From: Naumannella cuiyingiana
GTDB taxonomy: Bacteria > Actinomycetota > Actinomycetes > Propionibacteriales > Propionibacteriaceae
Assembly (NCBI RefSeq): GCF_013408305.1
Contig: NZ_JACBZS010000001.1
Location: forward strand, 1,736,001-1,800,000
Length of the DNA: 64,000 nt
Direction of reading: 5' to 3'
Shown: piece after piece, positions 1-64,000 of the stretch
How positions within the stretch are numbered: position 1 is the stretch's first letter
How the letters are laid out: each line of letters begins with the position of its first letter
Notes under the pieces: model-generated
Database searches by the model: none
What the model saw: the letters and a program-made list of their open reading frames with translations, nothing else
What the model was told of the DNA's origin: nothing
Position numbers and translations under genes: made by a program

Positions 1-866
1 TGCACGGCTTCGGCGATCGCGTCCAGATCGGGGCCGCACGGGATGGCCGCCGCCACATCCTCCGGCGTCACGAGCCGGGTCGCCGCCGCGAAGCCGGCCG
101 GGGTACGCAGGTCGGCGTTCACCGGCCAGCCGCCCGCGAACCAGCGGAACTGATCATGGGCGCGCGCGATCGCCGCGTCGGCGTCCGGGTCCCAACAGAC
201 CGGCAACTGGCCGATCGCCCGCGCCTGCTGCCCGATCTTCGGCGCGCCGTCGACACCGTTCCACTGCTTGATCAACTCGGAATTCGGCTCGACGGCGATC
301 AGGTGCTCGGCCAGCGGCGCGAACGCGGAGATGCCCAGTTCCCCGGAGATCGCGACGCCGATGGGTACGCCGTCCGCCGGCCGGTCCCACAGCCGGGCGG
401 CGTCCACCCGGAAGTGCTCGCCGACGAAGTCGACCAGGCCACCGTCGAGCAGCGCGCGGATGATGTGCAGCGCCTCCACCAGCATCTCCTGCCGGGCGGG
501 TACGCCGGGCCAGCCCTGTCCGATCACATGCTCGTTGAGGTTCTCGCCGCTGCCGAGCCCGAGGACGAATCGGCCGTCGGCCAGCAACTGGGTCGTGGCA
601 GCCTGTTGCGCGACGACCGCGGGGTGATAACGCATGGTCGGGCAGGTGACGAAGCTGATCAACTCCACCCGCTCGGTCCGGTCGGCGACCGCTCCGAGCA
701 CGCTCCAGGCGAACGGCGCGTGCCCCTGTTCGGCGAGCCACGGCGAGTAGTGGTCACTGCAGACCTCGAAGTCGAAGCCCGCCCGCTCGGCAGCCACTGC
801 ATCGGTGATCAACTGCTTCGGCCCGGCCTGCTCGGTCATCAACGTGTAGCCGAAACGTGCAGACAT
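1..866 (-). CDS. LLM-class F420-dependent oxidoreductase (3' end outside window)
   Basis: The minus strand from an ATG at 866 stays open for 288 codons to the window edge, so the C terminus is missing. The protein begins MSARFGYTLMTEQAGP and continues with FDFEVCSDHYSPWL, VELISFVTCPTMRYHPAVVA and FVLGLGSGENLNEHV. This is the TIM-barrel pattern of luciferase-like, F420-dependent enzymes of the glucose-6-phosphate-dehydrogenase-related (TIGR03557-like) group. These use reduced or oxidised F420 for hydride transfer to diverse substrates, so the substrate cannot be named. It is transcribed divergently from the HAD gene across a 67-bp gap. Confidence 0.85.
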   Translation of the reverse strand, partial: MSARFGYTLMTEQAGPKQLITDAVAAERAGFDFEVCSDHYSPWLAEQGHAPFAWSVLGAVADRTERVELISFVTCPTMRYHPAVVAQQAATTQLLADGRFVLGLGSGENLNEHVIGQGWPGVPARQEMLVEALHIIRALLDGGLVDFVGEHFRVDAARLWDRPADGVPIGVAISGELGISAFAPLAEHLIAVEPNSELIKQWNGVDGAPKIGQQARAIGQLPVCWDPDADAAIARAHDQFRWFAGGWPVNADLRTPAGFAAATRLVTPEDVAAAIPCGPDLDAIAEAV

Positions 867-933
867 TCAGTATCCTCCACGCAGAAGTTGAAGTCGATAT
901 CTCGACACTACGCTCCGGGAGCGAGGACGCGCC

Positions 934-1593
934 ATGCCCCCTGCCGAATCGGTCGACACGGTCCTGCTGGATGTCGACGGCACGCTGGTCGACTCCACCT
1001 ACCTGCACGCCCTGGCCTGGCAGCGCGCCTTCGCGCGACACGAGCTGGCGCCCGAGTCGTGGCGGGTACACCGGGCGATCGGGATGGGCGGCGACCGGTT
1101 GGTCGAGGAGCTGTGCGGGGCCGAGGTCGAGCGGCGTCTCGGCGACGAGCTGCGCGCGGAGTGGGAGGACGAGTACGCCGCGCTGTTGCCGCAGGTACGC
1201 CCACTACCGCGCGCGGCGGACCTGGTCCGCCACCTTGCCGGCCTGGGGCTGCGGGTGGCGCTGGCCTCGTCGGGAAAGAAGCGCTTCACCGATGCCGCGA
1301 TCGACTCCCTCGGCCTCGACGCCGACGATTTCGCCGCCGTCACCAGCTCCGAGGACGCCGAGGAGTCCAAGCCGCAGCCCGACATCCTGGGCGTCGCGCT
1401 GGAGCGGGCGGGCGGCCGGCGGGCCGTGGTGGTGGGCGACAGTGTCTGGGACATCGAGTCGGCGGGCCGGCTCGGCGCCGACGCCGTGGCCGTGCGTACC
1501 GGCGGATTCTCCGCCGCCGAACTCAACCAGGCCGGCGCCGCGCTCGTGGTCGATGACGTGGCCGCCCTCGTGGACGGCGAGTGGCGCCCCTGA
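934..1593 (+). CDS. HAD-family phosphatase
   Basis: This 219-residue haloacid-dehalogenase hydrolase is beta-phosphoglucomutase/phosphoglycolate-phosphatase-like. Motif I is LLDVDGTLVDS with catalytic Asp13 and Asp15. Motif II is LASSGKKRF near residue 110, a lysine lies in EESKPQPDI, and motif IV is VVGDSVWDIESA. The cap domain sits between motifs I and II (subclass I). The ATG at 934 has GAGG about 7 bases upstream. The family dephosphorylates small phosphorylated metabolites; the substrate cannot be deduced. Confidence 0.85.
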   Translation: MPPAESVDTVLLDVDGTLVDSTYLHALAWQRAFARHELAPESWRVHRAIGMGGDRLVEELCGAEVERRLGDELRAEWEDEYAALLPQVRPLPRAADLVRHLAGLGLRVALASSGKKRFTDAAIDSLGLDADDFAAVTSSEDAEESKPQPDILGVALERAGGRRAVVVGDSVWDIESAGRLGADAVAVRTGGFSAAELNQAGAALVVDDVAALVDGEWRP

Positions 1594-1604
1594 GCGCCCG
1601 TCGG

Positions 1605-1733
1605 TCAGAGCGGGTCGGTGGCCTCGGCCCAGATCTCGGCCTCGACCTCGCGCTGTTCCTGGATCTGACGGCAGCGCAGTACGGCGGCGAGTACCGCGCC
1701 GACAACGGTGAGCAGGATCAGGATCTTCTTCAT
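1605..1733 (-). CDS. DLW-39 family small membrane protein
   Basis: This 42-residue protein begins MKKILILLTVVGAVLAAVL, a single N-terminal hydrophobic segment after two lysines. It then has a charged Gln/Glu helix ending EIWAEATDPL. That layout and the W-x-E-A-T-D tail match the actinobacterial DLW-39 small proteins, whose function is unknown. It is convergent with the HAD gene, 11 bp apart. In many actinobacteria the relative lies near gyrA, whereas here it is about 50 kb away from it. Confidence 0.75.
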   Translation of the reverse strand: MKKILILLTVVGAVLAAVLRCRQIQEQREVEAEIWAEATDPL

Positions 1734-1845
1734 CTCGCCCAGCCTAGTTCGCCGGCTGCCGCGCCGACGCGGCAGATGGCCGAGACCTCGCGTACCGGCC
1801 GATAGACTGCGCGCGCCCCGCACCCGAATCGCCCGGAGGAACCAG

Positions 1846-2424
1846 ATGATTCGCGTCCGCATCGGGCTGGCCGTCGCGGCGGCCGGCGTCCTCGCGGTGA
1901 CCGCGTGTACGCCGCCGGGTCCGCAGCGCCCCACCCCCGCGCCGACATCGGCCGAGCCGACCTCCACCATCGACCCCGCCGACCGCTACGCCCCACCGAC
2001 CGAGCCCCCCGCCGGCGACGAGTTCGGGCTGGAGGACGCGGCCCGCTACGAGGACGGGGTCCAGTTGCAGTTGGCGTCGATCACCGCGGGCACCGCCTCG
2101 GAGTCGATGACCGGGGCCGAGGGCACCGACGGCGAGATCGTCACCGCGGTGATCGAGGTGGTCAACGACGGCAACCGGTCGGTGAACCTGAGCAACTGGG
2201 TCGTCCAGGGCTATTACGGCGAGGCCGACGTCGGCGCGCAGCTCGTCGGCGACTCCGAGGGCGCCGTCGGCGACTCCTTCGAGGGTGCGGTCGGGCCCGG
2301 GCAGACCGTGACCGGAGCCTTCGCGTTCGCCGTTCCGGCGAGCGAGCTGGGCAATGTCACCGTCGCCGTCGACCGCCGCGACGACGTGAACGATCCCGTG
2401 CAGTTCACCGGCGCCGTGGGCTGA
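1846..2424 (+). CDS. Secreted lipoprotein, DUF4352-like
   Basis: The 192-residue product has a lipoprotein signal peptide ending in LAVTAC, with lipidated Cys21. A Pro/Thr-rich linker follows, then one extracellular beta-sandwich domain. The pattern TAVIEVVNDGNRSVNLSNW followed by PGQTVTGAFAFAVPASE is typical of DUF4352-type immunoglobulin-like domains found on actinobacterial lipoproteins. The start is set by the ATG at 1846 with GGAGG at 1835-1839. No enzymatic motif is visible; binding or envelope roles are possible. Confidence 0.75.
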   Translation: MIRVRIGLAVAAAGVLAVTACTPPGPQRPTPAPTSAEPTSTIDPADRYAPPTEPPAGDEFGLEDAARYEDGVQLQLASITAGTASESMTGAEGTDGEIVTAVIEVVNDGNRSVNLSNWVVQGYYGEADVGAQLVGDSEGAVGDSFEGAVGPGQTVTGAFAFAVPASELGNVTVAVDRRDDVNDPVQFTGAVG

Positions 2425-2427
2425 GCC

Positions 2428-3147
2428 TCACGACCGGGCGTCGGGCCGCCGGCGGCGGAGCAGGCGGCGCCGCTCGTCGCGCTGCGCCCGGCGTACCAGT
2501 GATCTGACCTGGTCGGTGGTCAGCTCGACCGTCAGCCCCGGTGGTTGCGGCAACTGCCAGCGACGCCAGCGGGCGAGCAGCGTGATCGCGGCGCCGACCA
2601 CCGTGGCGATGATCATTCCCACTGTCGGGCGGAGCTCGGCGGGGGTGGCGAGCACGGCGAGGGAGGCCAGCAGGGCCGCGGTGGCGTACAGGGTATTGCC
2701 GCCGAAGATCGCGGGGACCCGGCCGATCGCGATGTCGCGGAGCATCCCGCCGCCCACCGCGGTGATCAACCCGAGCATGATCGCGGTCAGCGGGCCGTGG
2801 CCCAGGCCGAGCGCCTTGACGGTGCCGGTGGCGGCCCACGCGCCGAGGCAGACGGCATCCATCGCGGCCAGCGCCCAGCGCCACGGTCGACCCTCGACGT
2901 GCAGGACGAAGACGAACGCGGCGCCGGCGAGGGCGGTGATCAGGTACGCCGGATCGATCAGCGCGACGGGCGGCCCGGCGGCGAGCAGGATGTCGCGGAG
3001 CATGCCGCCGGCCAGTGCCGACATGATCGCCAGGACGGCGAACCCGACGGGATCGAACTTCAGCGTACGGGCGATGCTGCCACCGATGATGGCATTGCAG
3101 AGCACGCCCAACAGGTCGATGACCCGGAAGACGCTGACCAGCTCCAT
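2428..3147 (-). CDS. Trimeric intracellular cation (TRIC) channel family protein
   Basis: This 239-residue membrane protein contains two copies of the UPF0126/TRIC-type unit. Each has a glycine-rich motif, AGGMLRDILL in the first half and GGGMLRDIAIG in the second, surrounded by hydrophobic helices for a total of about seven. Prokaryotic TRIC homologues conduct monovalent cations. The basic tail after the last helix is rich in Arg. It lies 9 bp after trxA on the same strand, so the two are probably co-transcribed. Confidence 0.85.
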   Translation of the reverse strand: MELVSVFRVIDLLGVLCNAIIGGSIARTLKFDPVGFAVLAIMSALAGGMLRDILLAAGPPVALIDPAYLITALAGAAFVFVLHVEGRPWRWALAAMDAVCLGAWAATGTVKALGLGHGPLTAIMLGLITAVGGGMLRDIAIGRVPAIFGGNTLYATAALLASLAVLATPAELRPTVGMIIATVVGAAITLLARWRRWQLPQPPGLTVELTTDQVRSLVRRAQRDERRRLLRRRRPDARS

Positions 3148-3156
3148 GCCCGAAGC

Positions 3157-3483
3157 CTAGGGGCAGAGCTGCGCCTCGATCGCCTCGCGAAGGACGGTCT
3201 TGGGCTTGGAGCCCTGGAAGGTGCGGACCGCCTCGCCGCCGGCGAAGATCTGCACGGTGGGCAGGCCGCGGACCTGCTGCTCGGCGGCGCTGATCGGATT
3301 CTCCCCGGTGTCGATCTTGACGAACTCCATCCGGTCGCCGTAGCGCGCCTCGAGCTCCTCGATGATCGGCTCGAGCTGGCGGCACGGCGTACACCAGTCG
3401 GCCCAGTAGTCGACCAGCACCGGCCGGTCCGAACCCAGCACCTCCGCCTCGAACGTGGCGTCGGTGACCTCACGCAGTCCCAT
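3157..3483 (-). CDS. trxA: Thioredoxin with WCTPC active site
   Basis: This 108-residue thioredoxin fold has the order VLVDYWADWCTPCRQLEPII, FVKIDTGENP, and cis-Pro in GLPTVQIFAGG. It would reduce protein disulfides in the cytoplasm and be recharged by the TrxB encoded about 100 bp upstream on the same strand. The active site is Cys-Thr-Pro-Cys rather than the usual Cys-Gly-Pro-Cys, which should alter redox potential. A third cysteine sits two residues from the C terminus. The trxB-trxA pairing near the origin is common in actinobacteria. Confidence 0.92.
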   Translation of the reverse strand: MGLREVTDATFEAEVLGSDRPVLVDYWADWCTPCRQLEPIIEELEARYGDRMEFVKIDTGENPISAAEQQVRGLPTVQIFAGGEAVRTFQGSKPKTVLREAIEAQLCP

Positions 3484-3581
3484 CGGATGTCCTCCCCGTC
3501 TCGACGACCAGCCTAGGCGCCCCCGCCGACACCGCCGGATTTCTCATGAGCTGACCCCGGCCGGCGTGCCGCGGCGGCTGC

Positions 3582-4631
3582 TCAGGCGGTGATGCTGTCG
3601 GACAGGACGCCGCGGTCGGCGGCGGCGGGGGCGTCCTGCCCGGCCGCGATGTCGTCCAGGTCGGCGAGGTAGCGCTCGGCGTCGAGGGCCGCGGCGCAGC
3701 CGGAGCCGGCCGCGGTGACCGCCTGCTGGTAGGAGTGGTCGACCAGGTCCCCGGCGGCGAACACACCGGGCAGGTTGGTCCGGGTGGTCCGGCCCTCGAC
3801 CAGGACATAGCCGTTCTCGTCCAGGTGCACCTGCCCCTTGACCAGCTCCGAGCGCGGGTCGTGGCCGATGGCGATGAACAGCCCCTGCGCGTCGAGATCG
3901 CGCTCCTCGCCGGTCACCGTGTCCACCAGCGTCACCTTGTCCAGCGACGCGTCGCCGTGCAGATCCTTGACGGCGGAGTTCAGGGCGAAGCTGATCTTGG
4001 GATCGTTCTTGGCGCGATTGGCCATGATCTTGGACGCGCGCAGCTCGTCGCGGCGGTGGACCAGGGTCAGCGACTTCGCGAACCGGGTCAGGAACGTCGC
4101 CTCCTCCATCGCCGAGTCGCCGCCGCCGACGACCACCAGATCCTTGTCCTTGAAGAAGAATCCGTCACAGGTGGCACACCACGAGACGCCCTTGCCGGAC
4201 AGCTCGTCCTCGCGCTCGATGCCGAGCTTGCGGTACGCCGAGCCCATCGCCAGGATCACCGTGCGCGCGGCATAGGAGTTCCCCGCCGCGTCGGTCACCT
4301 TCTTGATCTCGCCGGTCAGGTCGACCGACACGGCGTCGTCGGTGATCAACTCCGCGCCGAACCGCTCGGCCTGCGCCCGCATCTGGTCCATCAGCTCGGG
4401 GCCCTGGATGCCCTCGGCGAAGCCCGGATAGTTCTCGACCTCGGTGGTCGTCATCAAGGCGCCTCCGGCGGCCAGCGCCCCCTCCAGCACCAGCGGCCGC
4501 AACTCGGCGCGCGCGGCATAGATCGCGGCGGTGTAGCCCGCCGGCCCGCTGCCGATGATGATGAGGTCGCGCACGCGGTCCGGCTCGTCGGCCGCGCCCG
4601 GTGCACCCTCGGCGCTGGGAATCTCGATCAT
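3582..4631 (-). CDS. trxB: Thioredoxin-disulfide reductase
   Basis: This 349-residue NADPH:thioredoxin reductase shows the FAD dinucleotide site [15 protein letters not shown], the redox pair WCATCDGFF, the NADPH-binding [13 protein letters not shown], and the C-terminal FAD motif [15 protein letters not shown]. The ATG at 4631 is preceded by GGAGAGG. Upstream open codons lack family similarity, so longer starts are rejected. About 20 extra residues precede the first glycine motif. It should reduce the adjacent thioredoxin. Confidence 0.95.
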
Positions 4632-4830
4632 GTCGTCCTCTCCGGCAGTCCCCTGCCGATCCGTGCCCTGCCCGGCCCTCGCAATCCCCCGGCCGCTCGC
4701 GGCGACGGGGTCGCACCGGTCGATTCTATGCCGGTGACAACCGCCGCCCGGCCGGCATTGTTCCCTCGGCCGGGCGGTCGGTCCCCCGGGTGCGGCCGCC
4801 CCGGCGCGGCACGTCCCCCCGCGAGATCGC

Positions 4831-7146
4831 TCAGGGCGCCGGGATCGGCGGGGCGAGGTCCCGCGGGCCGAACCGGCGCCGCCGGGCGACCGTCCAGATC
4901 GCCAGCGCGCCGGCCGCCAGCGCCCAGCCCGCCAGCACCCCCACGCAGAGCCACAGCCGGTCGAGTTGCCCGCCGGAGATCGCGATCCGGTACGCATCGA
5001 TCAGGTAGGTCATCGGCAGCAGCGGGTGCAACGCCCGGAAGAACGCGGGCAGGATCTCCGGCGGATAGGTACCGCCGGCCGCGGCCAGTTGCACGATCAG
5101 GGTGATCAACAACAAGGCCGATCCCGGCGTACCCAAGGCCAGGCGGAGCGCGCTCGCCAGCAGGCTGAACGTGACCGCACCGAGCAGCGTCAGTCCCACG
5201 AACGCCAGTGGATGCGCCGGGGCCAGGCCCATGGTCGCCCAGACGATCCCGATCATCGCAAGCCCGCCGACGACCGCGACCGCGCCCACGGGCAGCCATC
5301 CGCCGAGCGCCAGCCGGACCGGGTTCGCCCGGCCGGCCAGGGTCCGGGTCGCGATCGGCCGCATCACCAGGAACGCCGAGATCCCGAACACCCACAACGC
5401 GATCGAGAAGAACATCGGCGCCAGCCCGCGGCCGTAGTAGTCCGCGGGGTTGTCCACGGTCATCTGCACATCGGCGGGCGCCGACAGCACCTGCGCCGCC
5501 TCCTCGGCCTGGGCCTCACTGATCACCGGCAGCCGCTCCAGTCCCCGGGACAGCCCGTCGTGCAGCCGCTGCGCGCCGTCGTCGAGCTGGGCGATCCCGG
5601 CGGAGAGCCGGCCGCTGCTGTCCCGGAGGGTACGCAGACCGCCGGCCAGCTCGCCCGCCCCGGAGTCGAGCTGGGCGGCCCCGTCGTCGAGCCGCCGCGC
5701 GCCGGCAGCGAGGCTCGACGCCCCGTCGTCCAGCGCGATCACACCATCGTTCAGCTCGCCCGCGCCGGCGGCCAGCCGGTCCGCGCCGGAGCCGGCGTCG
5801 CGCAACGATCCGGCGAGCCGCGCATTGCCGGCGGCGACCTGTTGCGCGCCGTCGTTCAGCCGGACCAGGTTGTTGCGGGCGGCGCCGAGGTTGTCCTCCA
5901 GCCCGTCGCTGGCGCGGATCCGGCCGTCGACGGACTTGGCGCCCGTGGCGATCCGGTCGGCCCGCTCGGCGATGCCCGAGGCTCGCTCGCTGGCGGAATC
6001 GACCCGATCGGACAGCCGGCGGTAGGCCGGGTCCTCGCCCAGCTCGGGGTTCTTCTTCGCCAGCGCCTTCAGGTCGGCGTCCATGCCCGCCAGGTCGGTT
6101 GCCAGCGAATCGGTACGCCCGGCCAGCCGGCCGCTGACCTCGACGGCGTCGCCGCTGATCGTCTGCGCATCCGAGCGCAGTTCGGGCAGGGCCGTGCGCA
6201 ACGCGTCCAGCGGCGGCAGCACCCGGTCGTTCAACTGCTGGGTGCCGTCCGCGACCTGCCGGGAGCCGTCGGCGAGCTGGTCCGCGCCGTCGGCGGCCTT
6301 GCCGAGCCCGCCGGCCAGCTCTCGGGTCCCGCTGGCGAGGCGACCGCTGCCGGCGCGCAGTTTGCCGCTGCCCTCGGCCAGCCGGGCCGACCCGTCGGCC
6401 AGTTCGCCGGTCCCGGTGTGCAGCGCGGCGGCGCCGTCGGCGAGCTTGCCGCCAGCGTCGGCGGCCTGTCCCGCGCCGTCCGCGAGCTGCCGCGAGCCGT
6501 CGGCCGCGGTACCCAGCCCGTCGGCGAGCTGGCCGGCGCCGTCGTTCGCATCGGACATGCCGGATCTGATCTTGGTCAGATTGGCGAAGACGGCCTTGAA
6601 GTAGTTCTCGATGGCGGCCTGGTCGACGGCCTGGGTGATCGAATCCTCCGCCTTGCCCGTGATCGACCCGATCACGAATCCGTTGGCGTCATTGCGCTCG
6701 AGGAAGATGTTCGCCCGTCTCGGATCGTCGCCCGCGCCGCTGATCAGGGACTCGGAGAAGTCGGCCGGAACGAACACGGTCAGGTAGTAGTCGCCCTCGC
6801 GCAGGCCACGCTGGGCCTCCGCGCGGTCCACCACGTGCCAGCCGAAGTTGTTGTCCTCCACCAGCCCGTCGGTGAAGTCGCGGCCGGCGGCGATCGTCTC
6901 GCCGTTGTAGTCGACGGGCCGGTCCTCGTTGACCACGGCGACCGGCAGCCGATCGAGATTGCCGTAGGGATCCCAGTTCGCCGACAGATAGATCGCGCCG
7001 TAGAGCAGCGGAACCAGCGCGACGAAGATCAACGCGATCACCGGCAGCGGCCCGCGGAAGCGGCGCAGCTCGAAGCTGCCGAGCCGCAGCGCGCCGCCGC
7101 GTTGACGATCACGGTCGGCCTTGTGCCGAGCATCGTTCGCCATCAT
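4831..7146 (-). CDS. YhgE/Pip family membrane protein (ABC-2-type exporter core)
   Basis: The 771-residue protein has one N-terminal membrane helix ([20 protein letters not shown]). A large extracellular region follows, with long runs of short repeats of the form LADGxxxLxxG between about residues 200 and 520. Five or six helices lie at the C terminus. This is the YhgE/Pip architecture (phage-infection protein, ABC-2 membrane superfamily). Two tandem ATGs at 7146 and 7143 overlap the stop of the preceding gene, and AAGGA lies just upstream. It forms a TetR / ABC-like / YhgE operon; the exported substrate is unknown. Confidence 0.85.
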
Positions 7147-7814
7147 CGTTCCTTCCCGGTCTGCCGGATCGGTGCTACCCCGTTGTGGATCACGTGCGCC
7201 TGCTCGGGCGCGACGCTCGCGTCGGTCACCCCGGCAAGCAACAGCGTCGGCCCGAGCATCGGCGGTACGCAGTCGCGCAGCCACGCCCGGCCCCGGTCGT
7301 CCAGGCCGTCGCCGAGTCCATCGGTGATCAACGCCCGGGCGGGCCGGAGCAGCCCGAGCGCAAGATCGACGAAGGTACGCTCCGCGGGCGCCAGCGCGCC
7401 GATGTGGGTGCCGGCATCGAGGCCCACCCCGGCCCGCTCGGTCAGCTCGGTGAAGGCCCGGCGGCCCGCGCGCACCGACAGCCCCTCGAACAGGGCCCGC
7501 TCGTCGACGGCGTCGGCGATGGTCAACCGCGGCTCGGTCTCCACCAGGCCGGGGATCCGTGCCACCGCGGTCTCCTCACGGAGCCGACGGGCCCGGACCC
7601 GCGCCCGCTCGCCCTCGGTCCCGGCCAGCTCCACCTGACCGCGCTGCGGCCCCGCCCAGCGGCCGGCGCAGGCAAGCAGCAGCGCCGAGCGCACCGGACC
7701 GGGCGGGGCCTGCAGCAGCGTGTGGCGAACCAGTGCCAGATCCAAGGGCTCGGATTCGGCGTCGTTGACGGCGACCACCAGCGCGGTCGCCGTCAGCACG
7801 GGCGGGCGGGTCAT
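7143..7814 (-). CDS. ABC-ATPase-like protein with degenerate nucleotide site
   Basis: The 223-residue protein aligns by eye to an ABC ATPase but has lost catalytic motifs. The P-loop position reads APPGPVRSALLL instead of GxxGxGKS. The signature region reads ALAPAERTFVDLALGLLRPA, and the Walker B region reads ALITDGLGDGLD without the catalytic Glu. It overlaps both neighbours by four bases (ATGA at 7811-7814 and 7143-7146), so it is translated with the TetR regulator and the YhgE protein. It may be a structural partner of the exporter rather than its motor. ABC ancestry is inferred from sequence pattern and context. Confidence 0.6.
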   Translation of the reverse strand: MTRPPVLTATALVVAVNDAESEPLDLALVRHTLLQAPPGPVRSALLLACAGRWAGPQRGQVELAGTEGERARVRARRLREETAVARIPGLVETEPRLTIADAVDERALFEGLSVRAGRRAFTELTERAGVGLDAGTHIGALAPAERTFVDLALGLLRPARALITDGLGDGLDDRGRAWLRDCVPPMLGPTLLLAGVTDASVAPEQAHVIHNGVAPIRQTGKER

Positions 7815-8440
7815 CGCAGCACCTTGCCGATCAGCCATTCCAGCGTCGCGGTGACCTCGTCGGCGGTGATCGCGCCGGCGGCGTACTCCTGGGCGCAGGC
7901 CGAGACCTGTCCCATCAACACCACCGCCGCATGCCGGCACTCGGCCTCGCCGGCGAACAGGCCCAGCGATCCGAGCAGGCCCGTCAGGTCGTCGACGTGC
8001 TGGCGGCGGATCTCGGCGTACCGCTCCGCGATCGCGGGATCGCGCCGGGCCAGCGCGCGGAACTCGGCCAGGATCGCCTGCCAGCCCGAGGTGTTGCGCA
8101 CCGGCGCGGCCAGCGCCGCGGCCAGCCGGGCCGGATCGTCGCCGCCCCCGTCGGCGAGGATCTGGCGGGCGGTGCCGAGCGCCGAGCCGGCGCTGGCATC
8201 GAAGATCTCGCGCCACACGGCGAGCAGCAACTCGGGCTTGGAGCCGAAGTTGGAGTAGACGGCCCCCTTGGTGAAGCCGGCCGTGGCGGCGATGTCGTTC
8301 AGCGTCGTCGCGGCGTACCCGCCTTCTTCGAAGCGCGCCGCCGCCGTCTCGACGATCCGCTGCCGGACGTCCGCCCGGCGGGGCCGCGCGCCGACCGGGT
8401 CGGCCCGCCGGCCGGTGTCCCCCATGACCGAGTTGCCCAT
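7811..8440 (-). CDS. TetR/AcrR family transcriptional regulator
   Basis: The 209-residue repressor has an N-terminal helix-turn-helix (RQRIVETAAARF, TTLNDIAATAGFTKGAVYSNF) and a C-terminal ligand domain. It is the first gene of the operon encoding the pseudo-ABC protein and YhgE, so it most likely represses itself and the exporter. Two tandem inverted repeats at 8462-8490, 22 bp upstream of the start, are suitable operators. An alternative ATG lies five codons in, at 8425. Confidence 0.88.
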   Translation of the reverse strand: MGNSVMGDTGRRADPVGARPRRADVRQRIVETAAARFEEGGYAATTLNDIAATAGFTKGAVYSNFGSKPELLLAVWREIFDASAGSALGTARQILADGGGDDPARLAAALAAPVRNTSGWQAILAEFRALARRDPAIAERYAEIRRQHVDDLTGLLGSLGLFAGEAECRHAAVVLMGQVSACAQEYAAGAITADEVTATLEWLIGKVLR

Positions 8441-8461
8441 CTCGTCCCGCCTTCACACTCG

Positions 8462-8490
8462 ATACCGCCGGTATTCGATACTCACGGTAT
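8462..8490. promoter_or_regulatory. Tandem TetR operator
   Basis: Two 13-bp inverted repeats with 16-bp centre spacing lie between the TetR gene and the rightward gene. ATACCGCCGGTAT at 8462-8474 is a perfect palindrome around one base. ATACTCACGGTAT at 8478-8490 is imperfect. Assignment to the adjacent TetR is inferred from position and symmetry. Confidence 0.6.
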
Positions 8491-8581
8491 GCACAGGAGG
8501 GGCGCCGGTCAAGCCCGTCGCGTACAGTTGCCGTCGGCCCGGAGCCAGCGGGCCGCCGTCGGTCAGCAGGGCAGGAGTGGA

Positions 8582-9190
8582 ATGTCGCAGGATCCGGGCA
8601 AGCGGGCAGCGGGCGTACCCCGCCGTGACACCGCAACCCGCAGCACCACGAACCGCCCCGCCCGCCCGCGCGCGCTGCCCAAGCCCGCACCCGACGCGCG
8701 CTGGCCCTTCATCGTCGCCGGCGCCGCGGTGCTCGCGCTGCTGCTTGCGGTTGCCACCGTCGGATTCCTCAGCCTTCGCCCGGCCGGTACGCCGGTCCCG
8801 ACCGCGTCGCCCGAGCCCGTCGGCGCACCCGTGCTGCCACAGGAGCTCGGCGAGTTCGTCCGCGACCCGTCCGATGTCGCGAGCACCGACCCGACCGCCG
8901 ACGAGGGCGCTCAGCAGGTCACCACGGGCCGCTACCTGCGCAACGGCGAGCTGTCCATCGTGGTCAGCGCGGTCCGCCCGGCCACCGATTCGCGAGCGGT
9001 GCTCGACTCGCTCGGTGCCACCGCGATCCGCGAGGTCGGCGGCGGGCTGTGCGCGCGCGAGCCGTCGCGCAATCTCGACGTCTGCGCGGCCACCCGCCGC
9101 TCGACCACCGTGGTCGTGCTCGGCTGGCGCGGGCAGACCCTGGACGAGCTGGTCGGCAATGCCCAACAGTTCGCCACAGCGCTCGGCTGA
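8582..9190 (+). CDS. Hypothetical single-pass membrane protein
   Basis: The 202-residue protein has a basic, Pro/Arg-rich cytoplasmic tail of about 42 residues, one helix (FIVAGAAVLALLLAVATVGF) and an extracellular domain. The domain carries two cysteines (GGLCAREPSRNLDVCAA) that could form a disulfide. It starts at the ATG at 8582 with AGGAG upstream. It diverges from the TetR gene across the tandem operator, so co-regulation is possible. I do not recognise a family. Confidence 0.65.
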   Translation: MSQDPGKRAAGVPRRDTATRSTTNRPARPRALPKPAPDARWPFIVAGAAVLALLLAVATVGFLSLRPAGTPVPTASPEPVGAPVLPQELGEFVRDPSDVASTDPTADEGAQQVTTGRYLRNGELSIVVSAVRPATDSRAVLDSLGATAIREVGGGLCAREPSRNLDVCAATRRSTTVVVLGWRGQTLDELVGNAQQFATALG

Positions 9191-9286
9191 TCCGGCCCGC
9201 CGGACCCCGGTCTGGCCCGCGCCGGGCGCCGCCGAGACCGCGGGCCTACTGAACACCGCCGACCGCTCTCCTAGGCTGGTCCGGTC

Positions 9287-10657
9287 ATGAAGAATCCCGT
9301 CCGCTGGATCGTCGAGCCCGGCTATCGCTCCGAGCAGGCCGCCTGGTGGCCGAGCCTCGTCCTGAGCGGAATGGCCGTGCTGGTGACGGCGGTGCCGTGG
9401 GCGCTGCTGGCCATCGACCAGCCCCGCAGCCCGGACTCGTTGCGGTACGCCGCTTTGTTCCTCGCGTCGTTGCTGGTCACCGGCGGCTGGGGTCTGCGGC
9501 GTCACTATCCGGGCCTGATGCTGGCGATCGGCATCGCGGGCTGCCTGCTGCTGGTGATCCTGCGCACCCCGGTGCCGGCGATCGCCATGGTGCCCTTGAT
9601 CATCTTCGACTACGGACGCTGGAGCACGCGCTACAGCCGGCTCGCGGTGGGGGCCGGTCTGGTCGGGGCGGTGCTCGGGCCGATGGCCTGGATGCTGTCG
9701 CCGGAGTATGTCCAGGGCGGTGCCACCGATTGGTCGCTGTCGATCTTCCTGGTGCTCGTCTTCGGCTGTGCCGGGATGGTCGTCGCGCCCTATGTGATCG
9801 CGCGCTTCCTGCGGGCCAGCGACGCCCGGGTCGAGGAGCGACAGGCGAGCGAGGCGGAGCGGATGCGGCACGCGCTGGCCGAGCGCGAGCACCGCGCGCG
9901 GACCGCCGAGGCGAATGCCCGCAACCAGATCGCTCGCGAACTGCACGACATCGTCGCGCACTCGCTGTCGGTGATCGTGGTCCAGGCCGAGGGCGGCCGC
10001 GCCCTGGCCGAACGCAAGCCGGACAAGGCCGCCGACGTGCTGAACACCATCGCCGACACCTCCCGGGAGGCCCTGGACGAGATGCGCCGGATCGTCGGCG
10101 TGCTGCGGGACGGGCCGGAGGCCGCCAACCAGCCCGACTATCTGCCGGCGCCGACGCTGGCCGAGATCGGCGAGATGGTCGCCCGGGCCGGCGACCGGTT
10201 CCGCTACGACGAGCAGGGTACGCCCCCGCGCTACGCCTCCCGGGCGCTGCAGCTCACGGCGTACCGCGTGGTCCAGGAGGCCGTGACCAATGTGTTGAAG
10301 CACGGCGGACCGGCGGCGCGTGCGGAGGTGATCGTCACCTATCACAGCGACGCCGTCGAGCTGAGCGTGATCGACGACGGACACGGCGCGGCCGCCGGAA
10401 ATGATCTTCAGGGACATGGCTTGCAGGGCATGCACGAACGGGTGCATGCGATGGGCGGCCGGCTGGTCGCCCGCCCGCGGGCGGGCGCCGGATTCGCCGT
10501 GCACGCCGTCCTGCCGCTGGCCGCGCAGCCGCCGCAGCCGTACCGGCGCCCGGTCGCCGCAGCGGAGGCCGTCGAGCCGGGGCCCGCCGGCCTCGATGCG
10601 CTGCGGGCGACGATGGCCGATCCGCGGCCCCCGGCGTACCCGGGAAACTCACGATGA
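9287..10657 (+). CDS. NarL-type sensor histidine kinase
   Basis: The 456-residue kinase has four to five N-terminal helices (residues about 20-175), a short coiled linker and a HisKA_3 dimerisation domain with phospho-acceptor His in ARELHDIVAHSLSVI. The HATPase domain follows: N box VVQEAVTNVLKHGG, G1 box VIDDGHG, G2 box GHGLQGMHERV. It autophosphorylates and passes phosphate to the response regulator encoded 31 bp downstream. The short loops between helices suggest membrane-state or envelope sensing, as in DesK/LiaS-like kinases. Confidence 0.92.
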   Translation: MKNPVRWIVEPGYRSEQAAWWPSLVLSGMAVLVTAVPWALLAIDQPRSPDSLRYAALFLASLLVTGGWGLRRHYPGLMLAIGIAGCLLLVILRTPVPAIAMVPLIIFDYGRWSTRYSRLAVGAGLVGAVLGPMAWMLSPEYVQGGATDWSLSIFLVLVFGCAGMVVAPYVIARFLRASDARVEERQASEAERMRHALAEREHRARTAEANARNQIARELHDIVAHSLSVIVVQAEGGRALAERKPDKAADVLNTIADTSREALDEMRRIVGVLRDGPEAANQPDYLPAPTLAEIGEMVARAGDRFRYDEQGTPPRYASRALQLTAYRVVQEAVTNVLKHGGPAARAEVIVTYHSDAVELSVIDDGHGAAAGNDLQGHGLQGMHERVHAMGGRLVARPRAGAGFAVHAVLPLAAQPPQPYRRPVAAAEAVEPGPAGLDALRATMADPRPPAYPGNSR

Positions 10658-10692
10658 ACACATTCACCACGAACAACAAGGGCGAGCGATGA
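10654..10692 (+). CDS. Possible 12-codon coupling mini-ORF between kinase and regulator
   Basis: An ATG at 10654 overlaps the kinase stop as ATGA. It opens a 12-codon frame encoding MNTFTTNNKGER, whose TGA (10690-10692) overlaps the ATG of the response regulator, again as ATGA. The codons are Asn/Thr-rich and AT-richer than the surroundings. It could serve as a translational bridge between the two genes. Chance cannot be excluded for so short a frame. Confidence 0.35.
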   Translation: MNTFTTNNKGER

Positions 10693-11354
10693 GTCTGAAG
10701 ATCTATCTGTGCGACGACCAGGCGCTGGTGCGCGGCGGCTTCCGGATGCTGATCGAGGCCGAAGATGATCTTGAGGTGGTCGGCGAGGCGAGCAACGGTC
10801 AGCAGGCCGTGCGCGATCTGACCCGTCGGCCGGCCGATGTGGTGCTGATGGACATCCGGATGCCCGTGATGGACGGCGTCGAGGCGACGCGGGCCCTGGT
10901 CGAGGCCGACAACCCGACGAAGGTCCTGGTGCTGACCACCTTTGATCTCGACGAGTACGTCTTCGCCGCGCTGCGCGCCGGTGCCAGCGGCTTCCTGCTG
11001 AAGGATGCCCGGCCGGACGACCTGTTGTCGGCGATCCGCGACGTGGCGAGCGGCGAGGCCGTCGTCGCGCCGAGCGCCACCCGCCGGCTGCTTGATCATG
11101 TCGTGCAGCACCTGCCGACCGGCACCGGCGAACGGACCGACGACCCGCGGCTCGGCCTGCTCACCGAGCGCGAGCGCGAGGTGCTCGGCGAGGTGGCCAA
11201 GGGCGCGACCAATGGCGAGATCTGCCGGACCCTCTACATGGCCGAGGGCACCGTGAAGACCCACATCGGCCGGCTGCTCGCCAAGCTCGAGTGCCGGGAT
11301 CGGGTGTCGCTGGTGCTGTTCGCCTACGAGACCGGGATCGCCAAGGTCAACTGA
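10689..11354 (+). CDS. NarL/FixJ-family response regulator
   Basis: The 221-residue regulator has a receiver domain with acidic pocket CDDQ (residues 8-10), phospho-acceptor Asp in VVLMDIRMPVMDG, Thr in VLVLTTFD and Lys in GFLLKDARPDD. A LuxR-type helix-turn-helix follows (LTEREREVLGEVAKGATNGEI and GTVKTHIGRLLAKL). It is the partner of the kinase just upstream. Targets are unknown; no recurring operator was found nearby. Confidence 0.94.
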   Translation: MSLKIYLCDDQALVRGGFRMLIEAEDDLEVVGEASNGQQAVRDLTRRPADVVLMDIRMPVMDGVEATRALVEADNPTKVLVLTTFDLDEYVFAALRAGASGFLLKDARPDDLLSAIRDVASGEAVVAPSATRRLLDHVVQHLPTGTGERTDDPRLGLLTEREREVLGEVAKGATNGEICRTLYMAEGTVKTHIGRLLAKLECRDRVSLVLFAYETGIAKVN

Positions 11355-11528
11355 GACCGCCGGCGGCCGCCGCGTACCCGTCGAGGAGGGGTGTCGGCGC
11401 TCCGAGCCGGGGCGGTAGGGTTCGATACGTGCCCCGACCTCCGGGGCCGCACCAGTGCTCACTGGTGGAGCCACCACCCGAGCGCACTGCGGGTGGGCCT
11501 CCGCCGCCGCAACGTCGAGGAGACCGCC

Positions 11529-13949
11529 GTGCCCACCCATGACTACGAAGCGCTGCTCAACGCCGACGTCTACGACGCCAACGAGGACAAGGTCGGCAGC
11601 GTCGGCCAGCTCTTCCTCGATGACCAGACCCAGAATCCGAGTTGGGTGACGGTCGGCGTCGGGCTCTTCGGCGGCAACGAGATCTTCGTCCCGCTCGCCG
11701 ACGCCCAGTTCGTCGAGGGCCGGATCCGCGTGCCCTACACCAAGGACAAGATCAAGGGCGCACCCGCCCAGGACGTCGACCAGCACCTCTCCCGCGAGGA
11801 GGAGGATCTGCTGTACGCCTATTACGAGGTACGCGGGCAAGGTGGCATGCCGCCCGCCGACGACCGCGCGCAGGCGGGTGCGGTGGGCCAGGCTGGTACG
11901 GCGGGCGTCGCCGAGCGGGAGGCGGCCGACCGGGACGCGACCGAGCAGGCCGAGCAGGCCGAGCAGGCCGAGCAGGCCGAGCAGCAGACCGTGCTTCGGG
12001 AGCCCGGCAACGCGGACGCGACGCGCGGTGAGTCGACGGCCGGCCCGGGTCTCGGGGCGGCGGGCGTGGCCGGCGCAGGTCTGGGCGCGGCGGCTGCCGC
12101 CGGCGGAGCCGACGACCAGCCCCGAACCGGCGAAGCCGGCGAGGAGTTCACGGGCCAGGGCCGGCGCGGCATCGCCGACGACCGTGCCGGTGACGAGACC
12201 GCGACGCCCGGCCGGGACGCCGGGGCACCGGGCGCTGAGTCGGCATGGGCCGACCCGCGGACCGCCGCCGAACAGGAGCAGGACCGGAGCGCGACCCCGG
12301 CCGATGCGGAACCGGGCGACACGGCATCGGGCGATGCGGGACTCGGCGCCACGGTCGGAGGCGCGTCGGTGGGTGACGAGCCGACCGTGGATGCGCCGGC
12401 GGCGACCGAGCGCAGCGTCCCGGGACCGCTGACGAGCAACGACGAGGGCGATTACGGCGTACCGGCCGACCGGCGCGATGCCGCCGCAGGCGAGTTCGCG
12501 GCGTCCGAGGAGACCGTCGAGGGCGTCACCGTCGAGCAGGTGGCCGTCGAGCCGGATCCGGCGGTCGGCGCCGACGATCCCTACGCCACCTCCCCCGGCG
12601 GTGAGGTCACGGACGAGACGACGCTCGAGGACTCCCCCGCCACCGAGACCCGGGACTCCGAGTTCCAGGAGTCCGAGACGCAGGACTCCGAGACCCAGGA
12701 CTCCGAGACCGGGAACTTTGAGAACCGGGGCGCCGATGCAGAGGACGATCCGGTGCCGGGCGCGGCGTTCGCGGGCGCGACCGGCGCCGCCGGCGCCATC
12801 GGCCTGGCCGGCGCGGTCGCCGCCGATCGAGACGCGGCCGAACGGGACGCGGCCGAACGGGACGCGGGCGAACGAGACGACGAGCGCACCGCCGACCCGG
12901 ACCGGGACGAGACCGCCACCGAGGTGGACGAAAGCGCCGAGGACACCCGATCGATCGACACGGACGACCTCGCCGCCGGCGCCGACTCCGGCGACCTGCA
13001 GCCGGGCATGGGCAGCATGGTGGACCCCGAGGACCCGTACCAGCCCCACCCCATTCCCGCCGATGCCTTCGCCGGAGCCTCCACCGACGAGGCCGACACC
13101 CCGGCCGCCATTGACGAGACCCCGGCCGCCGCCGACGAGACCGACAAGACCGACGAGACGAGCCTCGCGGCCGCGGATGCGGCGGACATCACGGCAGCCG
13201 AGGACGAGGACTTCGCCGGTACGTCCGACGCTCCCGACGCCCGGCCCGCCGCCGGGGACGCCTTCCTCGGCGACGGCGGGGCGCAGACCCCCGAGGGCTA
13301 CGTCGTGGAGGACGTCCGCAGCGACGAGGAACTGATCGTCACCGAGCGCACCGACAGCATCGGCGACGTCTCGGGCAGCACCGGCGACGTTTCGACGGGT
13401 ACGCCGGTCGACGGCATCGACGGCTCCGATGACGACCTGTTGGGCACCACCCCGGAGGACCCCGACGCCGCCGACCGGTTCGGACCGGCCGCGGGAGCGC
13501 CCGCCGACGGGTCGCCCGGGTTCGGTGCGGCGGCGGGGGCCGCCGGTGCGGCCGGATTCGCCGCAGCCGGCCGGTCGACCGACCCGGGCACCACCAACCC
13601 GGGCACCAGCGACCCGGGCCCGACCAACCCGGGCACCAGCGACCCGGGCCCGACCAACCCCACGGCGGGCCCGACCAGCACCCCGCGAACCGAGCAGCCC
13701 CCGCGCACCGGGCAGCCCCCGCGTACCGGACAGACTGGCGGCCGCGGCGACGGGATGGTCCGCTTCGAGGACGGCCTGGCGAAGGCGCAGGTCGGGCTGA
13801 CGAAGTTCCTGCGCTATGTGCTCACCGAGGCCGAGCGGCTCGCCGGGCGCGCCAACACCCGCCTCGACGAGATGGAGCGCGAGGGCCGACTGCCGGGCCA
13901 GCGGCGCGATCCGCGGTCCGGCGATCCCCGGGGCGGCACCGGCCGCTGA
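11529..13949 (+). CDS. PRC-barrel protein with long acidic low-complexity region
   Basis: The GTG at 11529 with AGGAG upstream gives 806 residues. Residues about 5-95 form a PRC-barrel (ALLNADVYDANEDKVGSVG, VTVGVGLFGGNEIFVPL). Some 600 residues of Asp/Glu/Ala/Thr-rich low complexity follow, with internal repeats (EQA, ETQDS, RDAAE, NPGTSDPGPT). Three Gly/Ala patches such as GLGAAGVAGAGLGAAAAAGG interrupt it. The last 65 residues fold again into an amphipathic helix (FEDGLAKAQVGLTKFLRYVL). PRC-barrels often bind RNA or partner proteins. The function here is unknown; an intrinsically disordered surface or stress protein is plausible. Confidence 0.75.
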   Translation: MPTHDYEALLNADVYDANEDKVGSVGQLFLDDQTQNPSWVTVGVGLFGGNEIFVPLADAQFVEGRIRVPYTKDKIKGAPAQDVDQHLSREEEDLLYAYYEVRGQGGMPPADDRAQAGAVGQAGTAGVAEREAADRDATEQAEQAEQAEQAEQQTVLREPGNADATRGESTAGPGLGAAGVAGAGLGAAAAAGGADDQPRTGEAGEEFTGQGRRGIADDRAGDETATPGRDAGAPGAESAWADPRTAAEQEQDRSATPADAEPGDTASGDAGLGATVGGASVGDEPTVDAPAATERSVPGPLTSNDEGDYGVPADRRDAAAGEFAASEETVEGVTVEQVAVEPDPAVGADDPYATSPGGEVTDETTLEDSPATETRDSEFQESETQDSETQDSETGNFENRGADAEDDPVPGAAFAGATGAAGAIGLAGAVAADRDAAERDAAERDAGERDDERTADPDRDETATEVDESAEDTRSIDTDDLAAGADSGDLQPGMGSMVDPEDPYQPHPIPADAFAGASTDEADTPAAIDETPAAADETDKTDETSLAAADAADITAAEDEDFAGTSDAPDARPAAGDAFLGDGGAQTPEGYVVEDVRSDEELIVTERTDSIGDVSGSTGDVSTGTPVDGIDGSDDDLLGTTPEDPDAADRFGPAAGAPADGSPGFGAAAGAAGAAGFAAAGRSTDPGTTNPGTSDPGPTNPGTSDPGPTNPTAGPTSTPRTEQPPRTGQPPRTGQTGGRGDGMVRFEDGLAKAQVGLTKFLRYVLTEAERLAGRANTRLDEMEREGRLPGQRRDPRSGDPRGGTGR
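11943..11984 (+). repeat. Coding microsatellite, 9-bp unit
   Basis: GAGCAGGCC is repeated four times followed by GAGCAG, encoding a run of Glu-Gln-Ala inside the PRC-barrel protein. The unit keeps the reading frame, so copy-number change would alter length without truncation. Confidence 0.9.
13596..13655 (+). repeat. Coding 30-bp tandem repeat
   Basis: Two perfect 30-bp copies, 13596-13625 and 13626-13655, encode NPGTSDPGPT twice. Partial copies lie on either side (from about 13577 to 13661). The repeat is in frame within the PRC-barrel gene. Confidence 0.9.
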
Positions 13950-13957
13950 GCTCTGCC

Positions 13958-13999
13958 CGCCCGGTCAGGCACGCTCGCCCGCGGGCGCCTGACCGGGCG
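13958..13999. terminator. Bidirectional hairpin terminator
   Basis: A perfect 13-bp inverted repeat, CGCCCGGTCAGGC with GCCTGACCGGGCG, surrounds a 16-base loop that can itself pair. It lies in the 55-bp gap between two convergent genes. There is no T tract, as is usual in GC-rich actinobacteria. Confidence 0.65.
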
Positions 14000-14004
14000 C
14001 GGTG

Positions 14005-14562
14005 TCAGACCCGCAGCTCGCTGCGCCGGGCCGGCTCGACGGGCGGGGCCGGCTGGACCAGCTCCCCCAGCCGGCCGGGCAGCTCGCTCAGCCCGCGCCA
14101 CCAGCGCACGGTGGCCGACAGCTCCAGCCGGACGATGCCGGGCCGATCGGTGGCCACGAAGCCGAGCTCGGCGAGCAGCCCGCCCGAGACGTCCGGGCAA
14201 CCCGCGGCGGGCGCGGCCTCCACCGCCGCCACCGGCCGCGGCGCGCGGAGCAGCCGCGCACACGCCCCGCGTACCAACTCCTTCGACACCCGGCGCAGCG
14301 ACTCGCTGGGCGCCACCCGCAGCGCGGTCAGCACCGCCGCGTCGGGCTCGAACGCCAGCTCCGCCGGTGCGGCCGGCGGTGGGGAGAGCAGCAGCCAGCC
14401 GGCACACCGCCCTCCGGCGAAGTACGCCACCCCGGCAAAGCCCCAGACCGAATCCGCGAGCCGGGCGCGCAGCAGGTCCGCTTCCCCGACCGCTCCCCCA
14501 CCCAGCGGGGGCAGGGCGCCCACTGACGCCGCGCCCACGCGTTGCAGCCGGCTGACGATCAT
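14005..14562 (-). CDS. Conserved hypothetical, possible GNAT-like protein
   Basis: The ATG at 14562 gives 185 residues. A central segment (VWGFAGVAYFAGGRCAGWLLLSPP) resembles the substrate strand of GNAT acetyltransferases. A later part has VSKELVRGACARLLRAP and LAELGFVATDRPGIVRLEL, which could be the acetyl-CoA arm and C-terminal strands. The position close to the par genes recalls Rv3916c-type origin-proximal proteins. The family call is tentative. A GTG nine codons upstream lacks a ribosome-binding site. Confidence 0.55.
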   Translation of the reverse strand: MIVSRLQRVGAASVGALPPLGGGAVGEADLLRARLADSVWGFAGVAYFAGGRCAGWLLLSPPPAAPAELAFEPDAAVLTALRVAPSESLRRVSKELVRGACARLLRAPRPVAAVEAAPAAGCPDVSGGLLAELGFVATDRPGIVRLELSATVRWWRGLSELPGRLGELVQPAPPVEPARRSELRV

Positions 14563-14600
14563 GGGCCCATCGTAGGCCGGTCCGTACACTGAGGCGCATC

Positions 14601-15983
14601 ATGAGGCACCCTTGGAGAATGAGCACGCCCGCCAGGCCGGAATCCGTCGCCGACCCGGGCGACGGTGGCGCCGTGGCCGGCTCGGCCCGGCGTCAGGACA
14701 CCCGGCTCGATTCCTATGTCGACCGGTACGCCGCGCGTACCCACGGCATGAAGGCATCGGCGGTGCGCGCGCTGTTCGCCGTCGCGAATCGCCCCGAGGT
14801 GGTGTCGCTGGCGGGCGGGATGCCCAATATCGCCGACCTCCCCCTGAACGTCGTCGGCGACGCGATGCGCGAGATGATCCTCGACGTCGGGCCGCAGGCC
14901 ATGCAGTACGGCTCCGGCCAGGGCGAGCCGGAGCTGCGCGAACAGATTTGTGAGGTGATGTCGCTGGAGGGGATCGCCGCGCATCCGGACGATGTGACGG
15001 TCACCGTCGGCTCGCAGCAGGCGCTCGACCTGCTGACCCGGATCTTCTGCGACCCCGGCGATGTGGTGCTCGCCGAGGCGCCGAGCTATGTCGGGGCCCT
15101 GAACACCTTCGGCGCCTACCAGTCCCGGGTGGTTCATGTCGGCATGGATGATCATGGTCTGGATCCGGCCGCGCTGCGCGAGGCCTGCGCGTCGCTGCAG
15201 CGGCACGGGGCGCGCGCGAAGTTCCTCTACACGATCCCGAACTTCCAGAACCCGGCCGGGCTGAGCCAGCCGGTGCAGCGGCGCCGGGAGCTGATCGAGG
15301 TGGCGCGCGAGTTCGACCTGTTGATCATCGAGGACAATCCCTACGGGTTGTTGAACCTCGCGGGTGATCCGCTGCCGGCCATGCGATCCATGGACGCCGA
15401 GCGCGTGATCTATCTCGGCTCGTTCTCGAAGACGTTCGCGCCCGGTTTCCGGGCCGGCTGGGTGCTCGCGCCACATGCGGTACGCGAGAAGCTGGTGCTG
15501 GCCCAGGAGGCGGCGACGCTGTGCCCGCCGGTGTTCTCCCAGTTCGCCGTGTCGAAGTACCTGTCCAGCCATGACTGGCGCGGGCAGATCGAGTCGTTCA
15601 AGTCGATGTACGCCGCCCGCCGCGACGCCATGCTGGCCGGCCTCTCCGAGCACATGCCGGCCGGCACCACCTGGACGCGCCCGGACGGCGGCTTCTTCGT
15701 CTGGCTCACCCTGCCCGAGGGCCTCGACTCCCAGGCCATGCTGCCCCGCGCGGTGTCCAACCGGGTGGCCTATGTGCCCGGAACGGCCTTCTACGCCGAC
15801 GGTCTGGGCAGCCGGAACATGCGGCTGTCCTACTGCTATCCCACGCCCGAGCGGATCATCGAGGGCACCAAGCGGCTGGGCGAGGTGCTCGGCCGCGAGC
15901 TGGAGCTGCACGAGACCTTCGGGCTGCATGATCAACCGCGGGCCGTGGAGCGCAGCCAGGCGCCGCGCCCGGACCAGCGGTGA
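14601..15983 (+). CDS. PLP-dependent aminotransferase (class I/II, LysN/MocR-type catalytic domain)
   Basis: The 460-residue fold-type I aminotransferase has SLAGGMPNIADLPLN, GSQQALDLLTRIFCDPGDVV, YTIPNFQNPAGLS, IIEDNPYGLL and the PLP-binding lysine in YLGSFSKTFAPGFRAGW. This resembles 2-aminoadipate/aromatic aminotransferases of the LysN type without a GntR domain. GAGG lies about 6 bases upstream of the chosen ATG at 14601; a second ATG is at 14619. Its stop overlaps the following ligase-like gene by GTGA, suggesting a shared pathway acting on amino acids. Confidence 0.9.
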   Translation: MRHPWRMSTPARPESVADPGDGGAVAGSARRQDTRLDSYVDRYAARTHGMKASAVRALFAVANRPEVVSLAGGMPNIADLPLNVVGDAMREMILDVGPQAMQYGSGQGEPELREQICEVMSLEGIAAHPDDVTVTVGSQQALDLLTRIFCDPGDVVLAEAPSYVGALNTFGAYQSRVVHVGMDDHGLDPAALREACASLQRHGARAKFLYTIPNFQNPAGLSQPVQRRRELIEVAREFDLLIIEDNPYGLLNLAGDPLPAMRSMDAERVIYLGSFSKTFAPGFRAGWVLAPHAVREKLVLAQEAATLCPPVFSQFAVSKYLSSHDWRGQIESFKSMYAARRDAMLAGLSEHMPAGTTWTRPDGGFFVWLTLPEGLDSQAMLPRAVSNRVAYVPGTAFYADGLGSRNMRLSYCYPTPERIIEGTKRLGEVLGRELELHETFGLHDQPRAVERSQAPRPDQR

Positions 15984-16939
15984 ACGCGGCCGTGGGCGAA
16001 CCCACCGTCGTGGTGCTCGCCGGTGGGCTCTCGCACGAGCGCGAGGTCTCGTTGCGGTCCGGACGGCGGGTTGCCCGGGCGCTGGCGGACGCGGGCCACC
16101 GGGTCACCGAGGCCGATCTCGACTCGGCCCTGATCCCGACCCTGGTCGATCTTGCCGATCCCGTCGTCTTTCCGGTGTTGCACGGTGAGACCGGCGAGGA
16201 CGGCTCGTTGCGCGAGGTGTTGGACCTGCTCCGTGTGCCCTATGTCGGCGCCGGCCCGGCCGCATCCCGAATCGCCTTCGACAAGTCGATCGCGACGACC
16301 GTGGTGGCCGACGCCGGGGTCCGCACGCCGCGCCAGGTCGCGCTCCCCCACGAGGTCTTCCGCGAGCTCGGCGCCGCGTCGCTGGTCGGCGCGCTCGGTG
16401 ATCAACTCGGGTTTCCGATGATGATCAAGCCGGCCCGATCGGGTTCGGCCTTGGGCTGCACCCGGGTCGACGAGCCGGCCCAGGTCGCGCAGGCGATGAT
16501 CGCGGCGTATGCCTACGGCAATCTGGCGGTGATCGAGACGTTCGTCGCCGGGACCGAGGTCGCCGTCACCGTGCTGGACGTCGGGGACGGTCCGGAATCC
16601 CTGCCCGCGGTGGAGATCCGGCCCGATTCGGGGGTCTATGACTATGCGGCTCGCTACACCGCCGGGGCGACGCGGTTCCTGGCGCCGGCGGACATCACCG
16701 ATGCCGACGCACGGGCCTGCGCGGAGCTGGCGCTGCGGGTGCACGACGTGCTCGGCCTGCGTGATCTGTCCCGGACGGACATGATCATCGGCGCGGACGG
16801 ACCCGTCTTCCTGGAGGCGAATGTGGCGCCCGGGATGACCGAGACCTCCAGCGTCCCGCTCGCGATCGAGGCTGCCGGACGGGACCTGGTGGGCGTCTGT
16901 TCCTCGGTCGTCGCCGCCGCGCGCCGGCGTACCCGATGA
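15980..16939 (+). CDS. D-alanine--D-alanine ligase family ATP-grasp enzyme
   Basis: The GTG start overlaps the aminotransferase stop (GTGA). The 319-residue protein shows VLAGGLSHEREVSLRSG, FPVLHGETGEDGSL, the ATP-grasp segment FPMMIKPARSGSALG and metal ligands in VFLEANVAPGMTETS. These match Ddl. A second Ddl elsewhere cannot be assessed, so this may be a specialised dipeptide ligase paired with the aminotransferase. It overlaps the SURF1 gene by ATGA. Confidence 0.85.
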   Translation: MNAAVGEPTVVVLAGGLSHEREVSLRSGRRVARALADAGHRVTEADLDSALIPTLVDLADPVVFPVLHGETGEDGSLREVLDLLRVPYVGAGPAASRIAFDKSIATTVVADAGVRTPRQVALPHEVFRELGAASLVGALGDQLGFPMMIKPARSGSALGCTRVDEPAQVAQAMIAAYAYGNLAVIETFVAGTEVAVTVLDVGDGPESLPAVEIRPDSGVYDYAARYTAGATRFLAPADITDADARACAELALRVHDVLGLRDLSRTDMIIGADGPVFLEANVAPGMTETSSVPLAIEAAGRDLVGVCSSVVAAARRRTR

Positions 16940-17685
16940 TCATGACCGAGGACGAGCCCCGCCAGGTGTCGGCGCGACCGGCCGGGCGAGTGGCGCCGCT
17001 GTGGCAGCGAGCGTTGATCATCGCCGCCGGGGTGCTGGCCGCGGCGGTGATGGCGGGGCTCGGGTTGTGGCAGGCGCAGGTCTTCGTGGACGACGGGGTA
17101 CGCAATGCGGCCGCCCGCGCCGACCTGCCGCCGGCGCCGCTCGACGAGGTCGCGCCGGCCGGAACATCGCCCGTCGACTGGTACGGCCGGACGCTGACGG
17201 TCGCCGGGGAGTACCTGCCCGAGACGCAGGTGCTGATCCCCGACGGGCAGCGCTTCCGGGTGTTGACGGCGCTGCGCACCGATCGCGGGAACGTGCTTCC
17301 GGTGGTGCGGGGCGTGGTCGAGCGTCCGTCCGCTCCCCCGCCGCCGGCGGGGCGGGTGGAACGCTCGGGGGTGCTGCTGGCGCCGGAGCTGGGTACCGAG
17401 GCGGAGCTGCCGCCCGGCCAGATCGGTTCGGTACGCCTGGCCCGGCTTGCCCAGACGTGGCCGCGGCCGCTGGTCTCGGGCTTCGTCACGCTGCCGGCGG
17501 AGCAGGCCGCCGCTGAGGGCCTGGCGCCCGATCGGCTTCGGCTTCCCGATGCCGGCGGATCGGCCCGCAATCGCGGCTATTCCGTGCAGTGGTGGATCTT
17601 CGGCGCGTTCGCGCTCGGCATCTCGATCAAGATCGCCCACGACGCCGGCCGCGGCCGCGGGGTGTTGTCGCGGCGGCTGGGCTGA
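16936..17685 (+). CDS. SURF1 family protein (cytochrome oxidase assembly)
   Basis: The 249-residue protein has two terminal helices (ALIIAAGVLAAAVMAGLGLWQ and VQWWIFGAFALGISIKI) flanking a periplasmic domain. That domain contains GEYLPETQVLIPD, VLTALRTDRGNVLPVVRG and RNRGYSVQWW. This is the SURF1/Shy1 plan, involved in haem a insertion into cytochrome c oxidase. The start overlaps the preceding stop (ATGA at 16936-16939); a second ATG lies two codons in. Confidence 0.88.
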   Translation: MIMTEDEPRQVSARPAGRVAPLWQRALIIAAGVLAAAVMAGLGLWQAQVFVDDGVRNAAARADLPPAPLDEVAPAGTSPVDWYGRTLTVAGEYLPETQVLIPDGQRFRVLTALRTDRGNVLPVVRGVVERPSAPPPPAGRVERSGVLLAPELGTEAELPPGQIGSVRLARLAQTWPRPLVSGFVTLPAEQAAAEGLAPDRLRLPDAGGSARNRGYSVQWWIFGAFALGISIKIAHDAGRGRGVLSRRLG

Positions 17686-17729
17686 CCCGCGATTCGGTTT
17701 CGACGATCCGGTCAACTACAGTCCGTAGT

Positions 17730-18083
17730 GTGGACGAGAAGGGCATACGAGGCGCGCTGACCCGCTATCGGGTGATGGCGTGGATCGTCGGGATCCTGCT
17801 GGTCGTGCTGGTCTGCGTCGGCGTACCGCTGAAGTATCTGGCCGGCAACGACACCGTGGTGACCTGGACCGGCATCCCGCACGGCTGGCTCTACATGATC
17901 TTGCTGATCACCGCCTTCGACCTCGGCCGGCGGGTCAAGTGGCCGCTGTGGCGGCTGCTGGTGATCGCCGCAGCCGGCACGGTGCCGTTCCTGTCCTTCG
18001 TCGCCGAGCGGTACGCCACCAAGGACGTCCGCGCCAAGCTCGCCAGCGGCGAGATCGGCCGCCCGGTCCCCGCCACCGACTGA
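17730..18083 (+). CDS. DUF3817 domain membrane protein
   Basis: The GTG start gives 117 residues with three hydrophobic helices. The characteristic DUF3817 signatures are PLKYLAG, GIPHGWLYMILLITAFDLGRR and WRLLVIAAAGTVPFLSFVAER. This family occurs widely in actinobacteria as a small integral membrane protein of unknown function, frequently beside SURF1 or cytochrome-oxidase genes. It follows SURF1 by 44 bp. Confidence 0.85.
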   Translation: MDEKGIRGALTRYRVMAWIVGILLVVLVCVGVPLKYLAGNDTVVTWTGIPHGWLYMILLITAFDLGRRVKWPLWRLLVIAAAGTVPFLSFVAERYATKDVRAKLASGEIGRPVPATD

Positions 18084-18139
18084 CCCCTCCCGCAGTGCCC
18101 CGCCGTTTGTCGCGGCAGGCTCCTGGTCGACCATCTCCT

Positions 18140-18187
18140 CGTCAGCTATCGCCGCCTGGAGGTGCCCGCAGGGGGCGATAACTGACG
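18140..18187. terminator. Hairpin between convergent DUF3817 and parB genes
   Basis: CGTCAGCTATCGCC (18140-18153) pairs with GGCGATAACTGACG (18174-18187) with one mismatch across a 20-base loop. It lies in the 145-bp convergent gap and lacks a T tract. Confidence 0.6.
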
Positions 18188-18228
18188 ACACAACCGGGTG
18201 CGGGTCGGGTCGACCGCTCTGTATCGAT

Positions 18229-19155
18229 TCAGGCGCGCTCGCCCAGCAGGTCGAGGATCCGCTGCAGGTCGTCCTCGCCGGCGAACTCGATGGCGATCCG
18301 GCCGCGGTGCCGCGCCCCGATCTTCACCTCGACGCGCGTCTCGAAACGATCCGACAGCCGCTCCCCCAGCTCCTTCGCTCGCGGCGACGGGGCGGCGCTA
18401 CGCCGTTCGCGTGGCGCCGCGGTCTCGGACTCCCCGAGCGCGACGACCTCTTCCGTCGTGCGCACGCTCAGGCCCTCGGCGACGATGCGTTGCGCGAGCC
18501 GTTCCTGGGCCGCGCCGTCGGCGAGTCCGAGCAACGCGCGAGCGTGGCCTGCGGACAGCACACCCGCGGCGACCCGTCGCTGGACCGTCGGTGGGAGGCG
18601 AAGCAGGCGGAGCGTGTTGGAGATCTGCGGGCGCGAACGCTTGATGCGTACCGACAGCTCCTCCTGGCTGCAGTCGAAGTCGTCAAGCATCTGCTGGTAC
18701 GCCGCGGCCTCCTCCAGCGGATTGAGCTGGGCCCGATGCAGGTTCTCCAGGAGGGCGTCGCGGAGCAGGTCATGCTCGTCGGTCTCGCGCACGATGGCCG
18801 GGACGGTCTCGCGGCCCGCCGCCTTCGACGCGCGGAGCCGCCGCTCCCCCATGACCAGCTCGTATCGATCGCGGCCGAGCGGGCGTACCACCACCGGCTG
18901 CAGCACCCCGATCTCGCGCACCGAGTCCGTGAGCTCGGACAGATCGTCCTCGTCGAAGGTGGTGCGCGGCTGCCGGGGGTTGGGGCTGATCGCGGCCACC
19001 GGCAGCTCGGCGTAGCGCGAGCCCTCCGGCATCTGCGGCGGTGGCGTGCCGTTGATCACCACCGAGTCCGCGGGGCCCTCGTGGTCGGTCCGCTGGAACA
19101 GCTCGCCGAGCCCGCGGCCGAGGCCGCGGTTCTTGCCGGACTTCGGGGTGCTCAT
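18229..19155 (-). CDS. parB: Chromosome-partitioning protein ParB
   Basis: The 308-residue ParB has the ParB/Sulfiredoxin CTP-binding domain ([41 protein letters not shown]) and the arginine patch [14 protein letters not shown]. Its central helix-turn-helix is [21 protein letters not shown] and it has a C-terminal dimerisation domain. It binds parS, slides along DNA as a CTP clamp and loads SMC at the origin. It overlaps parA by ATGA. Two parS sites lie about 0.8-1.0 kb upstream, inside parA. Confidence 0.97.
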
Positions 19156-20303
19156 GCGTTCTCCTTCGCGCCGCGCCTGGCGATCTCTTCCGAGACCTTC
19201 AGGTACGCCTCGGCACCGGCCGAGGCAAGGTGGTAGGTGATCACGGACTGGCCGTAGCTGGGCGCCTCCGAGATGCGTACCGAGCGGGGGATTGCGGTGT
19301 CGAGGGTTTGCTCAGGGAAGTGCTGGCGTACCTCGTCGGCGACCTGGGAGGACAGCCGGGTCCGGGCGTCGAACATGGTCAGCACCACGGTGGACAGCCG
19401 GAGGTCGTCGTTGAGCTCGCCCTTCACCAGATTGATCGTGTTCATGAGTTGGGACACGCCTTCGAGCGCGTAATACTCGCACTGGATCGGGATCAGGATC
19501 TCGCGCGCGGCGACGAGGGCATTCAGCGTGAGCAGGCCGAGCGACGGGGGACAGTCGAGCAGGACGTAGTCGACCTCGGCCGTTTCCAGATGCTTGGCCA
19601 CGGCCTTGCGCAGCCGCGTCTCGCGCGCCACCGATGACACGAGCTGGACCTCGGCTCCGGCCAGGTTGATGGTCGCCGGGAGTACCGACAGCGTTTCCGC
19701 CTCGGGCGACGCGACCGCGTGGTCCGCGATGCTCGCGCCCTCCAGCAGCACCTCGTAGGTGCCGGGAACGTCCTCGTGGTGCTCGACGCCGAGCGCGGTG
19801 GAGGCGTTTCCCTGCGGGTCCAGGTCGATGACCAGCACGCGCAGACCGCCGAGCGCAAGGCCGGTCGCGATGTTGACCGTGCTGGTGGTCTTGCCGACAC
19901 CGCCCTTCTGGTTGGCGACGACGATGATCCGCGGCTCGCTCGGGCGGGGGAGTGCCGTTTCACGTGAAACGGGGGTGTCCAGGTCGTCGGGGCGCTCCAC
20001 GGGCGGCGTCTCGTCGGCGTCGAAGCGCGCTCGCTTGGCGCTCTTCGCCGCGCCGGCCATCCGGGCCACCGCCGATTCGCCGTCGCGCTCGCCCGCCACC
20101 GGCGCCGAACGCTCTCGGTCCTCGGCTCGCTCGATGCGTGTCGATCCGGCCACGGCGGGGCTCCTCGTCTCGTCCGACTCCGGGTCCGTTTCACGTGAAA
20201 CGCCCGGCCAACCCAACGCTATCGCTTCGGGCGGACGGCCCGGCCAGCCCAGTGCCGACTCGACCTCATCACCCGCTCGCGCCGATCGCTCGACCATGAC
20301 CAC
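19152..20303 (-). CDS. parA: Chromosome-partitioning ATPase ParA/Soj
   Basis: The 383-residue ParA has the deviant Walker A motif [14 protein letters not shown], switch I region [10 protein letters not shown] and Walker [12 protein letters not shown]. An N-terminal extension of about 120 residues, low in complexity, precedes the ATPase domain. The two parS sites in the gene are translated as VSRET within this extension. Start codons at 20303 and 20297 are both possible. It drives ParB-parS segregation. Confidence 0.96.
19955..19972. promoter_or_regulatory. parS centromere site 1
   Basis: CCGTTTCACGTGAAACGG is an 18-bp perfect palindrome containing the conserved parS core GTTTCACGTGAAAC (19957-19970). 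It lies within parA, in the frame for VSRET. Confidence 0.95.
20187..20202. promoter_or_regulatory. parS centromere site 2
   Basis: CGTTTCACGTGAAACG is a 16-bp perfect palindrome with the parS core at 20188-20201, again in the frame for VSRET. It is 231 bp from site 1. Confidence 0.95.
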
Positions 20304-20306
20304 CTC

Positions 20307-20930
20307 TCAGTCGCGCCGGAGCCGCACGGCGGTCGTCGGCTCCGCGTCTGCATGGGCCCGGACCTCCAGCACCTCGGCCCGCACGCCCAGCCGTTCGAGG
20401 GTACGCCGCGCAGCACGCACCTCGTCGGAGGCCGAACAGCCCTTCAGGGCGAGCACGGACCCACCGTCGGCCATCAACGGCACCGACCATTCCGCCAATC
20501 GGCCCAGGGGAGCGACGGCACGAGACACCACCGCGTCCCAGCCGCCCGTCACTTCCTCTGCCCGCGCCCGCGACACCGACGCCCGATCGCCGAGAGCGAG
20601 GTCGTCCACCGTGCTCTCCAGGAAGTTCGCCCGCCGCAGCAGCGGCTCCAACAGCGTCACCCGGAGGTCCGGTCGGCCGATCGCCAGCGGGATCCCCGGC
20701 AGGCCCGCACCGCTCCCGACGTCGACCACGCTCGCCCCGGCCGGCACCAGTCCGGCCAACGCGTACGAGTTCAGCAGATGGCGGGGCCACAGCCGCGGTA
20801 CCTCGCGCGGTCCGAGCAGCCCCTGCTCCACGCCGGCGCTCGCCAGAATGTCGACATATCTCTGAGCGAGCCCGAACCCGTCGCCGAAGACGGCCCGCGC
20901 GATGTCGAGCTGCCCGGAACTCTCGGTCAC
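20307..20930 (-). CDS. rsmG: 16S rRNA (guanine-527-N7)-methyltransferase
   Basis: The 207-residue RsmG/GidB has a Rossmann SAM motif in [31 protein letters not shown] and the family hallmark [15 protein letters not shown]. It methylates N7 of G527 in 16S rRNA in the small subunit. It lies three bases from parA and overlaps jag by ATGA (20927-20930). Loss of rsmG is a known route to low-level streptomycin resistance. Confidence 0.95.
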
Positions 20931-21559
20931 GCCGACGGCAGCACCACGACGTGGCGCCGCGGCTCCTCACCCTCGGACTCGCTCCGCAGGCCGGCCTCGG
21001 CCACCGCGTCGTGCACGATCTTGCGCTCGAACGGGTTCATCGACCCCAGCGCAACCGAGTCCCCGCTGTTGCGTACCTCGAGGATCGCGTCCGCCGCCAG
21101 CTCCCGCAGCTCCGCCCGACGTCGGTCGCGGTGCCCACCGATGTCCAGCATCAGGCGGCTCCGGCGCCCGGTCTCCGTCATCACCGCCAGTCGCGCCAGC
21201 TCCTGCAGCGCGTCCAGCACCTCCGCGTCCTTGCCGATCAGCACCTCGGCGTCGGTGATGATCGACACCTGCGCCCGGCCACCCTCGGTATAGCTGTCGA
21301 TGTCGCCGTCCAGATCGGCGATGTCCAGCAGCTCCTCCAGGTAGTCCGCCGCGACCTCGCACTCCTCGTCCAGCGGGGACAGTTCTGGCTCCTCCGCCTC
21401 GGCCTCCGGCGCCTGGGCCGCAGCCCCGTTCGCCTCGGGCGTCGCGTTCGCCTCGCTCGTCGCGCTCTCCTCGGGCGTCGCGCCCACCTCGGGCGCCTCC
21501 GTCGTCGCGGCGGGTACGCCCTCGCCCTGCGTCGCCGTCTCCTGCTCGCTCTGGCTCAT
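20927..21559 (-). CDS. Jag/KhpB-type KH-R3H RNA-binding protein
   Basis: The 210-residue protein has an acidic Ala/Pro/Glu/Thr-rich N-terminal tail of about 60 residues with near-repeats ([19 protein letters not shown]). A KH-like domain ([20 protein letters not shown]) is followed by an R3H domain ([13 protein letters not shown], then PRRHVVV). It sits between yidC and rsmG as in most Gram-positives. Relatives bind RNA and affect cell division and elongation. Confidence 0.92.
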
Positions 21560-21636
21560 CTACTCTCCTCTGATTCCAGGGGTCCCGGGAAGCCCGGGAC
21601 GAGAACGCACGCGGCACGCCGCCGCGCGGTGGGGTC

Positions 21637-22695
21637 CTACCGGCGACCGCCCTTGCGGGTCGATCGCGACTTCTTGCGTGGTTGCTGGCGCTGGACCTTG
21701 GGGGCCTCGTCCTCCGGCTCGGCCTCGGTGGCAGTCGCCGCGGCGCCCTTCGCCGGGGAGGCGGGCTTGCCGTTGGCCTTGGCCCGCTCCTCTTCCATCT
21801 TCTTGCGCCGCAGGTAGGTGGGGTCCTTCTCCTTCGGATCCCCGCCCTTGGCGATGATCCGGGCCTCCCAGGCGGCATAGGCCGGCGTACCCGGTGTCGG
21901 GTTGTTGCGGATGATCCAGGCCTGCTGGCCCATGGTCCACAGGTTGGTGGTGAGCCAGTAGATCAGCACACCGATCGGGAAGTTCACGCCGCCGACGGCG
22001 AAGATGATCGGGAACAGGTACAACATCATCTTCTGCTGCTGCGCCATCGGGCCCTCCAGGGCCTCCGGCGGCATGTTCTTCCGGGTGATCTGGAGCTGGG
22101 TGTAGAACATCGTGCCGCACATCGCCAAGATCAACACGACGGTGACGATCTGCACCGCGATCAGGTCCGGATTGCCGAAGCTGGGCAGGAATGTCGCCGA
22201 GATCGGCGCCCCGAAGATCGTCGCGTTCTGCAGCGACGGGACCAGTTCGGGGTTCTGCACGATCCAATAGCCCGTGGGGATGCCCCGCGAGGCCCCGTTC
22301 AGCACGTTGAACAGCGCGAAGAAGATCGGCATCTGCAAGATCAGCGGAAGACAGGACGCCATCGGGTTGACGCCCTCTTCACGCATCAGCTTCTGCGTCT
22401 CGATCGCCATCCGCTCGCGATCACCGGCGTACTTCTTGCGGATCTCCGCCATCCGTGGCTGGACGAGCTGCATGTTCCGCATGGATCGGATCTGCCGGAC
22501 GAACAGCGGGAAGATCGCGATCCGGATCACCGCGGTCAGGCAGACGATCGACAGCACCCAGCCCCAACCGCTGTCGACGCCGAGCAACTGGCCCCACAGC
22601 GAGTGGAAGAGCACGAGCAGACCCGAGACCACCCATTCCAGGGGCCACAGGATCGTGGAGAAGAAGCCTCCGATACTGGCAAACAGGTCGTTCAT
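21637..22695 (-). CDS. yidC: Membrane protein insertase YidC
   Basis: The 352-residue Gram-positive-type YidC has five helices. The conserved positive groove residue lies in LTAVIRIAIFPLFVRQIRSM and the central motif is MASCLPLILQMPIFFALF. The later helices carry MMLYLFPIIFAVGGVNFPIG and LIYWLTTNLWTMGQQ. The C-terminal tail is Lys/Arg-rich and could contact the ribosome. It inserts membrane proteins with or without SecYEG. Confidence 0.96.
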   Translation of the reverse strand: MNDLFASIGGFFSTILWPLEWVVSGLLVLFHSLWGQLLGVDSGWGWVLSIVCLTAVIRIAIFPLFVRQIRSMRNMQLVQPRMAEIRKKYAGDRERMAIETQKLMREEGVNPMASCLPLILQMPIFFALFNVLNGASRGIPTGYWIVQNPELVPSLQNATIFGAPISATFLPSFGNPDLIAVQIVTVVLILAMCGTMFYTQLQITRKNMPPEALEGPMAQQQKMMLYLFPIIFAVGGVNFPIGVLIYWLTTNLWTMGQQAWIIRNNPTPGTPAYAAWEARIIAKGGDPKEKDPTYLRRKKMEEERAKANGKPASPAKGAAATATEAEPEDEAPKVQRQQPRKKSRSTRKGGRR

Positions 22696-22698
22696 CGG

Positions 22699-23004
22699 TC
22701 AGTCGATTCCTCGCGACGCAGGGGACGAAAACGTGGGGGAGGGGGTACGCCGAAGCTCCGCGAGCTCATCGGCCCAGGCGGTCGCGGCCGGCGTACCCGG
22801 AACCGGGTCGTAGCCGCCCCGCGACCACGGATGGCAGCGGCCGATCCGACGGATCGCGAGCCCGCCGCCGCGCCAGGCGCCGTGGGTTTCGACGGCCTCC
22901 AACCCGTAGGCGGAGCAGGACGGGTGGAACTTGCACACCTGCCCGTAGAGCGGGCTGACGATCAGCCGGTACGCCTTGAGGAACGCGATCAGCAGCGTCT
23001 TCAT
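22699..23004 (-). CDS. yidD: Membrane protein insertion efficiency factor YidD
   Basis: The 101-residue protein has the YidD pattern YRLIVSPLYGQVCKFHPSCS, then YGLEAVETHGAWRGG and GRCHPWSRGGYDPVP. It includes the conserved cysteines. The family assists YidC-dependent insertion. It overlaps rnpA by ATGA and ends 3 bp before yidC. Confidence 0.95.
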   Translation of the reverse strand: MKTLLIAFLKAYRLIVSPLYGQVCKFHPSCSAYGLEAVETHGAWRGGGLAIRRIGRCHPWSRGGYDPVPGTPAATAWADELAELRRTPSPTFSSPASRGID

Positions 23005-23342
23005 GCGCCGGCCTCCAGCTTGCGCAGGCAGCCGCGCCAGGCCGAGCCGAGGTCCTCGGACAACTCGGCCGACCGGCCCGCCGCGGGCAGTGCCCGCACG
23101 ACCAGGTGGGTGCCGGCGGGGGTATCGGCGAGCAGGTCCCGACCGAGGTGCCGCAGCCGGCGCTTCACACGATTGCGGGTGACCGCGTTACCGACGGCCC
23201 TGGACACGACAAAACCGACGCGCGTGGGCGCGTCGGTGTGTCGGCCGTGCACGACGACGGTGGGACGGGCCGATCGCACCCCGCCGCGGACCGTGCGGCG
23301 AAAGTCGTCGCCAGCGGTCATCCGGGCGGGGGCGGGCAGCAC
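23001..23342 (-). CDS. rnpA: Ribonuclease P protein component
   Basis: The 113-residue RnpA starts at GTG 23342 (MLPAPARMTAGDDFRRTVR). It has the RNR signature NAVTRNRVKRRLRHL that contacts the M1 RNA. It helps process tRNA 5' ends. It follows rpmH by 17 bp in the usual order. Confidence 0.95.
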   Translation of the reverse strand: MLPAPARMTAGDDFRRTVRGGVRSARPTVVVHGRHTDAPTRVGFVVSRAVGNAVTRNRVKRRLRHLGRDLLADTPAGTHLVVRALPAAGRSAELSEDLGSAWRGCLRKLEAGA

Positions 23343-23359
23343 GCGCGAGGGTCGGTCGG

Positions 23360-23497
23360 TCAGCCGGCCAGGCGGGTACGGCCCTTGCGCCGGCGCGCGG
23401 CCAGGATGGCGCGGCCCGCGCGGGTGCGCATCCGCAGGCGGAAGCCGTGCGTACGGCTACGCCGACGGTTGCTCGGCTGGAACGTGCGCTTGCTCAC
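23360..23497 (-). CDS. rpmH: 50S ribosomal protein L34
   Basis: This 45-residue protein begins [19 protein letters not shown] after a GTG start and ends [11 protein letters not shown], the full L34 signature. GAGGAG lies 7 bases upstream of the start. It heads the leftward rpmH-rnpA-yidD-yidC-jag-rsmG-parA-parB series. Confidence 0.97.
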
Positions 23498-23887
23498 GAG
23501 TCACTCCTCGGGGACGGCCGCAGGCACACCGACGTACGCTTCGCCTGCTGGGATCAAGGAAAAGGTCGCTGACGGCCAGCGACCAGTCAACGGTACGCGG
23601 CCCCGCCGCCACGGTCAAACGCCGACGCGACCACAGCGGCGCGCATCTGTCCACGCGACACGCCGCACCGGCGATGATTGGTCCTTGCGCCACTTGCTGC
23701 TGCCCCTCCACGTTGGTAGCTTCGTCACTCCGAGCGGACGAGGCCGCCTGGTCCCGGCGGCAGGTATCCGGAGACGGTTCCCACACCTTGTGGATAACTC
23801 CTGTGGGTATCTCCTTGCCCGGATGCGGCCGGACCGCTCGCCGATTGGTCTGTCACGCACGATTGCCGGAGCGGAGGGTGTGGAGCT
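23498..23887. promoter_or_regulatory. Divergent rpmH/dnaA promoter region
   Basis: These 390 bp between divergent rpmH and dnaA hold no credible gene. A perfect consensus DnaA box is present at 23789-23797 and a near-match follows at about 23803. GGAGGG at 23873-23878 probably serves the dnaA TTG start. DnaA autoregulation is inferred. Confidence 0.6.
23789..23797 (-). promoter_or_regulatory. DnaA box upstream of dnaA
   Basis: TGTGGATAA is the reverse complement of the TTATCCACA consensus. It lies about 90 bp before the dnaA start, the usual place for autorepression. Confidence 0.75.
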
Positions 23888-25336
23888 TTGTCCGAGTCCT
23901 CCGACGGCCAGTCTCCGTTCGACGGCCACGCCCGTGACGGATCGGGCCACGGTCCGGACTCCAATCCGCTGCCGACCGTCTGGGAGCGCATCGTCTCCGA
24001 CGCGCCGCGGGAGCAGGGGATCTGGTTGCGCCGCAGCCAACCGCTGACCCTGCACGAGTCAACCGCCGTCGTCGCGGTCGCGAATGACTTCACCCGCGAC
24101 CGCATCGAGACCCGGATGCGGCAGACCCTCGAGCAAGCCCTCGGGCAACATTTCGGCCAGCCGATCCGGCTTGCGCTGACGGTCGACCCGACCCTGGCGG
24201 ATCTGCCCGCCGACGACCCGGCCGAGGCGACCGAGCACGATCCCGAGCCGATCGCACCGCTGCCGCCCCCGGCCACCAGCAACGGCGCGGGTATCGACAG
24301 CCGACTGAACCCCAAGTACTCCTTCGAGAACTTCGTCATCGGGGCCTCCAACCGGTTCGCGCACGCGGCCGCGGTCGCCGTGGCCGAGACCCCGGGCAAG
24401 GCGTACAACCCGCTGATGATCTACGGGGACTCCGGCCTGGGCAAGACCCATCTGCTGCACGCGCTCGGCCACTATGTGCGCAACTACTACGACCGGGCGC
24501 GGGTGCGCTACGTGTCGACCGAGGAACTCACCAACGACTTCATCAACGCGATCCAGAACAACCGGCAGGCCGAGTTCCGCCGGCGCTACCGCGACGTGGA
24601 CGTGCTGCTGATCGACGACATCCAGTTCCTGGAGTCGAAGATCCAGACCCAGGAAGAGTTCTTCCACACGTTCAACACGCTGCACAACGCACAGAAGCAG
24701 ATCGTGATGACCTCCGACCGGCCGCCCAAGCTGCTGGAGGCACTCGAACCCCGCCTGCGCAGCCGCTTCGAGTGGGGACTGATCACCGATGTCCAGGCTC
24801 CCGACCTGGAGACCCGGATCGCGATCCTGCGGAAGAAGGCCGCCCAGGAGCGGCTGACCGCCGGCCCGGACGTGCTGGAGTTCATCGCCACCCGGATCCA
24901 GACCAACATCCGCGAGCTCGAGGGGGCGCTGGTCCGCGTCACGGCGTACGCCAGCCTGCAGCGCGAGGATGTGGACCTGACGCTGGCCGAACAGGTGCTG
25001 AAGGACCTCATCCCCGAGGGCGACGAGGCCGAGATCACCGCCTCGACGATCATCGCCCAGACCGCCGGCTATTTCGGCATCTCCATCGACGATCTCACCG
25101 GACAGTCGCGCACCCATGCCCTGGTCAGCGCCCGGCAGATCGCGATGTACCTGTGCCGGGAGCTCACCGAGCTGTCGCTGCCCAAGATCGGCCAGCAGTT
25201 CGGTGGCCGCGACCACACCACGGTGATGCACTCGGAGCGGAAGATCCGCACCCAGATGGCCGAGCGCCGAAGCGTCTTCAACCAGGTCACCGAGCTGACC
25301 AACCGGATCAAGAGCCAGGCCTCGCGCCGCTCCTGA
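23888..25336 (+). CDS. dnaA: Chromosomal replication initiator DnaA
   Basis: The 482-residue DnaA has domain I ([18 protein letters not shown]), a variable acidic/proline linker and AAA+ domain III with Walker [14 protein letters not shown] and Walker [12 protein letters not shown]. The C-terminal DNA-binding signature is [15 protein letters not shown]. The start is TTG at 23888; no ATG or GTG is available in frame near the family start. It opens oriC after binding DnaA boxes. Confidence 0.97.
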
Positions 25337-25445
25337 GAGCCCGGTCGCCTCCGCGGACCCGGGCCGCCCCCCATCACCCCTCCATCACCCCGAATCGGGC
25401 GTGATCTTCCTTACATTCGTCTCAGTCAACCGTTGGGGAGAACCC

Positions 25446-25464
25446 TGTGGAGAACTGTGGACAG
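25446..25464 (-). promoter_or_regulatory. Pair of DnaA boxes in oriC
   Basis: TGTGGAGAA and TGTGGACAG lie 10 bp apart on the same strand. Each differs from TGTGGAYAA by one base. Confidence 0.6.
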
Positions 25465-25592
25465 GGCCGTGGACCGCGATCGGCCGAGAGTTCTCGTCGA
25501 TTGCCCATCCGCATCTCCTCCCCGTGTAATTCCGACCTTCGCACACCCCGGTCAACACCCTTGACATGGCGCTGACCAGGCAAAACACCGGA

Positions 25593-25601
25593 TTCTCCAC
25601 A
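25593..25601 (+). promoter_or_regulatory. DnaA box in oriC
   Basis: TTCTCCACA is one base from the consensus TTRTCCACA and has opposite orientation to the pair at 25446-25464. Confidence 0.5.
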
Positions 25602-25835
25602 GCATGCACAACGCCTACGACGACGACCAGAAGACAACCATCTCCCACCTGGTTGAAGTCTGCCGACCACCGAACTGGGGACAATCGTCCGTCCCGCCGA
25701 GTCGAGTGGTGCCCGTCACACTTCCTGAACGGTTTATGAAACCGTGACACCGCGGAGCATGGTTGAACGGACAATCTGTGTTCTGATGTCACCCAGTCGC
25801 ACCCGCGCACACGTGACGTCGGGAGCGGCTCCAAT

Positions 25836-25876
25836 CCCGGGGTGTGGTGGAGTGCAGTGACCCGTCACACCCCGGG
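25836..25876. repeat. Perfect 11-bp inverted repeat upstream of dnaN
   Basis: CCCGGGGTGTG (25836-25846) pairs with CACACCCCGGG (25866-25876) across 19 bases. The loop contains a second small inverted pair, GTGAC with GTCAC. It could terminate transcription entering from dnaA or form an origin structure. Confidence 0.6.
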
Positions 25877-26022
25877 TACCCAAGCCCACCCGCGCCCGCT
25901 GTGCAGCGGCGCCTCGCCGTGGCTATGATCGCAACGCTTCGTCTGCCCGCCCGCCGCGGCACGCAGGCGTTCCCCAGGATCGCCCGGATGCGGCGGTCCC
26001 GCCGACGACATCAGGAGGTGCG

Positions 26023-27186
26023 GTGAAGGTCCGAGTCGAGCGCGACGTGCTGGCCGAGGCGGTCGCGTGGGCGGCCCGGAGCCTCCCGAATCGCCCGAGT
26101 GCGCCGGTCCTCGCCGGGCTGTTGTTGAAGGCCGACGACACGGGCCTGGTCCTGTCCAGCTATGACAACGACACCTCGGCACGCATTTCCATCGCCGCCG
26201 AGGTGAGCGATGAGGGCGAGGCGCTGGTGTCGGGCCGATTGCTGGCCGAGATCGCCCGGTCGTTGCCGAACAAGCCGGTCGAGCTGACCGCGGACGACTC
26301 GAAGATGGAGTTGGTCTGCGGTTCCTCCCGATTCACCCTGCAGGGGCTCCCGGTGATGGAGTACCCGGCCCTGCCGTCGCTGCCGGAGACGGTCGGTACC
26401 GCGCCCAGCGGTGACTTCGCCCAGTCCGTGGCCCAGGTGGTGGTCGCGGCCGGCCGCGACGAGCTGCTGCCGGTGTTCACCGCCGTGCGGATGGAGATCG
26501 ACGGCTACACGGTTTCTCTGCTGGCCACCGACCGCTATCGGATGGCCCTGAAGGAGTTCACCTGGCATCCCGCCACGAGCCAGGCCTCGGGCGCGGCGCT
26601 GGTGCCGGCGCGGGTGCTGTCGGAGACCGCCAAGTCGATGACCGCCGGCGAGGAGATCGCGCTCAGCCTGTCCGCGGGCAGCAGCGGCGACGGCCTGATC
26701 GGTTTCGAGGGCGATCTCGGCTCCGGCGGTGTACGCCAGACCACCACCCGGCTGCTGGACGGCGACTTCCCCAAGGTCCGCCACCTGATGAACATCCAGC
26801 CGGCGCTCAGCGTGCGGGCCTCGGTCGCCGACCTCACCGCGGCCGCCCGCCGCGTCGCGCTGGTGGCCGAGCGGAACACACCGCTGCGGATGTTGATCGG
26901 CGAGGACACGGTCACCTTGGAGGCGGCAACGGGCGACCAGGCCCAGGCTTCGGAGGCCATCGACGCGGTGGTCGACCTGCACGGCTCTGGCGAGCCGGCG
27001 ATCACCGCCGCCGGCTTCAATCCCAACTACCTGCTGGACGCCCTCGGCGCGCTCGACGTGCCCTATGTGAACTTCGCGTTCACCGCACCCGGCAAGCCCT
27101 GCCTGTTGACCGGCCTGGAGGATCTCGCCGGCGACCCGCAGACCGACTACCGGCACGTGATCATGCTGATGCGGCTGCCGGGCTGA
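26023..27186 (+). CDS. dnaN: DNA polymerase III beta sliding clamp
   Basis: The GTG start with AGGAGG upstream gives 387 residues. The three-domain clamp pattern is visible: MKVRVERDVLAEAVAWAARS, LLATDRYRMALKEF in the second domain and the C-terminal HVIMLMRLPG ending. The clamp tethers polymerase III to DNA. Location after oriC and before gnd is normal for this group. Confidence 0.96.
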   Translation: MKVRVERDVLAEAVAWAARSLPNRPSAPVLAGLLLKADDTGLVLSSYDNDTSARISIAAEVSDEGEALVSGRLLAEIARSLPNKPVELTADDSKMELVCGSSRFTLQGLPVMEYPALPSLPETVGTAPSGDFAQSVAQVVVAAGRDELLPVFTAVRMEIDGYTVSLLATDRYRMALKEFTWHPATSQASGAALVPARVLSETAKSMTAGEEIALSLSAGSSGDGLIGFEGDLGSGGVRQTTTRLLDGDFPKVRHLMNIQPALSVRASVADLTAAARRVALVAERNTPLRMLIGEDTVTLEAATGDQAQASEAIDAVVDLHGSGEPAITAAGFNPNYLLDALGALDVPYVNFAFTAPGKPCLLTGLEDLAGDPQTDYRHVIMLMRLPG

Positions 27187-27256
27187 GCCATCGCCGGCTC
27201 GCCGAGGACGCCCGGGCCAGCACCGTTCGATCCAGCCAAATTGGAGGATGTCGATC

Positions 27257-28198
27257 ATGAAAATGGGACTCATCGGACTGGGCAAGATGGGCGGCAACAT
27301 GCGGCAGCGGCTGCGCAACGCCGGCATCGAGGTCGTCGGATACGACCGTGACCCCGCACTCACCGATGCCGCCGATCTTGCCGATCTCGTCGGCCAGCTC
27401 GGCGACTCGCCGCGGATCGTCTGGGTGATGCTGCCGATCCAGGCGGTGCCGGAGACGCTGGCGACCCTCAAGGAGCTCCTGGGCGAGGGCGATGTGGTCA
27501 TCGACGGCGGCAATTCCAAGTGGACACACGATGTGCCGAATGCCGAGCTGCTCGCCGAGAAGGGCATCGGCTATCTGGATGTCGGCGTGTCCGGTGGGGT
27601 CTGGGGCCTGGAGAACGGGTACGCCCTGATGGTCGGCGGCTCCAAGGAGAATGTCGCGAAGGCCCTGCCGATCTTCGAGGCGCTGAAGCCCGAGGGCCCC
27701 TACGGCTACGTGCATGCGGGCGGCGTCGGGGCCGGCCACTTCGCGAAGATGGTGCACAACGGCATCGAGTACGGAATCATGCAGTCCTACGCCGAGGGCT
27801 GGGAGCTGCTGACCGCGGCCAGCGCGGTGGACGACGTGCCGGCGGTGTTCGAGTCCTGGCAGGAGGGCACCGTGATCAAGTCGTGGTTGCTCGAGCTCTG
27901 CGTCCGGGCCATGCAGGAGGACCCGAACCTCGATCACATCCGGGGGTACGCCGAGGATTCCGGCGAGGGCCGGTGGACCGTCGAGGCCGGGATCGATCTT
28001 GCCGTCCCGACGCCGGCGATCACCGCATCGCTGTATGCCAGGTTCGTGTCCCGCCAGGAGGATTCGCCGGCGATGAAGCTGGTCGCGGCGATGCGCAATC
28101 AGTTCGGCGGGCACAAGGTGCTGGCCGAGGACGAGAACTCCCGCGACGACGCCAGCGATCGTCTCGGCGAGGGCGCCGCGGGCCGGGCCAAGGCCTGA
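27257..28198 (+). CDS. gnd: 6-phosphogluconate dehydrogenase, short (YqeC-type)
   Basis: The 313-residue enzyme has MKMGLIGLGKMGGNM (NAD(P)-binding), DGGNSKWTHD, SGGVWGLENGYALMVGG and the catalytic Lys/Asn in HFAKMVHNGIEYG. Its length matches the short Gnd class rather than the 470-residue form. It oxidatively decarboxylates 6-phosphogluconate to ribulose 5-phosphate. The ATG at 27257 is preferred to 27248 because GGAGG abuts the latter. It lies between dnaN and recF as in many actinobacteria. Confidence 0.93.
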   Translation: MKMGLIGLGKMGGNMRQRLRNAGIEVVGYDRDPALTDAADLADLVGQLGDSPRIVWVMLPIQAVPETLATLKELLGEGDVVIDGGNSKWTHDVPNAELLAEKGIGYLDVGVSGGVWGLENGYALMVGGSKENVAKALPIFEALKPEGPYGYVHAGGVGAGHFAKMVHNGIEYGIMQSYAEGWELLTAASAVDDVPAVFESWQEGTVIKSWLLELCVRAMQEDPNLDHIRGYAEDSGEGRWTVEAGIDLAVPTPAITASLYARFVSRQEDSPAMKLVAAMRNQFGGHKVLAEDENSRDDASDRLGEGAAGRAKA

Positions 28199-28211
28199 TC
28201 CGGGGCATCCC

Positions 28212-29366
28212 CTGTTCGTCGATCACCTGACTCTCGCCGACTTCCGGTCCTATCCGGCGGTTGATCTTGCGCTCGGCCCGGGTCCGACGACCTTCGTCGG
28301 ATCCAACGGGCAGGGCAAGACCAATCTGGTGGAGGCGATCGACTACCTCGCCACGCTCGGCTCGCACCGGGTCGCCTCGGACGTGCCGCTGGTGCGGCAC
28401 GGTGCGGAGCGGGCGCTGGTCCGGGGCCGGGTGCGCGCCGGTGTCGAGGATGACCGGGCCGTGCTGCTGGAGGTGGAGATCAATCCGGGGCGGGCCAACC
28501 GGGCGCGGTTGAACCGGTCGCCGGTGTCCAGGCCGCGCGAGCTGCTCGGCATCTTGCGTACCGTCGTCTTCTCCCCGGAGGACCTGGCGGTCGTGAAGGG
28601 CGACCCGAGCGAGCGGCGGCGGTTCATCGACGAGCTGGTGATCACCCGCTGGCCGAGGCTGGCCGGTGTCCGGGCCGACTACGACAAGGTGTTGCGGCAC
28701 CGCTCCACGCTGCTGAAGACCCTCGCCGGCCGAGGGCCGGTTCGCGGCGGGGGAGGGCACGGCGATGCCGAACACACCCTTGGCGTCTGGAACGACCAGC
28801 TCGCCCGGCACGGCGGCGAGTTGCTCGAGGCGAGGTTGCGTACCCTCGCCGACCTGGTCCCGCATGTCGCCGCCGCGTACGCCGCGATCGCCCCGCGCAA
28901 CAATGTCGCGACGGCGACCTATCAGCCGGCCATGCCGCTGCCGGCCGAGATCGATCGCACCGCGCTGGCGGCCGCGCTCACCGACCAGATGGCGCAGCGT
29001 CGCGACGAGGAACTGCGGCGCGGGGTCACCCTGGTCGGCCCGCATCGCGACGAGATCGCGCTGGCGCTGGGCGAGCTGCCCGCCCGCGGGTACGCCAGTC
29101 ACGGCGAGTCCTGGTCGTTCGCGCTGGCGCTGCGGCTCGGCGGATTCGATCTGCTGCGAGCCGACGACCTGCAGCCGGTGCTGATCCTGGACGATGTGTT
29201 CGCCGAGCTCGACTCCACCCGCCGTGAGCGGCTGGCCGGCCGGGTCGCCGAGGCCGAGCAGGTGCTCGTCACGGCGGCCGTCGGCGGCGATGTGCCGGCG
29301 AGGCTGGCGGGGAACCGGTTCGTTGTGGACGATGGAACGGTGACGCCAGCCGAGGACCGACCGTGA
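28212..29366 (+). CDS. recF: DNA repair/recombination protein RecF, probable CTG start
   Basis: RecF similarity begins FVDHLTLADFRSYPAVDLAL at 28215. Walker A is VGSNGQGKTNLVEAI, the signature region is SHGESWSFALALRLGGF and Walker B is PVLILDDVFAELD. No ATG, GTG or TTG occurs in frame between the gnd stop and the Walker A motif; a CTG at 28212 sits exactly where the family Met is expected. That gives 384 residues. RecF loads RecA at gaps. The only normal start, GTG 28329, would delete the P-loop. Confidence 0.88.
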   Translation: MFVDHLTLADFRSYPAVDLALGPGPTTFVGSNGQGKTNLVEAIDYLATLGSHRVASDVPLVRHGAERALVRGRVRAGVEDDRAVLLEVEINPGRANRARLNRSPVSRPRELLGILRTVVFSPEDLAVVKGDPSERRRFIDELVITRWPRLAGVRADYDKVLRHRSTLLKTLAGRGPVRGGGGHGDAEHTLGVWNDQLARHGGELLEARLRTLADLVPHVAAAYAAIAPRNNVATATYQPAMPLPAEIDRTALAAALTDQMAQRRDEELRRGVTLVGPHRDEIALALGELPARGYASHGESWSFALALRLGGFDLLRADDLQPVLILDDVFAELDSTRRERLAGRVAEAEQVLVTAAVGGDVPARLAGNRFVVDDGTVTPAEDRP

Positions 29367-29914
29367 GCGAGCCGCCCGGGCCCGGGCAACCCGCCGGGCA
29401 GCGGCGACCCGAGCTGCCCGAGCACGACGCCACCGGGCTGGACCTCGCGCGCCAGATCGCCGGGGGAGTGGGCGCCGGCGGCCGCCGGCGCCGCCGGAAG
29501 AGCTCCGAGGCCACCGGCCGCCCGGCCGGCCCGCAGTTGTCCGGATCGCGGCCCGACGACCGCGACCCGCAACCACTCGGCACGACGATGGACCGGTTGT
29601 TGTCCGACCGCGGCTGGCGCGTGCGGGTGAGCGTCGCGCTGCTGCTGGCCCGGTGGCCCGCGCTGGTCGGCCCGGTTAACGCCGACCACAGCGCACCCGA
29701 GTCGTTCGAGGACGGCGACCTCACCGTGCGGGCCGACTCGACGGCCTGGGCGAGCTCGCTGCGGGCGATGGCGCCGCAGGTGGTGGCGAAGCTGAACGCC
29801 GAGCTCGGCGACGGAACCGTGCGCCGGATCCTGGTCCGGGGCCCGGATGCGCCGAGCTGGAAGCACGGCCCACGCTCGGTCCGCGGCCGGGGCCCGCGCG
29901 ACACCTACGGGTAA
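29363..29914 (+). CDS. DciA (DUF721) replicative helicase-loading protein
   Basis: The GTG start overlaps the recF stop. The 183-residue protein has a disordered basic N-terminal half (GGRRRRRKSS) and a DUF721 domain: LLSDRGWRVRVSVALLLARW, LVGPVNADHSAPESFEDG, WASSLRAMAPQVVAKLNAEL. DciA proteins recruit or load DnaB where DnaC/DnaI are absent. The recF-dciA-gyrB order is usual in actinobacteria, but here gyrB is 3.6 kb away. Confidence 0.88.
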   Translation: MSEPPGPGQPAGQRRPELPEHDATGLDLARQIAGGVGAGGRRRRRKSSEATGRPAGPQLSGSRPDDRDPQPLGTTMDRLLSDRGWRVRVSVALLLARWPALVGPVNADHSAPESFEDGDLTVRADSTAWASSLRAMAPQVVAKLNAELGDGTVRRILVRGPDAPSWKHGPRSVRGRGPRDTYG

Positions 29915-29954
29915 GTGGCACCCGCGGGCGCGGGCCGCTCTAGACTCCCGCTCG

Positions 29955-31325
29955 ATGGCAGCACTGCGCCTGTTCTGGCACCAGTTCTACGACCTGGCGG
30001 TCACCACGGTGACCGTCTGGTGGCGGCTGCTGCCGAAATTGCTGCTGATCCAGCTGATCGGCTGGACGGTCTACAACGCGCTGCAGCGGCTCGGCGCGAT
30101 CAGCGCCGCCCAGTCGACCTGGCCGGCGATCGCGATCTTCGCCGCCGGCCTGCTCTGCCTGCTGATCGCCTACGTCACCTCGCTGCGGCTGGTCGGGCGG
30201 GAGCTCGGCATCCGCGATGTGGTGCCCCGCGAGGTGGAGGATGATCGCGACGACTCCCTGACCCGGATGCTCGCGGCGACGCTGCTGCCGTTCCTCGGTA
30301 TCTACGCCGCGTTCGACTACATCCGCGACGAGTCCGCGGACATGATCGTGCTGGCCGAGATCATGTACGGCGGGGCGTTCGGTCGCGGCATCCTGCAGGA
30401 GATCAACCCGAACGCCGGGCCGCGCACCCTGGCGCTGGTGGTCGGCGTACTGGTCGGCATCTATGTGGTACGCCGGGGCTTCGACCTGCTGCACGAGCGC
30501 ACCGGGTGGCGGGCCTTTGGGATCGTGGCAGCACTGCTGGAGGCCTTCTTCCTGGTCCTGGTGATCTTCAGCGGTGGACGGCTGCTGGAGTCGTTGCGGC
30601 TGTGGTGGGAGGACCGGCAACTGCACGAGTGGCTGGAGACCCTGACCGCCGGGCTCGCCGTCGCCGTGGAACCGCTGCGGATCAACCTGCCCGCGGTGCT
30701 CACCGCGCTGGCCCGCGGCCTGGACACGCTCTGGGGCTGGTTCGTCACCGGGATGGCCGAGCCGCTGGCCTGGCTGGCGGTCGCCGCGTTGGTCTTCGGA
30801 TCCCATGTGCTGTCGCTGGCGGAGATGTGGCGCAAGGGCCAGCCGCTGACCAGCCACGTCCTCCCGCGGACCCGGCTGGCTCGGGCCCCCGCCGCCAAGA
30901 AGGGCAGCGGGACCACCGGCCGGCGGATCTGGCTGGAGATCCAGGAGCTGTTCTTCGGCGACATCGACGACCGCTACCTGCCGACCCTGCAGTCCATCCG
31001 GATCGTGCTGCGACCCGGCCTGACCTTCCTCGCGGCGTACCTGCTCTGGTACGCGCTGCTGGACGGCGCCCGCACGGCCTTCTTCGACCGGATGGTCACC
31101 GCCGTCGGCGGCGCCGACATCCCGTTCTGGTTGCAGTGGCTGCCGGCGATGGAACTGGTCAGCGACCTGCTCTACCAGCCGCTGTTCATCTGCCTGCTCG
31201 GCGTGACATTCCATCGTTGCCTGCTGACCCTGCGCGGTCGGGCCAGCACCGGTCCGGCGCAGCGGCCGAGCCGCGTGGTGCTGGCGCCCGCGCAGCCGGC
31301 ACGGTCCGCGGAGGGTACGCCGTGA
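29955..31325 (+). CDS. Hypothetical polytopic membrane protein
   Basis: The 456-residue protein has about eight hydrophobic helices, including LLPKLLLIQLIGWTVYNAL, AIAIFAAGLLCLLIAYVTS, LALVVGVLVGIYVV and IVAALLEAFFLVLVIF. A cytoplasmic loop near residues 305-340 is basic (KGSGTTGRR) and the tail is proline-rich. I do not recognise a family. It overlaps the next gene by GTGA and so forms an operon with two secreted-domain proteins. Confidence 0.7.
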   Translation: MAALRLFWHQFYDLAVTTVTVWWRLLPKLLLIQLIGWTVYNALQRLGAISAAQSTWPAIAIFAAGLLCLLIAYVTSLRLVGRELGIRDVVPREVEDDRDDSLTRMLAATLLPFLGIYAAFDYIRDESADMIVLAEIMYGGAFGRGILQEINPNAGPRTLALVVGVLVGIYVVRRGFDLLHERTGWRAFGIVAALLEAFFLVLVIFSGGRLLESLRLWWEDRQLHEWLETLTAGLAVAVEPLRINLPAVLTALARGLDTLWGWFVTGMAEPLAWLAVAALVFGSHVLSLAEMWRKGQPLTSHVLPRTRLARAPAAKKGSGTTGRRIWLEIQELFFGDIDDRYLPTLQSIRIVLRPGLTFLAAYLLWYALLDGARTAFFDRMVTAVGGADIPFWLQWLPAMELVSDLLYQPLFICLLGVTFHRCLLTLRGRASTGPAQRPSRVVLAPAQPARSAEGTP

Positions 31326-31975
31326 GCTCGCCCGTGACGCAAGGCTCGGCGCCGGGCGAATCGGGGCACCTGAGCGCGATCCGCTTCGGTGCCGGTGATG
31401 TCGCGCCGCGCGAGCCCCGCCGGCGCCGGGTCCCGGCAATGGGGTTGATCATCCTGCTGGTGGTCGCGACGTTCTCGGGCTGGCTGTCGCAGCTCGGCGC
31501 CAGCAACGAGATCACCTATGTCGACCGGGCGTACCCGGTCGGCGCGACCGTGCAGCACAAGGAGGCCGACCTCCGGGTGGACAGCATCGATGCGGCGACG
31601 ACGGTCAACGAGCAGCCGACCGACGGGCTCTTCCTGATCGTCGGGCTGACGCTCGCCAACACCCGGGGCACCGATGGTGTCAGCATCGGCCACTACGAGT
31701 TGGTCACGCCGGACGGGGTCACCTACTCGGCGTCGACGGTGTCGGCGCCCCGGGTGCAGCCGGGCTTCCGGGAGAGCTTCCGGCTCCCGGTCGTCGTCGA
31801 CCCCGCGCGGCTGGAGGGCCTGCGGCTGCGGCTCTTCGACACCCCGACCTACACCGTGAGCGAGCCGCGGGAGACGGTCGATCTCGGCATCGACGCCGCC
31901 GACGCCGAGCGGCTGCGGGCGTCGGCCAATCGTGCGGTCGAGATCGAGACCTCCACACCGGAGGGCATCCGATGA
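31322..31975 (+). CDS. Hypothetical membrane-anchored protein, DUF4352-like domain
   Basis: The GTG at 31322 overlaps the preceding stop. The 217-residue protein has a basic cytoplasmic tail, one helix (AMGLIILLVVATFSGWL) and an extracellular beta domain with ADLRVDSIDAATTV, FLIVGLTLANTRGTDGVS and VQPGFRESFRLPVVVDPARL. The strand pattern is that of DUF4352-type Ig-like domains. It overlaps the next gene by ATGA. Confidence 0.7.
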   Translation: MSSPVTQGSAPGESGHLSAIRFGAGDVAPREPRRRRVPAMGLIILLVVATFSGWLSQLGASNEITYVDRAYPVGATVQHKEADLRVDSIDAATTVNEQPTDGLFLIVGLTLANTRGTDGVSIGHYELVTPDGVTYSASTVSAPRVQPGFRESFRLPVVVDPARLEGLRLRLFDTPTYTVSEPRETVDLGIDAADAERLRASANRAVEIETSTPEGIR

Positions 31976-32502
31976 GTACGCCGGTGGCGCCGCGCCGATC
32001 CGGACGTACCCGGGTATGGCTGCTGGTGATCATCATCGCGAGCATCACCGGGAGCCTGATCGCGGGCTGGGTCTTCTATGTCGGTACGTTCACCTCCGAC
32101 CGGTTCGGGCAGTTGCCGCCGGGCGCGGCATTCCGCAACAACAACGGCTTCTCGATCCGGGTGCTGAGGCTGACCGCCCGGCCGTCGATTCCGGGCACCA
32201 TCGAGCCGGACCCGGCCCCGCCCGGGGCCGTTTTCGTGGTTGCCGACCTGGAGGTGACGGCGCCCGATCCGCTGCCCGCCGAGGGCGGCTGCAGCATGGA
32301 GCTGGTCGGCCGCGGCGGCCGGACGTGGGAGTCGTCGTTCCAGAGCCTCCCCGACATCCCGTCGGGGTGTTCGGACCTGCTGCCGGGTGAGACCGGCGCG
32401 GCCGCGGTCGTCTACACGGTGCCGGCCGCCGAGCTGGGCTCGATCTACGGGCTGGGTTTCGAGAATTTCGACGGCTCGCGGGACATGGTGATCCGGCCCT
32501 GA
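31972..32502 (+). CDS. Hypothetical membrane-anchored protein
   Basis: The 176-residue protein has one N-terminal helix (VWLLVIIIASITGSLIAGW) and an extracellular domain. That domain has two cysteines (GGCSMEL and SGCSDLL) and the pattern PGAVFVVADLEVT then AAVVYTVPAAELG, again DUF4352-like. It is the last gene of the coupled three-gene set and faces a related leftward gene across 7 bp. Confidence 0.7.
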   Translation: MSTPVAPRRSGRTRVWLLVIIIASITGSLIAGWVFYVGTFTSDRFGQLPPGAAFRNNNGFSIRVLRLTARPSIPGTIEPDPAPPGAVFVVADLEVTAPDPLPAEGGCSMELVGRGGRTWESSFQSLPDIPSGCSDLLPGETGAAAVVYTVPAAELGSIYGLGFENFDGSRDMVIRP

Positions 32503-32509
32503 CCGGCGA

Positions 32510-33157
32510 TCAGTTGTCGGCGACCACGGTGACGGGCAGATAGAGCTGGTAGCCCTCGCCGTTGGTGCCCCAACTGTCCACGTAGTTGCCCAGATAGGAG
32601 TGGTCCTCGTAGGTGAGCTGGGACACGCCCAGCCGGAGGTAGCCCACCGGCCGGTACTGGTACGGGAGGGTGAATTCCACCCGGTAGTCGGTGGCCGGCA
32701 GGCCCGGGGTGAAGGTGCTGATGCCGCCCACCCCGTTCTCCCGGGGCGGCCCGACCTCCTGGCTCTCGCCCTCGACCGCCATCCCGTTCGTCGGGTCGCC
32801 CAGCGCGAACGTGTTGAAGACGATGGGTGCCTGGGCCTGATCGGCGTCGACCAGCCGGCCGGTGCCGTAGGCGGTGACATTCCACTCGGGCTCATCCAAC
32901 AGGGTGCTGCGGGAGACGGTGATGTGGGTGAAGGCCAGCTCGTAGGGGCCGATCCGCAGCAGCGTACCGGGCGGCACGATCGGCCAGGTCTGCCGCTGGC
33001 GGGTGGAGAAGCCGCCGCCGATCAGCACCGCCGCCGACGCCAGGATCAGCACGCCGGCGAGGATGCCGACCAGCAACGCCCGGTTACGCCGGGCCCGCCG
33101 CGGCTCGCGCCAGCGCGGATCCAGCGCTGCCGGATCCCGCCAGACCTGGGTGCTCAC
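32510..33157 (-). CDS. Hypothetical membrane-anchored protein
   Basis: From GTG 33157 the protein has 215 residues: a basic cytoplasmic tail, one helix (ALLVGILAGVLILASAAVLI) and an extracellular domain rich in beta strands and aromatics (DYRVEFTLPYQYRPVGYLRL). It has the same plan as the two proteins encoded by the opposing operon. An ATG at 33220 would add 21 residues without a clear ribosome-binding site. Confidence 0.65.
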   Translation of the reverse strand: MSTQVWRDPAALDPRWREPRRARRNRALLVGILAGVLILASAAVLIGGGFSTRQRQTWPIVPPGTLLRIGPYELAFTHITVSRSTLLDEPEWNVTAYGTGRLVDADQAQAPIVFNTFALGDPTNGMAVEGESQEVGPPRENGVGGISTFTPGLPATDYRVEFTLPYQYRPVGYLRLGVSQLTYEDHSYLGNYVDSWGTNGEGYQLYLPVTVVADN

Positions 33158-35575
<2,418 letters not shown>

Positions 35576-35590
35576 GGGTTTGCGATTGTC

Positions 35591-35602
35591 GCACGATCGT
35601 GC
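35591..35602. repeat. Palindrome after gyrB
   Basis: GCACGATCGTGC is a 12-bp perfect palindrome 15 bp after the gyrB stop. It may help form a terminator or be a regulator site; no T tract follows. Confidence 0.35.
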
Positions 35603-35743
35603 CGGCGGCCCTGACCGCTCGGCGACGTCGGCGATGCTCGGACATGATCAACGTTGTCGAGCGGTCTCCCCGCACCTGGCGGCTCCGAACTATGGCGGCG
35701 CCCGCAACGGCCGTGACAGAATCTGCCTAGATGATGAAACCAT

Positions 35744-35759
35744 TTCCGATATATGGGAT
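35744..35759. promoter_or_regulatory. Island operator 1 (before eda-like/kdgK-like operon)
   Basis: TTCCGATATATGGGAT matches the palindrome TTTCGATATATCGAAA at 12 of 16 positions. It lies 27 bp before the aldolase start. It is the weakest of the recurring sites. Confidence 0.45.
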
Positions 35760-35786
35760 TCAGACACTCGGGCGAAAGGTTGGTCC

Positions 35787-36434
35787 ATGACCGCAGGCCG
35801 CAGACCGGTAGTGCCTGTGAGCCCGGGGGTGATCGCGATCATCCGACTACGGCACATCGCCCCGCCCGAGGAACTGATCGAAGGCCTCGTCGCGGGAGGC
35901 GTCCGAATCGTCGAGGTGACCTTGCCGACTCCCGAGAGTCTCTCCACCATCCGCCGCTGGAGCGCTCGCGACGACGTGCTGGTCGGCGCCGGCACGGTTC
36001 GGACGCCGGGGGATGTCCACTCGGCAGCCGATGCCGGAGCGCGCTTCATCGTCACGCCGACGACGGTCCCGGCTGTGATCGCCGCGGCTCGCGAGCGCGG
36101 CCTTCCGGTGACCTGCGGGGCACTGACCCCGACCGAGATCGACGCGGCTGCGAGCCTCGGTGCGGACTGGATCAAGGTGTTCCCGGTCGAGACGGTTGGC
36201 GGCCCCGCCTATGTGTCGGCGGTCGTCGCGCCACTCGACGACATCGCGCTGGTGCCGACCGGTGGTGTCGATGCGCGACTGGCGGAGCGATACGCAGAGC
36301 TCGGCTGCGCGGGGGTCGGGGTGGGCTCCTGGCTGGTTGACGAGCGGTCCGTCCACGCCGGCGAGTGGCACGACATCCGGTCCAGGGCGCGCGAGATCAC
36401 CGATGCGTGGGCGCGTGGGTCGGAGCGGCGATGA
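35787..36434 (+). CDS. KDPG/KHG aldolase family protein
   Basis: The 215-residue class I aldolase resembles Eda. It has GVIAIIRLRHIAPPEEL, the catalytic Glu in RIVEVTLPTPESL, VGAGTVRTPGDV, the Schiff-base Lys in ADWIKVFPVETVGG and LVPTGGVD. It should cleave a 2-keto-3-deoxy-6-phospho sugar acid to pyruvate and glyceraldehyde 3-phosphate. AAAGG lies 7 bases before the ATG. It overlaps the sugar-acid kinase by ATGA, which pairs the last two steps of the pathway. Confidence 0.88.
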   Translation: MTAGRRPVVPVSPGVIAIIRLRHIAPPEELIEGLVAGGVRIVEVTLPTPESLSTIRRWSARDDVLVGAGTVRTPGDVHSAADAGARFIVTPTTVPAVIAAARERGLPVTCGALTPTEIDAAASLGADWIKVFPVETVGGPAYVSAVVAPLDDIALVPTGGVDARLAERYAELGCAGVGVGSWLVDERSVHAGEWHDIRSRAREITDAWARGSERR

Positions 36435-37372
36435 CTGGCGCGCCCGAAGTGGTGACCATTGGCGAGACGCTCGCCAGCCTCCGGGCAAGTGGCGATCTGC
36501 GCGTCGCTACGCCGGTCTCGCTGTCCATCGCGGGCGCCGAGTCGAACGTCGCGATCGGCCTTGCCCGCCTTGGCCACGCGGTTCGGTGGGCCGGAGTCGT
36601 CGGCGACGACGCGTTTGGCCGACTGATCACCCGAACCTTGCGCGGGGAGGGCGTGCAGACCTCGAGCCGCACGATCGCGTCGCCGACCGGAATGATCGTC
36701 TTCACCGCTCGGCCGCCGACGGCGATCACCGTCGACTATCACCGCCGGGCTTCTGCCGGCTCGGCGCTCGACCTCGCCGACGTCGAGGCAGCGATGGCCG
36801 ATCCGCCCCGCATCCTGCATCTGACCGGGATCACGCCGGCGCTGTCGCCGAGCGCGCTGGCTGCCGTGCGGGCCGCGATCGATCGTGCGAGCGAGCAGGG
36901 TGTCCAGGTTTGCCTGGACGTCAACTACCGATCCCGGCTGTGGTCTCGCGCTGAGGCCCGCGCAACCATCGCGCCCCTCGCGGCGCGGGCCGATCTGATC
37001 ATCGCCTCCGATGATGAACTCGGGCTCGCAGTCGACGTGCCGAGCACCGACCCGCGTACCGGGATCGACACCCTGCTTGGGCACGCGACCGCGGTCATCG
37101 TCAAGCGCGGGTCGCACGGCGCAGCGGCCTACACCCGCGCCGGTGAGGTCCAGGTCGACGCCGTGGCCGTGTCCGCGATCGATCCGGTCGGTGCCGGCGA
37201 CGCCTTCGTGGCCGGGTTTCTGTCGGGAACACTGGATGGCTTGCCGCTGGTCGAATGCATGCAGCGCGGTGCGCTGTTGGGCGCGTTCGCGGTTGCCAGC
37301 ATCGGCGATTGGGAAGGCCTGCCGTTGCGTACCGATCTGGGCCGGCTCGACGAGGAGGGTGTCATACGTTGA
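36431..37372 (+). CDS. PfkB-family carbohydrate kinase, probable 2-keto-3-deoxygluconate kinase
   Basis: The 313-residue ribokinase-fold enzyme has VTIGETLASLR, the N-terminal PfkB motif IAGAESNVAIGLARLGH, VCLDVNYRSRLW and the catalytic Asp in SAIDPVGAGDAFVAGFL. Translational coupling to a KDPG-aldolase-like gene supports 2-keto-3-deoxy-sugar-acid kinase activity (KdgK). The exact epimer is unknown. Confidence 0.85.
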   Translation: MTGAPEVVTIGETLASLRASGDLRVATPVSLSIAGAESNVAIGLARLGHAVRWAGVVGDDAFGRLITRTLRGEGVQTSSRTIASPTGMIVFTARPPTAITVDYHRRASAGSALDLADVEAAMADPPRILHLTGITPALSPSALAAVRAAIDRASEQGVQVCLDVNYRSRLWSRAEARATIAPLAARADLIIASDDELGLAVDVPSTDPRTGIDTLLGHATAVIVKRGSHGAAAYTRAGEVQVDAVAVSAIDPVGAGDAFVAGFLSGTLDGLPLVECMQRGALLGAFAVASIGDWEGLPLRTDLGRLDEEGVIR

Positions 37373-37390
37373 GGTCGGACCGTCCCGACC
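37373..37390. terminator. Short hairpin between convergent kinase and permease genes
   Basis: GGTCGG (37373-37378) pairs with CCGACC (37385-37390) across six bases in a 24-bp convergent gap. Outer GTTGAG and CTCAAC can extend it. Confidence 0.45.
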
Positions 37391-37396
37391 CGACGC

Positions 37397-38323
37397 TCAA
37401 CCCTTGATGGCCCCGGCCGTCAGACCCTCGGCGATCCGCCGCTGCAGGAGCGCGAACACCACCAGCACGGGGACGACCGTGATCATTATCGCGGCGAACA
37501 ACGTGACCCAGTTGCTGCTGTAGGTCGCGGCCTGGCTGAGCTGCCACAGGCCTACCGGCAGCGTCATGTTCTCCTTCGTCCGGATCAGCACGAGTGCATA
37601 GAAGAATTCGTTCCAGTTGTTCAGGAAGCTGATGATCGTGATCGACGCCACGCCGGGGCCGAGTAGCGGGAGGATGATCCCGAAGAAGGTGCGCGCCGGG
37701 CCGGCTCCGTCGATCGCTGCGGCCTCCTCGAGCTGGACCGGCAAGGTACGCATGAAGCCCACCATGACGAAGATGTTGAACGGCAGGTTGTAAGTCGCGT
37801 ACACCAAGATCAGACCGAGCTGGGTGTCCAGCAATCCGATGTCGCGAAGCGTCAGGTACAGCGGGATGAAGGTCACCATCCAAGGGACCATCAGGCCCAG
37901 GATGAACACGCTCAACACGATGCCACTGCCGGGGAACCGAACCCGCGCCAGCGGATAGGCCGCAAGGACGGAGAAAAACACCCCGAGCACGGTGGCTGTC
38001 ACCGCGACGAGGACGCTGTTTCCGAAGAACATGGCCACGCCCCCGGCGTTCCAGGCTTGGCGGTAGTTCTCGAACTCCCACGATCGGGTGAGCGAGAACG
38101 GAGGGCTCGTGATGAACTCGACGTTCGTCTTCAACGAAACGTTGATTACCCAGGCGAAGGCCGCAACCGCCGAGAATGCACCCGCCCCCATCAGCAGGTA
38201 GAAGAACAGATGGAAGGGGCGAAACCTGGCGCGGTCCGAGACCGCCGGACGCCGGTGTCGCCGACGGATCGGTGGACGTTTGGGGCCCGAGTCGGTGGGC
38301 CTGGCGATCGTCTCAGTACTCAA
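37397..38323 (-). CDS. Carbohydrate ABC transporter permease (MalG/UgpE-type)
   Basis: The 308-residue permease has six helices and the cytoplasmic EAA loop EAAAIDGAGPARTFFGIILP that docks the ATPase. The start overlaps the upstream permease by about 11 bases. With the lipoprotein and the other permease it forms a CUT1 importer. No ATPase gene is present in the island, so a shared MsiK-like ATPase is inferred. Confidence 0.92.
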   Translation of the reverse strand: MSTETIARPTDSGPKRPPIRRRHRRPAVSDRARFRPFHLFFYLLMGAGAFSAVAAFAWVINVSLKTNVEFITSPPFSLTRSWEFENYRQAWNAGGVAMFFGNSVLVAVTATVLGVFFSVLAAYPLARVRFPGSGIVLSVFILGLMVPWMVTFIPLYLTLRDIGLLDTQLGLILVYATYNLPFNIFVMVGFMRTLPVQLEEAAAIDGAGPARTFFGIILPLLGPGVASITIISFLNNWNEFFYALVLIRTKENMTLPVGLWQLSQAATYSSNWVTLFAAIMITVVPVLVVFALLQRRIAEGLTAGAIKG

Positions 38324-39191
38324 TGCTGTCTCGCTTCAAGAGCTTGTTGAGAACCAGTGCCGCAGCCATCAGCAACACCACGACAATCACCCCCATCGCC
38401 GCAGCGGAGCCGAAGTCCCCGGTGTCGAAGGCGGTCCGGTACATCACAGTCGCAGGAATGTCGGAGGAGAAGTATGGCCCTCCGTCGGTCATGATGTAGA
38501 CGAACGCAAATGCCTGCAGGGATTGCACCACCCACAAGATGATCAAGGTCCGGAACAAGTCGCTCATCATCGGCAGCATGATCCGGGTGAAGAGCTTCCA
38601 CTCGCCGGCGCCGTCCAGACGCCCGGCCTCGAGGACATCGGCGGGCATCCGCGAGAACCCGGCGGAGATCAGTAGGATCCAGATGCCGATCCCGTGCCAA
38701 ACTGCAACCAGGGCGATCGCGGGAAGAGCGGTGCGGGGATCGCCCAACAGGATCGGAATCAGGTCACCGAAGCCGATGGAGGCGAACGCCGGATTGATCA
38801 GTCCGAGCGTCGGATGAAAGATGAACTTCCACATGAGCGCGACCACGGCGACAGAGAGCACCACGGGCGCGAAGATCAGGAAGCGAAAGACGCGCTCGCC
38901 GTGCAGGCGCTGATTGAACGCCCAGGCGATGGCGATGGCCGGCGGGAAGAGCATGAGACCGCCGACCATCGCCAACAGCACGGCGTGGCCGAGCGATTGC
39001 AGGAAGCGTTCATCGCCGATCACGTCGGCGTACTGGGCCATGCCGACAAAGGAAGCACGTCCGGTGCGGGAGAACTCCTGAGTCGAGAGCTCGACGGTGC
39101 GCGCCAAGGGATACAGGAAGAAGACCGTCAGCAGCAGCGACGCCGGCAGCAGGAAAGGGATCACGATTCGTCGTTGCGATCTCGCAAACAT
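38313..39191 (-). CDS. Carbohydrate ABC transporter permease (MalF/UgpA-type)
   Basis: From the ATG at 39191, with AGGAGG and GGAG upstream, the protein has 292 residues and six helices. Its EAA loop is LEAGRLDGAGEWKLFTRIMLP. An ATG at 39227 would add 12 residues but has no ribosome-binding site. It is the first of the two permeases after the binding protein. Confidence 0.92.
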   Translation of the reverse strand: MFARSQRRIVIPFLLPASLLLTVFFLYPLARTVELSTQEFSRTGRASFVGMAQYADVIGDERFLQSLGHAVLLAMVGGLMLFPPAIAIAWAFNQRLHGERVFRFLIFAPVVLSVAVVALMWKFIFHPTLGLINPAFASIGFGDLIPILLGDPRTALPAIALVAVWHGIGIWILLISAGFSRMPADVLEAGRLDGAGEWKLFTRIMLPMMSDLFRTLIILWVVQSLQAFAFVYIMTDGGPYFSSDIPATVMYRTAFDTGDFGSAAAMGVIVVVLLMAAALVLNKLLKRDSIEY

Positions 39192-39250
39192 CGCTCTCCG
39201 CCCTCCTGACGTTGGCGACCTCGGCATGGCGCGGGAGCGCCGACTGTCGA

Positions 39251-40600
39251 TCAGTTCTTGTGTATCTTCCGTAGCTGCTCGTCCAGACGAGCGAGCGTCT
39301 GCGTGGCATCCTGCTCGCCGAACATCAGCCGTGTCACCTCCGCGTAGACCACGTCATAGGCCTCGGTGTCCTTCATCGCGAACTCTCGTGGCACCAGGGC
39401 CGATGCATCGGCCATCACCGTATCGATGCCGGTCACGCCGGAAGGGCTGGGGACTCCGACAACACCGGAGAGCTCACCGAACTTCTCGGCCCGCTCTGCC
39501 TGCACTTCCGGGCTGGTCACCCGGCGCACCCACTCCAGGGCGAGCGGGATGTTCTCGCTCTTGGCATTGATCGACATCTGTTGCGGTGCCGCCATGATCG
39601 CCTTCTGGTCGCCGGCTCCGCCGGCAACCTCAGGGAAGGGGAGTACGCCGATCTCGAAGTCATCGGGGATCACGTCCTTCATCTCACTGACCAGCCAGCT
39701 ACCCATCAGGATCATCCCGGTCTTGCCCTGGAAGAACTGCGCCTGTGCGGCGGTGAAGTCGGTTCCCTGGAAGCCCGACATCAGGTACCCGCCATCGCGA
39801 AGGTCCTGAACCTTCTGCAGCCCGCGGAGGAATCCGGGGTCATCGGTGATCCTGCCCTTGCCGTTCACCAGCACATCGTTGGCGGTGGTCCATCCGACCT
39901 CGCGCAACCACAGGTTGTCGGACCACATCCCCATGTAGGGCTGATAGAGACCCGTAATGGCGATCGGGTCCACACCGGCCGCCTTGAGGTCGGCCGATGC
40001 CTTCATCAGCTCGTCCCACGTGGTGGGCGGCTTGATCCCGCTCTCTGCGAAGATCTTCTTGTTGTAGAACAGCACCTGGGTCGACAACTCACTGGGTACG
40101 CCGTACACGCCGCCGTTGTCGGGATTGACCATGAACCCCGAGGCCGCCGGGGTGAATGACTCACCCCAGGTCTTGCCGGTTGTCGGGTCCGGCGCGTCCA
40201 GGTAGGGCTTGAGGTCGAGCAGGAAGCCGTCATTGGCCCACACTCGCTGGCTCGGGACGGTGCCGTCGAACATGCCGTAATCGACATCGGGACCGTCGCC
40301 GGAACGCCAGCGTTGTTCCAGCGCCGGGCGGGCCTCGGAGTTGGCAAAGGTCAGCGTGATCTTGGTGCCCGGATAGTCGGCTTCGATCTCACGCGCAAGC
40401 TTCTCGAGGTAGGCCAGTCCCGGGGTTCCCTCGGCAGGGATCACGCCGACCTCGATCGAGCCGGAGATGTTGTCGCGCCACGTGTTGGGATCCGGGCCTT
40501 CTGACGCCGGGGGACCGCCGACAGGCCCACTCGAACAAGCCGCGAGCAAGACGCCGGCCATGGCCAGCGGCAGGCTGAACCTGATGCGCTTGAGTTTCAT
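39251..40600 (-). CDS. Extracellular sugar-binding lipoprotein (SBP family 1)
   Basis: The 449-residue protein has a lipoprotein signal ending LLAAC with lipidated Cys22. The family-1 solute-binding pattern follows: GPDVDYGMFDGTVPSQRVW, GVYGVPSELSTQVLFYNKKIF, PTTWDELMKASADLKAAGVDP and FFQGKTGMILMGSWLVSEM. It should deliver a mono- or oligosaccharide to the two permeases. The promoter at 40601-40720 carries two palindromes. Confidence 0.92.
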   Translation of the reverse strand: MKLKRIRFSLPLAMAGVLLAACSSGPVGGPPASEGPDPNTWRDNISGSIEVGVIPAEGTPGLAYLEKLAREIEADYPGTKITLTFANSEARPALEQRWRSGDGPDVDYGMFDGTVPSQRVWANDGFLLDLKPYLDAPDPTTGKTWGESFTPAASGFMVNPDNGGVYGVPSELSTQVLFYNKKIFAESGIKPPTTWDELMKASADLKAAGVDPIAITGLYQPYMGMWSDNLWLREVGWTTANDVLVNGKGRITDDPGFLRGLQKVQDLRDGGYLMSGFQGTDFTAAQAQFFQGKTGMILMGSWLVSEMKDVIPDDFEIGVLPFPEVAGGAGDQKAIMAAPQQMSINAKSENIPLALEWVRRVTSPEVQAERAEKFGELSGVVGVPSPSGVTGIDTVMADASALVPREFAMKDTEAYDVVYAEVTRLMFGEQDATQTLARLDEQLRKIHKN

Positions 40601-40668
40601 GTGTGCCCCTTCGGTAGCCCGCGTACCCCGCTGGACGACGCCCTATTCACCCGAGAAGATTCGACGCG

Positions 40669-40684
40669 ATTCAATATATCGAAA
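40669..40684. promoter_or_regulatory. Island operator 2 (before the ABC transporter operon)
   Basis: ATTCAATATATCGAAA matches TTTCGATATATCGAAA at 14 of 16 positions. It is the best match of the recurring sites and lies 69 bp before the binding-protein start. Confidence 0.6.
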
Positions 40685-40691
40685 ATATAAC

Positions 40692-40710
40692 TACGATTTC
40701 GTAAATCGTA
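40692..40710. promoter_or_regulatory. Second palindrome in the ABC operon promoter
   Basis: TACGATTT and AAATCGTA are perfect 8-bp arms around CGT. The sequence differs from the island operator and may bind another regulator, for example a LacI- or GntR-type protein encoded elsewhere. Confidence 0.5.
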
Positions 40711-40750
40711 AGGGACAGGTCAGCCGCTGACAAGGGGTCTACGCGGGTCC

Positions 40751-41740
40751 TCACTCCTCGTCCTCGATCGGTCCCAGGTACGGCAGGAACTCGGCGAACT
40801 CGATCAGGAACCGGTCCACTGCGTCGCGCTCGTGGTCGTCGAGGTCGCGGCGCGGGGCGCGGCAGTGGTCGCTGCGGAAGAGCCCGCGACGGACCGAGAT
40901 CAACTTCTCCGCGGCGATGATCAGCTCGGTGTCGAGCATCCAGTAGGAGGTGAACGGCAACAGGCGGGCGTGCAGCCGATCGGCGTCATCGAAACGACCG
41001 GCCTCGTACAAGCGCCAGATCTCCTGGTAGATCTCGGTGAACGAGCAGCCGGGCTGGGTGCCCACCGCACCCCGGCGAATGGCGTCGGGCAGTTGCACGC
41101 CCGCATAGCCCTCGACGGCGGGGATCGGAGGGTCGAGCCTGGAGAGCTCGGTGATGAACGGCCCTGGCGGGCTCGACTCGACCTTGACCAGCGTGAGATT
41201 CGGGTGATCGCGAGCGATGGCAGCAAGCCGGGACACGTCGAGCGCGGTGCCGGTCTCGTTCGGGGCGTACTGGAGCACCACGGGCGTGGTCGGCACCTCG
41301 GCCAGCACCGCCCGGATGTGCGCCTCGATCATGGGCGCGGGCGGTTTGAGCAAGTGCGGCGGGAGCAGATTGATTGCCTTCGCGCCGACCGACACCGACC
41401 ACGCCGCCCGCTCGGCGGCCAGTCGTGTCGCGTGATCCTGCACAGCCGCGATCACCACCGTGTCCGGGAAGGCGCGGGCCTCGGACACGAGCACCTCCAT
41501 CAGGCATGCGCGCTCGGTCTCGGAAAGCTTGTAGAACTCGCCGGCGAAGCCCGGGAACATCACGCTGGCGACGCCGGTGCCGAGGACGTAGCGCACCACG
41601 CGGCGAAAACCGGCCAGATCGACATCGCCGGACTCGGTGAACGGCACCTCGAGCACGGGCGACACCCCGCGAATGGCCCGGGCGGCGGCGAGTCCCTCGA
41701 GTGGGTCGTTGGCCCCCGGTCGAAGTCTCGTCATCGTCAT
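40751..41740 (-). CDS. DapA/NanA-superfamily lyase or dehydratase
   Basis: The 329-residue TIM-barrel protein has the family pattern SVMFPGFAGEFYKLSETERA, the tyrosine in VVLQYAPNETG and the Schiff-base Lys in LTLVKVESSPPG. The usual GTTGE loop reads GFAGE, so the carboxylate-binding threonines are replaced. Relatives act on 2-keto-3-deoxy sugar acids (aldolase) or 5-keto-4-deoxyglucarate (dehydratase). Two ATGs are possible, 41740 and 41734. Confidence 0.85.
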   Translation of the reverse strand: MTMTRLRPGANDPLEGLAAARAIRGVSPVLEVPFTESGDVDLAGFRRVVRYVLGTGVASVMFPGFAGEFYKLSETERACLMEVLVSEARAFPDTVVIAAVQDHATRLAAERAAWSVSVGAKAINLLPPHLLKPPAPMIEAHIRAVLAEVPTTPVVLQYAPNETGTALDVSRLAAIARDHPNLTLVKVESSPPGPFITELSRLDPPIPAVEGYAGVQLPDAIRRGAVGTQPGCSFTEIYQEIWRLYEAGRFDDADRLHARLLPFTSYWMLDTELIIAAEKLISVRRGLFRSDHCRAPRRDLDDHERDAVDRFLIEFAEFLPYLGPIEDEE

Positions 41741-41819
41741 GGTTGATCCCCTTTTGGCCACGTGGAGGCTGGTTTCGGTGTCGCGCGAGGTCGGACCGAG
41801 ATCCGCGACCGGCTGCTCC

Positions 41820-42563
41820 TCATCCGGATCCGAGACCGAGCAGTGCTGCGATGGTCCCGCCGAGTACGCGAGCTCGCGCGGGTTTGGCAAGCGGCCAGTC
41901 GACGACGCGCCGTAGTTCGCCGACGGTGGTGGCGTACGGCAGGTCGGAGGAGAACACAAGGCGCGATGAGCCGATCTGCGGGTCACGCTCGAATTCGCTG
42001 AGGACGGTGTCCCAAGGTGCGTAACAGGTGTCACCGTAGAGGTTCGGCGCGAGGCGCAGCGCCGGGGCTGCGTCGATCCAGAAGTCGGTCGCGCCGCTGC
42101 GGCCCATCACGAACGCAACTCCCGGGTGTCGACGCGCCAGGGCAGCCGCGGGCAGCGGCAGATGTCCGGGCGGCGTACCGGTGCGAACGTAGACCGGCCA
42201 GTCGTGTGCGTCGGCGAAGTCGATGAGGGGATCGACCAACCCGTCCAGCAGGTCGAAGCCCTGCAAGCTGGAATCGATGGCGAGCGCGCGGGCGCCATGA
42301 TCACGTGCCCAACCCAACTCGGTCAGGGCGTCCGCGCGGCGCCAAGGATTCGCCACGGCGTACGCCAGCAGCCGCCCGCCCGAGCGCTCCGCGGCGGTGG
42401 TTGTGGCAGCGTTGCCGGCGCGGTTGTGGTAGGCGATGTCACCCTCGCTCGGCGCAATCAAGGCTCGGTCGATGCCGTTTCGATCCATCGTCGCCAGCAG
42501 ATCATCGACTGCCAGCGCGCAGTCGCGCTGCGCTCCGATGCGGACGTGCGCGTCGATGATCAT
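41820..42563 (-). CDS. Amidohydrolase_2 paralogue with lost metal ligands
   Basis: The 247-residue protein matches its two neighbours in length and strand order but not in catalytic residues. The N-terminal HxH reads DAHVRIG, the third-strand position reads VYVRTGTPPG and the MGH position reads FVMGRSGA. The final Asp (VFSSDLPYA) remains. It is therefore unlikely to bind metals in the usual way. It overlaps the preceding gene by ATGA and ends the five-gene coupled operon. Confidence 0.75.
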   Translation of the reverse strand: MIIDAHVRIGAQRDCALAVDDLLATMDRNGIDRALIAPSEGDIAYHNRAGNAATTTAAERSGGRLLAYAVANPWRRADALTELGWARDHGARALAIDSSLQGFDLLDGLVDPLIDFADAHDWPVYVRTGTPPGHLPLPAAALARRHPGVAFVMGRSGATDFWIDAAPALRLAPNLYGDTCYAPWDTVLSEFERDPQIGSSRLVFSSDLPYATTVGELRRVVDWPLAKPARARVLGGTIAALLGLGSG

Positions 42564-43447
42564 GACCGCGCCGCCCGTGGATCGGGCAGCGCGAGCGCTT
42601 CGAGGGCTTCGGCGTGGATGATCTTCTCGATCACCTCGGCCGGGATCCGCGGCAATCGTGACCCCTCGACGATGTCGTTCACCGCGCGCAGTCCGGCGAT
42701 GGCTTCGGCCGTGGTGGCGATGGGGAAGTCCGAGCCGAGCAGCAGCTTTCCCGCCGCGCCCCACTCGACGGCATACAGCAACGACTCATAACACACCCAC
42801 GGGCGCAGGTAGATCGAGGAGACGTCGGCGTACACGTGCGGGTGCTTGCGGATCGTCACGACTGTCTCGCGCGCCCAGGGGTGTCCCATGTGCGCCATCA
42901 CGATGCGCAGCTCCGGGCAGGCGATCGCGATCTCGTCGGTCACCAGTGGGAACGTGTAGCGCAGCGGAGCGTGCCGGATCGGGGACGCGCCCTGGTGGAA
43001 CAGGATCGGCAGCCCCTCCCGTTCGCAGTACCGGTAGAACTGCATCGCCGCGTCCCCGAGCGGGTCGAACTCCTGGTAGTTGGCGCCGAGCTTGACTCCG
43101 AGCAAACCGAGCGAGCGCGCCTCCTCCACCTGTTCCCAGACGTCGGGCGCCATGGGATTCACCGACATGAAGCCGATCCGCTTGTCGGGTCGCGCTGCGA
43201 CGTACTCGGCCGTCGCGACGTTCGTCCTCTCCGGCGGGTAGTCCAGGCCGGTCGAGGACACCGGATCGTCGACCGCGATGTTGAACACGATCGCGACATC
43301 GGCGGCATCGGCGGCGGCATCGAAGTCGGCCCAGCTGTTGGAGGTGATCACCGCGCGATCGGTACGCCAGGCGTCGTAGCTTCGGAGCTCCGCGTTCGGG
43401 ACCTCGCGCTCGTGGGTCGGGGTGTGGGTGTGGACGTCGACGATCAT
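42560..43447 (-). CDS. Amidohydrolase_2 family hydrolase
   Basis: The 295-residue TIM-barrel hydrolase has HxH in IVDVHTHTPTHE, LLGVKLGANYQEFDP, His in ILFHQGASP, His in IVMAHMGHPW and Asp in LLLGSDFP. Relatives include lactonases for sugar acids and decarboxylases. Coupling to a MocA-type dehydrogenase makes a lactonase role attractive but unproven. Both ends overlap neighbours by ATGA. Confidence 0.85.
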   Translation of the reverse strand: MIVDVHTHTPTHEREVPNAELRSYDAWRTDRAVITSNSWADFDAAADAADVAIVFNIAVDDPVSSTGLDYPPERTNVATAEYVAARPDKRIGFMSVNPMAPDVWEQVEEARSLGLLGVKLGANYQEFDPLGDAAMQFYRYCEREGLPILFHQGASPIRHAPLRYTFPLVTDEIAIACPELRIVMAHMGHPWARETVVTIRKHPHVYADVSSIYLRPWVCYESLLYAVEWGAAGKLLLGSDFPIATTAEAIAGLRAVNDIVEGSRLPRIPAEVIEKIIHAEALEALALPDPRAARS

Positions 43448-44208
43448 CGGGTGCTCTTCTCCAGCAGACGGCGCGGATTGTCCACGAGCATTGCCTGCCG
43501 TTGCTCGGGTGTGACACCCCACTCATCGATCTCTCGGATCCGTGCCACGGCGAAGTCCTGGCTTGCCTTGTCCGACAGGCCGGCATCCGTGCCGAACAGC
43601 ACCTTGTGCGCCGGCGCCCGATCCAAGATCGTCTTGGCTGCGTAGGGCGGTGTGCCGCAGATGCACAGGTAGAGGTTCTCGGTGTCCTGGGTGCAGACCA
43701 ATGCCTCGCGCCAGAGGTCGTGGAGGCCGCCGTGACCCAGGATGATCGGCACGTTCGGGTGCCGCCTCGCCAAGGTGGCGATCTGGGTCGGCGTCGCGTA
43801 GGGCGGCGTCCCGTCGTGGCAGAGCACCAGACCGTTGTGCGTGGCGACAACCTCCAGGATCGGGTCCAGCGCGACTTCGTGGACGCTGAATCCCTGTAGC
43901 CACGGGTGTAGCTTCACCCCGCGAAGGCCCAACTCGGTAAACGTCCGCTCGATCTCCGCGGCCGCGGACGGCTTGCGTGGGCTGTAGGTGCCGAAGCCGA
44001 TCAGCCGGTCAGGATACTGAGCAACGAATCGGGCCAGATCGTCGTTGGCCTCGGGGGTTGAGTCGAACAGGCCGTCATGGCTGAGCACGACTGCACGATC
44101 GATGCCGCAGGTATCCATGAAATCGATGAAGTCATCGGCGCTGAAGGTCGTTCCGCCGAGCCAGGACGTGCCACGCCAGATCGGGGTGTGCGTGTGGAAG
44201 TCGATCAT
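43444..44208 (-). CDS. Amidohydrolase_2 family hydrolase
   Basis: The 254-residue hydrolase has an intact set of ligands: HxH in MIDFHTHTPIW, His in GVKLHPWLQGF, His in LVLCHDGTPPY, His in IILGHGGLHD and Asp in LFGTDAGLSD. It is the most canonical of the three paralogues. Overlaps with creatininase-like and amidohydrolase genes show translation as one unit. Confidence 0.87.
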   Translation of the reverse strand: MIDFHTHTPIWRGTSWLGGTTFSADDFIDFMDTCGIDRAVVLSHDGLFDSTPEANDDLARFVAQYPDRLIGFGTYSPRKPSAAAEIERTFTELGLRGVKLHPWLQGFSVHEVALDPILEVVATHNGLVLCHDGTPPYATPTQIATLARRHPNVPIILGHGGLHDLWREALVCTQDTENLYLCICGTPPYAAKTILDRAPAHKVLFGTDAGLSDKASQDFAVARIREIDEWGVTPEQRQAMLVDNPRRLLEKSTR

Positions 44209-44948
44209 GGCGCCAGGACACCGAACCGGGTCGACAATGCGGTGATCAGCTCCCGCCAGTAGGTCGCGCCGGCCGCCCGACTGGCGCGGTCGGGATGGTC
44301 GCTGTATCCGTCGATCTCGGCCCAGGCCGCGCGGCTGTGAGTCTCCATCCCCGGGCCGGCGACGATCGGGGTGGTGGCTGCGGGCGGGTCCGGGCGATGC
44401 GGCGCCCGGCGTACCAGGTCCGGTCGCAGCTCAAGCATGATCGAGGTTTCGAACGCGCCGGCGTGACCGGGCACCGGGGGATCGCCCGGTTCGCCGGACC
44501 GGTCGAGGGCGCGCCAGTAATCGATGTGAGTGACACTCAGCTCGCTGCGGGCGGCCGCCGCGCCGGCCGCGGCCTGGCAGATCCCTGAGTTCCCCCCGTG
44601 CCCGTTGAGCAGAAGCACCCGTGTGGCGCCTGCCCCGGCGATCGAGGCAAGCAGATCGGTGATCACCGTCAACAGGGTTTCCGCGCGCACCGAGAGGGTT
44701 CCGCCGAACGGGAGGTGATGATCGGATGCGCCGATGCAGAGCGGAGGAGCGATCACGAAGCTCCCACCGGACTCGGCGGCGTGATCCGCGGCGGCCCGGG
44801 CGAGCGCGCGGGTGATCATGAAGTCGGTTCCGGTGGGCAGGTGAATGCCGTGCTGTTCCACAGCTCCCAGCGGGACGATCACAAGCGCGTTGGGCAGCAG
44901 GTCCGCCAGGGTCGCGCGGTCGCAGGCGGCCCACTCCACGACGCTCAC
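44205..44948 (-). CDS. Creatininase family hydrolase
   Basis: From GTG 44948 the protein has 247 residues. It has the creatininase metal motifs LGAVEQHGIHLPTGTD, LLLNGHGGNSG and HAGAFETSIMLELRP. Family members hydrolyse cyclic amides or related bonds (creatinine, formamidopyrimidine) and some act in cofactor maturation. The substrate is unknown; the context suggests a sugar-derived lactone or amide. It overlaps the MocA gene by GTGA. Confidence 0.85.
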   Translation of the reverse strand: MSVVEWAACDRATLADLLPNALVIVPLGAVEQHGIHLPTGTDFMITRALARAAADHAAESGGSFVIAPPLCIGASDHHLPFGGTLSVRAETLLTVITDLLASIAGAGATRVLLLNGHGGNSGICQAAAGAAAARSELSVTHIDYWRALDRSGEPGDPPVPGHAGAFETSIMLELRPDLVRRAPHRPDPPAATTPIVAGPGMETHSRAAWAEIDGYSDHPDRASRAAGATYWRELITALSTRFGVLAP

Positions 44949-45970
44949 GGCTGTTCCACCGCGGGTGTGAGCACGGATCGCTCGGCGAGCAACGCCAGTT
45001 GATGGCTGATCGTCAGCGCGCGGCGGCCCTCGGCCAGCCCCGGCTGCGGCTGGTCGGTGACGCCGGTGGCGAGTTCGACGAACCGCGCGAGCTGACGGTC
45101 GAAGCAGCGGGCGACGCGATCTCCTGTCGGGGCGTACTGCTCGGAGCCGGCGGCGGTGGTGACGGTCAGGGCGAAGGTGGCACCGTCCAGGCTGGCCAGC
45201 CCGTGATCCCCGATCACTGTCAGGGAGGTGGCCGGCAGCGCATCGGTCAGCCATCCGAATTCGACCAGTGCGGGGACGCCGCCGTAGTCGAGTCGACCGC
45301 CGATGAGATTGGGTGCGCCCAGACCGTCACGGGTGGGATGTGACCAGGCATCGTGGAGGATCGGGTCGGCGTCAAGGAGATAACTCAGCCAGTCGAAGAC
45401 GTGGGACCCCTCGTGCACCGCGGGGCTGCCGTGCCGGAGGGTGCGCTCGATGAGGGCCGTGTGCGCTCGGTCTCGCGTCCGCTCCTCGTCGTAGATGTGT
45501 GCGCGGACCAGCAGCCGGTCACCGAGGAGTCCGCTCGTGATCACCTCGCGCAACCGCTGCATGGCCGGATCATGCCGATAGGTCAGTCCGATCTGGACGC
45601 GCCGAACCTCGGACGGCGTCAGCTCGTCGTACGCGGCCGCTTCGGCCACGGATGTGGCAACCGGCTTCTCGGCAAGTACGAAACGGCCCGACCGAGCGGC
45701 CGCCACCACCAGTGCCGGCGTAACCCACGGAGGCGTCGCGAGGACCACGCCGGCCACATCGTCGCGGGCGAGCGCTTCGTCGAGGCTCCGGTACGCCTCG
45801 ACCGGCCGACCATCGGGACGTGCAGCGGATTGCTCCGCGGCAACGGCGGCGCTCACCGTCGGCTCGGGCTCCACCACGGCGACCAACTCGACGGCGGGAT
45901 TGCGTGCGACGGCGGGCAGGTGTGCCGCCCGCGCGATCTGGCCCAGCCCGACGAGGGCGATCCCAACCAT
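44945..45970 (-). CDS. Gfo/Idh/MocA family oxidoreductase
   Basis: The 341-residue enzyme has the N-terminal Rossmann motif VGIALVGLGQIARAAHLPAV, the EKP motif in FVLAEKPVATS and a C-terminal alpha/beta domain with HEGSHVFDWLSYLL. The family oxidises sugars or cyclitols with NAD(P). It heads the coupled operon MocA / creatininase / three amidohydrolases. The start lies 9 bp from island operator 3 and has only a weak ribosome-binding site. Confidence 0.88.
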   Translation of the reverse strand: MVGIALVGLGQIARAAHLPAVARNPAVELVAVVEPEPTVSAAVAAEQSAARPDGRPVEAYRSLDEALARDDVAGVVLATPPWVTPALVVAAARSGRFVLAEKPVATSVAEAAAYDELTPSEVRRVQIGLTYRHDPAMQRLREVITSGLLGDRLLVRAHIYDEERTRDRAHTALIERTLRHGSPAVHEGSHVFDWLSYLLDADPILHDAWSHPTRDGLGAPNLIGGRLDYGGVPALVEFGWLTDALPATSLTVIGDHGLASLDGATFALTVTTAAGSEQYAPTGDRVARCFDRQLARFVELATGVTDQPQPGLAEGRRALTISHQLALLAERSVLTPAVEQP

Positions 45971-45978
45971 GGATTAAC

Positions 45979-45994
45979 TTTCGCTATTTCGAAT
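45979..45994. promoter_or_regulatory. Island operator 3 (before the MocA operon)
   Basis: TTTCGCTATTTCGAAT matches TTTCGATATATCGAAA at 13 of 16 positions, including a complete left half-site. It sits 8 bp upstream of the dehydrogenase start. Confidence 0.55.
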
Positions 45995-46049
45995 TGGTTT
46001 CCTCAGTATTGAAGGTGATGTTAGCGTCGGCGCGAAAGGCCGCGCAAGG

Positions 46050-46862
46050 TCATCCGACCGAGACCTTGCCCGGCTGCCCGGGATGCGACGAGTGGTGCCC
46101 GAGCTGGTCGGAGACGATGCGGGCGATCACGCGCAGGCCCGCCACTGCGCGCTCGAAGGGATCGCCGGTGAGGGAGCTCTCGAAGCCGGTGACGCCCACA
46201 GATCCCGCCGCCGAGCCCTCGGCGTCGAAGAACGGAACGGCAACGCAGGAAATGCCCGCCTGCTCCTCCTCACGCTCCACGGCGTACCCGAGGTCGCGTA
46301 CCTCGCTCAACTGGCGGAGGAAGGCTTCCCGCTTCGGCGGCAGCGCGCCGGGCCCGTCGCCCTGGCGCAGCTGTGCCAACAGCGGCTCAAGGCGTTCGGT
46401 GTCCAGGTGCGCGGCGATCGCCTTGCCGAGCGCCGTCAGGTTGTATGGCGCCATCTTTCCCGGGTAGGTGTCGAACTGGATGAAGCCCTTCGGCGCCGCC
46501 TTGGCGATGTAGACCACGGAGGCGCCACTGAGCACTCCGATGTGCACGGGCATCTCGAGTTCGTCGGCCAGCTGCTGCAACTCGGCCTGCGCAACCGATG
46601 CCAGGTCGACATCGCGAACGAGGCGGGTGGCGAGTCCGTACAGCCCGAGGGTCGCCCGCCAGAAGTGACTGCGTCCGACGACCTTGCGCGCGGCGTATCC
46701 GCGCATCTCCAGCGTGTACGCGATTGAGGCACAGGTCGCGATCGGGACATCGGCCGCCTTGGCCAGCGCGGTCAGTGTCAGGCCGTCGCCAGCGTGCACG
46801 AGCGCCTCGAGGATATTGAGGGTACGAGCCGCTGAAGGGGAGGGGGAATCGGCAACCGACAT
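46050..46862 (-). CDS. IclR family transcriptional regulator
   Basis: The 270-residue regulator has an N-terminal winged helix (ARTLNILEALVHAGDGLTLT, LAKAADVPIATCASI). Its IclR effector domain has VHIGVLSGASVVYIAKAA, LTALGKAIAAHL and ISCVAVPFFDAEG. IclR proteins often control catabolism of aromatic or sugar acids. It is the only regulator in the island and the best candidate to bind the recurring palindrome. An ATG at 46934, directly after the preceding stop, would add 24 residues and has a GGGAG upstream. Confidence 0.9.
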   Translation of the reverse strand: MSVADSPSPSAARTLNILEALVHAGDGLTLTALAKAADVPIATCASIAYTLEMRGYAARKVVGRSHFWRATLGLYGLATRLVRDVDLASVAQAELQQLADELEMPVHIGVLSGASVVYIAKAAPKGFIQFDTYPGKMAPYNLTALGKAIAAHLDTERLEPLLAQLRQGDGPGALPPKREAFLRQLSEVRDLGYAVEREEEQAGISCVAVPFFDAEGSAAGSVGVTGFESSLTGDPFERAVAGLRVIARIVSDQLGHHSSHPGQPGKVSVG

Positions 46863-46934
46863 GGCGAAAGAATAGTTCGTAGGACCCGTCGGGAACCGGC
46901 CCAGTTCTGCGGGACCCCCCGCCGGTGAGGCCAT

Positions 46935-48080
46935 CTACCGGACTCCCTGTTCGCTGGACCCGTCTCGCAGCCGCGCAGACAGGTGATCATCGAGTACGAC
47001 TCCCAGCCCGGGGGCGTCGCCGAGCCTGGCCCGGACGCCGTCCGTGTCGATCCCGATCCGCACGACGTCGCTGTCGTAGTAGGCCGCGCCAATGATGTCC
47101 GAAGGGATGGCGCCGAGCGCCTCCAGGGCACAGGCCACGTGGAGCTGCGCGGCCGCACCGACCCCGAGTTCGCCATTGGACCCGATCACGATGTCGACAC
47201 CCGCGGCGTGCGCGATGCGACCCATGGTGACGGCCCGGCCCGGCCCGCCGCTCTTACCGACGTAGAGGCTGACCACGTCGAGCGCGTCCGCGCGGATGGC
47301 GGCCATCAGGTCTTCGGAGCCGAACACGGTCTCGTCACCAACGACGGGGATGCCGAGCCCGCGCAGGTCCCGCATGCCGACCAGGTCGGCCGGAGCCACC
47401 GGTTGCTCAAAGAATGCGGGACCGAACTCGAGCAGGCGCTCTCCGGCCCGGCGGGCGTCGGCCCGACTGTAACCCCCGTTGGCATCCAGGCCGATCATTG
47501 TGTCGGGGCCGACCAGGGCCCGCAGCTCGGCCATCCGCTCGACGTCGGAATCGACATCGAGTCCGATCTTGATCTTGAACGCGCGAAAACCGGACTCCTG
47601 CGCTCGGGCGAGTCCGGCACGCAGCCGTCCACCATTGCCGCTCAGTGAACACTTGATCGCCACCTCGGTACGCATCGGCCCGCCGAGTGCCACCGCAAGC
47701 GGCACGTCGAGCGCCTTGGCGTAGGCGTCCCAGAGTGCAATGGACACACCCGCCTTGGTGAACGGATTGCCGGCCAGGGCGCGATCCATCCGCGCCTCGA
47801 GCGCGGCCACCGGCACCAGCGGTTGTCCGATCAGTGCCGGAACCAAGGCGCGGCCGATGACGTGCTCAGCGGTGGCCGAATCCTCTCCGCTCCACAACAG
47901 CGTGCCGCTCACCTCGCCGATGCCTTCGATCCCCGCGGTGGTGACGATGCGTACCAGCAGGAAGTCCGAGCGGTCGTGGCTACCGCGAGCTCCCGAGACG
48001 AGCAACTCCGGGCGCACCGTGGGGCTGACCCGGGCTGTGTGGATCGCCCGGATCCGATCGGTACGCAGGGTCCTGCTCAC
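46935..48080 (-). CDS. Enolase-superfamily enzyme (muconate-lactonizing-like)
   Basis: The 381-residue protein has the lysine pair in FRAFKIKIGLDVDSD. Metal ligands are in IGLDANGGYS, FFEQPVAP and VVGDETVFG, and a lysine occurs in LYVGKSGGPGR. The K-x-K plus late Lys pattern resembles the muconate-lactonizing subgroup rather than mandelate racemase. Relatives include lactone cycloisomerases of sugar-acid pathways. Its GTG start overlaps the stop of the secreted glycosidase-like gene. Confidence 0.88.
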   Translation of the reverse strand: MSRTLRTDRIRAIHTARVSPTVRPELLVSGARGSHDRSDFLLVRIVTTAGIEGIGEVSGTLLWSGEDSATAEHVIGRALVPALIGQPLVPVAALEARMDRALAGNPFTKAGVSIALWDAYAKALDVPLAVALGGPMRTEVAIKCSLSGNGGRLRAGLARAQESGFRAFKIKIGLDVDSDVERMAELRALVGPDTMIGLDANGGYSRADARRAGERLLEFGPAFFEQPVAPADLVGMRDLRGLGIPVVGDETVFGSEDLMAAIRADALDVVSLYVGKSGGPGRAVTMGRIAHAAGVDIVIGSNGELGVGAAAQLHVACALEALGAIPSDIIGAAYYDSDVVRIGIDTDGVRARLGDAPGLGVVLDDHLSARLRDGSSEQGVR

Positions 48081-50722
48081 CCGAACAGGACCCGACCGGG
48101 ATCAGAGAAGCCGGAGGCGATCACCTGAGGATCATAGGGATAGATGTAGGCAAACGTCGACGAGGCGTTCCACCAGGCACGGATGTTTCCCGATGAATCG
48201 ATGTTGATCAGCTCCGCGCGCTGATCATGGTCGAGCTGGGCGAACCGAACCCTGGTCGGGTCAGTGAAGCCGGACGCGATCACGGTGCTCGGATCCTTGA
48301 AGGAGTTGGCCACCGTCGCGGTCTGATTGCGCCAGCCGCTGATCGTGCCGTTGCTGTTCACGTTGATCAGGTCGGCGAGTTTGTCACCGTTCAGGTCGGC
48401 GAACTGCACGCGGCCCGGGTCGTTGAAACCCCAGCCGACCTCCAGCGGGCCGTGCACGAAGGAGCCGGCGACCGTGTCCGTGGCATTCCACCACGCCCGG
48501 ATGGTTCCCGAGGTTTCGACGTTGATCAACTCCGCTCGGCCGTCGCCGTCGAGATCGGCGAACCGAACCCGTGCCGGGTCGGCAAAGCCGCTGGCGATGC
48601 GTGTCGGCGTACCGACGAATGATTTGGTCACGGTCGCCGAGGCGTTCCACCAGGCGTCGATCGTACCGTCGGAGTTGATCATGATCCGCTCGGTTCGACC
48701 GTCGCCGTCGAGATCGGCGAAGCGCAGTCGACGCGGGTCGGTGACCCCCGTAGCGATCTGCAGCGGACTTCCCGTGTAGGAGCTCTCGACGGTCGGTGAC
48801 CCGTTCAGCCAGGCGCGCGTCGTCCCGTCGGCCGCGACCTGCACCAGTTCTGCCATCGTGTCGCCGTTCAGGGATGCCGTCCCGGGCAGCGCGGTGCCGG
48901 ATGCCAGCCGGACCAGCTCGTCGCGGGCGGCACGGAGGTTGCCGATGTCGTAGGGCCGGTCGGCGGGGTTGTAGGACGGCGCGACGCGGTCGATCAGTGC
49001 CTTCACCGCAGCCGGATCGACCTTGGCGGCGAGTGCCAGCAGTTCGTAGTCCTCGGCGCCGTCGCGTTGCGACTGGGAGCGGATTGTCGCTTTGATCGAA
49101 GTGTTCTTCGTGTCCGGATGGACGATGTATTGGTCTCCCTTGAAGGCGTTCGCCGTCCCACCCACGCCGTACTGCGGGTCGGTCATGGTGTCGAAGGACT
49201 TGGTGCTGCCGATGCCGGGGGTCCAGAAGTTCCACGCCCAGTGCAGATATCCGGTCACGCCGTACTTGAAGCTTGCCCACGGCAGGACGCGACCCTCGTA
49301 GACCTTGCTGTCCACGAACCGGTTCATCGCGTAATAGCCGTGGGTGCCCGAGCAGCACATGTTGTACACCCAGGTCCTGACCCCCTTGGACCGCATCGCG
49401 TCGTAGGACGACCGGTTGGCCTCGTAGTTGTCGACCGTCGGAACCACGACGTTCGCACCCTGGGAGACGGCATAGCTGTGCGCACCGAGACTCCAGCTCG
49501 CGTCACCGGCCGGGACGTCGGGCGCGACGGCGCGAAGCTTGCTCATGAAGTACGCGTACTGCTGCTGGCTGTTGGCGGTGTCCGGCTCGTCCGCGACCTG
49601 CTGGTACCACAGCTTGTACCACCCCTTCTGTCGCAGGTGGTCGAACAGGGCGGGCAGGTACTGGTCGATCCAATTGCGACTAGTCGCGGAGTCGACGGGG
49701 GACAGCCCGGTGGTCAAACGTCCGGCACCGTCGCGCTGCAGCACATAGGTGAGGTAGTTGACGCCGGCGTTCTGGGTCGGGTCGGGATGGCCGATGGCAA
49801 CACCCTCGAGCACCTTCACCATGTCGCGGTCCAGGTAGTACTGCACGTACTGGTCGAACCTGCTCCAGTTGAAGGTGTACTTGCCGGTCGCCGGGTCGAG
49901 CGTGGTACCGCCGTCGAGCAGCAGCGCGGGACTGTTGATGAAGATGCCGTTGACCCGCGTCTCCTTCATCGCGTCGGCCATCTTCCCCACGATCGTCCAC
50001 CATTGCGGTGTCCAGCGCTCGTAGCCATAGAACGCGGTGATCGGATCGCTGGCGTGGTTGGTGGCGGTCGTCGTGTTGTACCAGGCACCGACGATCTGTT
50101 GATGGATCAGGGTGGTGTAGGCACTCTTCCCCGGGTTCGGCAGCGTAGCTGCGCCGACCTCGACCGAGTAGGGGATCGTGAGCGCCCCCGCGGTCGTGTT
50201 GACGGTCAACTTGCCGCGGTACTGGCCGGGTTCGGCGGCTGCCGGCGCATAGACGGTGACCCAGATCGGCCGCGGGGTGTTCGCCTGGAGGCCGATCGAG
50301 GCGTCGTTGGACAGCGTTTCGGGGAACCATCCCGGCGCGTTGGACGCCATCGTCGGATAGCGCCATTCCGAACCATCCCCGACCGCGGTGTTGCTGTTGC
50401 TCTCCAGTTGAACGTATTCGACGTAGTTCGTCCGGACGTTGCTTGCCGCGATCTGGTTGGTGCCCGCGGTCAGCGCGGAACTGGTCACCGAGGTGATCGT
50501 ATTGGCCGCGTCGGACTTGAGGACGACCTGGAACGACTCGTATTCGTTGCGCGCCATGACGAGCGACGCCTTCTGCGAGCGCGCCGGCTCGCTGTAGAAG
50601 ACGTTCACCGATGAGTCTGCGATCCACCAGCTGAGCGATCCCGCCGCGTTCGCGTGCGGCGCGGTGCCGGTGATCAGGATCGTGGCGAGGATTGTTGCTG
50701 CGGCAAGGCGGCGTATGCGCAT
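48077..50722 (-). CDS. Secreted DUF4091 glycoside-hydrolase-like protein with FG-GAP repeats
   Basis: The 881-residue protein has a signal peptide of about 26 residues and an N-terminal beta domain. The DUF4091 catalytic-like region (GH123-related) includes WYKLWYQQVADEPDTAN, YLHWAWNFWTPG and DGAEDYELLALAAKVDP. About 220 C-terminal residues form five FG-GAP/VCBS repeats of 53 residues (RFADLDGDGR..), ending partway into a sixth at RVLFG. It likely attacks a glycan outside the cell. The start at 50722 has AAGGA upstream. Confidence 0.85.
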   Translation of the reverse strand: MRIRRLAAATILATILITGTAPHANAAGSLSWWIADSSVNVFYSEPARSQKASLVMARNEYESFQVVLKSDAANTITSVTSSALTAGTNQIAASNVRTNYVEYVQLESNSNTAVGDGSEWRYPTMASNAPGWFPETLSNDASIGLQANTPRPIWVTVYAPAAAEPGQYRGKLTVNTTAGALTIPYSVEVGAATLPNPGKSAYTTLIHQQIVGAWYNTTTATNHASDPITAFYGYERWTPQWWTIVGKMADAMKETRVNGIFINSPALLLDGGTTLDPATGKYTFNWSRFDQYVQYYLDRDMVKVLEGVAIGHPDPTQNAGVNYLTYVLQRDGAGRLTTGLSPVDSATSRNWIDQYLPALFDHLRQKGWYKLWYQQVADEPDTANSQQQYAYFMSKLRAVAPDVPAGDASWSLGAHSYAVSQGANVVVPTVDNYEANRSSYDAMRSKGVRTWVYNMCCSGTHGYYAMNRFVDSKVYEGRVLPWASFKYGVTGYLHWAWNFWTPGIGSTKSFDTMTDPQYGVGGTANAFKGDQYIVHPDTKNTSIKATIRSQSQRDGAEDYELLALAAKVDPAAVKALIDRVAPSYNPADRPYDIGNLRAARDELVRLASGTALPGTASLNGDTMAELVQVAADGTTRAWLNGSPTVESSYTGSPLQIATGVTDPRRLRFADLDGDGRTERIMINSDGTIDAWWNASATVTKSFVGTPTRIASGFADPARVRFADLDGDGRAELINVETSGTIRAWWNATDTVAGSFVHGPLEVGWGFNDPGRVQFADLNGDKLADLINVNSNGTISGWRNQTATVANSFKDPSTVIASGFTDPTRVRFAQLDHDQRAELINIDSSGNIRAWWNASSTFAYIYPYDPQVIASGFSDPGRVLFG

Positions 50723-50729
50723 GATGATC

Positions 50730-50765
50730 CTTTGAAATATCGAAAATACCTTTGTATTATCGAAT
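50730..50765. promoter_or_regulatory. Island operator 4, two sites (before the glycosidase gene)
   Basis: CTTTGAAATATCGAAA (50730-50745) matches TTTCGATATATCGAAA at 13 of 16 positions. CTTTGTATTATCGAAT (50750-50765) matches at 10. Their 20-bp spacing puts both on one face of the helix. Confidence 0.55.
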
Positions 50766-50967
50766 GGACTGACCATAGCGGTAGCGAGTTCGATCGATCA
50801 AGACCTGCTGACCCCGGACGGGCCCCTGGCGGCGCGAGCCAGATCACGGCGGGTGTCCGACCTCGCAGATCCGCGGTTTGGCGGGCTCAGGCGATATCAT
50901 GGACCGGATTGCGTACCCGCCCCCGGAGCGCCGCTGAGGCGCCCGGGAGAAACGAGGATCATCGAGC

Positions 50968-53706
50968 ATGACGGACACCCCGATGGGCCCGGACGACCCC
51001 GGCAACGAGACCCCCGACGAGGCGACGAACGACGAGATCTCGACGGGCAATCTGACCCAGCGGACCGATCAGATCGACCTCCAGGTCGAGGTGCAGCGCT
51101 CCTACCTCGACTACGCGATGAGCGTCATCGTCAGCCGCGCGCTGCCCGACGTGAAGGACGGCCTCAAGCCGGTGCACCGCCGGGTGATCTATGCGATGTA
51201 CGACGGCGGCTACCGGCCGGACCGCGGCTGGAACAAGTGCTCCCGCGTCGTCGGCGAGGTGATGGGTCTGTACCACCCGCACGGTGACTCGGCGATCTAC
51301 GACACGTTGGTACGCCTCGCGCAGCACTGGGCCATGCGCGCCCCGCTGGTCAGTGGTCAGGGCAACTTCGGCTCGCCCGGCAACGACAAGGCCGCCGCGA
51401 TGCGCTACACCGAGTGCAAGATGGCGCCGCTGGCGATGGAGATGGTCCGCGACATCGACGAGGACACCGTCGACTTCAAGCCGAACTACGACAACAAGGA
51501 CACCGAGCCGGTCGTCCTGCCGGCCCGCTTCCCGAACCTGCTGGTCAACGGCTCGACCGGCATCGCGGTCGGCATGGCGACGAACATCCCGACGCACAAC
51601 CTGCGCGAGGTCGCCGAGGCGGTGCAGTGGAGCCTGGATCACCCCGACGCCGAGCCCGAGGAGCTGCTCGAGGCGGCGATGGAGCGGGTCAAGGGCCCGG
51701 ACTTCCCCGGCGGCGCCACCATCGTCGGGCGCTCGGGCATCGAGCAGGCGTACCGCACCGGCCGCGGTTCGGTGATCATGCGCGCGGTGATGGACATCGA
51801 GGAGGACAGCAAGGGGCGCCAGCAGATCGTCGCCACCGAACTGCCCTACATGACCAATCCCGACAATCTGATGCTCAAGATCGCCGAGCTGGTCAACTCG
51901 GGCAAGCTCACCGGCCTGGCCGACATCCGCGACGACACCTCCGCGCGTACCGGCACCCGCCTCGTCTTCGTGCTCAAGCGGGACGCGCAGCCGCGGGTGG
52001 TGATGAACAACCTCTACAAGCACACCGCGCTGCAGGACACCTTCGGCTGCAACATGTTGGCGCTCGTCGACGACGTGCCCCGGGTGCTGCGGCTCGACCA
52101 GTTCATCAGCCTGTGGGTCGCCCACCAGATCGACGTCATCCAGCGCCGCACCCGCTACCGGCTGCGCAAGGCCGAGGAGCAGGCGCACGTCTACCGCGGT
52201 CTGGTCAAGGCGCTCGACGCGCTCGACGAGGTGATCGCGCTGATCCGACGCAGCCCGAACACCGATGAGGCACGCACCGGGCTGATGGCGCTGCTGGAGA
52301 TCGACGAGATCCAGGCCACCGCCATCCTCGACATGCAGTTGCGCCGCCTGGCCGCGCTGGAGCGACAGAAGATCGTCGACACGCTCGCCGAGATCGAGGA
52401 GCGGATCGCCGACTTCCGGGCCATCCTCGCCTCGGAGGAGCGGCAGCGCGAGATCGTCGGCAACGAGCTGCGCGAGATCGTCGACAAGTACGGCGACGAG
52501 CGGCGTACCAAGATCATCGCCGCCAGCGGAGACATGTCGGAGGAGGACTTCATCCCCGACTCCGACGTGATCGTCACGATCACGCACGGCGGGTACGCCA
52601 AGCGCACCGCGACCGATGCGTACCGCGTGCAGAAGCGCGGCGGCAAGGGCGTGCGCGGGGCCACGCTGAAGGCCGACGACGAGGTGGCGCATCTGTTCGC
52701 CACGTCGAATCACCAGTGGGTGCTGTTCTTCACCAACCTGGGCCGGGTTTACCGGGCGAAGGTGTGGCAACTGCCCGAGGCCTCCCGCGACGCGCGCGGC
52801 GGCCATGTCGCCGGCCTGTTGTCCTTCCTGCCGAACGAGCACATCACGCAGGTGCTGACGCTGCGCGGCTACGACGACGCGCAGTACCTGCTGCTCGCCA
52901 CCCGCAACGGCCTGGTCAAGAAGACCCCGCTGGAGGCGTACGACTCGCCGCGCCAGGCCGGCCTGATCGCGCTCAACTTCCGCGACGAGGGCGACGAGCT
53001 GATCGGCGCCGGGCTGGTCAGCGACGACGACGACGTGTTGCTGATCTCGAAGAAGGGCCAGGCGATCCGCTTCGCCGCCGCGGCCGATCAGCTCCGGCCG
53101 ATGGGACGGGTGACGTCCGGTGTCACCGGGATGAAGTTCCGCGACGGCGACGAGCTGTTGTCGATGTCGGTGATCGATGCCGACACCCCCGAGGATGATC
53201 GCTTCGTGTTCACCGTCACCGATTCCGGGTACGCCAAGCGCACGCCCGTCTCGGCGTACCGCCAGCAAGGTCGCGGCGGCTTGGGGATCAAGGCGATGAA
53301 GCTGAACGAGAACCGCGGCGAGCTCGTCGGCGGTCTCGTGGTCCGCGATGCGGACGAGGTGATGGCGATCAAGAACAGCGGACAGATCACCCGCTCGGCG
53401 GTGGCCGAGGTGCCGGTCAAGGGCCGCGACACGATGGGCGTGAAGTTCGTTGGGGTACGCGGCGACGACCGCGTCGCCCGGATCGCCGTCAACCCCGAGC
53501 AGACCGCGGAGGCCCAGGAGGCCGGGGTGGCCGACACGCCTGCCGCCGACGGGTCCGACGAGGGTGTCGCGGGGGACAATGCTGGTCAGACCGCGGGCGA
53601 ATCGACGGAATCCGGCGCCGTGACGCATGATGGTGGTTCGGGGACGGGTAGTGTCGCTAGCGATTCGCCCGATGACACCGCAGCAGCGGAGGAGACTGAG
53701 CAGTGA
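50968..53706 (+). CDS. gyrA: DNA gyrase subunit A
   Basis: The 912-residue GyrA has the quinolone region [19 protein letters not shown] with Ser and Asp at the E. coli 83 and 87 positions, predicting a sensitive type. The catalytic Tyr is in [16 protein letters not shown], and the GyrA box is QKRGGKGV. Six beta-propeller repeats follow. The last 70 residues form an acidic Gly/Ala/Thr-rich tail. It overlaps the DUF3566 gene by GTGA. Confidence 0.97.
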
Positions 53707-54671
53707 CCAACGGCAATCAGACGAGCGGCGGGCGCGCCGGTTCCGGCTCGGCGGAGGCGGTCAGCCGCGCCGACCGGATCATGGGACGCTCGGACTCGCC
53801 CACGCGCGCCGACGGACAGCCTCCGCGCAATGACGGGACGGCGCCGGGTCAGAACGGCCGGGCGGGCACCGGCACGACGACCACCGCCGAGCGCAAGCCG
53901 CAGGGTCGGACGACGCAGAGTTGGCGGCCGCCGAGCAAGCCCACCCAGGGCGCGGCTGGCAACGCGGCCAAGAACGCCGGGAACGACAAGGCCGGCAACG
54001 ATACGTCCGGATCGGCTCGTCCGGCCGGCGGCAACGGCGGCCCCGTCGCCACTGGTCGCGCCGCCGCGGCGGTGCCGCCGAGCGGCACCGCGGGACGCAA
54101 CGGGACCGCCTCGCCGCAGCAGGCGCGCGGCAACGGGGCGCTCGCTCCGGCGACCCGACAGCCCGCCACCGACCAGACCACCCGGCTGCCGAGCCAGCGC
54201 ACGGCGGCTTCGGCCTCCTCGGCCCCGGCCCGTCCGCGCTCGGGCAGCGCCGGCACCGCGAGCAGCGTGACGAGCGCGTCGCAGTTCGGCGCGGCGCGGC
54301 GTACCCGCAAGGCACGCCTGCGGCTCGCCCGGCTCGACCCGTGGTCGGTGATGAAGACCGCGTTCCTGTTCTCGATCGCCGCCGGCATCATGCTGGTCGT
54401 GGCGACCGCGGCGGTCTACGGCGTATTGGAGACGTCGGGCCTGTTCGATGCGATCAACACCTCGGTGAGCCAGGTCGTGTCGTCGCCGAACGATCCGAAC
54501 CAGTTCGACATCAAGCAGGTTCTCGACTTCCGGCGGGTGCTCGGCGCGGCCGCCGTGATCTCGGCGCTGAATGTGGTGATCTTCACCGCCCTGGCGACGC
54601 TGTTCTCCTTCCTCTACAACATCTCCGCGACCGTCCTCGGCGGTCTGGAGGTCACTCTCGCCGAGGACTGA
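53703..54671 (+). CDS. DUF3566 domain membrane protein
   Basis: The GTG start overlaps the gyrA stop. The 322-residue protein has about 205 residues of Gly/Ala/Arg/Thr-rich disordered sequence, then the DUF3566 region. This has [20 protein letters not shown], a second helix in [20 protein letters not shown] and [19 protein letters not shown]. The gene follows gyrA in most actinobacteria; its function is unknown. Confidence 0.93.
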
Positions 54672-54705
54672 GGACGCGCGATCAGTTCGGGGGTACGCTC
54701 AACCG

Positions 54706-55428
54706 GTGAGTGATGACATCACTACCCGCGCCAGGGAGCTCCTCGACGACGAGGGCGGCCGTGCGGAAGAGTTCGCCGAGCTGGCGGTCGACCTCAGCCA
54801 ACAGCCCGATCTGGGCACCACGCTGGAGGCCGTGACGGCGGCCGCGCAGCGCACCCTGGGCGGCGACGGTGGCGGGATCTTCCTGCACGAGCGCGGGCGG
54901 CTGGTCACGGCCTGGGCGACCGACGAGTCCGCGGAGCGCGCCGAGCATCTGCAGAACGAGCTGAACGAGGGGCCCTGCATCGACTCCGCGCTCGAACCGG
55001 AGTTCCGGATCAGCGCGGATCTCTGCGACGAGCCTCGCTGGGCGAGCTGGTCGCGGCGGATGGTCGAGCTGGGTTGGCGCTCGGCACTCTCGGCGCCGCT
55101 GCTGGCGCCCGGCGGCGAACCGATCGGGTCGCTCAACCTCTTCTCGCCGTTGCCGAGCGTGTTCTCCGATGACCTGGCCGACCTGGCCGCGGTCTTCGCC
55201 CTGCATGCGTCGGTTGCGGTCCTGAATGCCCGCCGCGAGGAGAATCTCAACCGTGCCATCGCGGCCCAGCACCGCGTCGGGGTGGCGCAGGGGATCGTGA
55301 TGGCGCAGTTCGATGTCGATCCGGGCCGGGCGTTCGAGCTGATCCGGGCGTACTCGCAACGGGCGAACATCAAGCTCGCCGCCGTCGCGAGCTATGTGAT
55401 CGAGCGCCGGGGCCTGCCCGGCGCCTGA
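54706..55428 (+). CDS. GAF and ANTAR domain protein
   Basis: The 240-residue protein has a GAF sensor domain (ELNEGPCIDSALEPEFRIS, GSLNLFSPLPSVFSDDLADL) and a C-terminal ANTAR RNA-binding helix bundle (IAAQHRVGVAQGIVMAQFDV, ANIKLAAVASYVIERRG). ANTAR proteins bind paired hairpins in nascent RNA and prevent termination. The signal and targets are unknown. It lies between the gyrA operon and tRNA-Ile. Confidence 0.9.
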   Translation: MSDDITTRARELLDDEGGRAEEFAELAVDLSQQPDLGTTLEAVTAAAQRTLGGDGGGIFLHERGRLVTAWATDESAERAEHLQNELNEGPCIDSALEPEFRISADLCDEPRWASWSRRMVELGWRSALSAPLLAPGGEPIGSLNLFSPLPSVFSDDLADLAAVFALHASVAVLNARREENLNRAIAAQHRVGVAQGIVMAQFDVDPGRAFELIRAYSQRANIKLAAVASYVIERRGLPGA

Positions 55429-55573
55429 CCGGCAGCGAGTTGCCCTCGCGGCAGCTATCGTGAGACCAGGTCGGTCCGGTTCAACAGTGCAGCCGGACCG
55501 ACTCTGCTGCCCCCGGGCGACTGCGCGACGATTTGGCCGGCCCGGCGCGATGGGCTAGCCTTTTGCGGCGCGC

Positions 55574-55650
55574 GGGCCTATAGCTCAGACGGTTAGAGCG
55601 CTGCCCTGATAAGGCAGAGGTCACTGGTTCAAGTCCAGTTAGGCCCACCA
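55574..55650 (+). tRNA. tRNA-Ile(GAT)
   Basis: A full cloverleaf of 74 nucleotides is followed by an encoded CCA. The acceptor stem is GGGCCTA with TAGGCCC, the anticodon loop is CTGATAA with anticodon GAT, and the T-loop is TTCAAGT. No tRNA-Ala follows, although that pair is common after gyrA. Confidence 0.97.
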
Positions 55651-55685
55651 CGACGCCCCAGGAAGGACTCACCCGGCGGGGGCGA

Positions 55686-56915
55686 TCAACTCGGGCCGCC
55701 CATCAGGTCTCGACCCGGGGGATCACCCGGGCCCGCTCCGTTGTTCACGGCCGCCAGATAGCCTGCCACCAGAGCGTCGGCGACATCGATGATCACGGAG
55801 TCTGGCGGCAGGAACCTCGCATCGTGCAGGCCGCCGCCGGCCTCGCCGGTGCCGACGAAGATCATCAACGACGGGACCTCCCGGCCGAAATAGGCGAAGT
55901 CGTCCGAGCCGAAGGACCGCCAGCGGCGATCGACATCGCGGCCTGCCGAGGCCAGCAGGGCCGCCGCGCCCGATGCCAGCCGCGGGTCGTTGATCAAGGT
56001 CGGCTCGGCATCCAGATAGCGCACGGTGCCCCGCGTACCGTGGGCTGCCGCCGATGCGCCGACGATCTCGGTCAGCGCCTTCTCGATCTGCAGCCGGTCC
56101 TCCTCGCTCATGAACCGATAGGTACCCATCGCGCGCGCGGTCTCCGGCACCACATTCGGCGCGCTGCCCGCCTCCACCATCGTGATCATCAACACGCTGC
56201 CGGAGGTCGGGTCGATCCGGCGGGCGCTGATCTGCTGGCTGGCGGTGATCACCGCGGCCAGGGCCAGGACCGGATCGGCCACGGTGTGCGGGTACGCGCT
56301 GTGCCCGCCGCGGCCCTCGATCAGCACCTCGAAGTCGCCGACACCGGCGTTCACCGCGCCCGGTGCTACCCCGTACCGGCCGGCCGGCAGTCGCGGTTGC
56401 ACGTGCGCGCCGATGATCGCGCCGAAGTCCGACCCGAACCCCTCATCCAACACATCGCGTGCGCCGGAGCGCAGCGACTCCTCCCGCGGCTGCAGCAGCA
56501 CCTGCAGGGGCAGCGGGAGGGGCAGGGTCCGCGCGGCTCGCGCCACCGCGACCGTCGCCGCCAGGTGCACATCGTGGCCGCACGCGTGCATCGCGCCGTT
56601 GGTCGCCGCATAGGGCGCGCCCGTGCGCTCGTCGATCGGCAGCGCGTCGAGCTCGCTGCGCAACACGACCGGGGCACCTCTCGGCGTACCCGCCGTCGGG
56701 ATCCGCAGCAGCCGGCCGGTGGTCGCGGTCACGACCCCCGGATCGCCGGGGCCCGCGTCGTCGCCCGCAGGCGCCAGCAGCGCCTCGGTCACCAGCTCGG
56801 TCGTATCCGCCTCGTCGCCGCTGAGCCGCGGATCGGCGTGCACCCGATGGCGCAGCTCGATCGCCGCCGGCAGCTCCTCGCGGATCCGCTGCCGCCAGTC
56901 CTCACCCAGGGTCAT
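55686..56915 (-). CDS. M20-family amidohydrolase
   Basis: The 409-residue metallohydrolase has HACGHDVHLAAT, the Glu pair in QPREESLRSGA, the dimerisation domain with GRGGHSAYPHTVADP and FGSDDFAYFGREVPS near the end. This is the N-acyl-amino-acid amidohydrolase group (hippurate or IAA-conjugate type). The substrate cannot be deduced. It diverges from an MHS transporter across 323 bp, which might import its substrate. Confidence 0.9.
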   Translation of the reverse strand: MTLGEDWRQRIREELPAAIELRHRVHADPRLSGDEADTTELVTEALLAPAGDDAGPGDPGVVTATTGRLLRIPTAGTPRGAPVVLRSELDALPIDERTGAPYAATNGAMHACGHDVHLAATVAVARAARTLPLPLPLQVLLQPREESLRSGARDVLDEGFGSDFGAIIGAHVQPRLPAGRYGVAPGAVNAGVGDFEVLIEGRGGHSAYPHTVADPVLALAAVITASQQISARRIDPTSGSVLMITMVEAGSAPNVVPETARAMGTYRFMSEEDRLQIEKALTEIVGASAAAHGTRGTVRYLDAEPTLINDPRLASGAAALLASAGRDVDRRWRSFGSDDFAYFGREVPSLMIFVGTGEAGGGLHDARFLPPDSVIIDVADALVAGYLAAVNNGAGPGDPPGRDLMGGPS

Positions 56916-57238
56916 GCCCCCGATCCTGCCGTGCCGAGCTCCCGCCGCTGCGCAGGCCCGCCGTTCGGACGCTCGCTCAGGTACCTGCCGAGGCTGCGTG
57001 TGCCTGCCGGGCCCGCTGGCGAACCGCACCGATCTGACTCGCGCGCGCATGGCACGGCAGGCGCAGGCCGTGGTGGCGCGACCAGCGATCGGCCGACCGT
57101 TGTCGAGCGCCAGATTGGTGCGGCTCGGGCTGGGTCGACGCGCCGCGATGCGATATTCGGCGCCCCGAGAGCGGCGCAGGCGCGACAATGACCCGGCGCC
57201 CGCGCGATGGCCGCGCAGGCCCACCGCCAGGAGAGATC
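56916..57238. promoter_or_regulatory. Divergent M20/MFS intergenic region
   Basis: This 323-bp GC-rich gap holds the promoters for the two divergent genes. I see no RNA gene or clear palindrome. A possible AT-rich element (GATATT) is near 57150 and AGGAGAG serves the MFS start. Confidence 0.3.
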
Positions 57239-58543
57239 ATGACCCACGACACCACCGCTGCGCCGACGCCGCCGCGGCAGATGCGGCGGGTGGCGGCCGC
57301 CAGCGCCTTCGGCACCAGCATCGAGCTGTATGACTTCCTGATCTTCGGCCTGGCCGCCGGGCTGGTCTTCCCGCGGCTGTTCTTCCCCGAGTCCGAACCA
57401 CTGATCGGTACGCTGCAGTCCTTCCTGGTCTTCGGCGCCGGATTCGCCTCCCGCCCGCTCGGTGCCCTGGCCTTCGGCCACTTCGGCGACCGCTTCTCCC
57501 GCCGGACGATGCTGGTGGTCTCGCTCGTCGCCACCGGCGCCTGCACGGTGGCGATGGGGCTGCTGCCGACCTATGCCAGCGTCGGCGTACTCGCCCCGAT
57601 CCTGCTCGTCGCGCTGCGGATCCTGCAGGGATTCTTCATGGGCGGCGAACAGGGCGGGGCATTCCTGATGGTCACCGAGCACGCCCCGGGCGGCCGCCGG
57701 GCCTTCTACGGAGCGTTCGTCACCGCCGGCTCGCCCATCGGGTCCATCCTCGGGATCGGCGCATTCCAGATCGTCTCCGCAGCCACCGGGCCGGCCTTCC
57801 TGGACTGGGGCTGGCGGGTCCCGTTCCTGGCCTCGGCGGTGCTGATCGCGGTGGGCATCTACGTGCGGCTCGGGGTCGCCGAAAGCCCGGTGTTCCGCAA
57901 GCTGGCGGCCGAATCGCGGGTGCGCCGGGTGCCGATCGCCGGCGTCTTCGCCACCGCCCTGCCGCTGGTGCTCGGCGGCATCCTGGTCAACCTCGGCTTC
58001 AACCTGTTCATCTTCATCATCAACTCCTTCACCGTCGCCTATGGCACGCAGCAGCTCGGCATGGGGCGTACCGACATCTTGATGAGCGGTCTGTGGGGCT
58101 CGGTCGGGATGATGATCACCGTGTTCGTGGCCGGCGCGCTCGCCGATCGTTTCGGGCTGGTCCGGGTGATGCTGATCGGCGCGATCTTCCAGGTTGCGTG
58201 GGCATTCCCGTACTTCTGGTTGATCGACACCCGCAATCTGGGACTGCTCTATCTGGCGGTGATCATCGGCTACGTCGGCCTGAGCTTCGTCTTCGGGCCG
58301 ATGGCGGCCTACTACGTCAGCCTGTTCCGGCCGGAGTACCGCTACTCCGGGGTCGCCCTCTCCTACAACCTCGGCGCCGTGCTCGGCGGTGGCCTGTCGC
58401 CGTCGCTCGCGACCGCACTGCTGGCCGCGTTCGACGGGGCCAGCGCGGGGATCTCGGTCTACATCGCCCTCGGCGGCGTGCTCTCGGCGATCGGCCTGTT
58501 GATCACCGCCAAGCAGGTACGCCGGGCCCGGATCGACGCCTGA
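57239..58543 (+). CDS. MFS transporter, metabolite:H+ symporter (MHS) type
   Basis: The 434-residue protein has 12 helices with the MHS N-terminal pattern ASAFGTSIELYDFLIFGLAA, the loop motif GHFGDRFSRRTMLV and LRILQGFFMGGEQGG. MHS carriers import carboxylates, betaines or aromatic acids with protons. The divergent M20 gene suggests an acyl-amino acid or peptide-like substrate, but this is only context. Confidence 0.88.
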   Translation: MTHDTTAAPTPPRQMRRVAAASAFGTSIELYDFLIFGLAAGLVFPRLFFPESEPLIGTLQSFLVFGAGFASRPLGALAFGHFGDRFSRRTMLVVSLVATGACTVAMGLLPTYASVGVLAPILLVALRILQGFFMGGEQGGAFLMVTEHAPGGRRAFYGAFVTAGSPIGSILGIGAFQIVSAATGPAFLDWGWRVPFLASAVLIAVGIYVRLGVAESPVFRKLAAESRVRRVPIAGVFATALPLVLGGILVNLGFNLFIFIINSFTVAYGTQQLGMGRTDILMSGLWGSVGMMITVFVAGALADRFGLVRVMLIGAIFQVAWAFPYFWLIDTRNLGLLYLAVIIGYVGLSFVFGPMAAYYVSLFRPEYRYSGVALSYNLGAVLGGGLSPSLATALLAAFDGASAGISVYIALGGVLSAIGLLITAKQVRRARIDA

Positions 58544-58568
58544 GCAACCCGCAGCCGCGAACCGAACC

Positions 58569-58800
58569 GGCAGGTGCGGGCCGAGTATCGCTCGCGGGTG
58601 CCGGTTGGGTTCGCGGGTGCCGGTTGGGCTCGCGGGTGCCGGTTGGGTTCGCGGATGGGCGGGCGTACCTGGATCCGCGGGCTGAATCGGCAGGTGCGGG
58701 CTGAGTATCGCTCGTGGGTGCCGGTTGGGCTCGCCGGTGCCGGTTGGGTTCGCGGATGCCGGTTGGGCTCGCGGGTGCCGGTTGGGTTCGCGGATGCGGG
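58569..58800. repeat. Non-coding minisatellite, 19-bp unit within a 120-bp duplication
   Basis: GGTGCCGGTTGGGTTCGCG and close variants start at 58597, 58616, 58635 and again at 58717, 58736, 58755 and 58774. The block 58569-58680 is repeated at 58689-58800 with a 120-bp period. The 19-bp unit is not a multiple of three. It fills the 3' gap after the MFS gene. Confidence 0.85.
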
Positions 58801-58837
58801 GGTACGCGGCGCCGGTGGCGGGTACGCCGATGCGGAA

Positions 58838-58869
58838 GGGCCCGGCCCGAACGACGTCGGACCGGGCCC
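58838..58869. terminator. Hairpin terminator between convergent MFS and phosphoesterase genes
   Basis: GGGCCCGG (58838-58845) pairs with CCGGGCCC (58862-58869) across 16 bases, with further pairing inside the loop. It lies just after the minisatellite. Confidence 0.6.
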
Positions 58870-58940
58870 CTGCTCGGATGATTCACGCACCGATGATCAT
58901 CAACCGGATTGCCACTCGCAGGATGATCGGCAACCGTTGA

Positions 58941-60767
58941 TCAGTCCTGCACGGTGAACCGGATGGTGTCGGTGAACTGGCGACCGTAGGCGTCGGTGGC
59001 AACCACCTTCGCGCTGTGCGTACCCGGCTCGAGGTCGCTGCTCAGCGGCAGCCGCCACAGATGGCCGCTGGCCTGGGTGATGCTGCCCGAGGTGAGGAGG
59101 TTGCGGGTCGCGGCGAACGGATCGGAGTACTCCCAGCCCTGGTTCAGCGCCTCGCCCTTCCCCGGCTGGGTGTGCTTCGCCGCCACGGCGTCGCCACCGT
59201 CGACCGACACCTCGACCTTCGCCGCGGTCGATCCGGCGTAGAAGTCGGCGGTCAGCCAGGTCTCGTCGAGCTGATCGGCCGGCACCGCTCGCGGGTCGCC
59301 GAGGTTGGGCGCGTCGCCCTTCTTGCCGCCGTCGCGCCACGCCTTGGTCTGCTCGGCCCACTCCCGCCAGCGCGGCGAGTTCACGCCGAGCGCGAGCTGC
59401 AGGTCGTCTGCCTCACCGCGCACGGTGTAGCGCTCCCGCAGCTCGGTGCCGTCGATGTCGAGCGTCATCACCCCGGGGCGCGCGCCGTCGACCATGAACG
59501 CATAGGGCAGGCCCTGTTCGTCGAGGCCGCCCGAGTACCAATCGCCCGACACCGCGCCGGCGATCAACTGGTGCTGCGGCAATTCCTCGATCCCGGCCTC
59601 TGCCCACTCGGCGCGGCGATCGCCCGGCAGCAGGCTCTCCAGCGTGTGGGTGTGGCCGCCGATCACGGTGACCTCGCGGTCGCCGAGGACGTCATAGACC
59701 TCCTTGGCGTTGTCCAGCACGACCTGCCGGTGATCGACCAGCGGCGCGTGCGTGGCCAGCACCACCTTGCGATCGGCGGGCACCTTGGCCAGATCCTTGG
59801 CGAGCCAGTCGAGCTGGCGCTGGTCGACCTTCTCGGCGTACTTGCGGCTGCCGGGGGTCAGCGGGAACTCGATGCTGTCCAGCACGACGAAGTGGGTCTG
59901 CCCGACGTCGTAGGAGAAGTACGCCGGGCCGATCTTCTCGCGGAACGTGTCCACGCGATGCGACGGGTCGGGGGCGTCGTAGTCCATGTCGTGATTGCCC
60001 ATCGCGGCGCGGATCGGGCCGTTGGACTCGCGGTAGATGTCCTTCAGCGCCGGATACAGCGACAGGTCGTCACCGACATTGTCGCCCAGCATCAAGATCC
60101 CGCAGCCGCCGTAGTCGCGGCGCTGCGCCAGATCGGCGACAGCGCCGTCGCGGGCGTAACCCACCTGGAGCATGTTGTAGACCTGCGTGTCGGACGCGAT
60201 CGGGCAGCTCTGCTCCGACAGCGCGGTCGCGTCGGACTTGGCCAGCGGGAAGTTCAGCGCCTTCGGGACCGGGCCGGTGGGGGCGATGCCGCCGTACTTC
60301 AGCGGGGGCGAGCCCTCGGGCAGGTGGTTGTAGGAGAACTGCGCGAACTGGAACTCGTCCACCGGCACCTGCCAGCCGGCGGGCTGGGTGACGAAGACGG
60401 TCATGTTGTCGAACACCGGCAGCGAGTAGCGGCCGTTGCGATCGGTGGTGACGACCTCGCGGCCGTTGGAGACGGTCACTCCGGCGATTCCGGGCTCGTT
60501 CGCGTTGTGCCGGGAGTCGAGGTTGGTGTCGTCGAAGACGGTGCCCTTGATCGTGCGCGGGTTCGCCGCGCCGCCGCGTACCACCTCGACCTCGCCGACG
60601 TAGGTGTCCGGCTCGACCACGGCCGGATCGGCGGGTGCGGTGGGTGCGGGTGCCGCGTCGGCAGCGGAGGGTACGCCGAGCGCGGGGGACAGCGCCAGCG
60701 CCGCGAGCGCGGTGCCGGCAAGCGCTGTTCGGGCGCGCAGCGGCGACGGGTTCGGGTTGGGGGGCAT
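58941..60767 (-). CDS. Secreted calcineurin-like metallophosphoesterase
   Basis: The 608-residue protein has a Sec signal peptide (ALAGTALAALALSPALGVPS), a prealbumin-like beta domain with a Cna-B-type pattern (KGTVFDDTNLDSRHNANEPG) and a metallophosphoesterase core. The core motifs are ASDTQ, ILMLGDNVGDDL, AAMGNHDMDYD, LATHAPLVDH and VIGGHTHTLES. A C-terminal beta domain follows (metallophos_C type). The first metal motif has Asp-x-Gln instead of Asp-x-His, as in this subfamily. It acts outside the membrane on an unknown phosphoester. Confidence 0.88.
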   Translation of the reverse strand: MPPNPNPSPLRARTALAGTALAALALSPALGVPSAADAAPAPTAPADPAVVEPDTYVGEVEVVRGGAANPRTIKGTVFDDTNLDSRHNANEPGIAGVTVSNGREVVTTDRNGRYSLPVFDNMTVFVTQPAGWQVPVDEFQFAQFSYNHLPEGSPPLKYGGIAPTGPVPKALNFPLAKSDATALSEQSCPIASDTQVYNMLQVGYARDGAVADLAQRRDYGGCGILMLGDNVGDDLSLYPALKDIYRESNGPIRAAMGNHDMDYDAPDPSHRVDTFREKIGPAYFSYDVGQTHFVVLDSIEFPLTPGSRKYAEKVDQRQLDWLAKDLAKVPADRKVVLATHAPLVDHRQVVLDNAKEVYDVLGDREVTVIGGHTHTLESLLPGDRRAEWAEAGIEELPQHQLIAGAVSGDWYSGGLDEQGLPYAFMVDGARPGVMTLDIDGTELRERYTVRGEADDLQLALGVNSPRWREWAEQTKAWRDGGKKGDAPNLGDPRAVPADQLDETWLTADFYAGSTAAKVEVSVDGGDAVAAKHTQPGKGEALNQGWEYSDPFAATRNLLTSGSITQASGHLWRLPLSSDLEPGTHSAKVVATDAYGRQFTDTIRFTVQD

Positions 60768-60910
60768 GGTTCTCCTCGTAGTTGTTACTGCGGGTGATTA
60801 CCGTTTTCGACACTAGGACCGGTGCGTGAAGTCGAGGTGACAGCGAGACGAAGTCCGGAGGGCAACCGTCGGCCATGGTCACCCGGGGGAGAACGCGGTA
60901 TAACCGAGCC

Positions 60911-61456
60911 ATGACGTCGGCACAGCAAACGGTGGTGCGCTTCGACGCGCCGCTGGAGAGCGTGGGTACGCAGACCCTCGCGCGGCTACCGGCCGACGCG
61001 AGCGCCGAGCTGCCCTCGCGAGGACAGGTGAGTGTGGCCGGCACGCTCGGCGACCAGGAGTTCCGCACGGTCGTCGAGCCCGATGGCGAGCGCGGGCACT
61101 GGCTGCGGATCCCGGCCGAGTTGCAGCGGCGCGCCGGGGTGGGCCCGGGGGACCGGGCAACGTTCGAGCTCGTCCCGACCCGCGACTGGCCGGAACCGGA
61201 CGTGCCCGGCGATCTCGCCGAGGCGCTGTCGGCGGCATCGCCCAAGGTCGCGGAGAAGTGGCGCGACATCACCTCGATGGCGCGCTGGGAGTGGGTGCGC
61301 TGGGTCAACGCCACCGCCAGCGCGAAGACCCGAGCGAGCAGGATCGAGAAGACCGTCGCCAAACTCGACGGCGAGCACCGGCGGCCGTGCTGCTTCAACC
61401 TCGCGGCGTGCACCGATCCCGAGGTTTCGCGGAGCGGGCGGCTGATCGGCCCCTGA
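60911..61456 (+). CDS. DUF1905/YdeI-like protein
   Basis: The 181-residue protein begins with a DUF1905-like barrel (VVRFDAPLESVGTQ, GHWLRIPAELQRRAGVGPGD) and ends with a YdeI/OmdA-type helical segment (SMARWEWVRWVNATASAKT, RIEKTVAKLDGEHR). These two modules commonly occur together. Members are annotated as bacteriocin-protection or unknown proteins. It stands alone, convergent with a TetR gene. Confidence 0.75.
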   Translation: MTSAQQTVVRFDAPLESVGTQTLARLPADASAELPSRGQVSVAGTLGDQEFRTVVEPDGERGHWLRIPAELQRRAGVGPGDRATFELVPTRDWPEPDVPGDLAEALSAASPKVAEKWRDITSMARWEWVRWVNATASAKTRASRIEKTVAKLDGEHRRPCCFNLAACTDPEVSRSGRLIGP

Positions 61457-61483
61457 CCGGGCGGCGCGCGTTCGTGGCCCGGG

Positions 61484-62071
61484 TCAGTCGCGCACGGTTC
61501 CCGACCCATGGCCCAGGATGCCGTCCAGCAACCAGCCGAGGCTCGTCTCGAAGAGGCGGCGTACCCGTGCGATCGACAGTGGCGCATCGGCATCGGTCCG
61601 GACCAGGGCCGCGGTGCCGATCGCGTGGGTGATCAGCGCGAGCCGGGCCTGATCGGGATCGGCGACGCCCGCCCGTGCCAGCAGGGCGTCCATGGCGACA
61701 CCCAGGCGCACGGCGTTCGGTCCCCGCGATCCCTGCCGGGCAAGGAAGATCGGCACCAGCTCGGGGTGCCGCAGGAGCGTGCCGAAACTCTGCTTCATGA
61801 TCGTCGTCAGCCCGGCACGCGGGTCGGCCAACTTCCGCGGCGGCCGGATGCCCGCCAGCGACGCGTCCAGCACGGCGTCGAGCAGATCGTCCTTGTCCCG
61901 CACGTGGCTGTAGAGCGCATTGGGCGCGACGCCGAGCTCGCGGGCCACCGCCCGCATCGACACGCCCGGCCCGCCGCGCTCGGTGAGCAATCGCGAGGCC
62001 GTGCCGATCACGGCGGCGCGGGTCAGCCCGGCACGTTCGCCGGGTCCGCGAGAACTCGTCTCGGTGATCAT
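61484..62071 (-). CDS. TetR/AcrR family transcriptional regulator (TetR_C-type)
   Basis: The 195-residue repressor has a helix-turn-helix (AAVIGTASRLLTERGGPGVS, MRAVARELGVAPNALYSHVR) typical of TetR itself and a C-terminal effector domain. It is divergent from an alpha/beta hydrolase across 63 bp that contain the palindrome at 62089-62103, so it probably controls both genes. Confidence 0.9.
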   Translation of the reverse strand: MITETSSRGPGERAGLTRAAVIGTASRLLTERGGPGVSMRAVARELGVAPNALYSHVRDKDDLLDAVLDASLAGIRPPRKLADPRAGLTTIMKQSFGTLLRHPELVPIFLARQGSRGPNAVRLGVAMDALLARAGVADPDQARLALITHAIGTAALVRTDADAPLSIARVRRLFETSLGWLLDGILGHGSGTVRD

Positions 62072-62088
62072 GGACTTATTGTACGCCA

Positions 62089-62103
62089 TCCAGTTATACT
62101 GGA
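62089..62103. promoter_or_regulatory. TetR operator overlapping hydrolase promoter
   Basis: TCCAGTTATACTGGA has perfect 6-bp arms around TAT. It overlaps a possible -10 element TATACT (62095-62100) for the hydrolase gene; TGGACT at 62071-62076 is a candidate -35, 18 bp away. Confidence 0.6.
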
Positions 62104-62134
62104 CAACGTACAGCTCATCGAGAGGGGCGAATCC

Positions 62135-62977
62135 ATGGCCGCAACGGGACCACAGATCATCGAGGGCGTGGCGGGGGGCGTACCGTACCTGGCGCTCCCG
62201 CCGGCAACGCGCCGGGCGGATGCGCCGGTGGTGATCACCTGGCACCTGATGGATCCGCCGCGCTCGCCGGCCGCGATGGCCGCAGCGCTGCCGCTGGCCG
62301 GGCTCGACGCCTGGCGGATCCACCTGGAGCTTCCGATGACCGGTGCGCGGATGCCCGAGGGCGGACCGGAGGCGCTGATGGCGAAGGGCTTCGAGGACGC
62401 GGTGCTCAACCTGCAGGGGCCGATCGCCCAGCAGGGCAGCGCCGACCTGGCAGCCGCCTGGCCGGAGCTGGTCGACCAGCTCCGCCTGGGCGCGCCGCCG
62501 GTCGCGCTGCTCGGCGGGTCGATGGGTTCGACCGTGGCGCAGCTCGCGACCGCCGAGACGGCGCCCGGGCTGGACATCGACCTGCGAGCGCTGGTCCTGG
62601 TCTCGCCCGCGGCACAGTTGCGCCCGGTCGTTGCGGCGATGAGCGCGGAGTTCGGGGTGGAGTACGCCTGGTCGCCGGCCTCGGAGGCCGTGGCGGACCG
62701 CCTGGACTTCGTCGCCCGGGCGGGAGAACTGGCGGCCGCGGTGCCGGCTGTAATGATCGCGGTGGGCGGCGCCGACCAGCCCGACGGCTTCGTCGCCCCG
62801 GCCCATGCGCTCGGAGAGGCGCTGACAGCCGCGGGTGCCGACGCGCAGGTGGTCGAGCTCCCCGGCGTCGCGCACGCGCTGGCCGATGAGCCGGGGCTGG
62901 AGGCCGCGCCGCAGACCGACGCGGCGCGGGCGGTCGAGACCGAGGTCGAGCCCTGGCTGGCGGCGCGCCTTCGCTGA
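62135..62977 (+). CDS. Alpha/beta hydrolase
   Basis: The 280-residue hydrolase has a nucleophile elbow ALLGGSMGSTVAQLA with Ser, a likely Asp in AVGGADQPDG and His in GVAHALADEPG. It has no signal peptide, so it acts in the cytoplasm on an ester or similar bond. GAGAGGGG lies before the ATG at 62135. It is likely repressed by the divergent TetR. Confidence 0.85.
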   Translation: MAATGPQIIEGVAGGVPYLALPPATRRADAPVVITWHLMDPPRSPAAMAAALPLAGLDAWRIHLELPMTGARMPEGGPEALMAKGFEDAVLNLQGPIAQQGSADLAAAWPELVDQLRLGAPPVALLGGSMGSTVAQLATAETAPGLDIDLRALVLVSPAAQLRPVVAAMSAEFGVEYAWSPASEAVADRLDFVARAGELAAAVPAVMIAVGGADQPDGFVAPAHALGEALTAAGADAQVVELPGVAHALADEPGLEAAPQTDAARAVETEVEPWLAARLR

Positions 62978-62998
62978 TCCTTGGACCCGCGGGCCCGG

Positions 62999-64000
62999 TC
63001 AGGCGGGTGCGTCGCTGGGCGTACCCTCCTCGAACCGGGCCCGCCCGATCCGGTTCGCCGCCAGGGCGAACGCCACCGCGATCACCACAAAGATCCCCGC
63101 CAGTGCGACGAACCCCGCGATCGTGTGCCCATCCGCCGGGAACAGCAGCATCGTCAGCACCGCCGATCCGACGAAGGCCACATTGAAGACCATGTCGTAG
63201 AGCACGAAGACGCGCCCCTTGTACTCGTCCTCGACATGGGCCTGGACCAAGGTGTCCACACCGATCTTCAGCGCCTGCGCGGCCAGCCCCAGCCCGAACG
63301 CCGCCACCACCAGCGTCGGCTCGGTGATGATCGAACCCGGCGCGAGCTGCAGCACGGCGGAGCTGATCAACATGAACGAGATGGTGTTCCGCAGCCCGAT
63401 CCGGCGCGCCAGCACCGGCGTGACCGCCGCAGCCAGCAGGAATCCGGCACCGGTCGCTCCGACCCAGACGCCGAGCCCGGCCAGTGCCGGACCGACCTCG
63501 TCGACGCGGTGGAACCAGTTGCGGTAGAGCAAGATCACGCTCACGGTGATCATGCCGTACGCCAACCGCTGGGCGAAGATCATCACCAGGCCAAGCCCGG
63601 CCGGCGAGCGCTCCCGCAGGTGCCGCACGGCATCGCCGAGGCCGACCAGCACCAGCCGGGCGCGTCCGGCCCACGAGCCGCTGCCCCGGCGTACCGTCCG
63701 ATGATCGGGCCCCAGCGCGTCGCGGGGAATCCGCAGCGCCAGCACCACGCTGATCACGAAACCTCCGGTGCCCGCGGCGAAGATCAGCGCGTCGGCCTGC
63801 CAGGCTGGCATCGACGCCCCACCGACCAGCCGGATGGCGCCCGCGGTGCCCGCGCCGATCGCCGCGCCCACCGGGCCGACGACCGGCATCACCGAGCTCG
63901 CCAGTAGGTACTCGTCCCGATCGACCGTGTGGGTCAGTGCCGCCGACATCCCGGCCATCATGAACCGGTTGATGCTGAGCGCCAGCAGCGCCAGCACGAA
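62999..64000 (-). CDS. MFS transporter (5' end outside window)
   Basis: The open minus-strand frame enters from the right edge and ends at 62999. About 334 residues are visible with nine or ten helices. FMMAGMSAALTHTVDRDEYL and VQAHVEDEYKGRVFVLYDM are typical of MFS exporters of the macrolide/multidrug type. The first helices are missing. Confidence 0.82.
   Translation of the reverse strand, partial: FVLALLALSINRFMMAGMSAALTHTVDRDEYLLASSVMPVVGPVGAAIGAGTAGAIRLVGGASMPAWQADALIFAAGTGGFVISVVLALRIPRDALGPDHRTVRRGSGSWAGRARLVLVGLGDAVRHLRERSPAGLGLVMIFAQRLAYGMITVSVILLYRNWFHRVDEVGPALAGLGVWVGATGAGFLLAAAVTPVLARRIGLRNTISFMLISSAVLQLAPGSIITEPTLVVAAFGLGLAAQALKIGVDTLVQAHVEDEYKGRVFVLYDMVFNVAFVGSAVLTMLLFPADGHTIAGFVALAGIFVVIAVAFALAANRIGRARFEEGTPSDAPA

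Follow-up and report, generated by a model that had tools for sequence, protein, structure and literature searches.

Four adjacent genes of Naumannella cuiyingiana, A to D, co-occur well beyond chance: B, C and D lie at the locus in 66 of the 68 distinct copies of A, the two exceptions being short contigs. We regard it as an even call that they represent a class of envelope complex not described before, in which a core outside all known families is combined with three paralogous, non-interchangeable outer subunits, the four genes being strictly inherited together and having passed, in part on plasmids, between Actinomycetota and Pseudomonadota. Within the searches made here, both the core protein A and the four-gene set fall outside described families and systems; no description of the module was found in the titles and opening abstract lines of the open-access papers searched. 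That an uncatalogued four-gene set has come through inversions, fusion, duplication and dispersal across two phyla argues strongly, on genetic grounds, for an as yet unknown multi-protein machine, the activity of which may turn out to be of a known kind.

Gene layout and co-inheritance

The window (the whole 64,000-nucleotide stretch of DNA that was analysed) carries A, B, C and D between dciA and a right-hand neighbour that we take to be gyrB (Table 1). The initial annotation had described this as an envelope set in which a polytopic protein and two single-pass proteins are faced by a third protein of like plan, and all four genes are present in that arrangement, with D converging on C and their stop codons 7 bp apart (32503-32509). 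A and B overlap by 4 bp, as do B and C. GC3 is 0.90-0.94 for A-D and 0.91-0.95 for dnaA, dnaN, recF, dciA and gyrB, so we read A-D as ordinary genes of the N. cuiyingiana genome, which holds one copy of A. A promoter/terminator scan returned no promoter-like sites and two terminator-like sites, both within genes (0.9 expected). In mycobacteria, DciA is placed next to recF (PMC5720831).

Table 1. Genes of the module and its immediate neighbours, in window positions
Gene	Position	Strand	Product	Description
dciA (left neighbour)	29363..29914	+		named from position and an earlier sequence reading
A	29955..31325	+	456 aa	polytopic membrane protein, ~8 spans; proposed complex core
B	31322..31975	+	217 aa, GTG start	single-pass; putative DUF4352/MPT63-like outer domain
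C	31972..32502	+	176 aa	single-pass; outer domain with Cys pair C107, C133
D	32510..33157	-	215 aa, GTG start	single-pass; predicted outer beta-sandwich; convergent to C
gyrB (right neighbour)	33506..35575	+		named in an earlier sequence reading

The 66 complete loci comprise 56 recognized by an automatic rule, 8 (L150-L157) completed through a C frame, one (L088) completed by eye and one (L090) completed across an insertion of ~4 kb. The C frames of L150-L157 score 15.8 to 30.9 bits, and for that of L155 the B profile scores equally well (1.3e-5 vs 9.9e-6). Ten further proteobacterial loci (L160-L169) all have the four genes, with one best match each for B, C and D. Of 22 loci lacking A, a single one, at a contig end, has any of the other genes (C and D), and among 57 relatives every genome with a match to D (15), C (15) or B (8) also has a match to A. 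Propionibacteriaceae sequences were the training set of the initial B, C and D profiles, and 30 sequences, including distant ones, that of the A profile, so that matches to near relatives are built in. Co-occurrence is tested independently by the distant actinobacterial loci and by L160-L169. Second-round B, C and D profiles excluded L132, L158 and L160-L169, and the C profile was without the L150-L157 rows. E-values for L160-L169 (414 frames) and L150-L157 (a few dozen) come from small sets, and bits weigh more there. The profile counts are independent of the gene caller, which was trained on five window genes and is silent in certain low-GC relatives.

Gene order falls into five layouts that differ by inversions and all keep the set, although in L046 another gene stands between D and A. 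A and B form a single frame in nine copies, fusions that may trace to as few as one event. The entire unit is duplicated in tandem in Desertihabitans (L120), and unlinked whole copies occur (e.g., Enemella L127). The set includes no ATPase gene. We looked for scattered orthologues without co-occurrence, the pattern that the initial annotation had named as counting against it, and the neighbourhood survey instead describes one module, with D a full member and more than a neighbour. The sole point in favour of four unrelated membrane genes lying together by chance is how little identity B, C and D share; co-occurrence already refutes the chance reading, which we consider vanishingly improbable.

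A polytopic protein and three single-span partners

Protein A has about 8 hydrophobic spans, with limits placed by hand. An N-in/C-in orientation fits, given the excess of K+R in loops assigned inside (23, against 9 outside). Conserved features are the charged residues R173 and E196, in or near the membrane, a cytoplasmic stretch preceding span 7 (P343, R349), and further P, G and W residues. Inspection of A brought up no enzyme-like motif; a missing catalytic motif is weak evidence. No Pfam, NCBIfam or PADLOC family scores above cut-off for any of the four window proteins, nor does PADLOC return a family for them at E<=0.1. Window A matches no Pfam family at E<=1 and no PDB sequence at E<=10, and each Pfam family matched at E<=0.1 among 30 A relatives is confined to one of them. 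The YedE selenium transporter (TIGR04112) gives A a weak local score, 19.1 bits over 50 residues, and was rejected against its 200-bit cut-off.

In the MmpS-MmpL pairs of mycobacteria, a single-span protein with an outer beta-domain stands beside a polytopic partner. B, C and D adjoin A in a similar manner, a likeness at the level of layout; the module differs in the ~8 spans of its 456-residue polytopic protein and in having three outer partners instead of one. An MmpL domain in A was rejected at the sequence level, window A having no Pfam family and its 30 relatives no MmpL match (E<=0.1).

B, C and D each have an N-terminal span (residues 37-55, 17-35 and 28-46, respectively) that follows a basic N-terminus. 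An outer beta-sandwich is predicted in the model of D (mean pLDDT 89.6), and one of the B kind in the AlphaFold2 model of the natural A-B fusion from L119 (mean pLDDT 86), in which the B part is a homologue of window B. Residues 494-622 of the fusion model align with YxkC (Z 10.7), YjhA (10.1) and YcdA (9.6), and the D model with YjhA (9.0) and CD630_09570 (8.9); best scores without a clear match are usually 7 to 8, so that D is just slightly higher. We take all four matched proteins to belong to DUF4352 (PF11611); PDB titles name YjhA and YcdA as B. subtilis and CD630_09570 as C. difficile proteins, and YxkC is presumably from B. subtilis. MPT63 of M. tuberculosis (1lmi) shares this fold class, with Z 9.4 against the B-like domain and 8.9 against D, but is secreted according to its PDB title, whereas B, C and D are membrane-anchored members of a module. 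As modelled, the outer domains of D and of a B homologue are thus DUF4352/MPT63-like, with the Ig-like beta-sandwich that characterizes DUF4352, in agreement with the Ig-like outer domains claimed initially. The module would tie part of this large fold group to a partner, and hence to a function.

Sequence comparison places the trio at a distance from DUF4352. The family scores 19.4 bits against window B, below the Pfam cut-off of 25.9, and matches neither window C nor window D at E<=1; at E<=0.1 it finds 1/18 B sequences (window B itself), 1/22 C and 0/21 D. B, C and D also differ from DUF4352 proteins in forming a trio with A. Sequence searches of the PDB with B, C and D gave few, weak matches (best E 0.03). 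With Foldseek, the D model had no match at E<=0.001, and the fusion model had one PDB match at that threshold (CD630_09570) along with two viral models; the fusion matches carry no residue ranges, and their leading names are sandwich or lipoprotein entries. The search for structures resembling the membrane part of A ran within the 653-residue fusion, where sandwich matches occupy most of the list, and the fold of A could prove to be one already known from an enzyme or a transporter. In the alignment behind the fusion model, the separate B rows have their spans misplaced.

In contrast to YcdA and one S. aureus match, whose titles call them putative lipoproteins, all three proteins of the trio have a membrane span. 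A DUF4352-type lipoprotein was ruled out: window B and D contain no cysteine, and window C just C107 and C133, a pair invariant in 22 aligned relatives. Copper-binding PCuAC domains are among the structure matches of D (Z 6.4-7.7). Metal binding was marked down because the alignments, which are of close relatives, hold no conserved set of His, Met or Cys in B and D, and just the Cys pair in C. In profile-profile comparison C matches B (97%) and the B-D match alone is weak (36%), scores that include the span helices and may be raised by them. The comparison suggests that the three proteins are distantly related to one another, consistent with the shared architecture and low sequence similarity noted initially.

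A proposed envelope complex

We propose that A-D encode one heteromeric cell-envelope complex, an explanation that, taken as a whole, has about equal chances of being right or wrong. That the four proteins physically associate is itself highly probable, although genes conserved side by side may also act in one pathway while their products do not bind each other. A would be the integral core, with ~8 spans and both termini cytoplasmic, and B, C and D three distinct single-span subunits, each anchored by its N-terminal helix with its DUF4352/MPT63-like domain outside the membrane, above A; C is probably stabilised by a disulfide. B would contact A on the C-terminal side of the latter, as the natural A-B fusions suggest, and these fusions are ready-made constructs for structural work. 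The three subunits would stem from one ancestor, their roles already separate before the module spread.

The likeliest job would be to handle an envelope molecule or ion, either passively or with ion coupling, as a channel or secondary transporter that is capped or made selective by the outer domains. This transport or gating role, suggested by the lack of an enzyme-like motif in A and of an ATPase gene in the set, is tentative and on balance doubtful. The three distinct outer domains and the conserved cytoplasmic stretch of A would also suit a sensing or stress-signalling complex, in which an external ligand would be bound by the three outer proteins and the signal relayed by A via the conserved loop preceding span 7. 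We consider signalling unlikely: besides dciA/recF and gyrB, no gene was seen to be kept alongside the module in the flanks read, which vary between places (most flanking genes being judged by position or sequence start only).

Genomic position and spread

Of the 68 copies, 28 are flanked by dciA/recF and by gyrB, a site common to two families of the order, Propionibacteriaceae among them. Another 31/68 adjoin neither neighbour, being located at other sites or at the end of a contig. The nine alphaproteobacterial plasmid copies that were read are surrounded by unrelated genes where annotated. The position claimed initially thus stands for part of the copies, and an elevated, origin-proximal gene dosage is an unlikely purpose for the module, given the 31 copies without either neighbour. 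The window A query matches 28/57 genomes, its own included, leaving about half of the relatives without a match, which points to a dispensable module; this query misses some distant copies (e.g., one in G040 that was recovered by the profile).

A scaffold for wall or envelope assembly, coupled to growth, would explain the near-origin seat shared by the 28 copies in two families. DacA is a wall enzyme. The outer fold is found as well in YxkC, which has been modelled with DacA (9a4z). The copies without either neighbour, those on plasmids and the absence of an A match from about half of the relatives speak against a scaffold, and we rate this role as improbable, on a par with signalling.

The patchy spread of the module over two phyla (Actinomycetota and Pseudomonadota), its self-contained nature and the presence of several copies of A in some genomes would suit a portable protection module, e.g., against phage, toxins or membrane-active compounds. 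So would plasmid carriage: the window A query matched no plasmid record, and an Achromobacter A query matched 40, of which 17 are typed conjugative. Protection is nevertheless somewhat less likely still than a scaffold, as PADLOC matches none of the four proteins, the chromosomal site is stable in Propionibacteriaceae, and window A and Agrobacterium A are both without a match among phage records, a result by which phage origin was also rejected. The plasmid copies in rhizobia offer tractable hosts for work on the module.

Gene content and predicted topology

The gene order in the window is dnaA, dnaN, gnd, recF, dciA, A, B, C, D and gyrB, in which A encodes a polytopic membrane protein and B, C and D encode single-span proteins with an outer domain. 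The GC3 of A-D is similar to that of the adjoining housekeeping genes, and the host genome contains a single copy of A. In the loops of A, 23 Lys and Arg residues are assigned inside and 9 outside (span limits were set by hand), a distribution that fits a predicted topology with both ends cytoplasmic. A basic N-terminus precedes the single span in each of B, C and D. The gene between dnaN and recF is 6-phosphogluconate dehydrogenase-like (gnd); a 6-phosphogluconate dehydrogenase gene is also located in this region of M. smegmatis (PMC5720831).

Module genes and other features of the window
Feature	Position	Strand	Characteristics
gnd	27248-28198		6-phosphogluconate dehydrogenase-like
A	29955-31325	+	~8 spans
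B	31322-31975	+	one span; 4-bp overlap with A
C	31972-32502	+	one span; 4-bp overlap with B
D	32510-33157	-	one span; convergent to C, 7-bp gap
gyrB-gyrA interval	35576-51072		resembles an island for sugar-acid catabolism and transport (genes named by the starts of their sequences only)
gyrA	51073-53700		75% identity to gene after gyrB of locus L108

Co-occurrence and possible role of the four proteins

The four protein profiles (A, B, C and D) were compared with 5030 open frames drawn from the window and 98 loci, 99 sources in all; removal of 10 loci repeating named ones and of two fragment rows reduced 81 A rows to 68 distinct A copies. B, C and D all occur within 5 kb of A for 56 of these copies by an automatic rule, and at the same locus for 66 when all evidence is counted. 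In eight loci (L150-L157) the first C profile has no match and a wider C profile finds a frame between A and B (15.8 to 30.9 bits), each with two cysteines; the B profile scores equally well on that of L155. In L088 frames for B, C and D are all present, those of B and C with similar scores. L090 has a ~4 kb insertion with B and D on its far side. The module of L109 ends at the contig end, and L111 is a 5-kb MAG contig with other genes after B, the same genome's C and D being on a separate contig (L105). Only four frame matches are distant from A at E<1e-3: B and D of L090, and C and D of L105. Among 22 loci without A, B, C and D are absent from all except L105; A is elsewhere in the genome for five (L080, L084, L086, L105, L106). 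Ten further proteobacterial loci (L160-L169), left out of profile training, gave one best match each for B, C and D; in the six that are annotated, each module gene is labelled hypothetical protein and the neighbouring genes vary, while three more records carry no annotation at the locus.

This strict gene set, together with A-B fusions and matching topology, makes it likely that the four proteins form a physical complex. A channel or secondary transporter would fit best, given that the set contains no ATPase, that no enzyme motif or kept regulator was seen, and that three outer domains accompany charged residues within or close to the membrane; the rival roles are signalling, assembly of the wall and protection. 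The charged residues kept among 76 A proteins (weighted) are R173 (R or K 97%), E196 (E or D 93%), R349 (81%) and R221 (78%), and the best-kept residues are W273, P270, G282, G355, Y117, P112, F113 and W217; His, Cys and Asp are absent from the 45 best-kept columns. A Pfam search of 30 A members (E<=0.1) gave three families with one member each, none matching the window A, and we found no account of the module in the open-access literature searched.

Profile-versus-profile comparisons gave 97% for B-C, 88% for C-D and 36% for B-D, and B of Sinorhizobium meliloti scores 1e-20 against the second-round profile of B, 1e-8 against that of C and 1e-7 against that of D. A single ancestor with an early triplication would explain these cross-matching profiles and frames, in keeping with the initial annotation, which had proposed that one partner diversified. 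Outer-domain folds rest on models of the window D and an Auraticoccus A-B fusion. The D model (mean pLDDT 89.6) has a helix at 26-46 followed by nine strands; its best matches are YjhA (Z 9.0), CD630_09570 (8.9) and MPT63 (8.9), only a little above the best Z of 7 to 8 usually reached by unmatched models. The fusion model (mean pLDDT 86) has a helical core, a helix at 466-488 and a sandwich from 495 that matches YxkC (Z 10.7), YjhA (10.1), YcdA (9.6) and MPT63 (9.4); Foldseek matches the model to CD630_09570 at E 3.9e-4. DUF4352, for which an Ig fold is reported (PMC4520260), scores 19.4 bits with the window B, below the 25.9 cut-off.

Genomic position and layouts

The module is flanked by dciA/recF upstream and gyrB downstream in 28/68 copies and by one of these on one side only in 9/68; the remaining 31/68 have neither or reach a contig end. 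Since the mycobacterial operon, as described in PMC5720831, has dnaN, recF and dciA between dnaA and gyrB-gyrA, the module breaks the usual gene order, as had been claimed. Loci without A and with callable genes have dciA followed by gyrB, with an extra gene between them in L067 and L077, so this site takes inserts. That gene, in two loci of one genus, encodes ~310 aa and is kinase-like at its start. In the phylogeny of 66 A proteins, a branch with support 100/99 sets apart all copies in which B runs with A or is fused to it (34 rows), and origin-linked copies of a second family adjoin them (support 96/81); the dciA-gyrB site therefore probably predates both groups. The window gyrA lies ~15.5 kb from gyrB; in several relatives it directly follows gyrB.

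Five layouts were observed. A> <C <B <D occurs in 34/68 copies, including Planomonospora, Mycolicibacterium and Achromobacter, and in 9/10 of L160-L169; the window layout, A> B> C> <D (27/68), follows from it by a C-B inversion. A> B> C> D> occurs in four copies (L112, L114, L115, L125), L046 has A> B> C> with D upstream past another gene, and L160 has A> D> B> C>, with all three inverted; D is missing from the contig in 2/68. L160 is from Shinella sp. WSD5-1 (4959-7982), and the other nine proteobacterial loci of its set differ from this same-strand order.

A and B are joined in a single frame, about 550 to 660 codons long, in 9/68 copies. The fusion label requires three changes on the best A tree, only one of them forced by strongly supported branches, so the fusion may have occurred once or several times independently. 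Desertihabitans aurantiacus has a tandem pair of complete A-B-fused modules, with diverged A copies, between dciA and gyrB (L120:4676-11040), and Enemella evansiae (L127) has a second whole module adjoining fatty-acid genes (names from sequence starts). In a Micropruina MAG (L128:8001-10373) an A frame without a stop reads through B into the C frame, a fusion or an assembly error.

Distribution

The window A has matches in 28 of 57 genomes (its own and relatives), compared with 15 for D, 15 for C and 8 for B; no genome was matched by D, C or B without being matched by A as well. Pattern scanning across GTDB genomes found 26 named loci, in Enemella, Microlunatus, Granulicoccus, Tessaracoccus, Aestuariimicrobium, Auraticoccus, Desertihabitans, Propionicicella, Micropruina and others, with Planomonospora, Mycolicibacterium and Achromobacter as distant members. 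A 30-protein A profile matched at least 10/79 genomes in the class (including that of the window), at least 2/61 of the Achromobacter genome's family (one being that genome itself) and at least 1/80 of its phylum (that genome itself); at most 21 to 28 candidates were scored per genome, so weak copies may be missed. The Achromobacter A matched 40 of 72,556 plasmid records (Sinorhizobium 17, Ensifer 9, Rhizobium 6, Paracoccus 4, Shinella 3, Agrobacterium 1), of which 17 are of conjugative type; sequences were retrieved for 9 of the 40. Several genomes among L087-L099 additionally encode a further, distant version of the module, with A at 23-28% identity and separate B, C and D genes; in L091-L094 its neighbours are MoaD-like and release-factor-like genes (named by sequence starts only).

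What the first reader, a model, noticed from the sequence alone, without database searches (positions are those of the whole stretch)
41820..42563. Third amidohydrolase paralogue has lost its metal-binding histidines
The two neighbouring paralogues keep HxH, a mid-barrel His and a late His. In this protein the same positions read HVR, VRTG and MGRSG, so three histidines have become arginine. The gene is intact and coupled to the others by ATGA. Repeated His-to-Arg change suggests selection for a new use, such as binding an anionic sugar acid or regulating the active paralogues.
Basis: seen in the sequence. Interest (0 to 1): 0.6.

Follow-up and report, generated by a model that had tools for sequence, protein, structure and literature searches.

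The report
Metal-less enzyme twin with conserved arginines
The gene encodes an enzyme look-alike that has lost its metal site but is preserved across many actinobacteria beside an intact sister enzyme, and the same intact-plus-metal-less pairing, once fused into one protein, recurs in other gene clusters, which suggests a two-part enzyme that has not been described in anything I could search.

Summary
The 247-aa protein at 41820-42563 (-), here P1, is a PF04909 (Amidohydro_2) TIM barrel in which three metal-ligand histidines are arginine (R8, R127, R155); H6 and D207 remain. This is not decay. In 30 orthologues R8 and R127 never vary and position 155 is Arg or Lys. P1 always accompanies an intact paralogue (P3, 43444-44208) in a conserved sugar-acid-type operon. 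A diverged second copy, beside its own intact P3 copy, also lacks the metal site but has Ala and Val at two of the Arg positions, so loss of metal plus pairing is older than the Arg set. The pairing recurs beyond P1. In five genomes, 14 of 16 Amidohydro_2 proteins lacking at least three of five ligands lie next to another Amidohydro_2 gene, against 13 of 72 others. A distantly related 'type II' set repeats it in all 26 loci read, with largely mirrored trees, and in seven Jiangella species the two halves form one protein. Best reading: P1 is a conserved pseudoenzyme subunit working with P3. A metal-free catalyst binding an anionic ligand is the main rival. No complex or activity has been shown.

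The parts
41820..42563 (-). P1: metal-less Amidohydro_2 paralogue, 247 aa
   Evidence: ORF, PF04909 60.5 bits against cut-off 26.4, AlphaFold2 TIM barrel pLDDT 92.2
42540..42542 (-). codon CGC of R8 (second His of HxH in paralogues)
   Evidence: R in 30/30 orthologues
42183..42185 (-). codon CGC of R127 (strand-5 metal His in paralogues)
   Evidence: R in 30/30 orthologues
42099..42101 (-). codon CGC of R155 (strand-6 metal His in paralogues)
   Evidence: R 23, K 6, gap 1 of 30
42546..42548 (-). codon of H6, retained first His of HxH
   Evidence: 30/30
41943..41945 (-). codon of D207, retained strand-8 Asp
   Evidence: 29/29
42560..42563 (-). ATGA overlap, P2 stop and P1 start
42560..43447 (-). 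P2: intact Amidohydro_2 paralogue, 295 aa (HxH, K119, H151, H186, D240)
43444..44208 (-). P3: intact Amidohydro_2 paralogue, 254 aa (H5, H7, K99, H131, H159, D208), likely partner of P1
   Evidence: co-occurrence
44205..44960 (-). creatininase-family gene of the same operon (ORF can extend to 45254)
   Evidence: PF02633; conserved next to P3
44945..45970 (-). Gfo/Idh/MocA oxidoreductase
46050..46934 (-). IclR-family regulator
46935..48080 (-). enolase-superfamily (MR_MLE) protein, likely acid-sugar dehydratase
40751..41740 (-). DapA/DHDPS-family protein directly after P1
37397..40600 (-). sugar-type ABC transporter: two permeases and binding protein
35553..37372 (+). KDPG-type aldolase and PfkB (2-keto-3-deoxygluconate-type) kinase
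   Evidence: also divergent to the operon in L026, L029, L038, L041

Best explanation
P1 is a conserved pseudoenzyme: an Amidohydro_2 barrel that no longer binds the catalytic metal and works as an obligate partner of the intact paralogue P3. The likely arrangement is a heteromer in which P1 takes the place of one protomer of the homodimers known in this family, supplying residues or a ligand-binding site to P3, much as one ACMSD protomer supplies an arginine to the other. Its own pocket, now held by R8, R127, R/K155, E40, D97, H6 and D207 instead of metal, is kept by selection, presumably to bind an anionic intermediate or for the inter-subunit contact. Shown: loss of ligands, conservation, fold prediction, obligate gene pairing with P3, recurrence of such pairs and a natural fusion in a related set. 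Inferred: the physical complex, the absence of metal, the ligand and the effect on P3.
For: Orthologues keep R8 and R127 in 30/30, R/K155 in 29/29 with letters, D97 and E40 in 28/28. P1 evolves nearly as slowly as P2 and P3. High-confidence TIM barrel for P1 and P3, same closest PDB folds. Every locus with enough upstream DNA has P3, 24 of 24; all ten P3-bearing genomes in a class sample of 394 have P1; two Kribbella-family genomes with P2 alone lack both P1 and P3. A second Jiangella copy, P1', also metal-less, lies beside its own intact P3', and P1+P1' and P3+P3' are each a clade (100/99, 100/98). Survey: 14 of 16 ligand-poor Amidohydro_2 genes adjoin another Amidohydro_2 gene against 13 of 72, Fisher p 2.6e-7; in five genomes not chosen for pairs 2 of 3 against 4 of 43. 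Type II pairs: 26 of 26 loci intact plus metal-less, largely mirrored trees, fused in one ORF in seven Jiangella species. Precedents read: ACMSD is active only as a dimer because the neighbour gives an Arg (PMC9021598); inactive pDHO subunits are needed for ATCase (PMC7053772).
Against: No complex was predicted or observed; only single chains could be modelled. The P1 pocket is as strictly conserved as an active site, more than a mere scaffold needs. P1 often abuts P2, with P3 separated by P2 or also by the MR_MLE gene. Gene pairing, mirrored trees and fusion also fit two successive enzymes of a pathway. The fusion is in the type II set, not in P1-P3. The survey genomes were chosen because they hold P1 or similar genes; the unbiased set has only three ligand-poor members.
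Confidence: 0.58

Rival explanations
1. P1 is itself an active, metal-independent enzyme of the pathway, for example a lactone isomerase, lactonase or epimerase, in which the arginines bind and polarise a carboxylate or lactone and H6/D207 do acid-base chemistry.
For: The whole pocket (H6, R8, E40, D97, R127, R/K155, D178, D207) is nearly invariant. The operon looks like a sugar oxidation, lactone opening, dehydration, KDG kinase and KDPG aldolase route, where isomerase or lactonase steps are expected. Metal-free members of the superfamily (LigI, galactarolactone isomerase) are known to me from memory; not confirmed here.
Against: The sister copy P1' lacks two of the three Arg and D97 yet stays beside P3'. 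Type II metal-less partners mostly lose four or five ligands and share few invariant residues. P1 was never found without P3.
Confidence: 0.27
2. P1 is a ligand-sensing regulatory protein that adjusts P3 (or another operon enzyme) when an anionic intermediate binds its Arg pocket.
For: Conserved charged pocket without metal plus obligate link to P3. Overlaps with the best explanation.
Against: The operon already has an IclR regulator; nothing shows allostery.
Confidence: 0.12
3. P1 is a decaying duplicate.
For: Three ligands lost; Fodinicola (L046) has a frame-broken copy, possibly draft error.
Against: Intact and strongly conserved in 30 orthologues over two classes with the same Arg; pN/pS near that of the intact neighbours.
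Confidence: 0.02
4. P1 still binds a metal through H6, D207 and other residues.
For: First His and strand-8 Asp are kept.
Against: Second His, strand-5 and strand-6 His are Arg/Lys, and the strand-4 Lys is Ala in P1; cationic side chains at the site should repel metal.
Confidence: 0.04

Closest known systems
PF04909 Amidohydro_2 decarboxylases (ACMSD, gamma-resorcylate decarboxylase, LigW) and uncharacterised 3cjp/3irs
   Same: Same TIM-barrel fold: 3cjp Z 25.5, rmsd 2.4 over 228; 3irs Z 24.8, rmsd 2.6 over 237; 2dvu Z 24.4, rmsd 2.4 over 237. ACMSD works as a dimer with an Arg from the neighbour.
   Different: These enzymes keep the metal ligands (human ACMSD His6, His8, His174, His224, Asp291); P1 has three of them as Arg. 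ACMSD is a homodimer of identical active chains.
Pseudo-dihydroorotase (pDHO) of class A2 ATCases and fungal Ura2
   Same: A metal-ligand-less amidohydrolase-superfamily chain kept as a partner of an active enzyme.
   Different: Different branch of the superfamily; its partner is a transcarbamoylase, not a homologous intact amidohydrolase.
Metal-independent lactonase LigI and galactarolactone isomerase
   Same: Amidohydro_2/COG3618 fold said to act without metal (from memory); LigI-like 2ffi is in the fold list, Z 21.9, rmsd 3.0 over 232.
   Different: No close sequence match; P1 carries Arg at three ligand positions and is tied to an intact paralogue.
Type II Amidohydro_2 pairs of Jiangella and relatives (this work)
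   Same: Tandem intact plus metal-less homologues; fused in seven Jiangella species.
   Different: Metal-less half has a different residue pattern (VDLEE, GYR, GTGAP) and usually loses the Asp as well; P1 does not group with it in the free tree, though one origin is not rejected (p-AU 0.107).

Membership tests
PF04909 Amidohydro_2 (fold family) | profile score above curated cut-off | tested here: met
   60.5 bits against 26.4
PF04909 Amidohydro_2 (fold family) | beta/alpha barrel fold | tested here: met
   AlphaFold2 pLDDT 92.2 and matches to family structures
Metal-dependent amidohydrolase (active PF04909 enzyme) | HxH on strand 1 | tested here: not met
   HVR; R8 invariant in 30 orthologues
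Metal-dependent amidohydrolase (active PF04909 enzyme) | His on strands 5 and 6 | tested here: not met
   R127 and R/K155
Metal-dependent amidohydrolase (active PF04909 enzyme) | Asp on strand 8 | tested here: met
   D207 29/29
Metal-dependent amidohydrolase (active PF04909 enzyme) | bound divalent metal | not testable with these tools
   needs metal analysis of purified protein
Pseudoenzyme partner (pDHO-like) | homologue lacking catalytic ligands, conserved by selection | tested here: met
Pseudoenzyme partner (pDHO-like) | physical complex with the active enzyme | not testable with these tools
   only gene pairing and a fusion in a related set
Pseudoenzyme partner (pDHO-like) | member of the dihydroorotase branch with ATCase as partner | tested here: not met
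   P1 is PF04909 and lies beside PF04909 genes
ACMSD-type dimer | Arg from the neighbouring subunit completes the active site | not testable with these tools
LigI / galactarolactone isomerase (metal-free COG3618) | close sequence or profile match | tested here: inconclusive
   fold-level match only; no sequence-level PDB match to them listed

The most novel reading that the evidence does not exclude
Amidohydro_2 proteins form a wide, undescribed class of two-part enzymes in which an intact metal-bearing subunit is obligately joined to a metal-less homologue that completes or controls the active site. The arrangement arose at least once and possibly several times in actinobacteria, includes natural fusions, and P1-P3 is one widespread form of it, with an arginine-lined pocket in place of the metal.
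Probability: 0.45. Interest if true: 0.75.

Novelty: new variant of a known kind. Interest (0 to 1): 0.6.

Why it matters
Annotation calls every one of these genes 'amidohydrolase'. If the metal-less members are obligate partners, single-gene expression screens of Amidohydro_2 enzymes would miss the real enzyme, and sugar-acid pathways in actinobacteria could be assigned by expressing pairs. The fused Jiangella proteins offer a single construct on which to test the idea, and the conserved arginines in P1 offer clear point mutants.

Tried and rejected
Decay was rejected by orthologue conservation. 'His to Arg is the general rule' was rejected: P1' and type II partners lose ligands to other residues. 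P2 as the obligate partner is less likely: P2 occurs without P1 and P3 in genomes G036 and G054, and lies apart from the P3-P1 pair in Pseudonocardia L021. One origin for all metal-less partners could be neither shown nor rejected. NCBIfam gave no family for the three proteins. Paper searches for amidohydrolase pseudoenzymes, tandem or inactive amidohydrolase paralogues and metal-independent lactonases gave nothing describing such pairs; the library holds only open-licence papers.

Full report
What is in the window. Three Amidohydro_2 (PF04909) genes overlap by ATGA on the minus strand: P3 (43444-44208), P2 (42560-43447) and P1 (41820-42563). P3 and P2 have the full set of metal ligands of the family. 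P1 has R8, R127 and R155 where the others have the second His of HxH, the strand-5 His and the strand-6 His; H6 and D207 are retained. P3's strand-4 Lys and the His two residues on (K99, H101) are A95 and D97 in P1.

Conservation. Close orthologues (59-75% identical) were found in 25 GTDB species contigs and several relatives, from Propionibacteriaceae, Pseudonocardiaceae, Micromonosporaceae, Jiangella, Nakamurella, Nonomuraea, Kribbella, Actinopolymorpha and, in another class, Conexibacter. In 30 sequences R8 and R127 are invariant, position 155 is R (23) or K (6), and H6 and D207 do not vary where present; E40 and D97 are invariant in the 28-row alignment. Over 24 loci holding all three genes, mean amino-acid difference is 0.32 for P1, 0.26 for P2 and 0.29 for P3, and pN/pS 0.47, 0.39 and 0.43; synonymous sites are near saturation, so these are only relative. 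P1 is under purifying selection close to that of its intact neighbours.

Structure. AlphaFold2 gives confident barrels for P1 (pLDDT 92.2) and P3 (91.5). The best solved matches to P1 are 3cjp (Z 25.5, rmsd 2.4, 228 aligned), 3irs (24.8, 2.6, 237) and resorcylate decarboxylase 2dvu (24.4, 2.4, 237); P3 has the same top two. Profile alignments place R127 opposite the strand-5 His of LigW-type decarboxylases, R155 opposite the strand-6 His, and D207 opposite the strand-8 Asp.

Operon. Around P1 are a DapA-family gene, ABC transporter, creatininase-family gene, Gfo/Idh oxidoreductase, IclR regulator, enolase-superfamily protein, KDPG-type aldolase and PfkB kinase. The same set recurs around orthologues, so this is a sugar or sugar-acid catabolic operon; the substrate is unknown and the pathway order is inference.

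Partner. Where upstream DNA is available every P1 locus has P3 (24 of 24 genome-contig loci; L022 and L045 end at contig edges). In a class sample of 394 genomes all ten with strong P3 matches also have P1. Genomes G036 and G054 of the same order have P2 but neither P1 nor P3. In Pseudonocardia L021 P3 is directly before P1 while P2 lies about 6 kb further on. Seven Jiangella genomes carry a second, diverged cluster with P1' directly beside P3'. P1' reads DAHVA, YVVTG, MGRSG and SSDAP: metal site lost, only the strand-6 Arg shared; P3' is intact. P1 with P1' and P3 with P3' each form a supported clade. Metal loss and pairing with an intact P3 thus predate this split, and R8, R127 and D97 are particular to P1.

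A wider rule. PF04909 members of five genomes (88 matches) were aligned and their five ligand positions read. Sixteen lack three or more; 14 of these are within 400 bases, same strand, of another Amidohydro_2 gene, against 13 of 72 others (Fisher p 2.6e-7). These genomes were picked partly because they hold P1 or similar genes, and some ligand-poor members are copies of one lineage, so the p-value overstates the independence. In five genomes not picked for that, 2 of 3 ligand-poor members adjoin another, against 4 of 43 (one-sided p about 0.04, worked out by hand from the counts). A large part of the rule is a 'type II' pair family. In 26 loci read, each pair has one intact and one metal-less member; the two halves give largely mirrored trees. 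In seven Jiangella species they are one open frame: in the reference a 545-aa protein with two PF04909 stretches, metal-less half first. Whether P1 and the type II metal-less clade share one loss is open (p-AU 0.107).

How it most likely works. ACMSD of this family forms dimers in which the neighbour's Arg completes the active site, and the monomer is inactive (PMC9021598). An inactive, zinc-ligand-less dihydroorotase is a required subunit of Pseudomonas ATCase (PMC7053772). By analogy I read P1 as the metal-less subunit of a P1-P3 heteromer. The conserved Arg pocket probably binds an anion or shapes the contact. The complex, the lack of metal and the ligand are inferred. Against it: gene pairing and fusion also fit two successive enzymes, and the strict pocket conservation fits a metal-free catalyst.

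Verdict. Filed as a new variant of a known kind (pseudoenzyme partner), with the recurrence of such pairs in Amidohydro_2 as the more novel point.

Noticed in passing
window 35553-50776, between gyrB 33506-35575 and gyrA 50968-53706: The whole catabolic cluster, with third-position GC mostly lower than its surroundings, sits between gyrB and gyrA. In G005 and G006 of the family the two genes are about 110 and 40 bases apart; in the same-genus G001 about 3 kb of other genes lie there, so this interval seems to accept insertions.
   Followed up: partly
L165:2459-4096 and L205, L206, L226-L229: Natural fusion of a metal-less and an intact Amidohydro_2 domain in one ORF (545 aa in L165) in seven Jiangella species.
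   Followed up: yes
L168:2535-5507 and L237: Two divergently oriented intact-plus-metal-less Amidohydro_2 pairs back to back.
   Followed up: partly
L167:2510-3957: A second P1-like gene in Pseudonocardia (HVR, YVRGG) beside a P3-like gene that has itself lost ligands (HTR, GCCGG, GSG); both members appear metal-less.
   Followed up: no
L289 and L291 (G086 C94:32907-34903, C6:14222-16123): Two more tandem Amidohydro_2 pairs with one ligand-poor member, in a different subfamily that has Asp and Glu at two of the ligand positions.
   Followed up: no
L046:6001-6730: The Fodinicola P1 copy is broken by a frame shift (possibly draft error), and its genome has only a partial P2 match with a stop.
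   Followed up: no
window 48077-50776: 899-aa protein with a GH123-type catalytic domain and FG-GAP repeats at the end of the cluster next to gyrA.
   Followed up: no
L172 (G557 C177): In a genome of another class, a pair of P1/P3-like genes where the second has lost only the strand-5 His (FICSC), perhaps an early stage.
   Followed up: no
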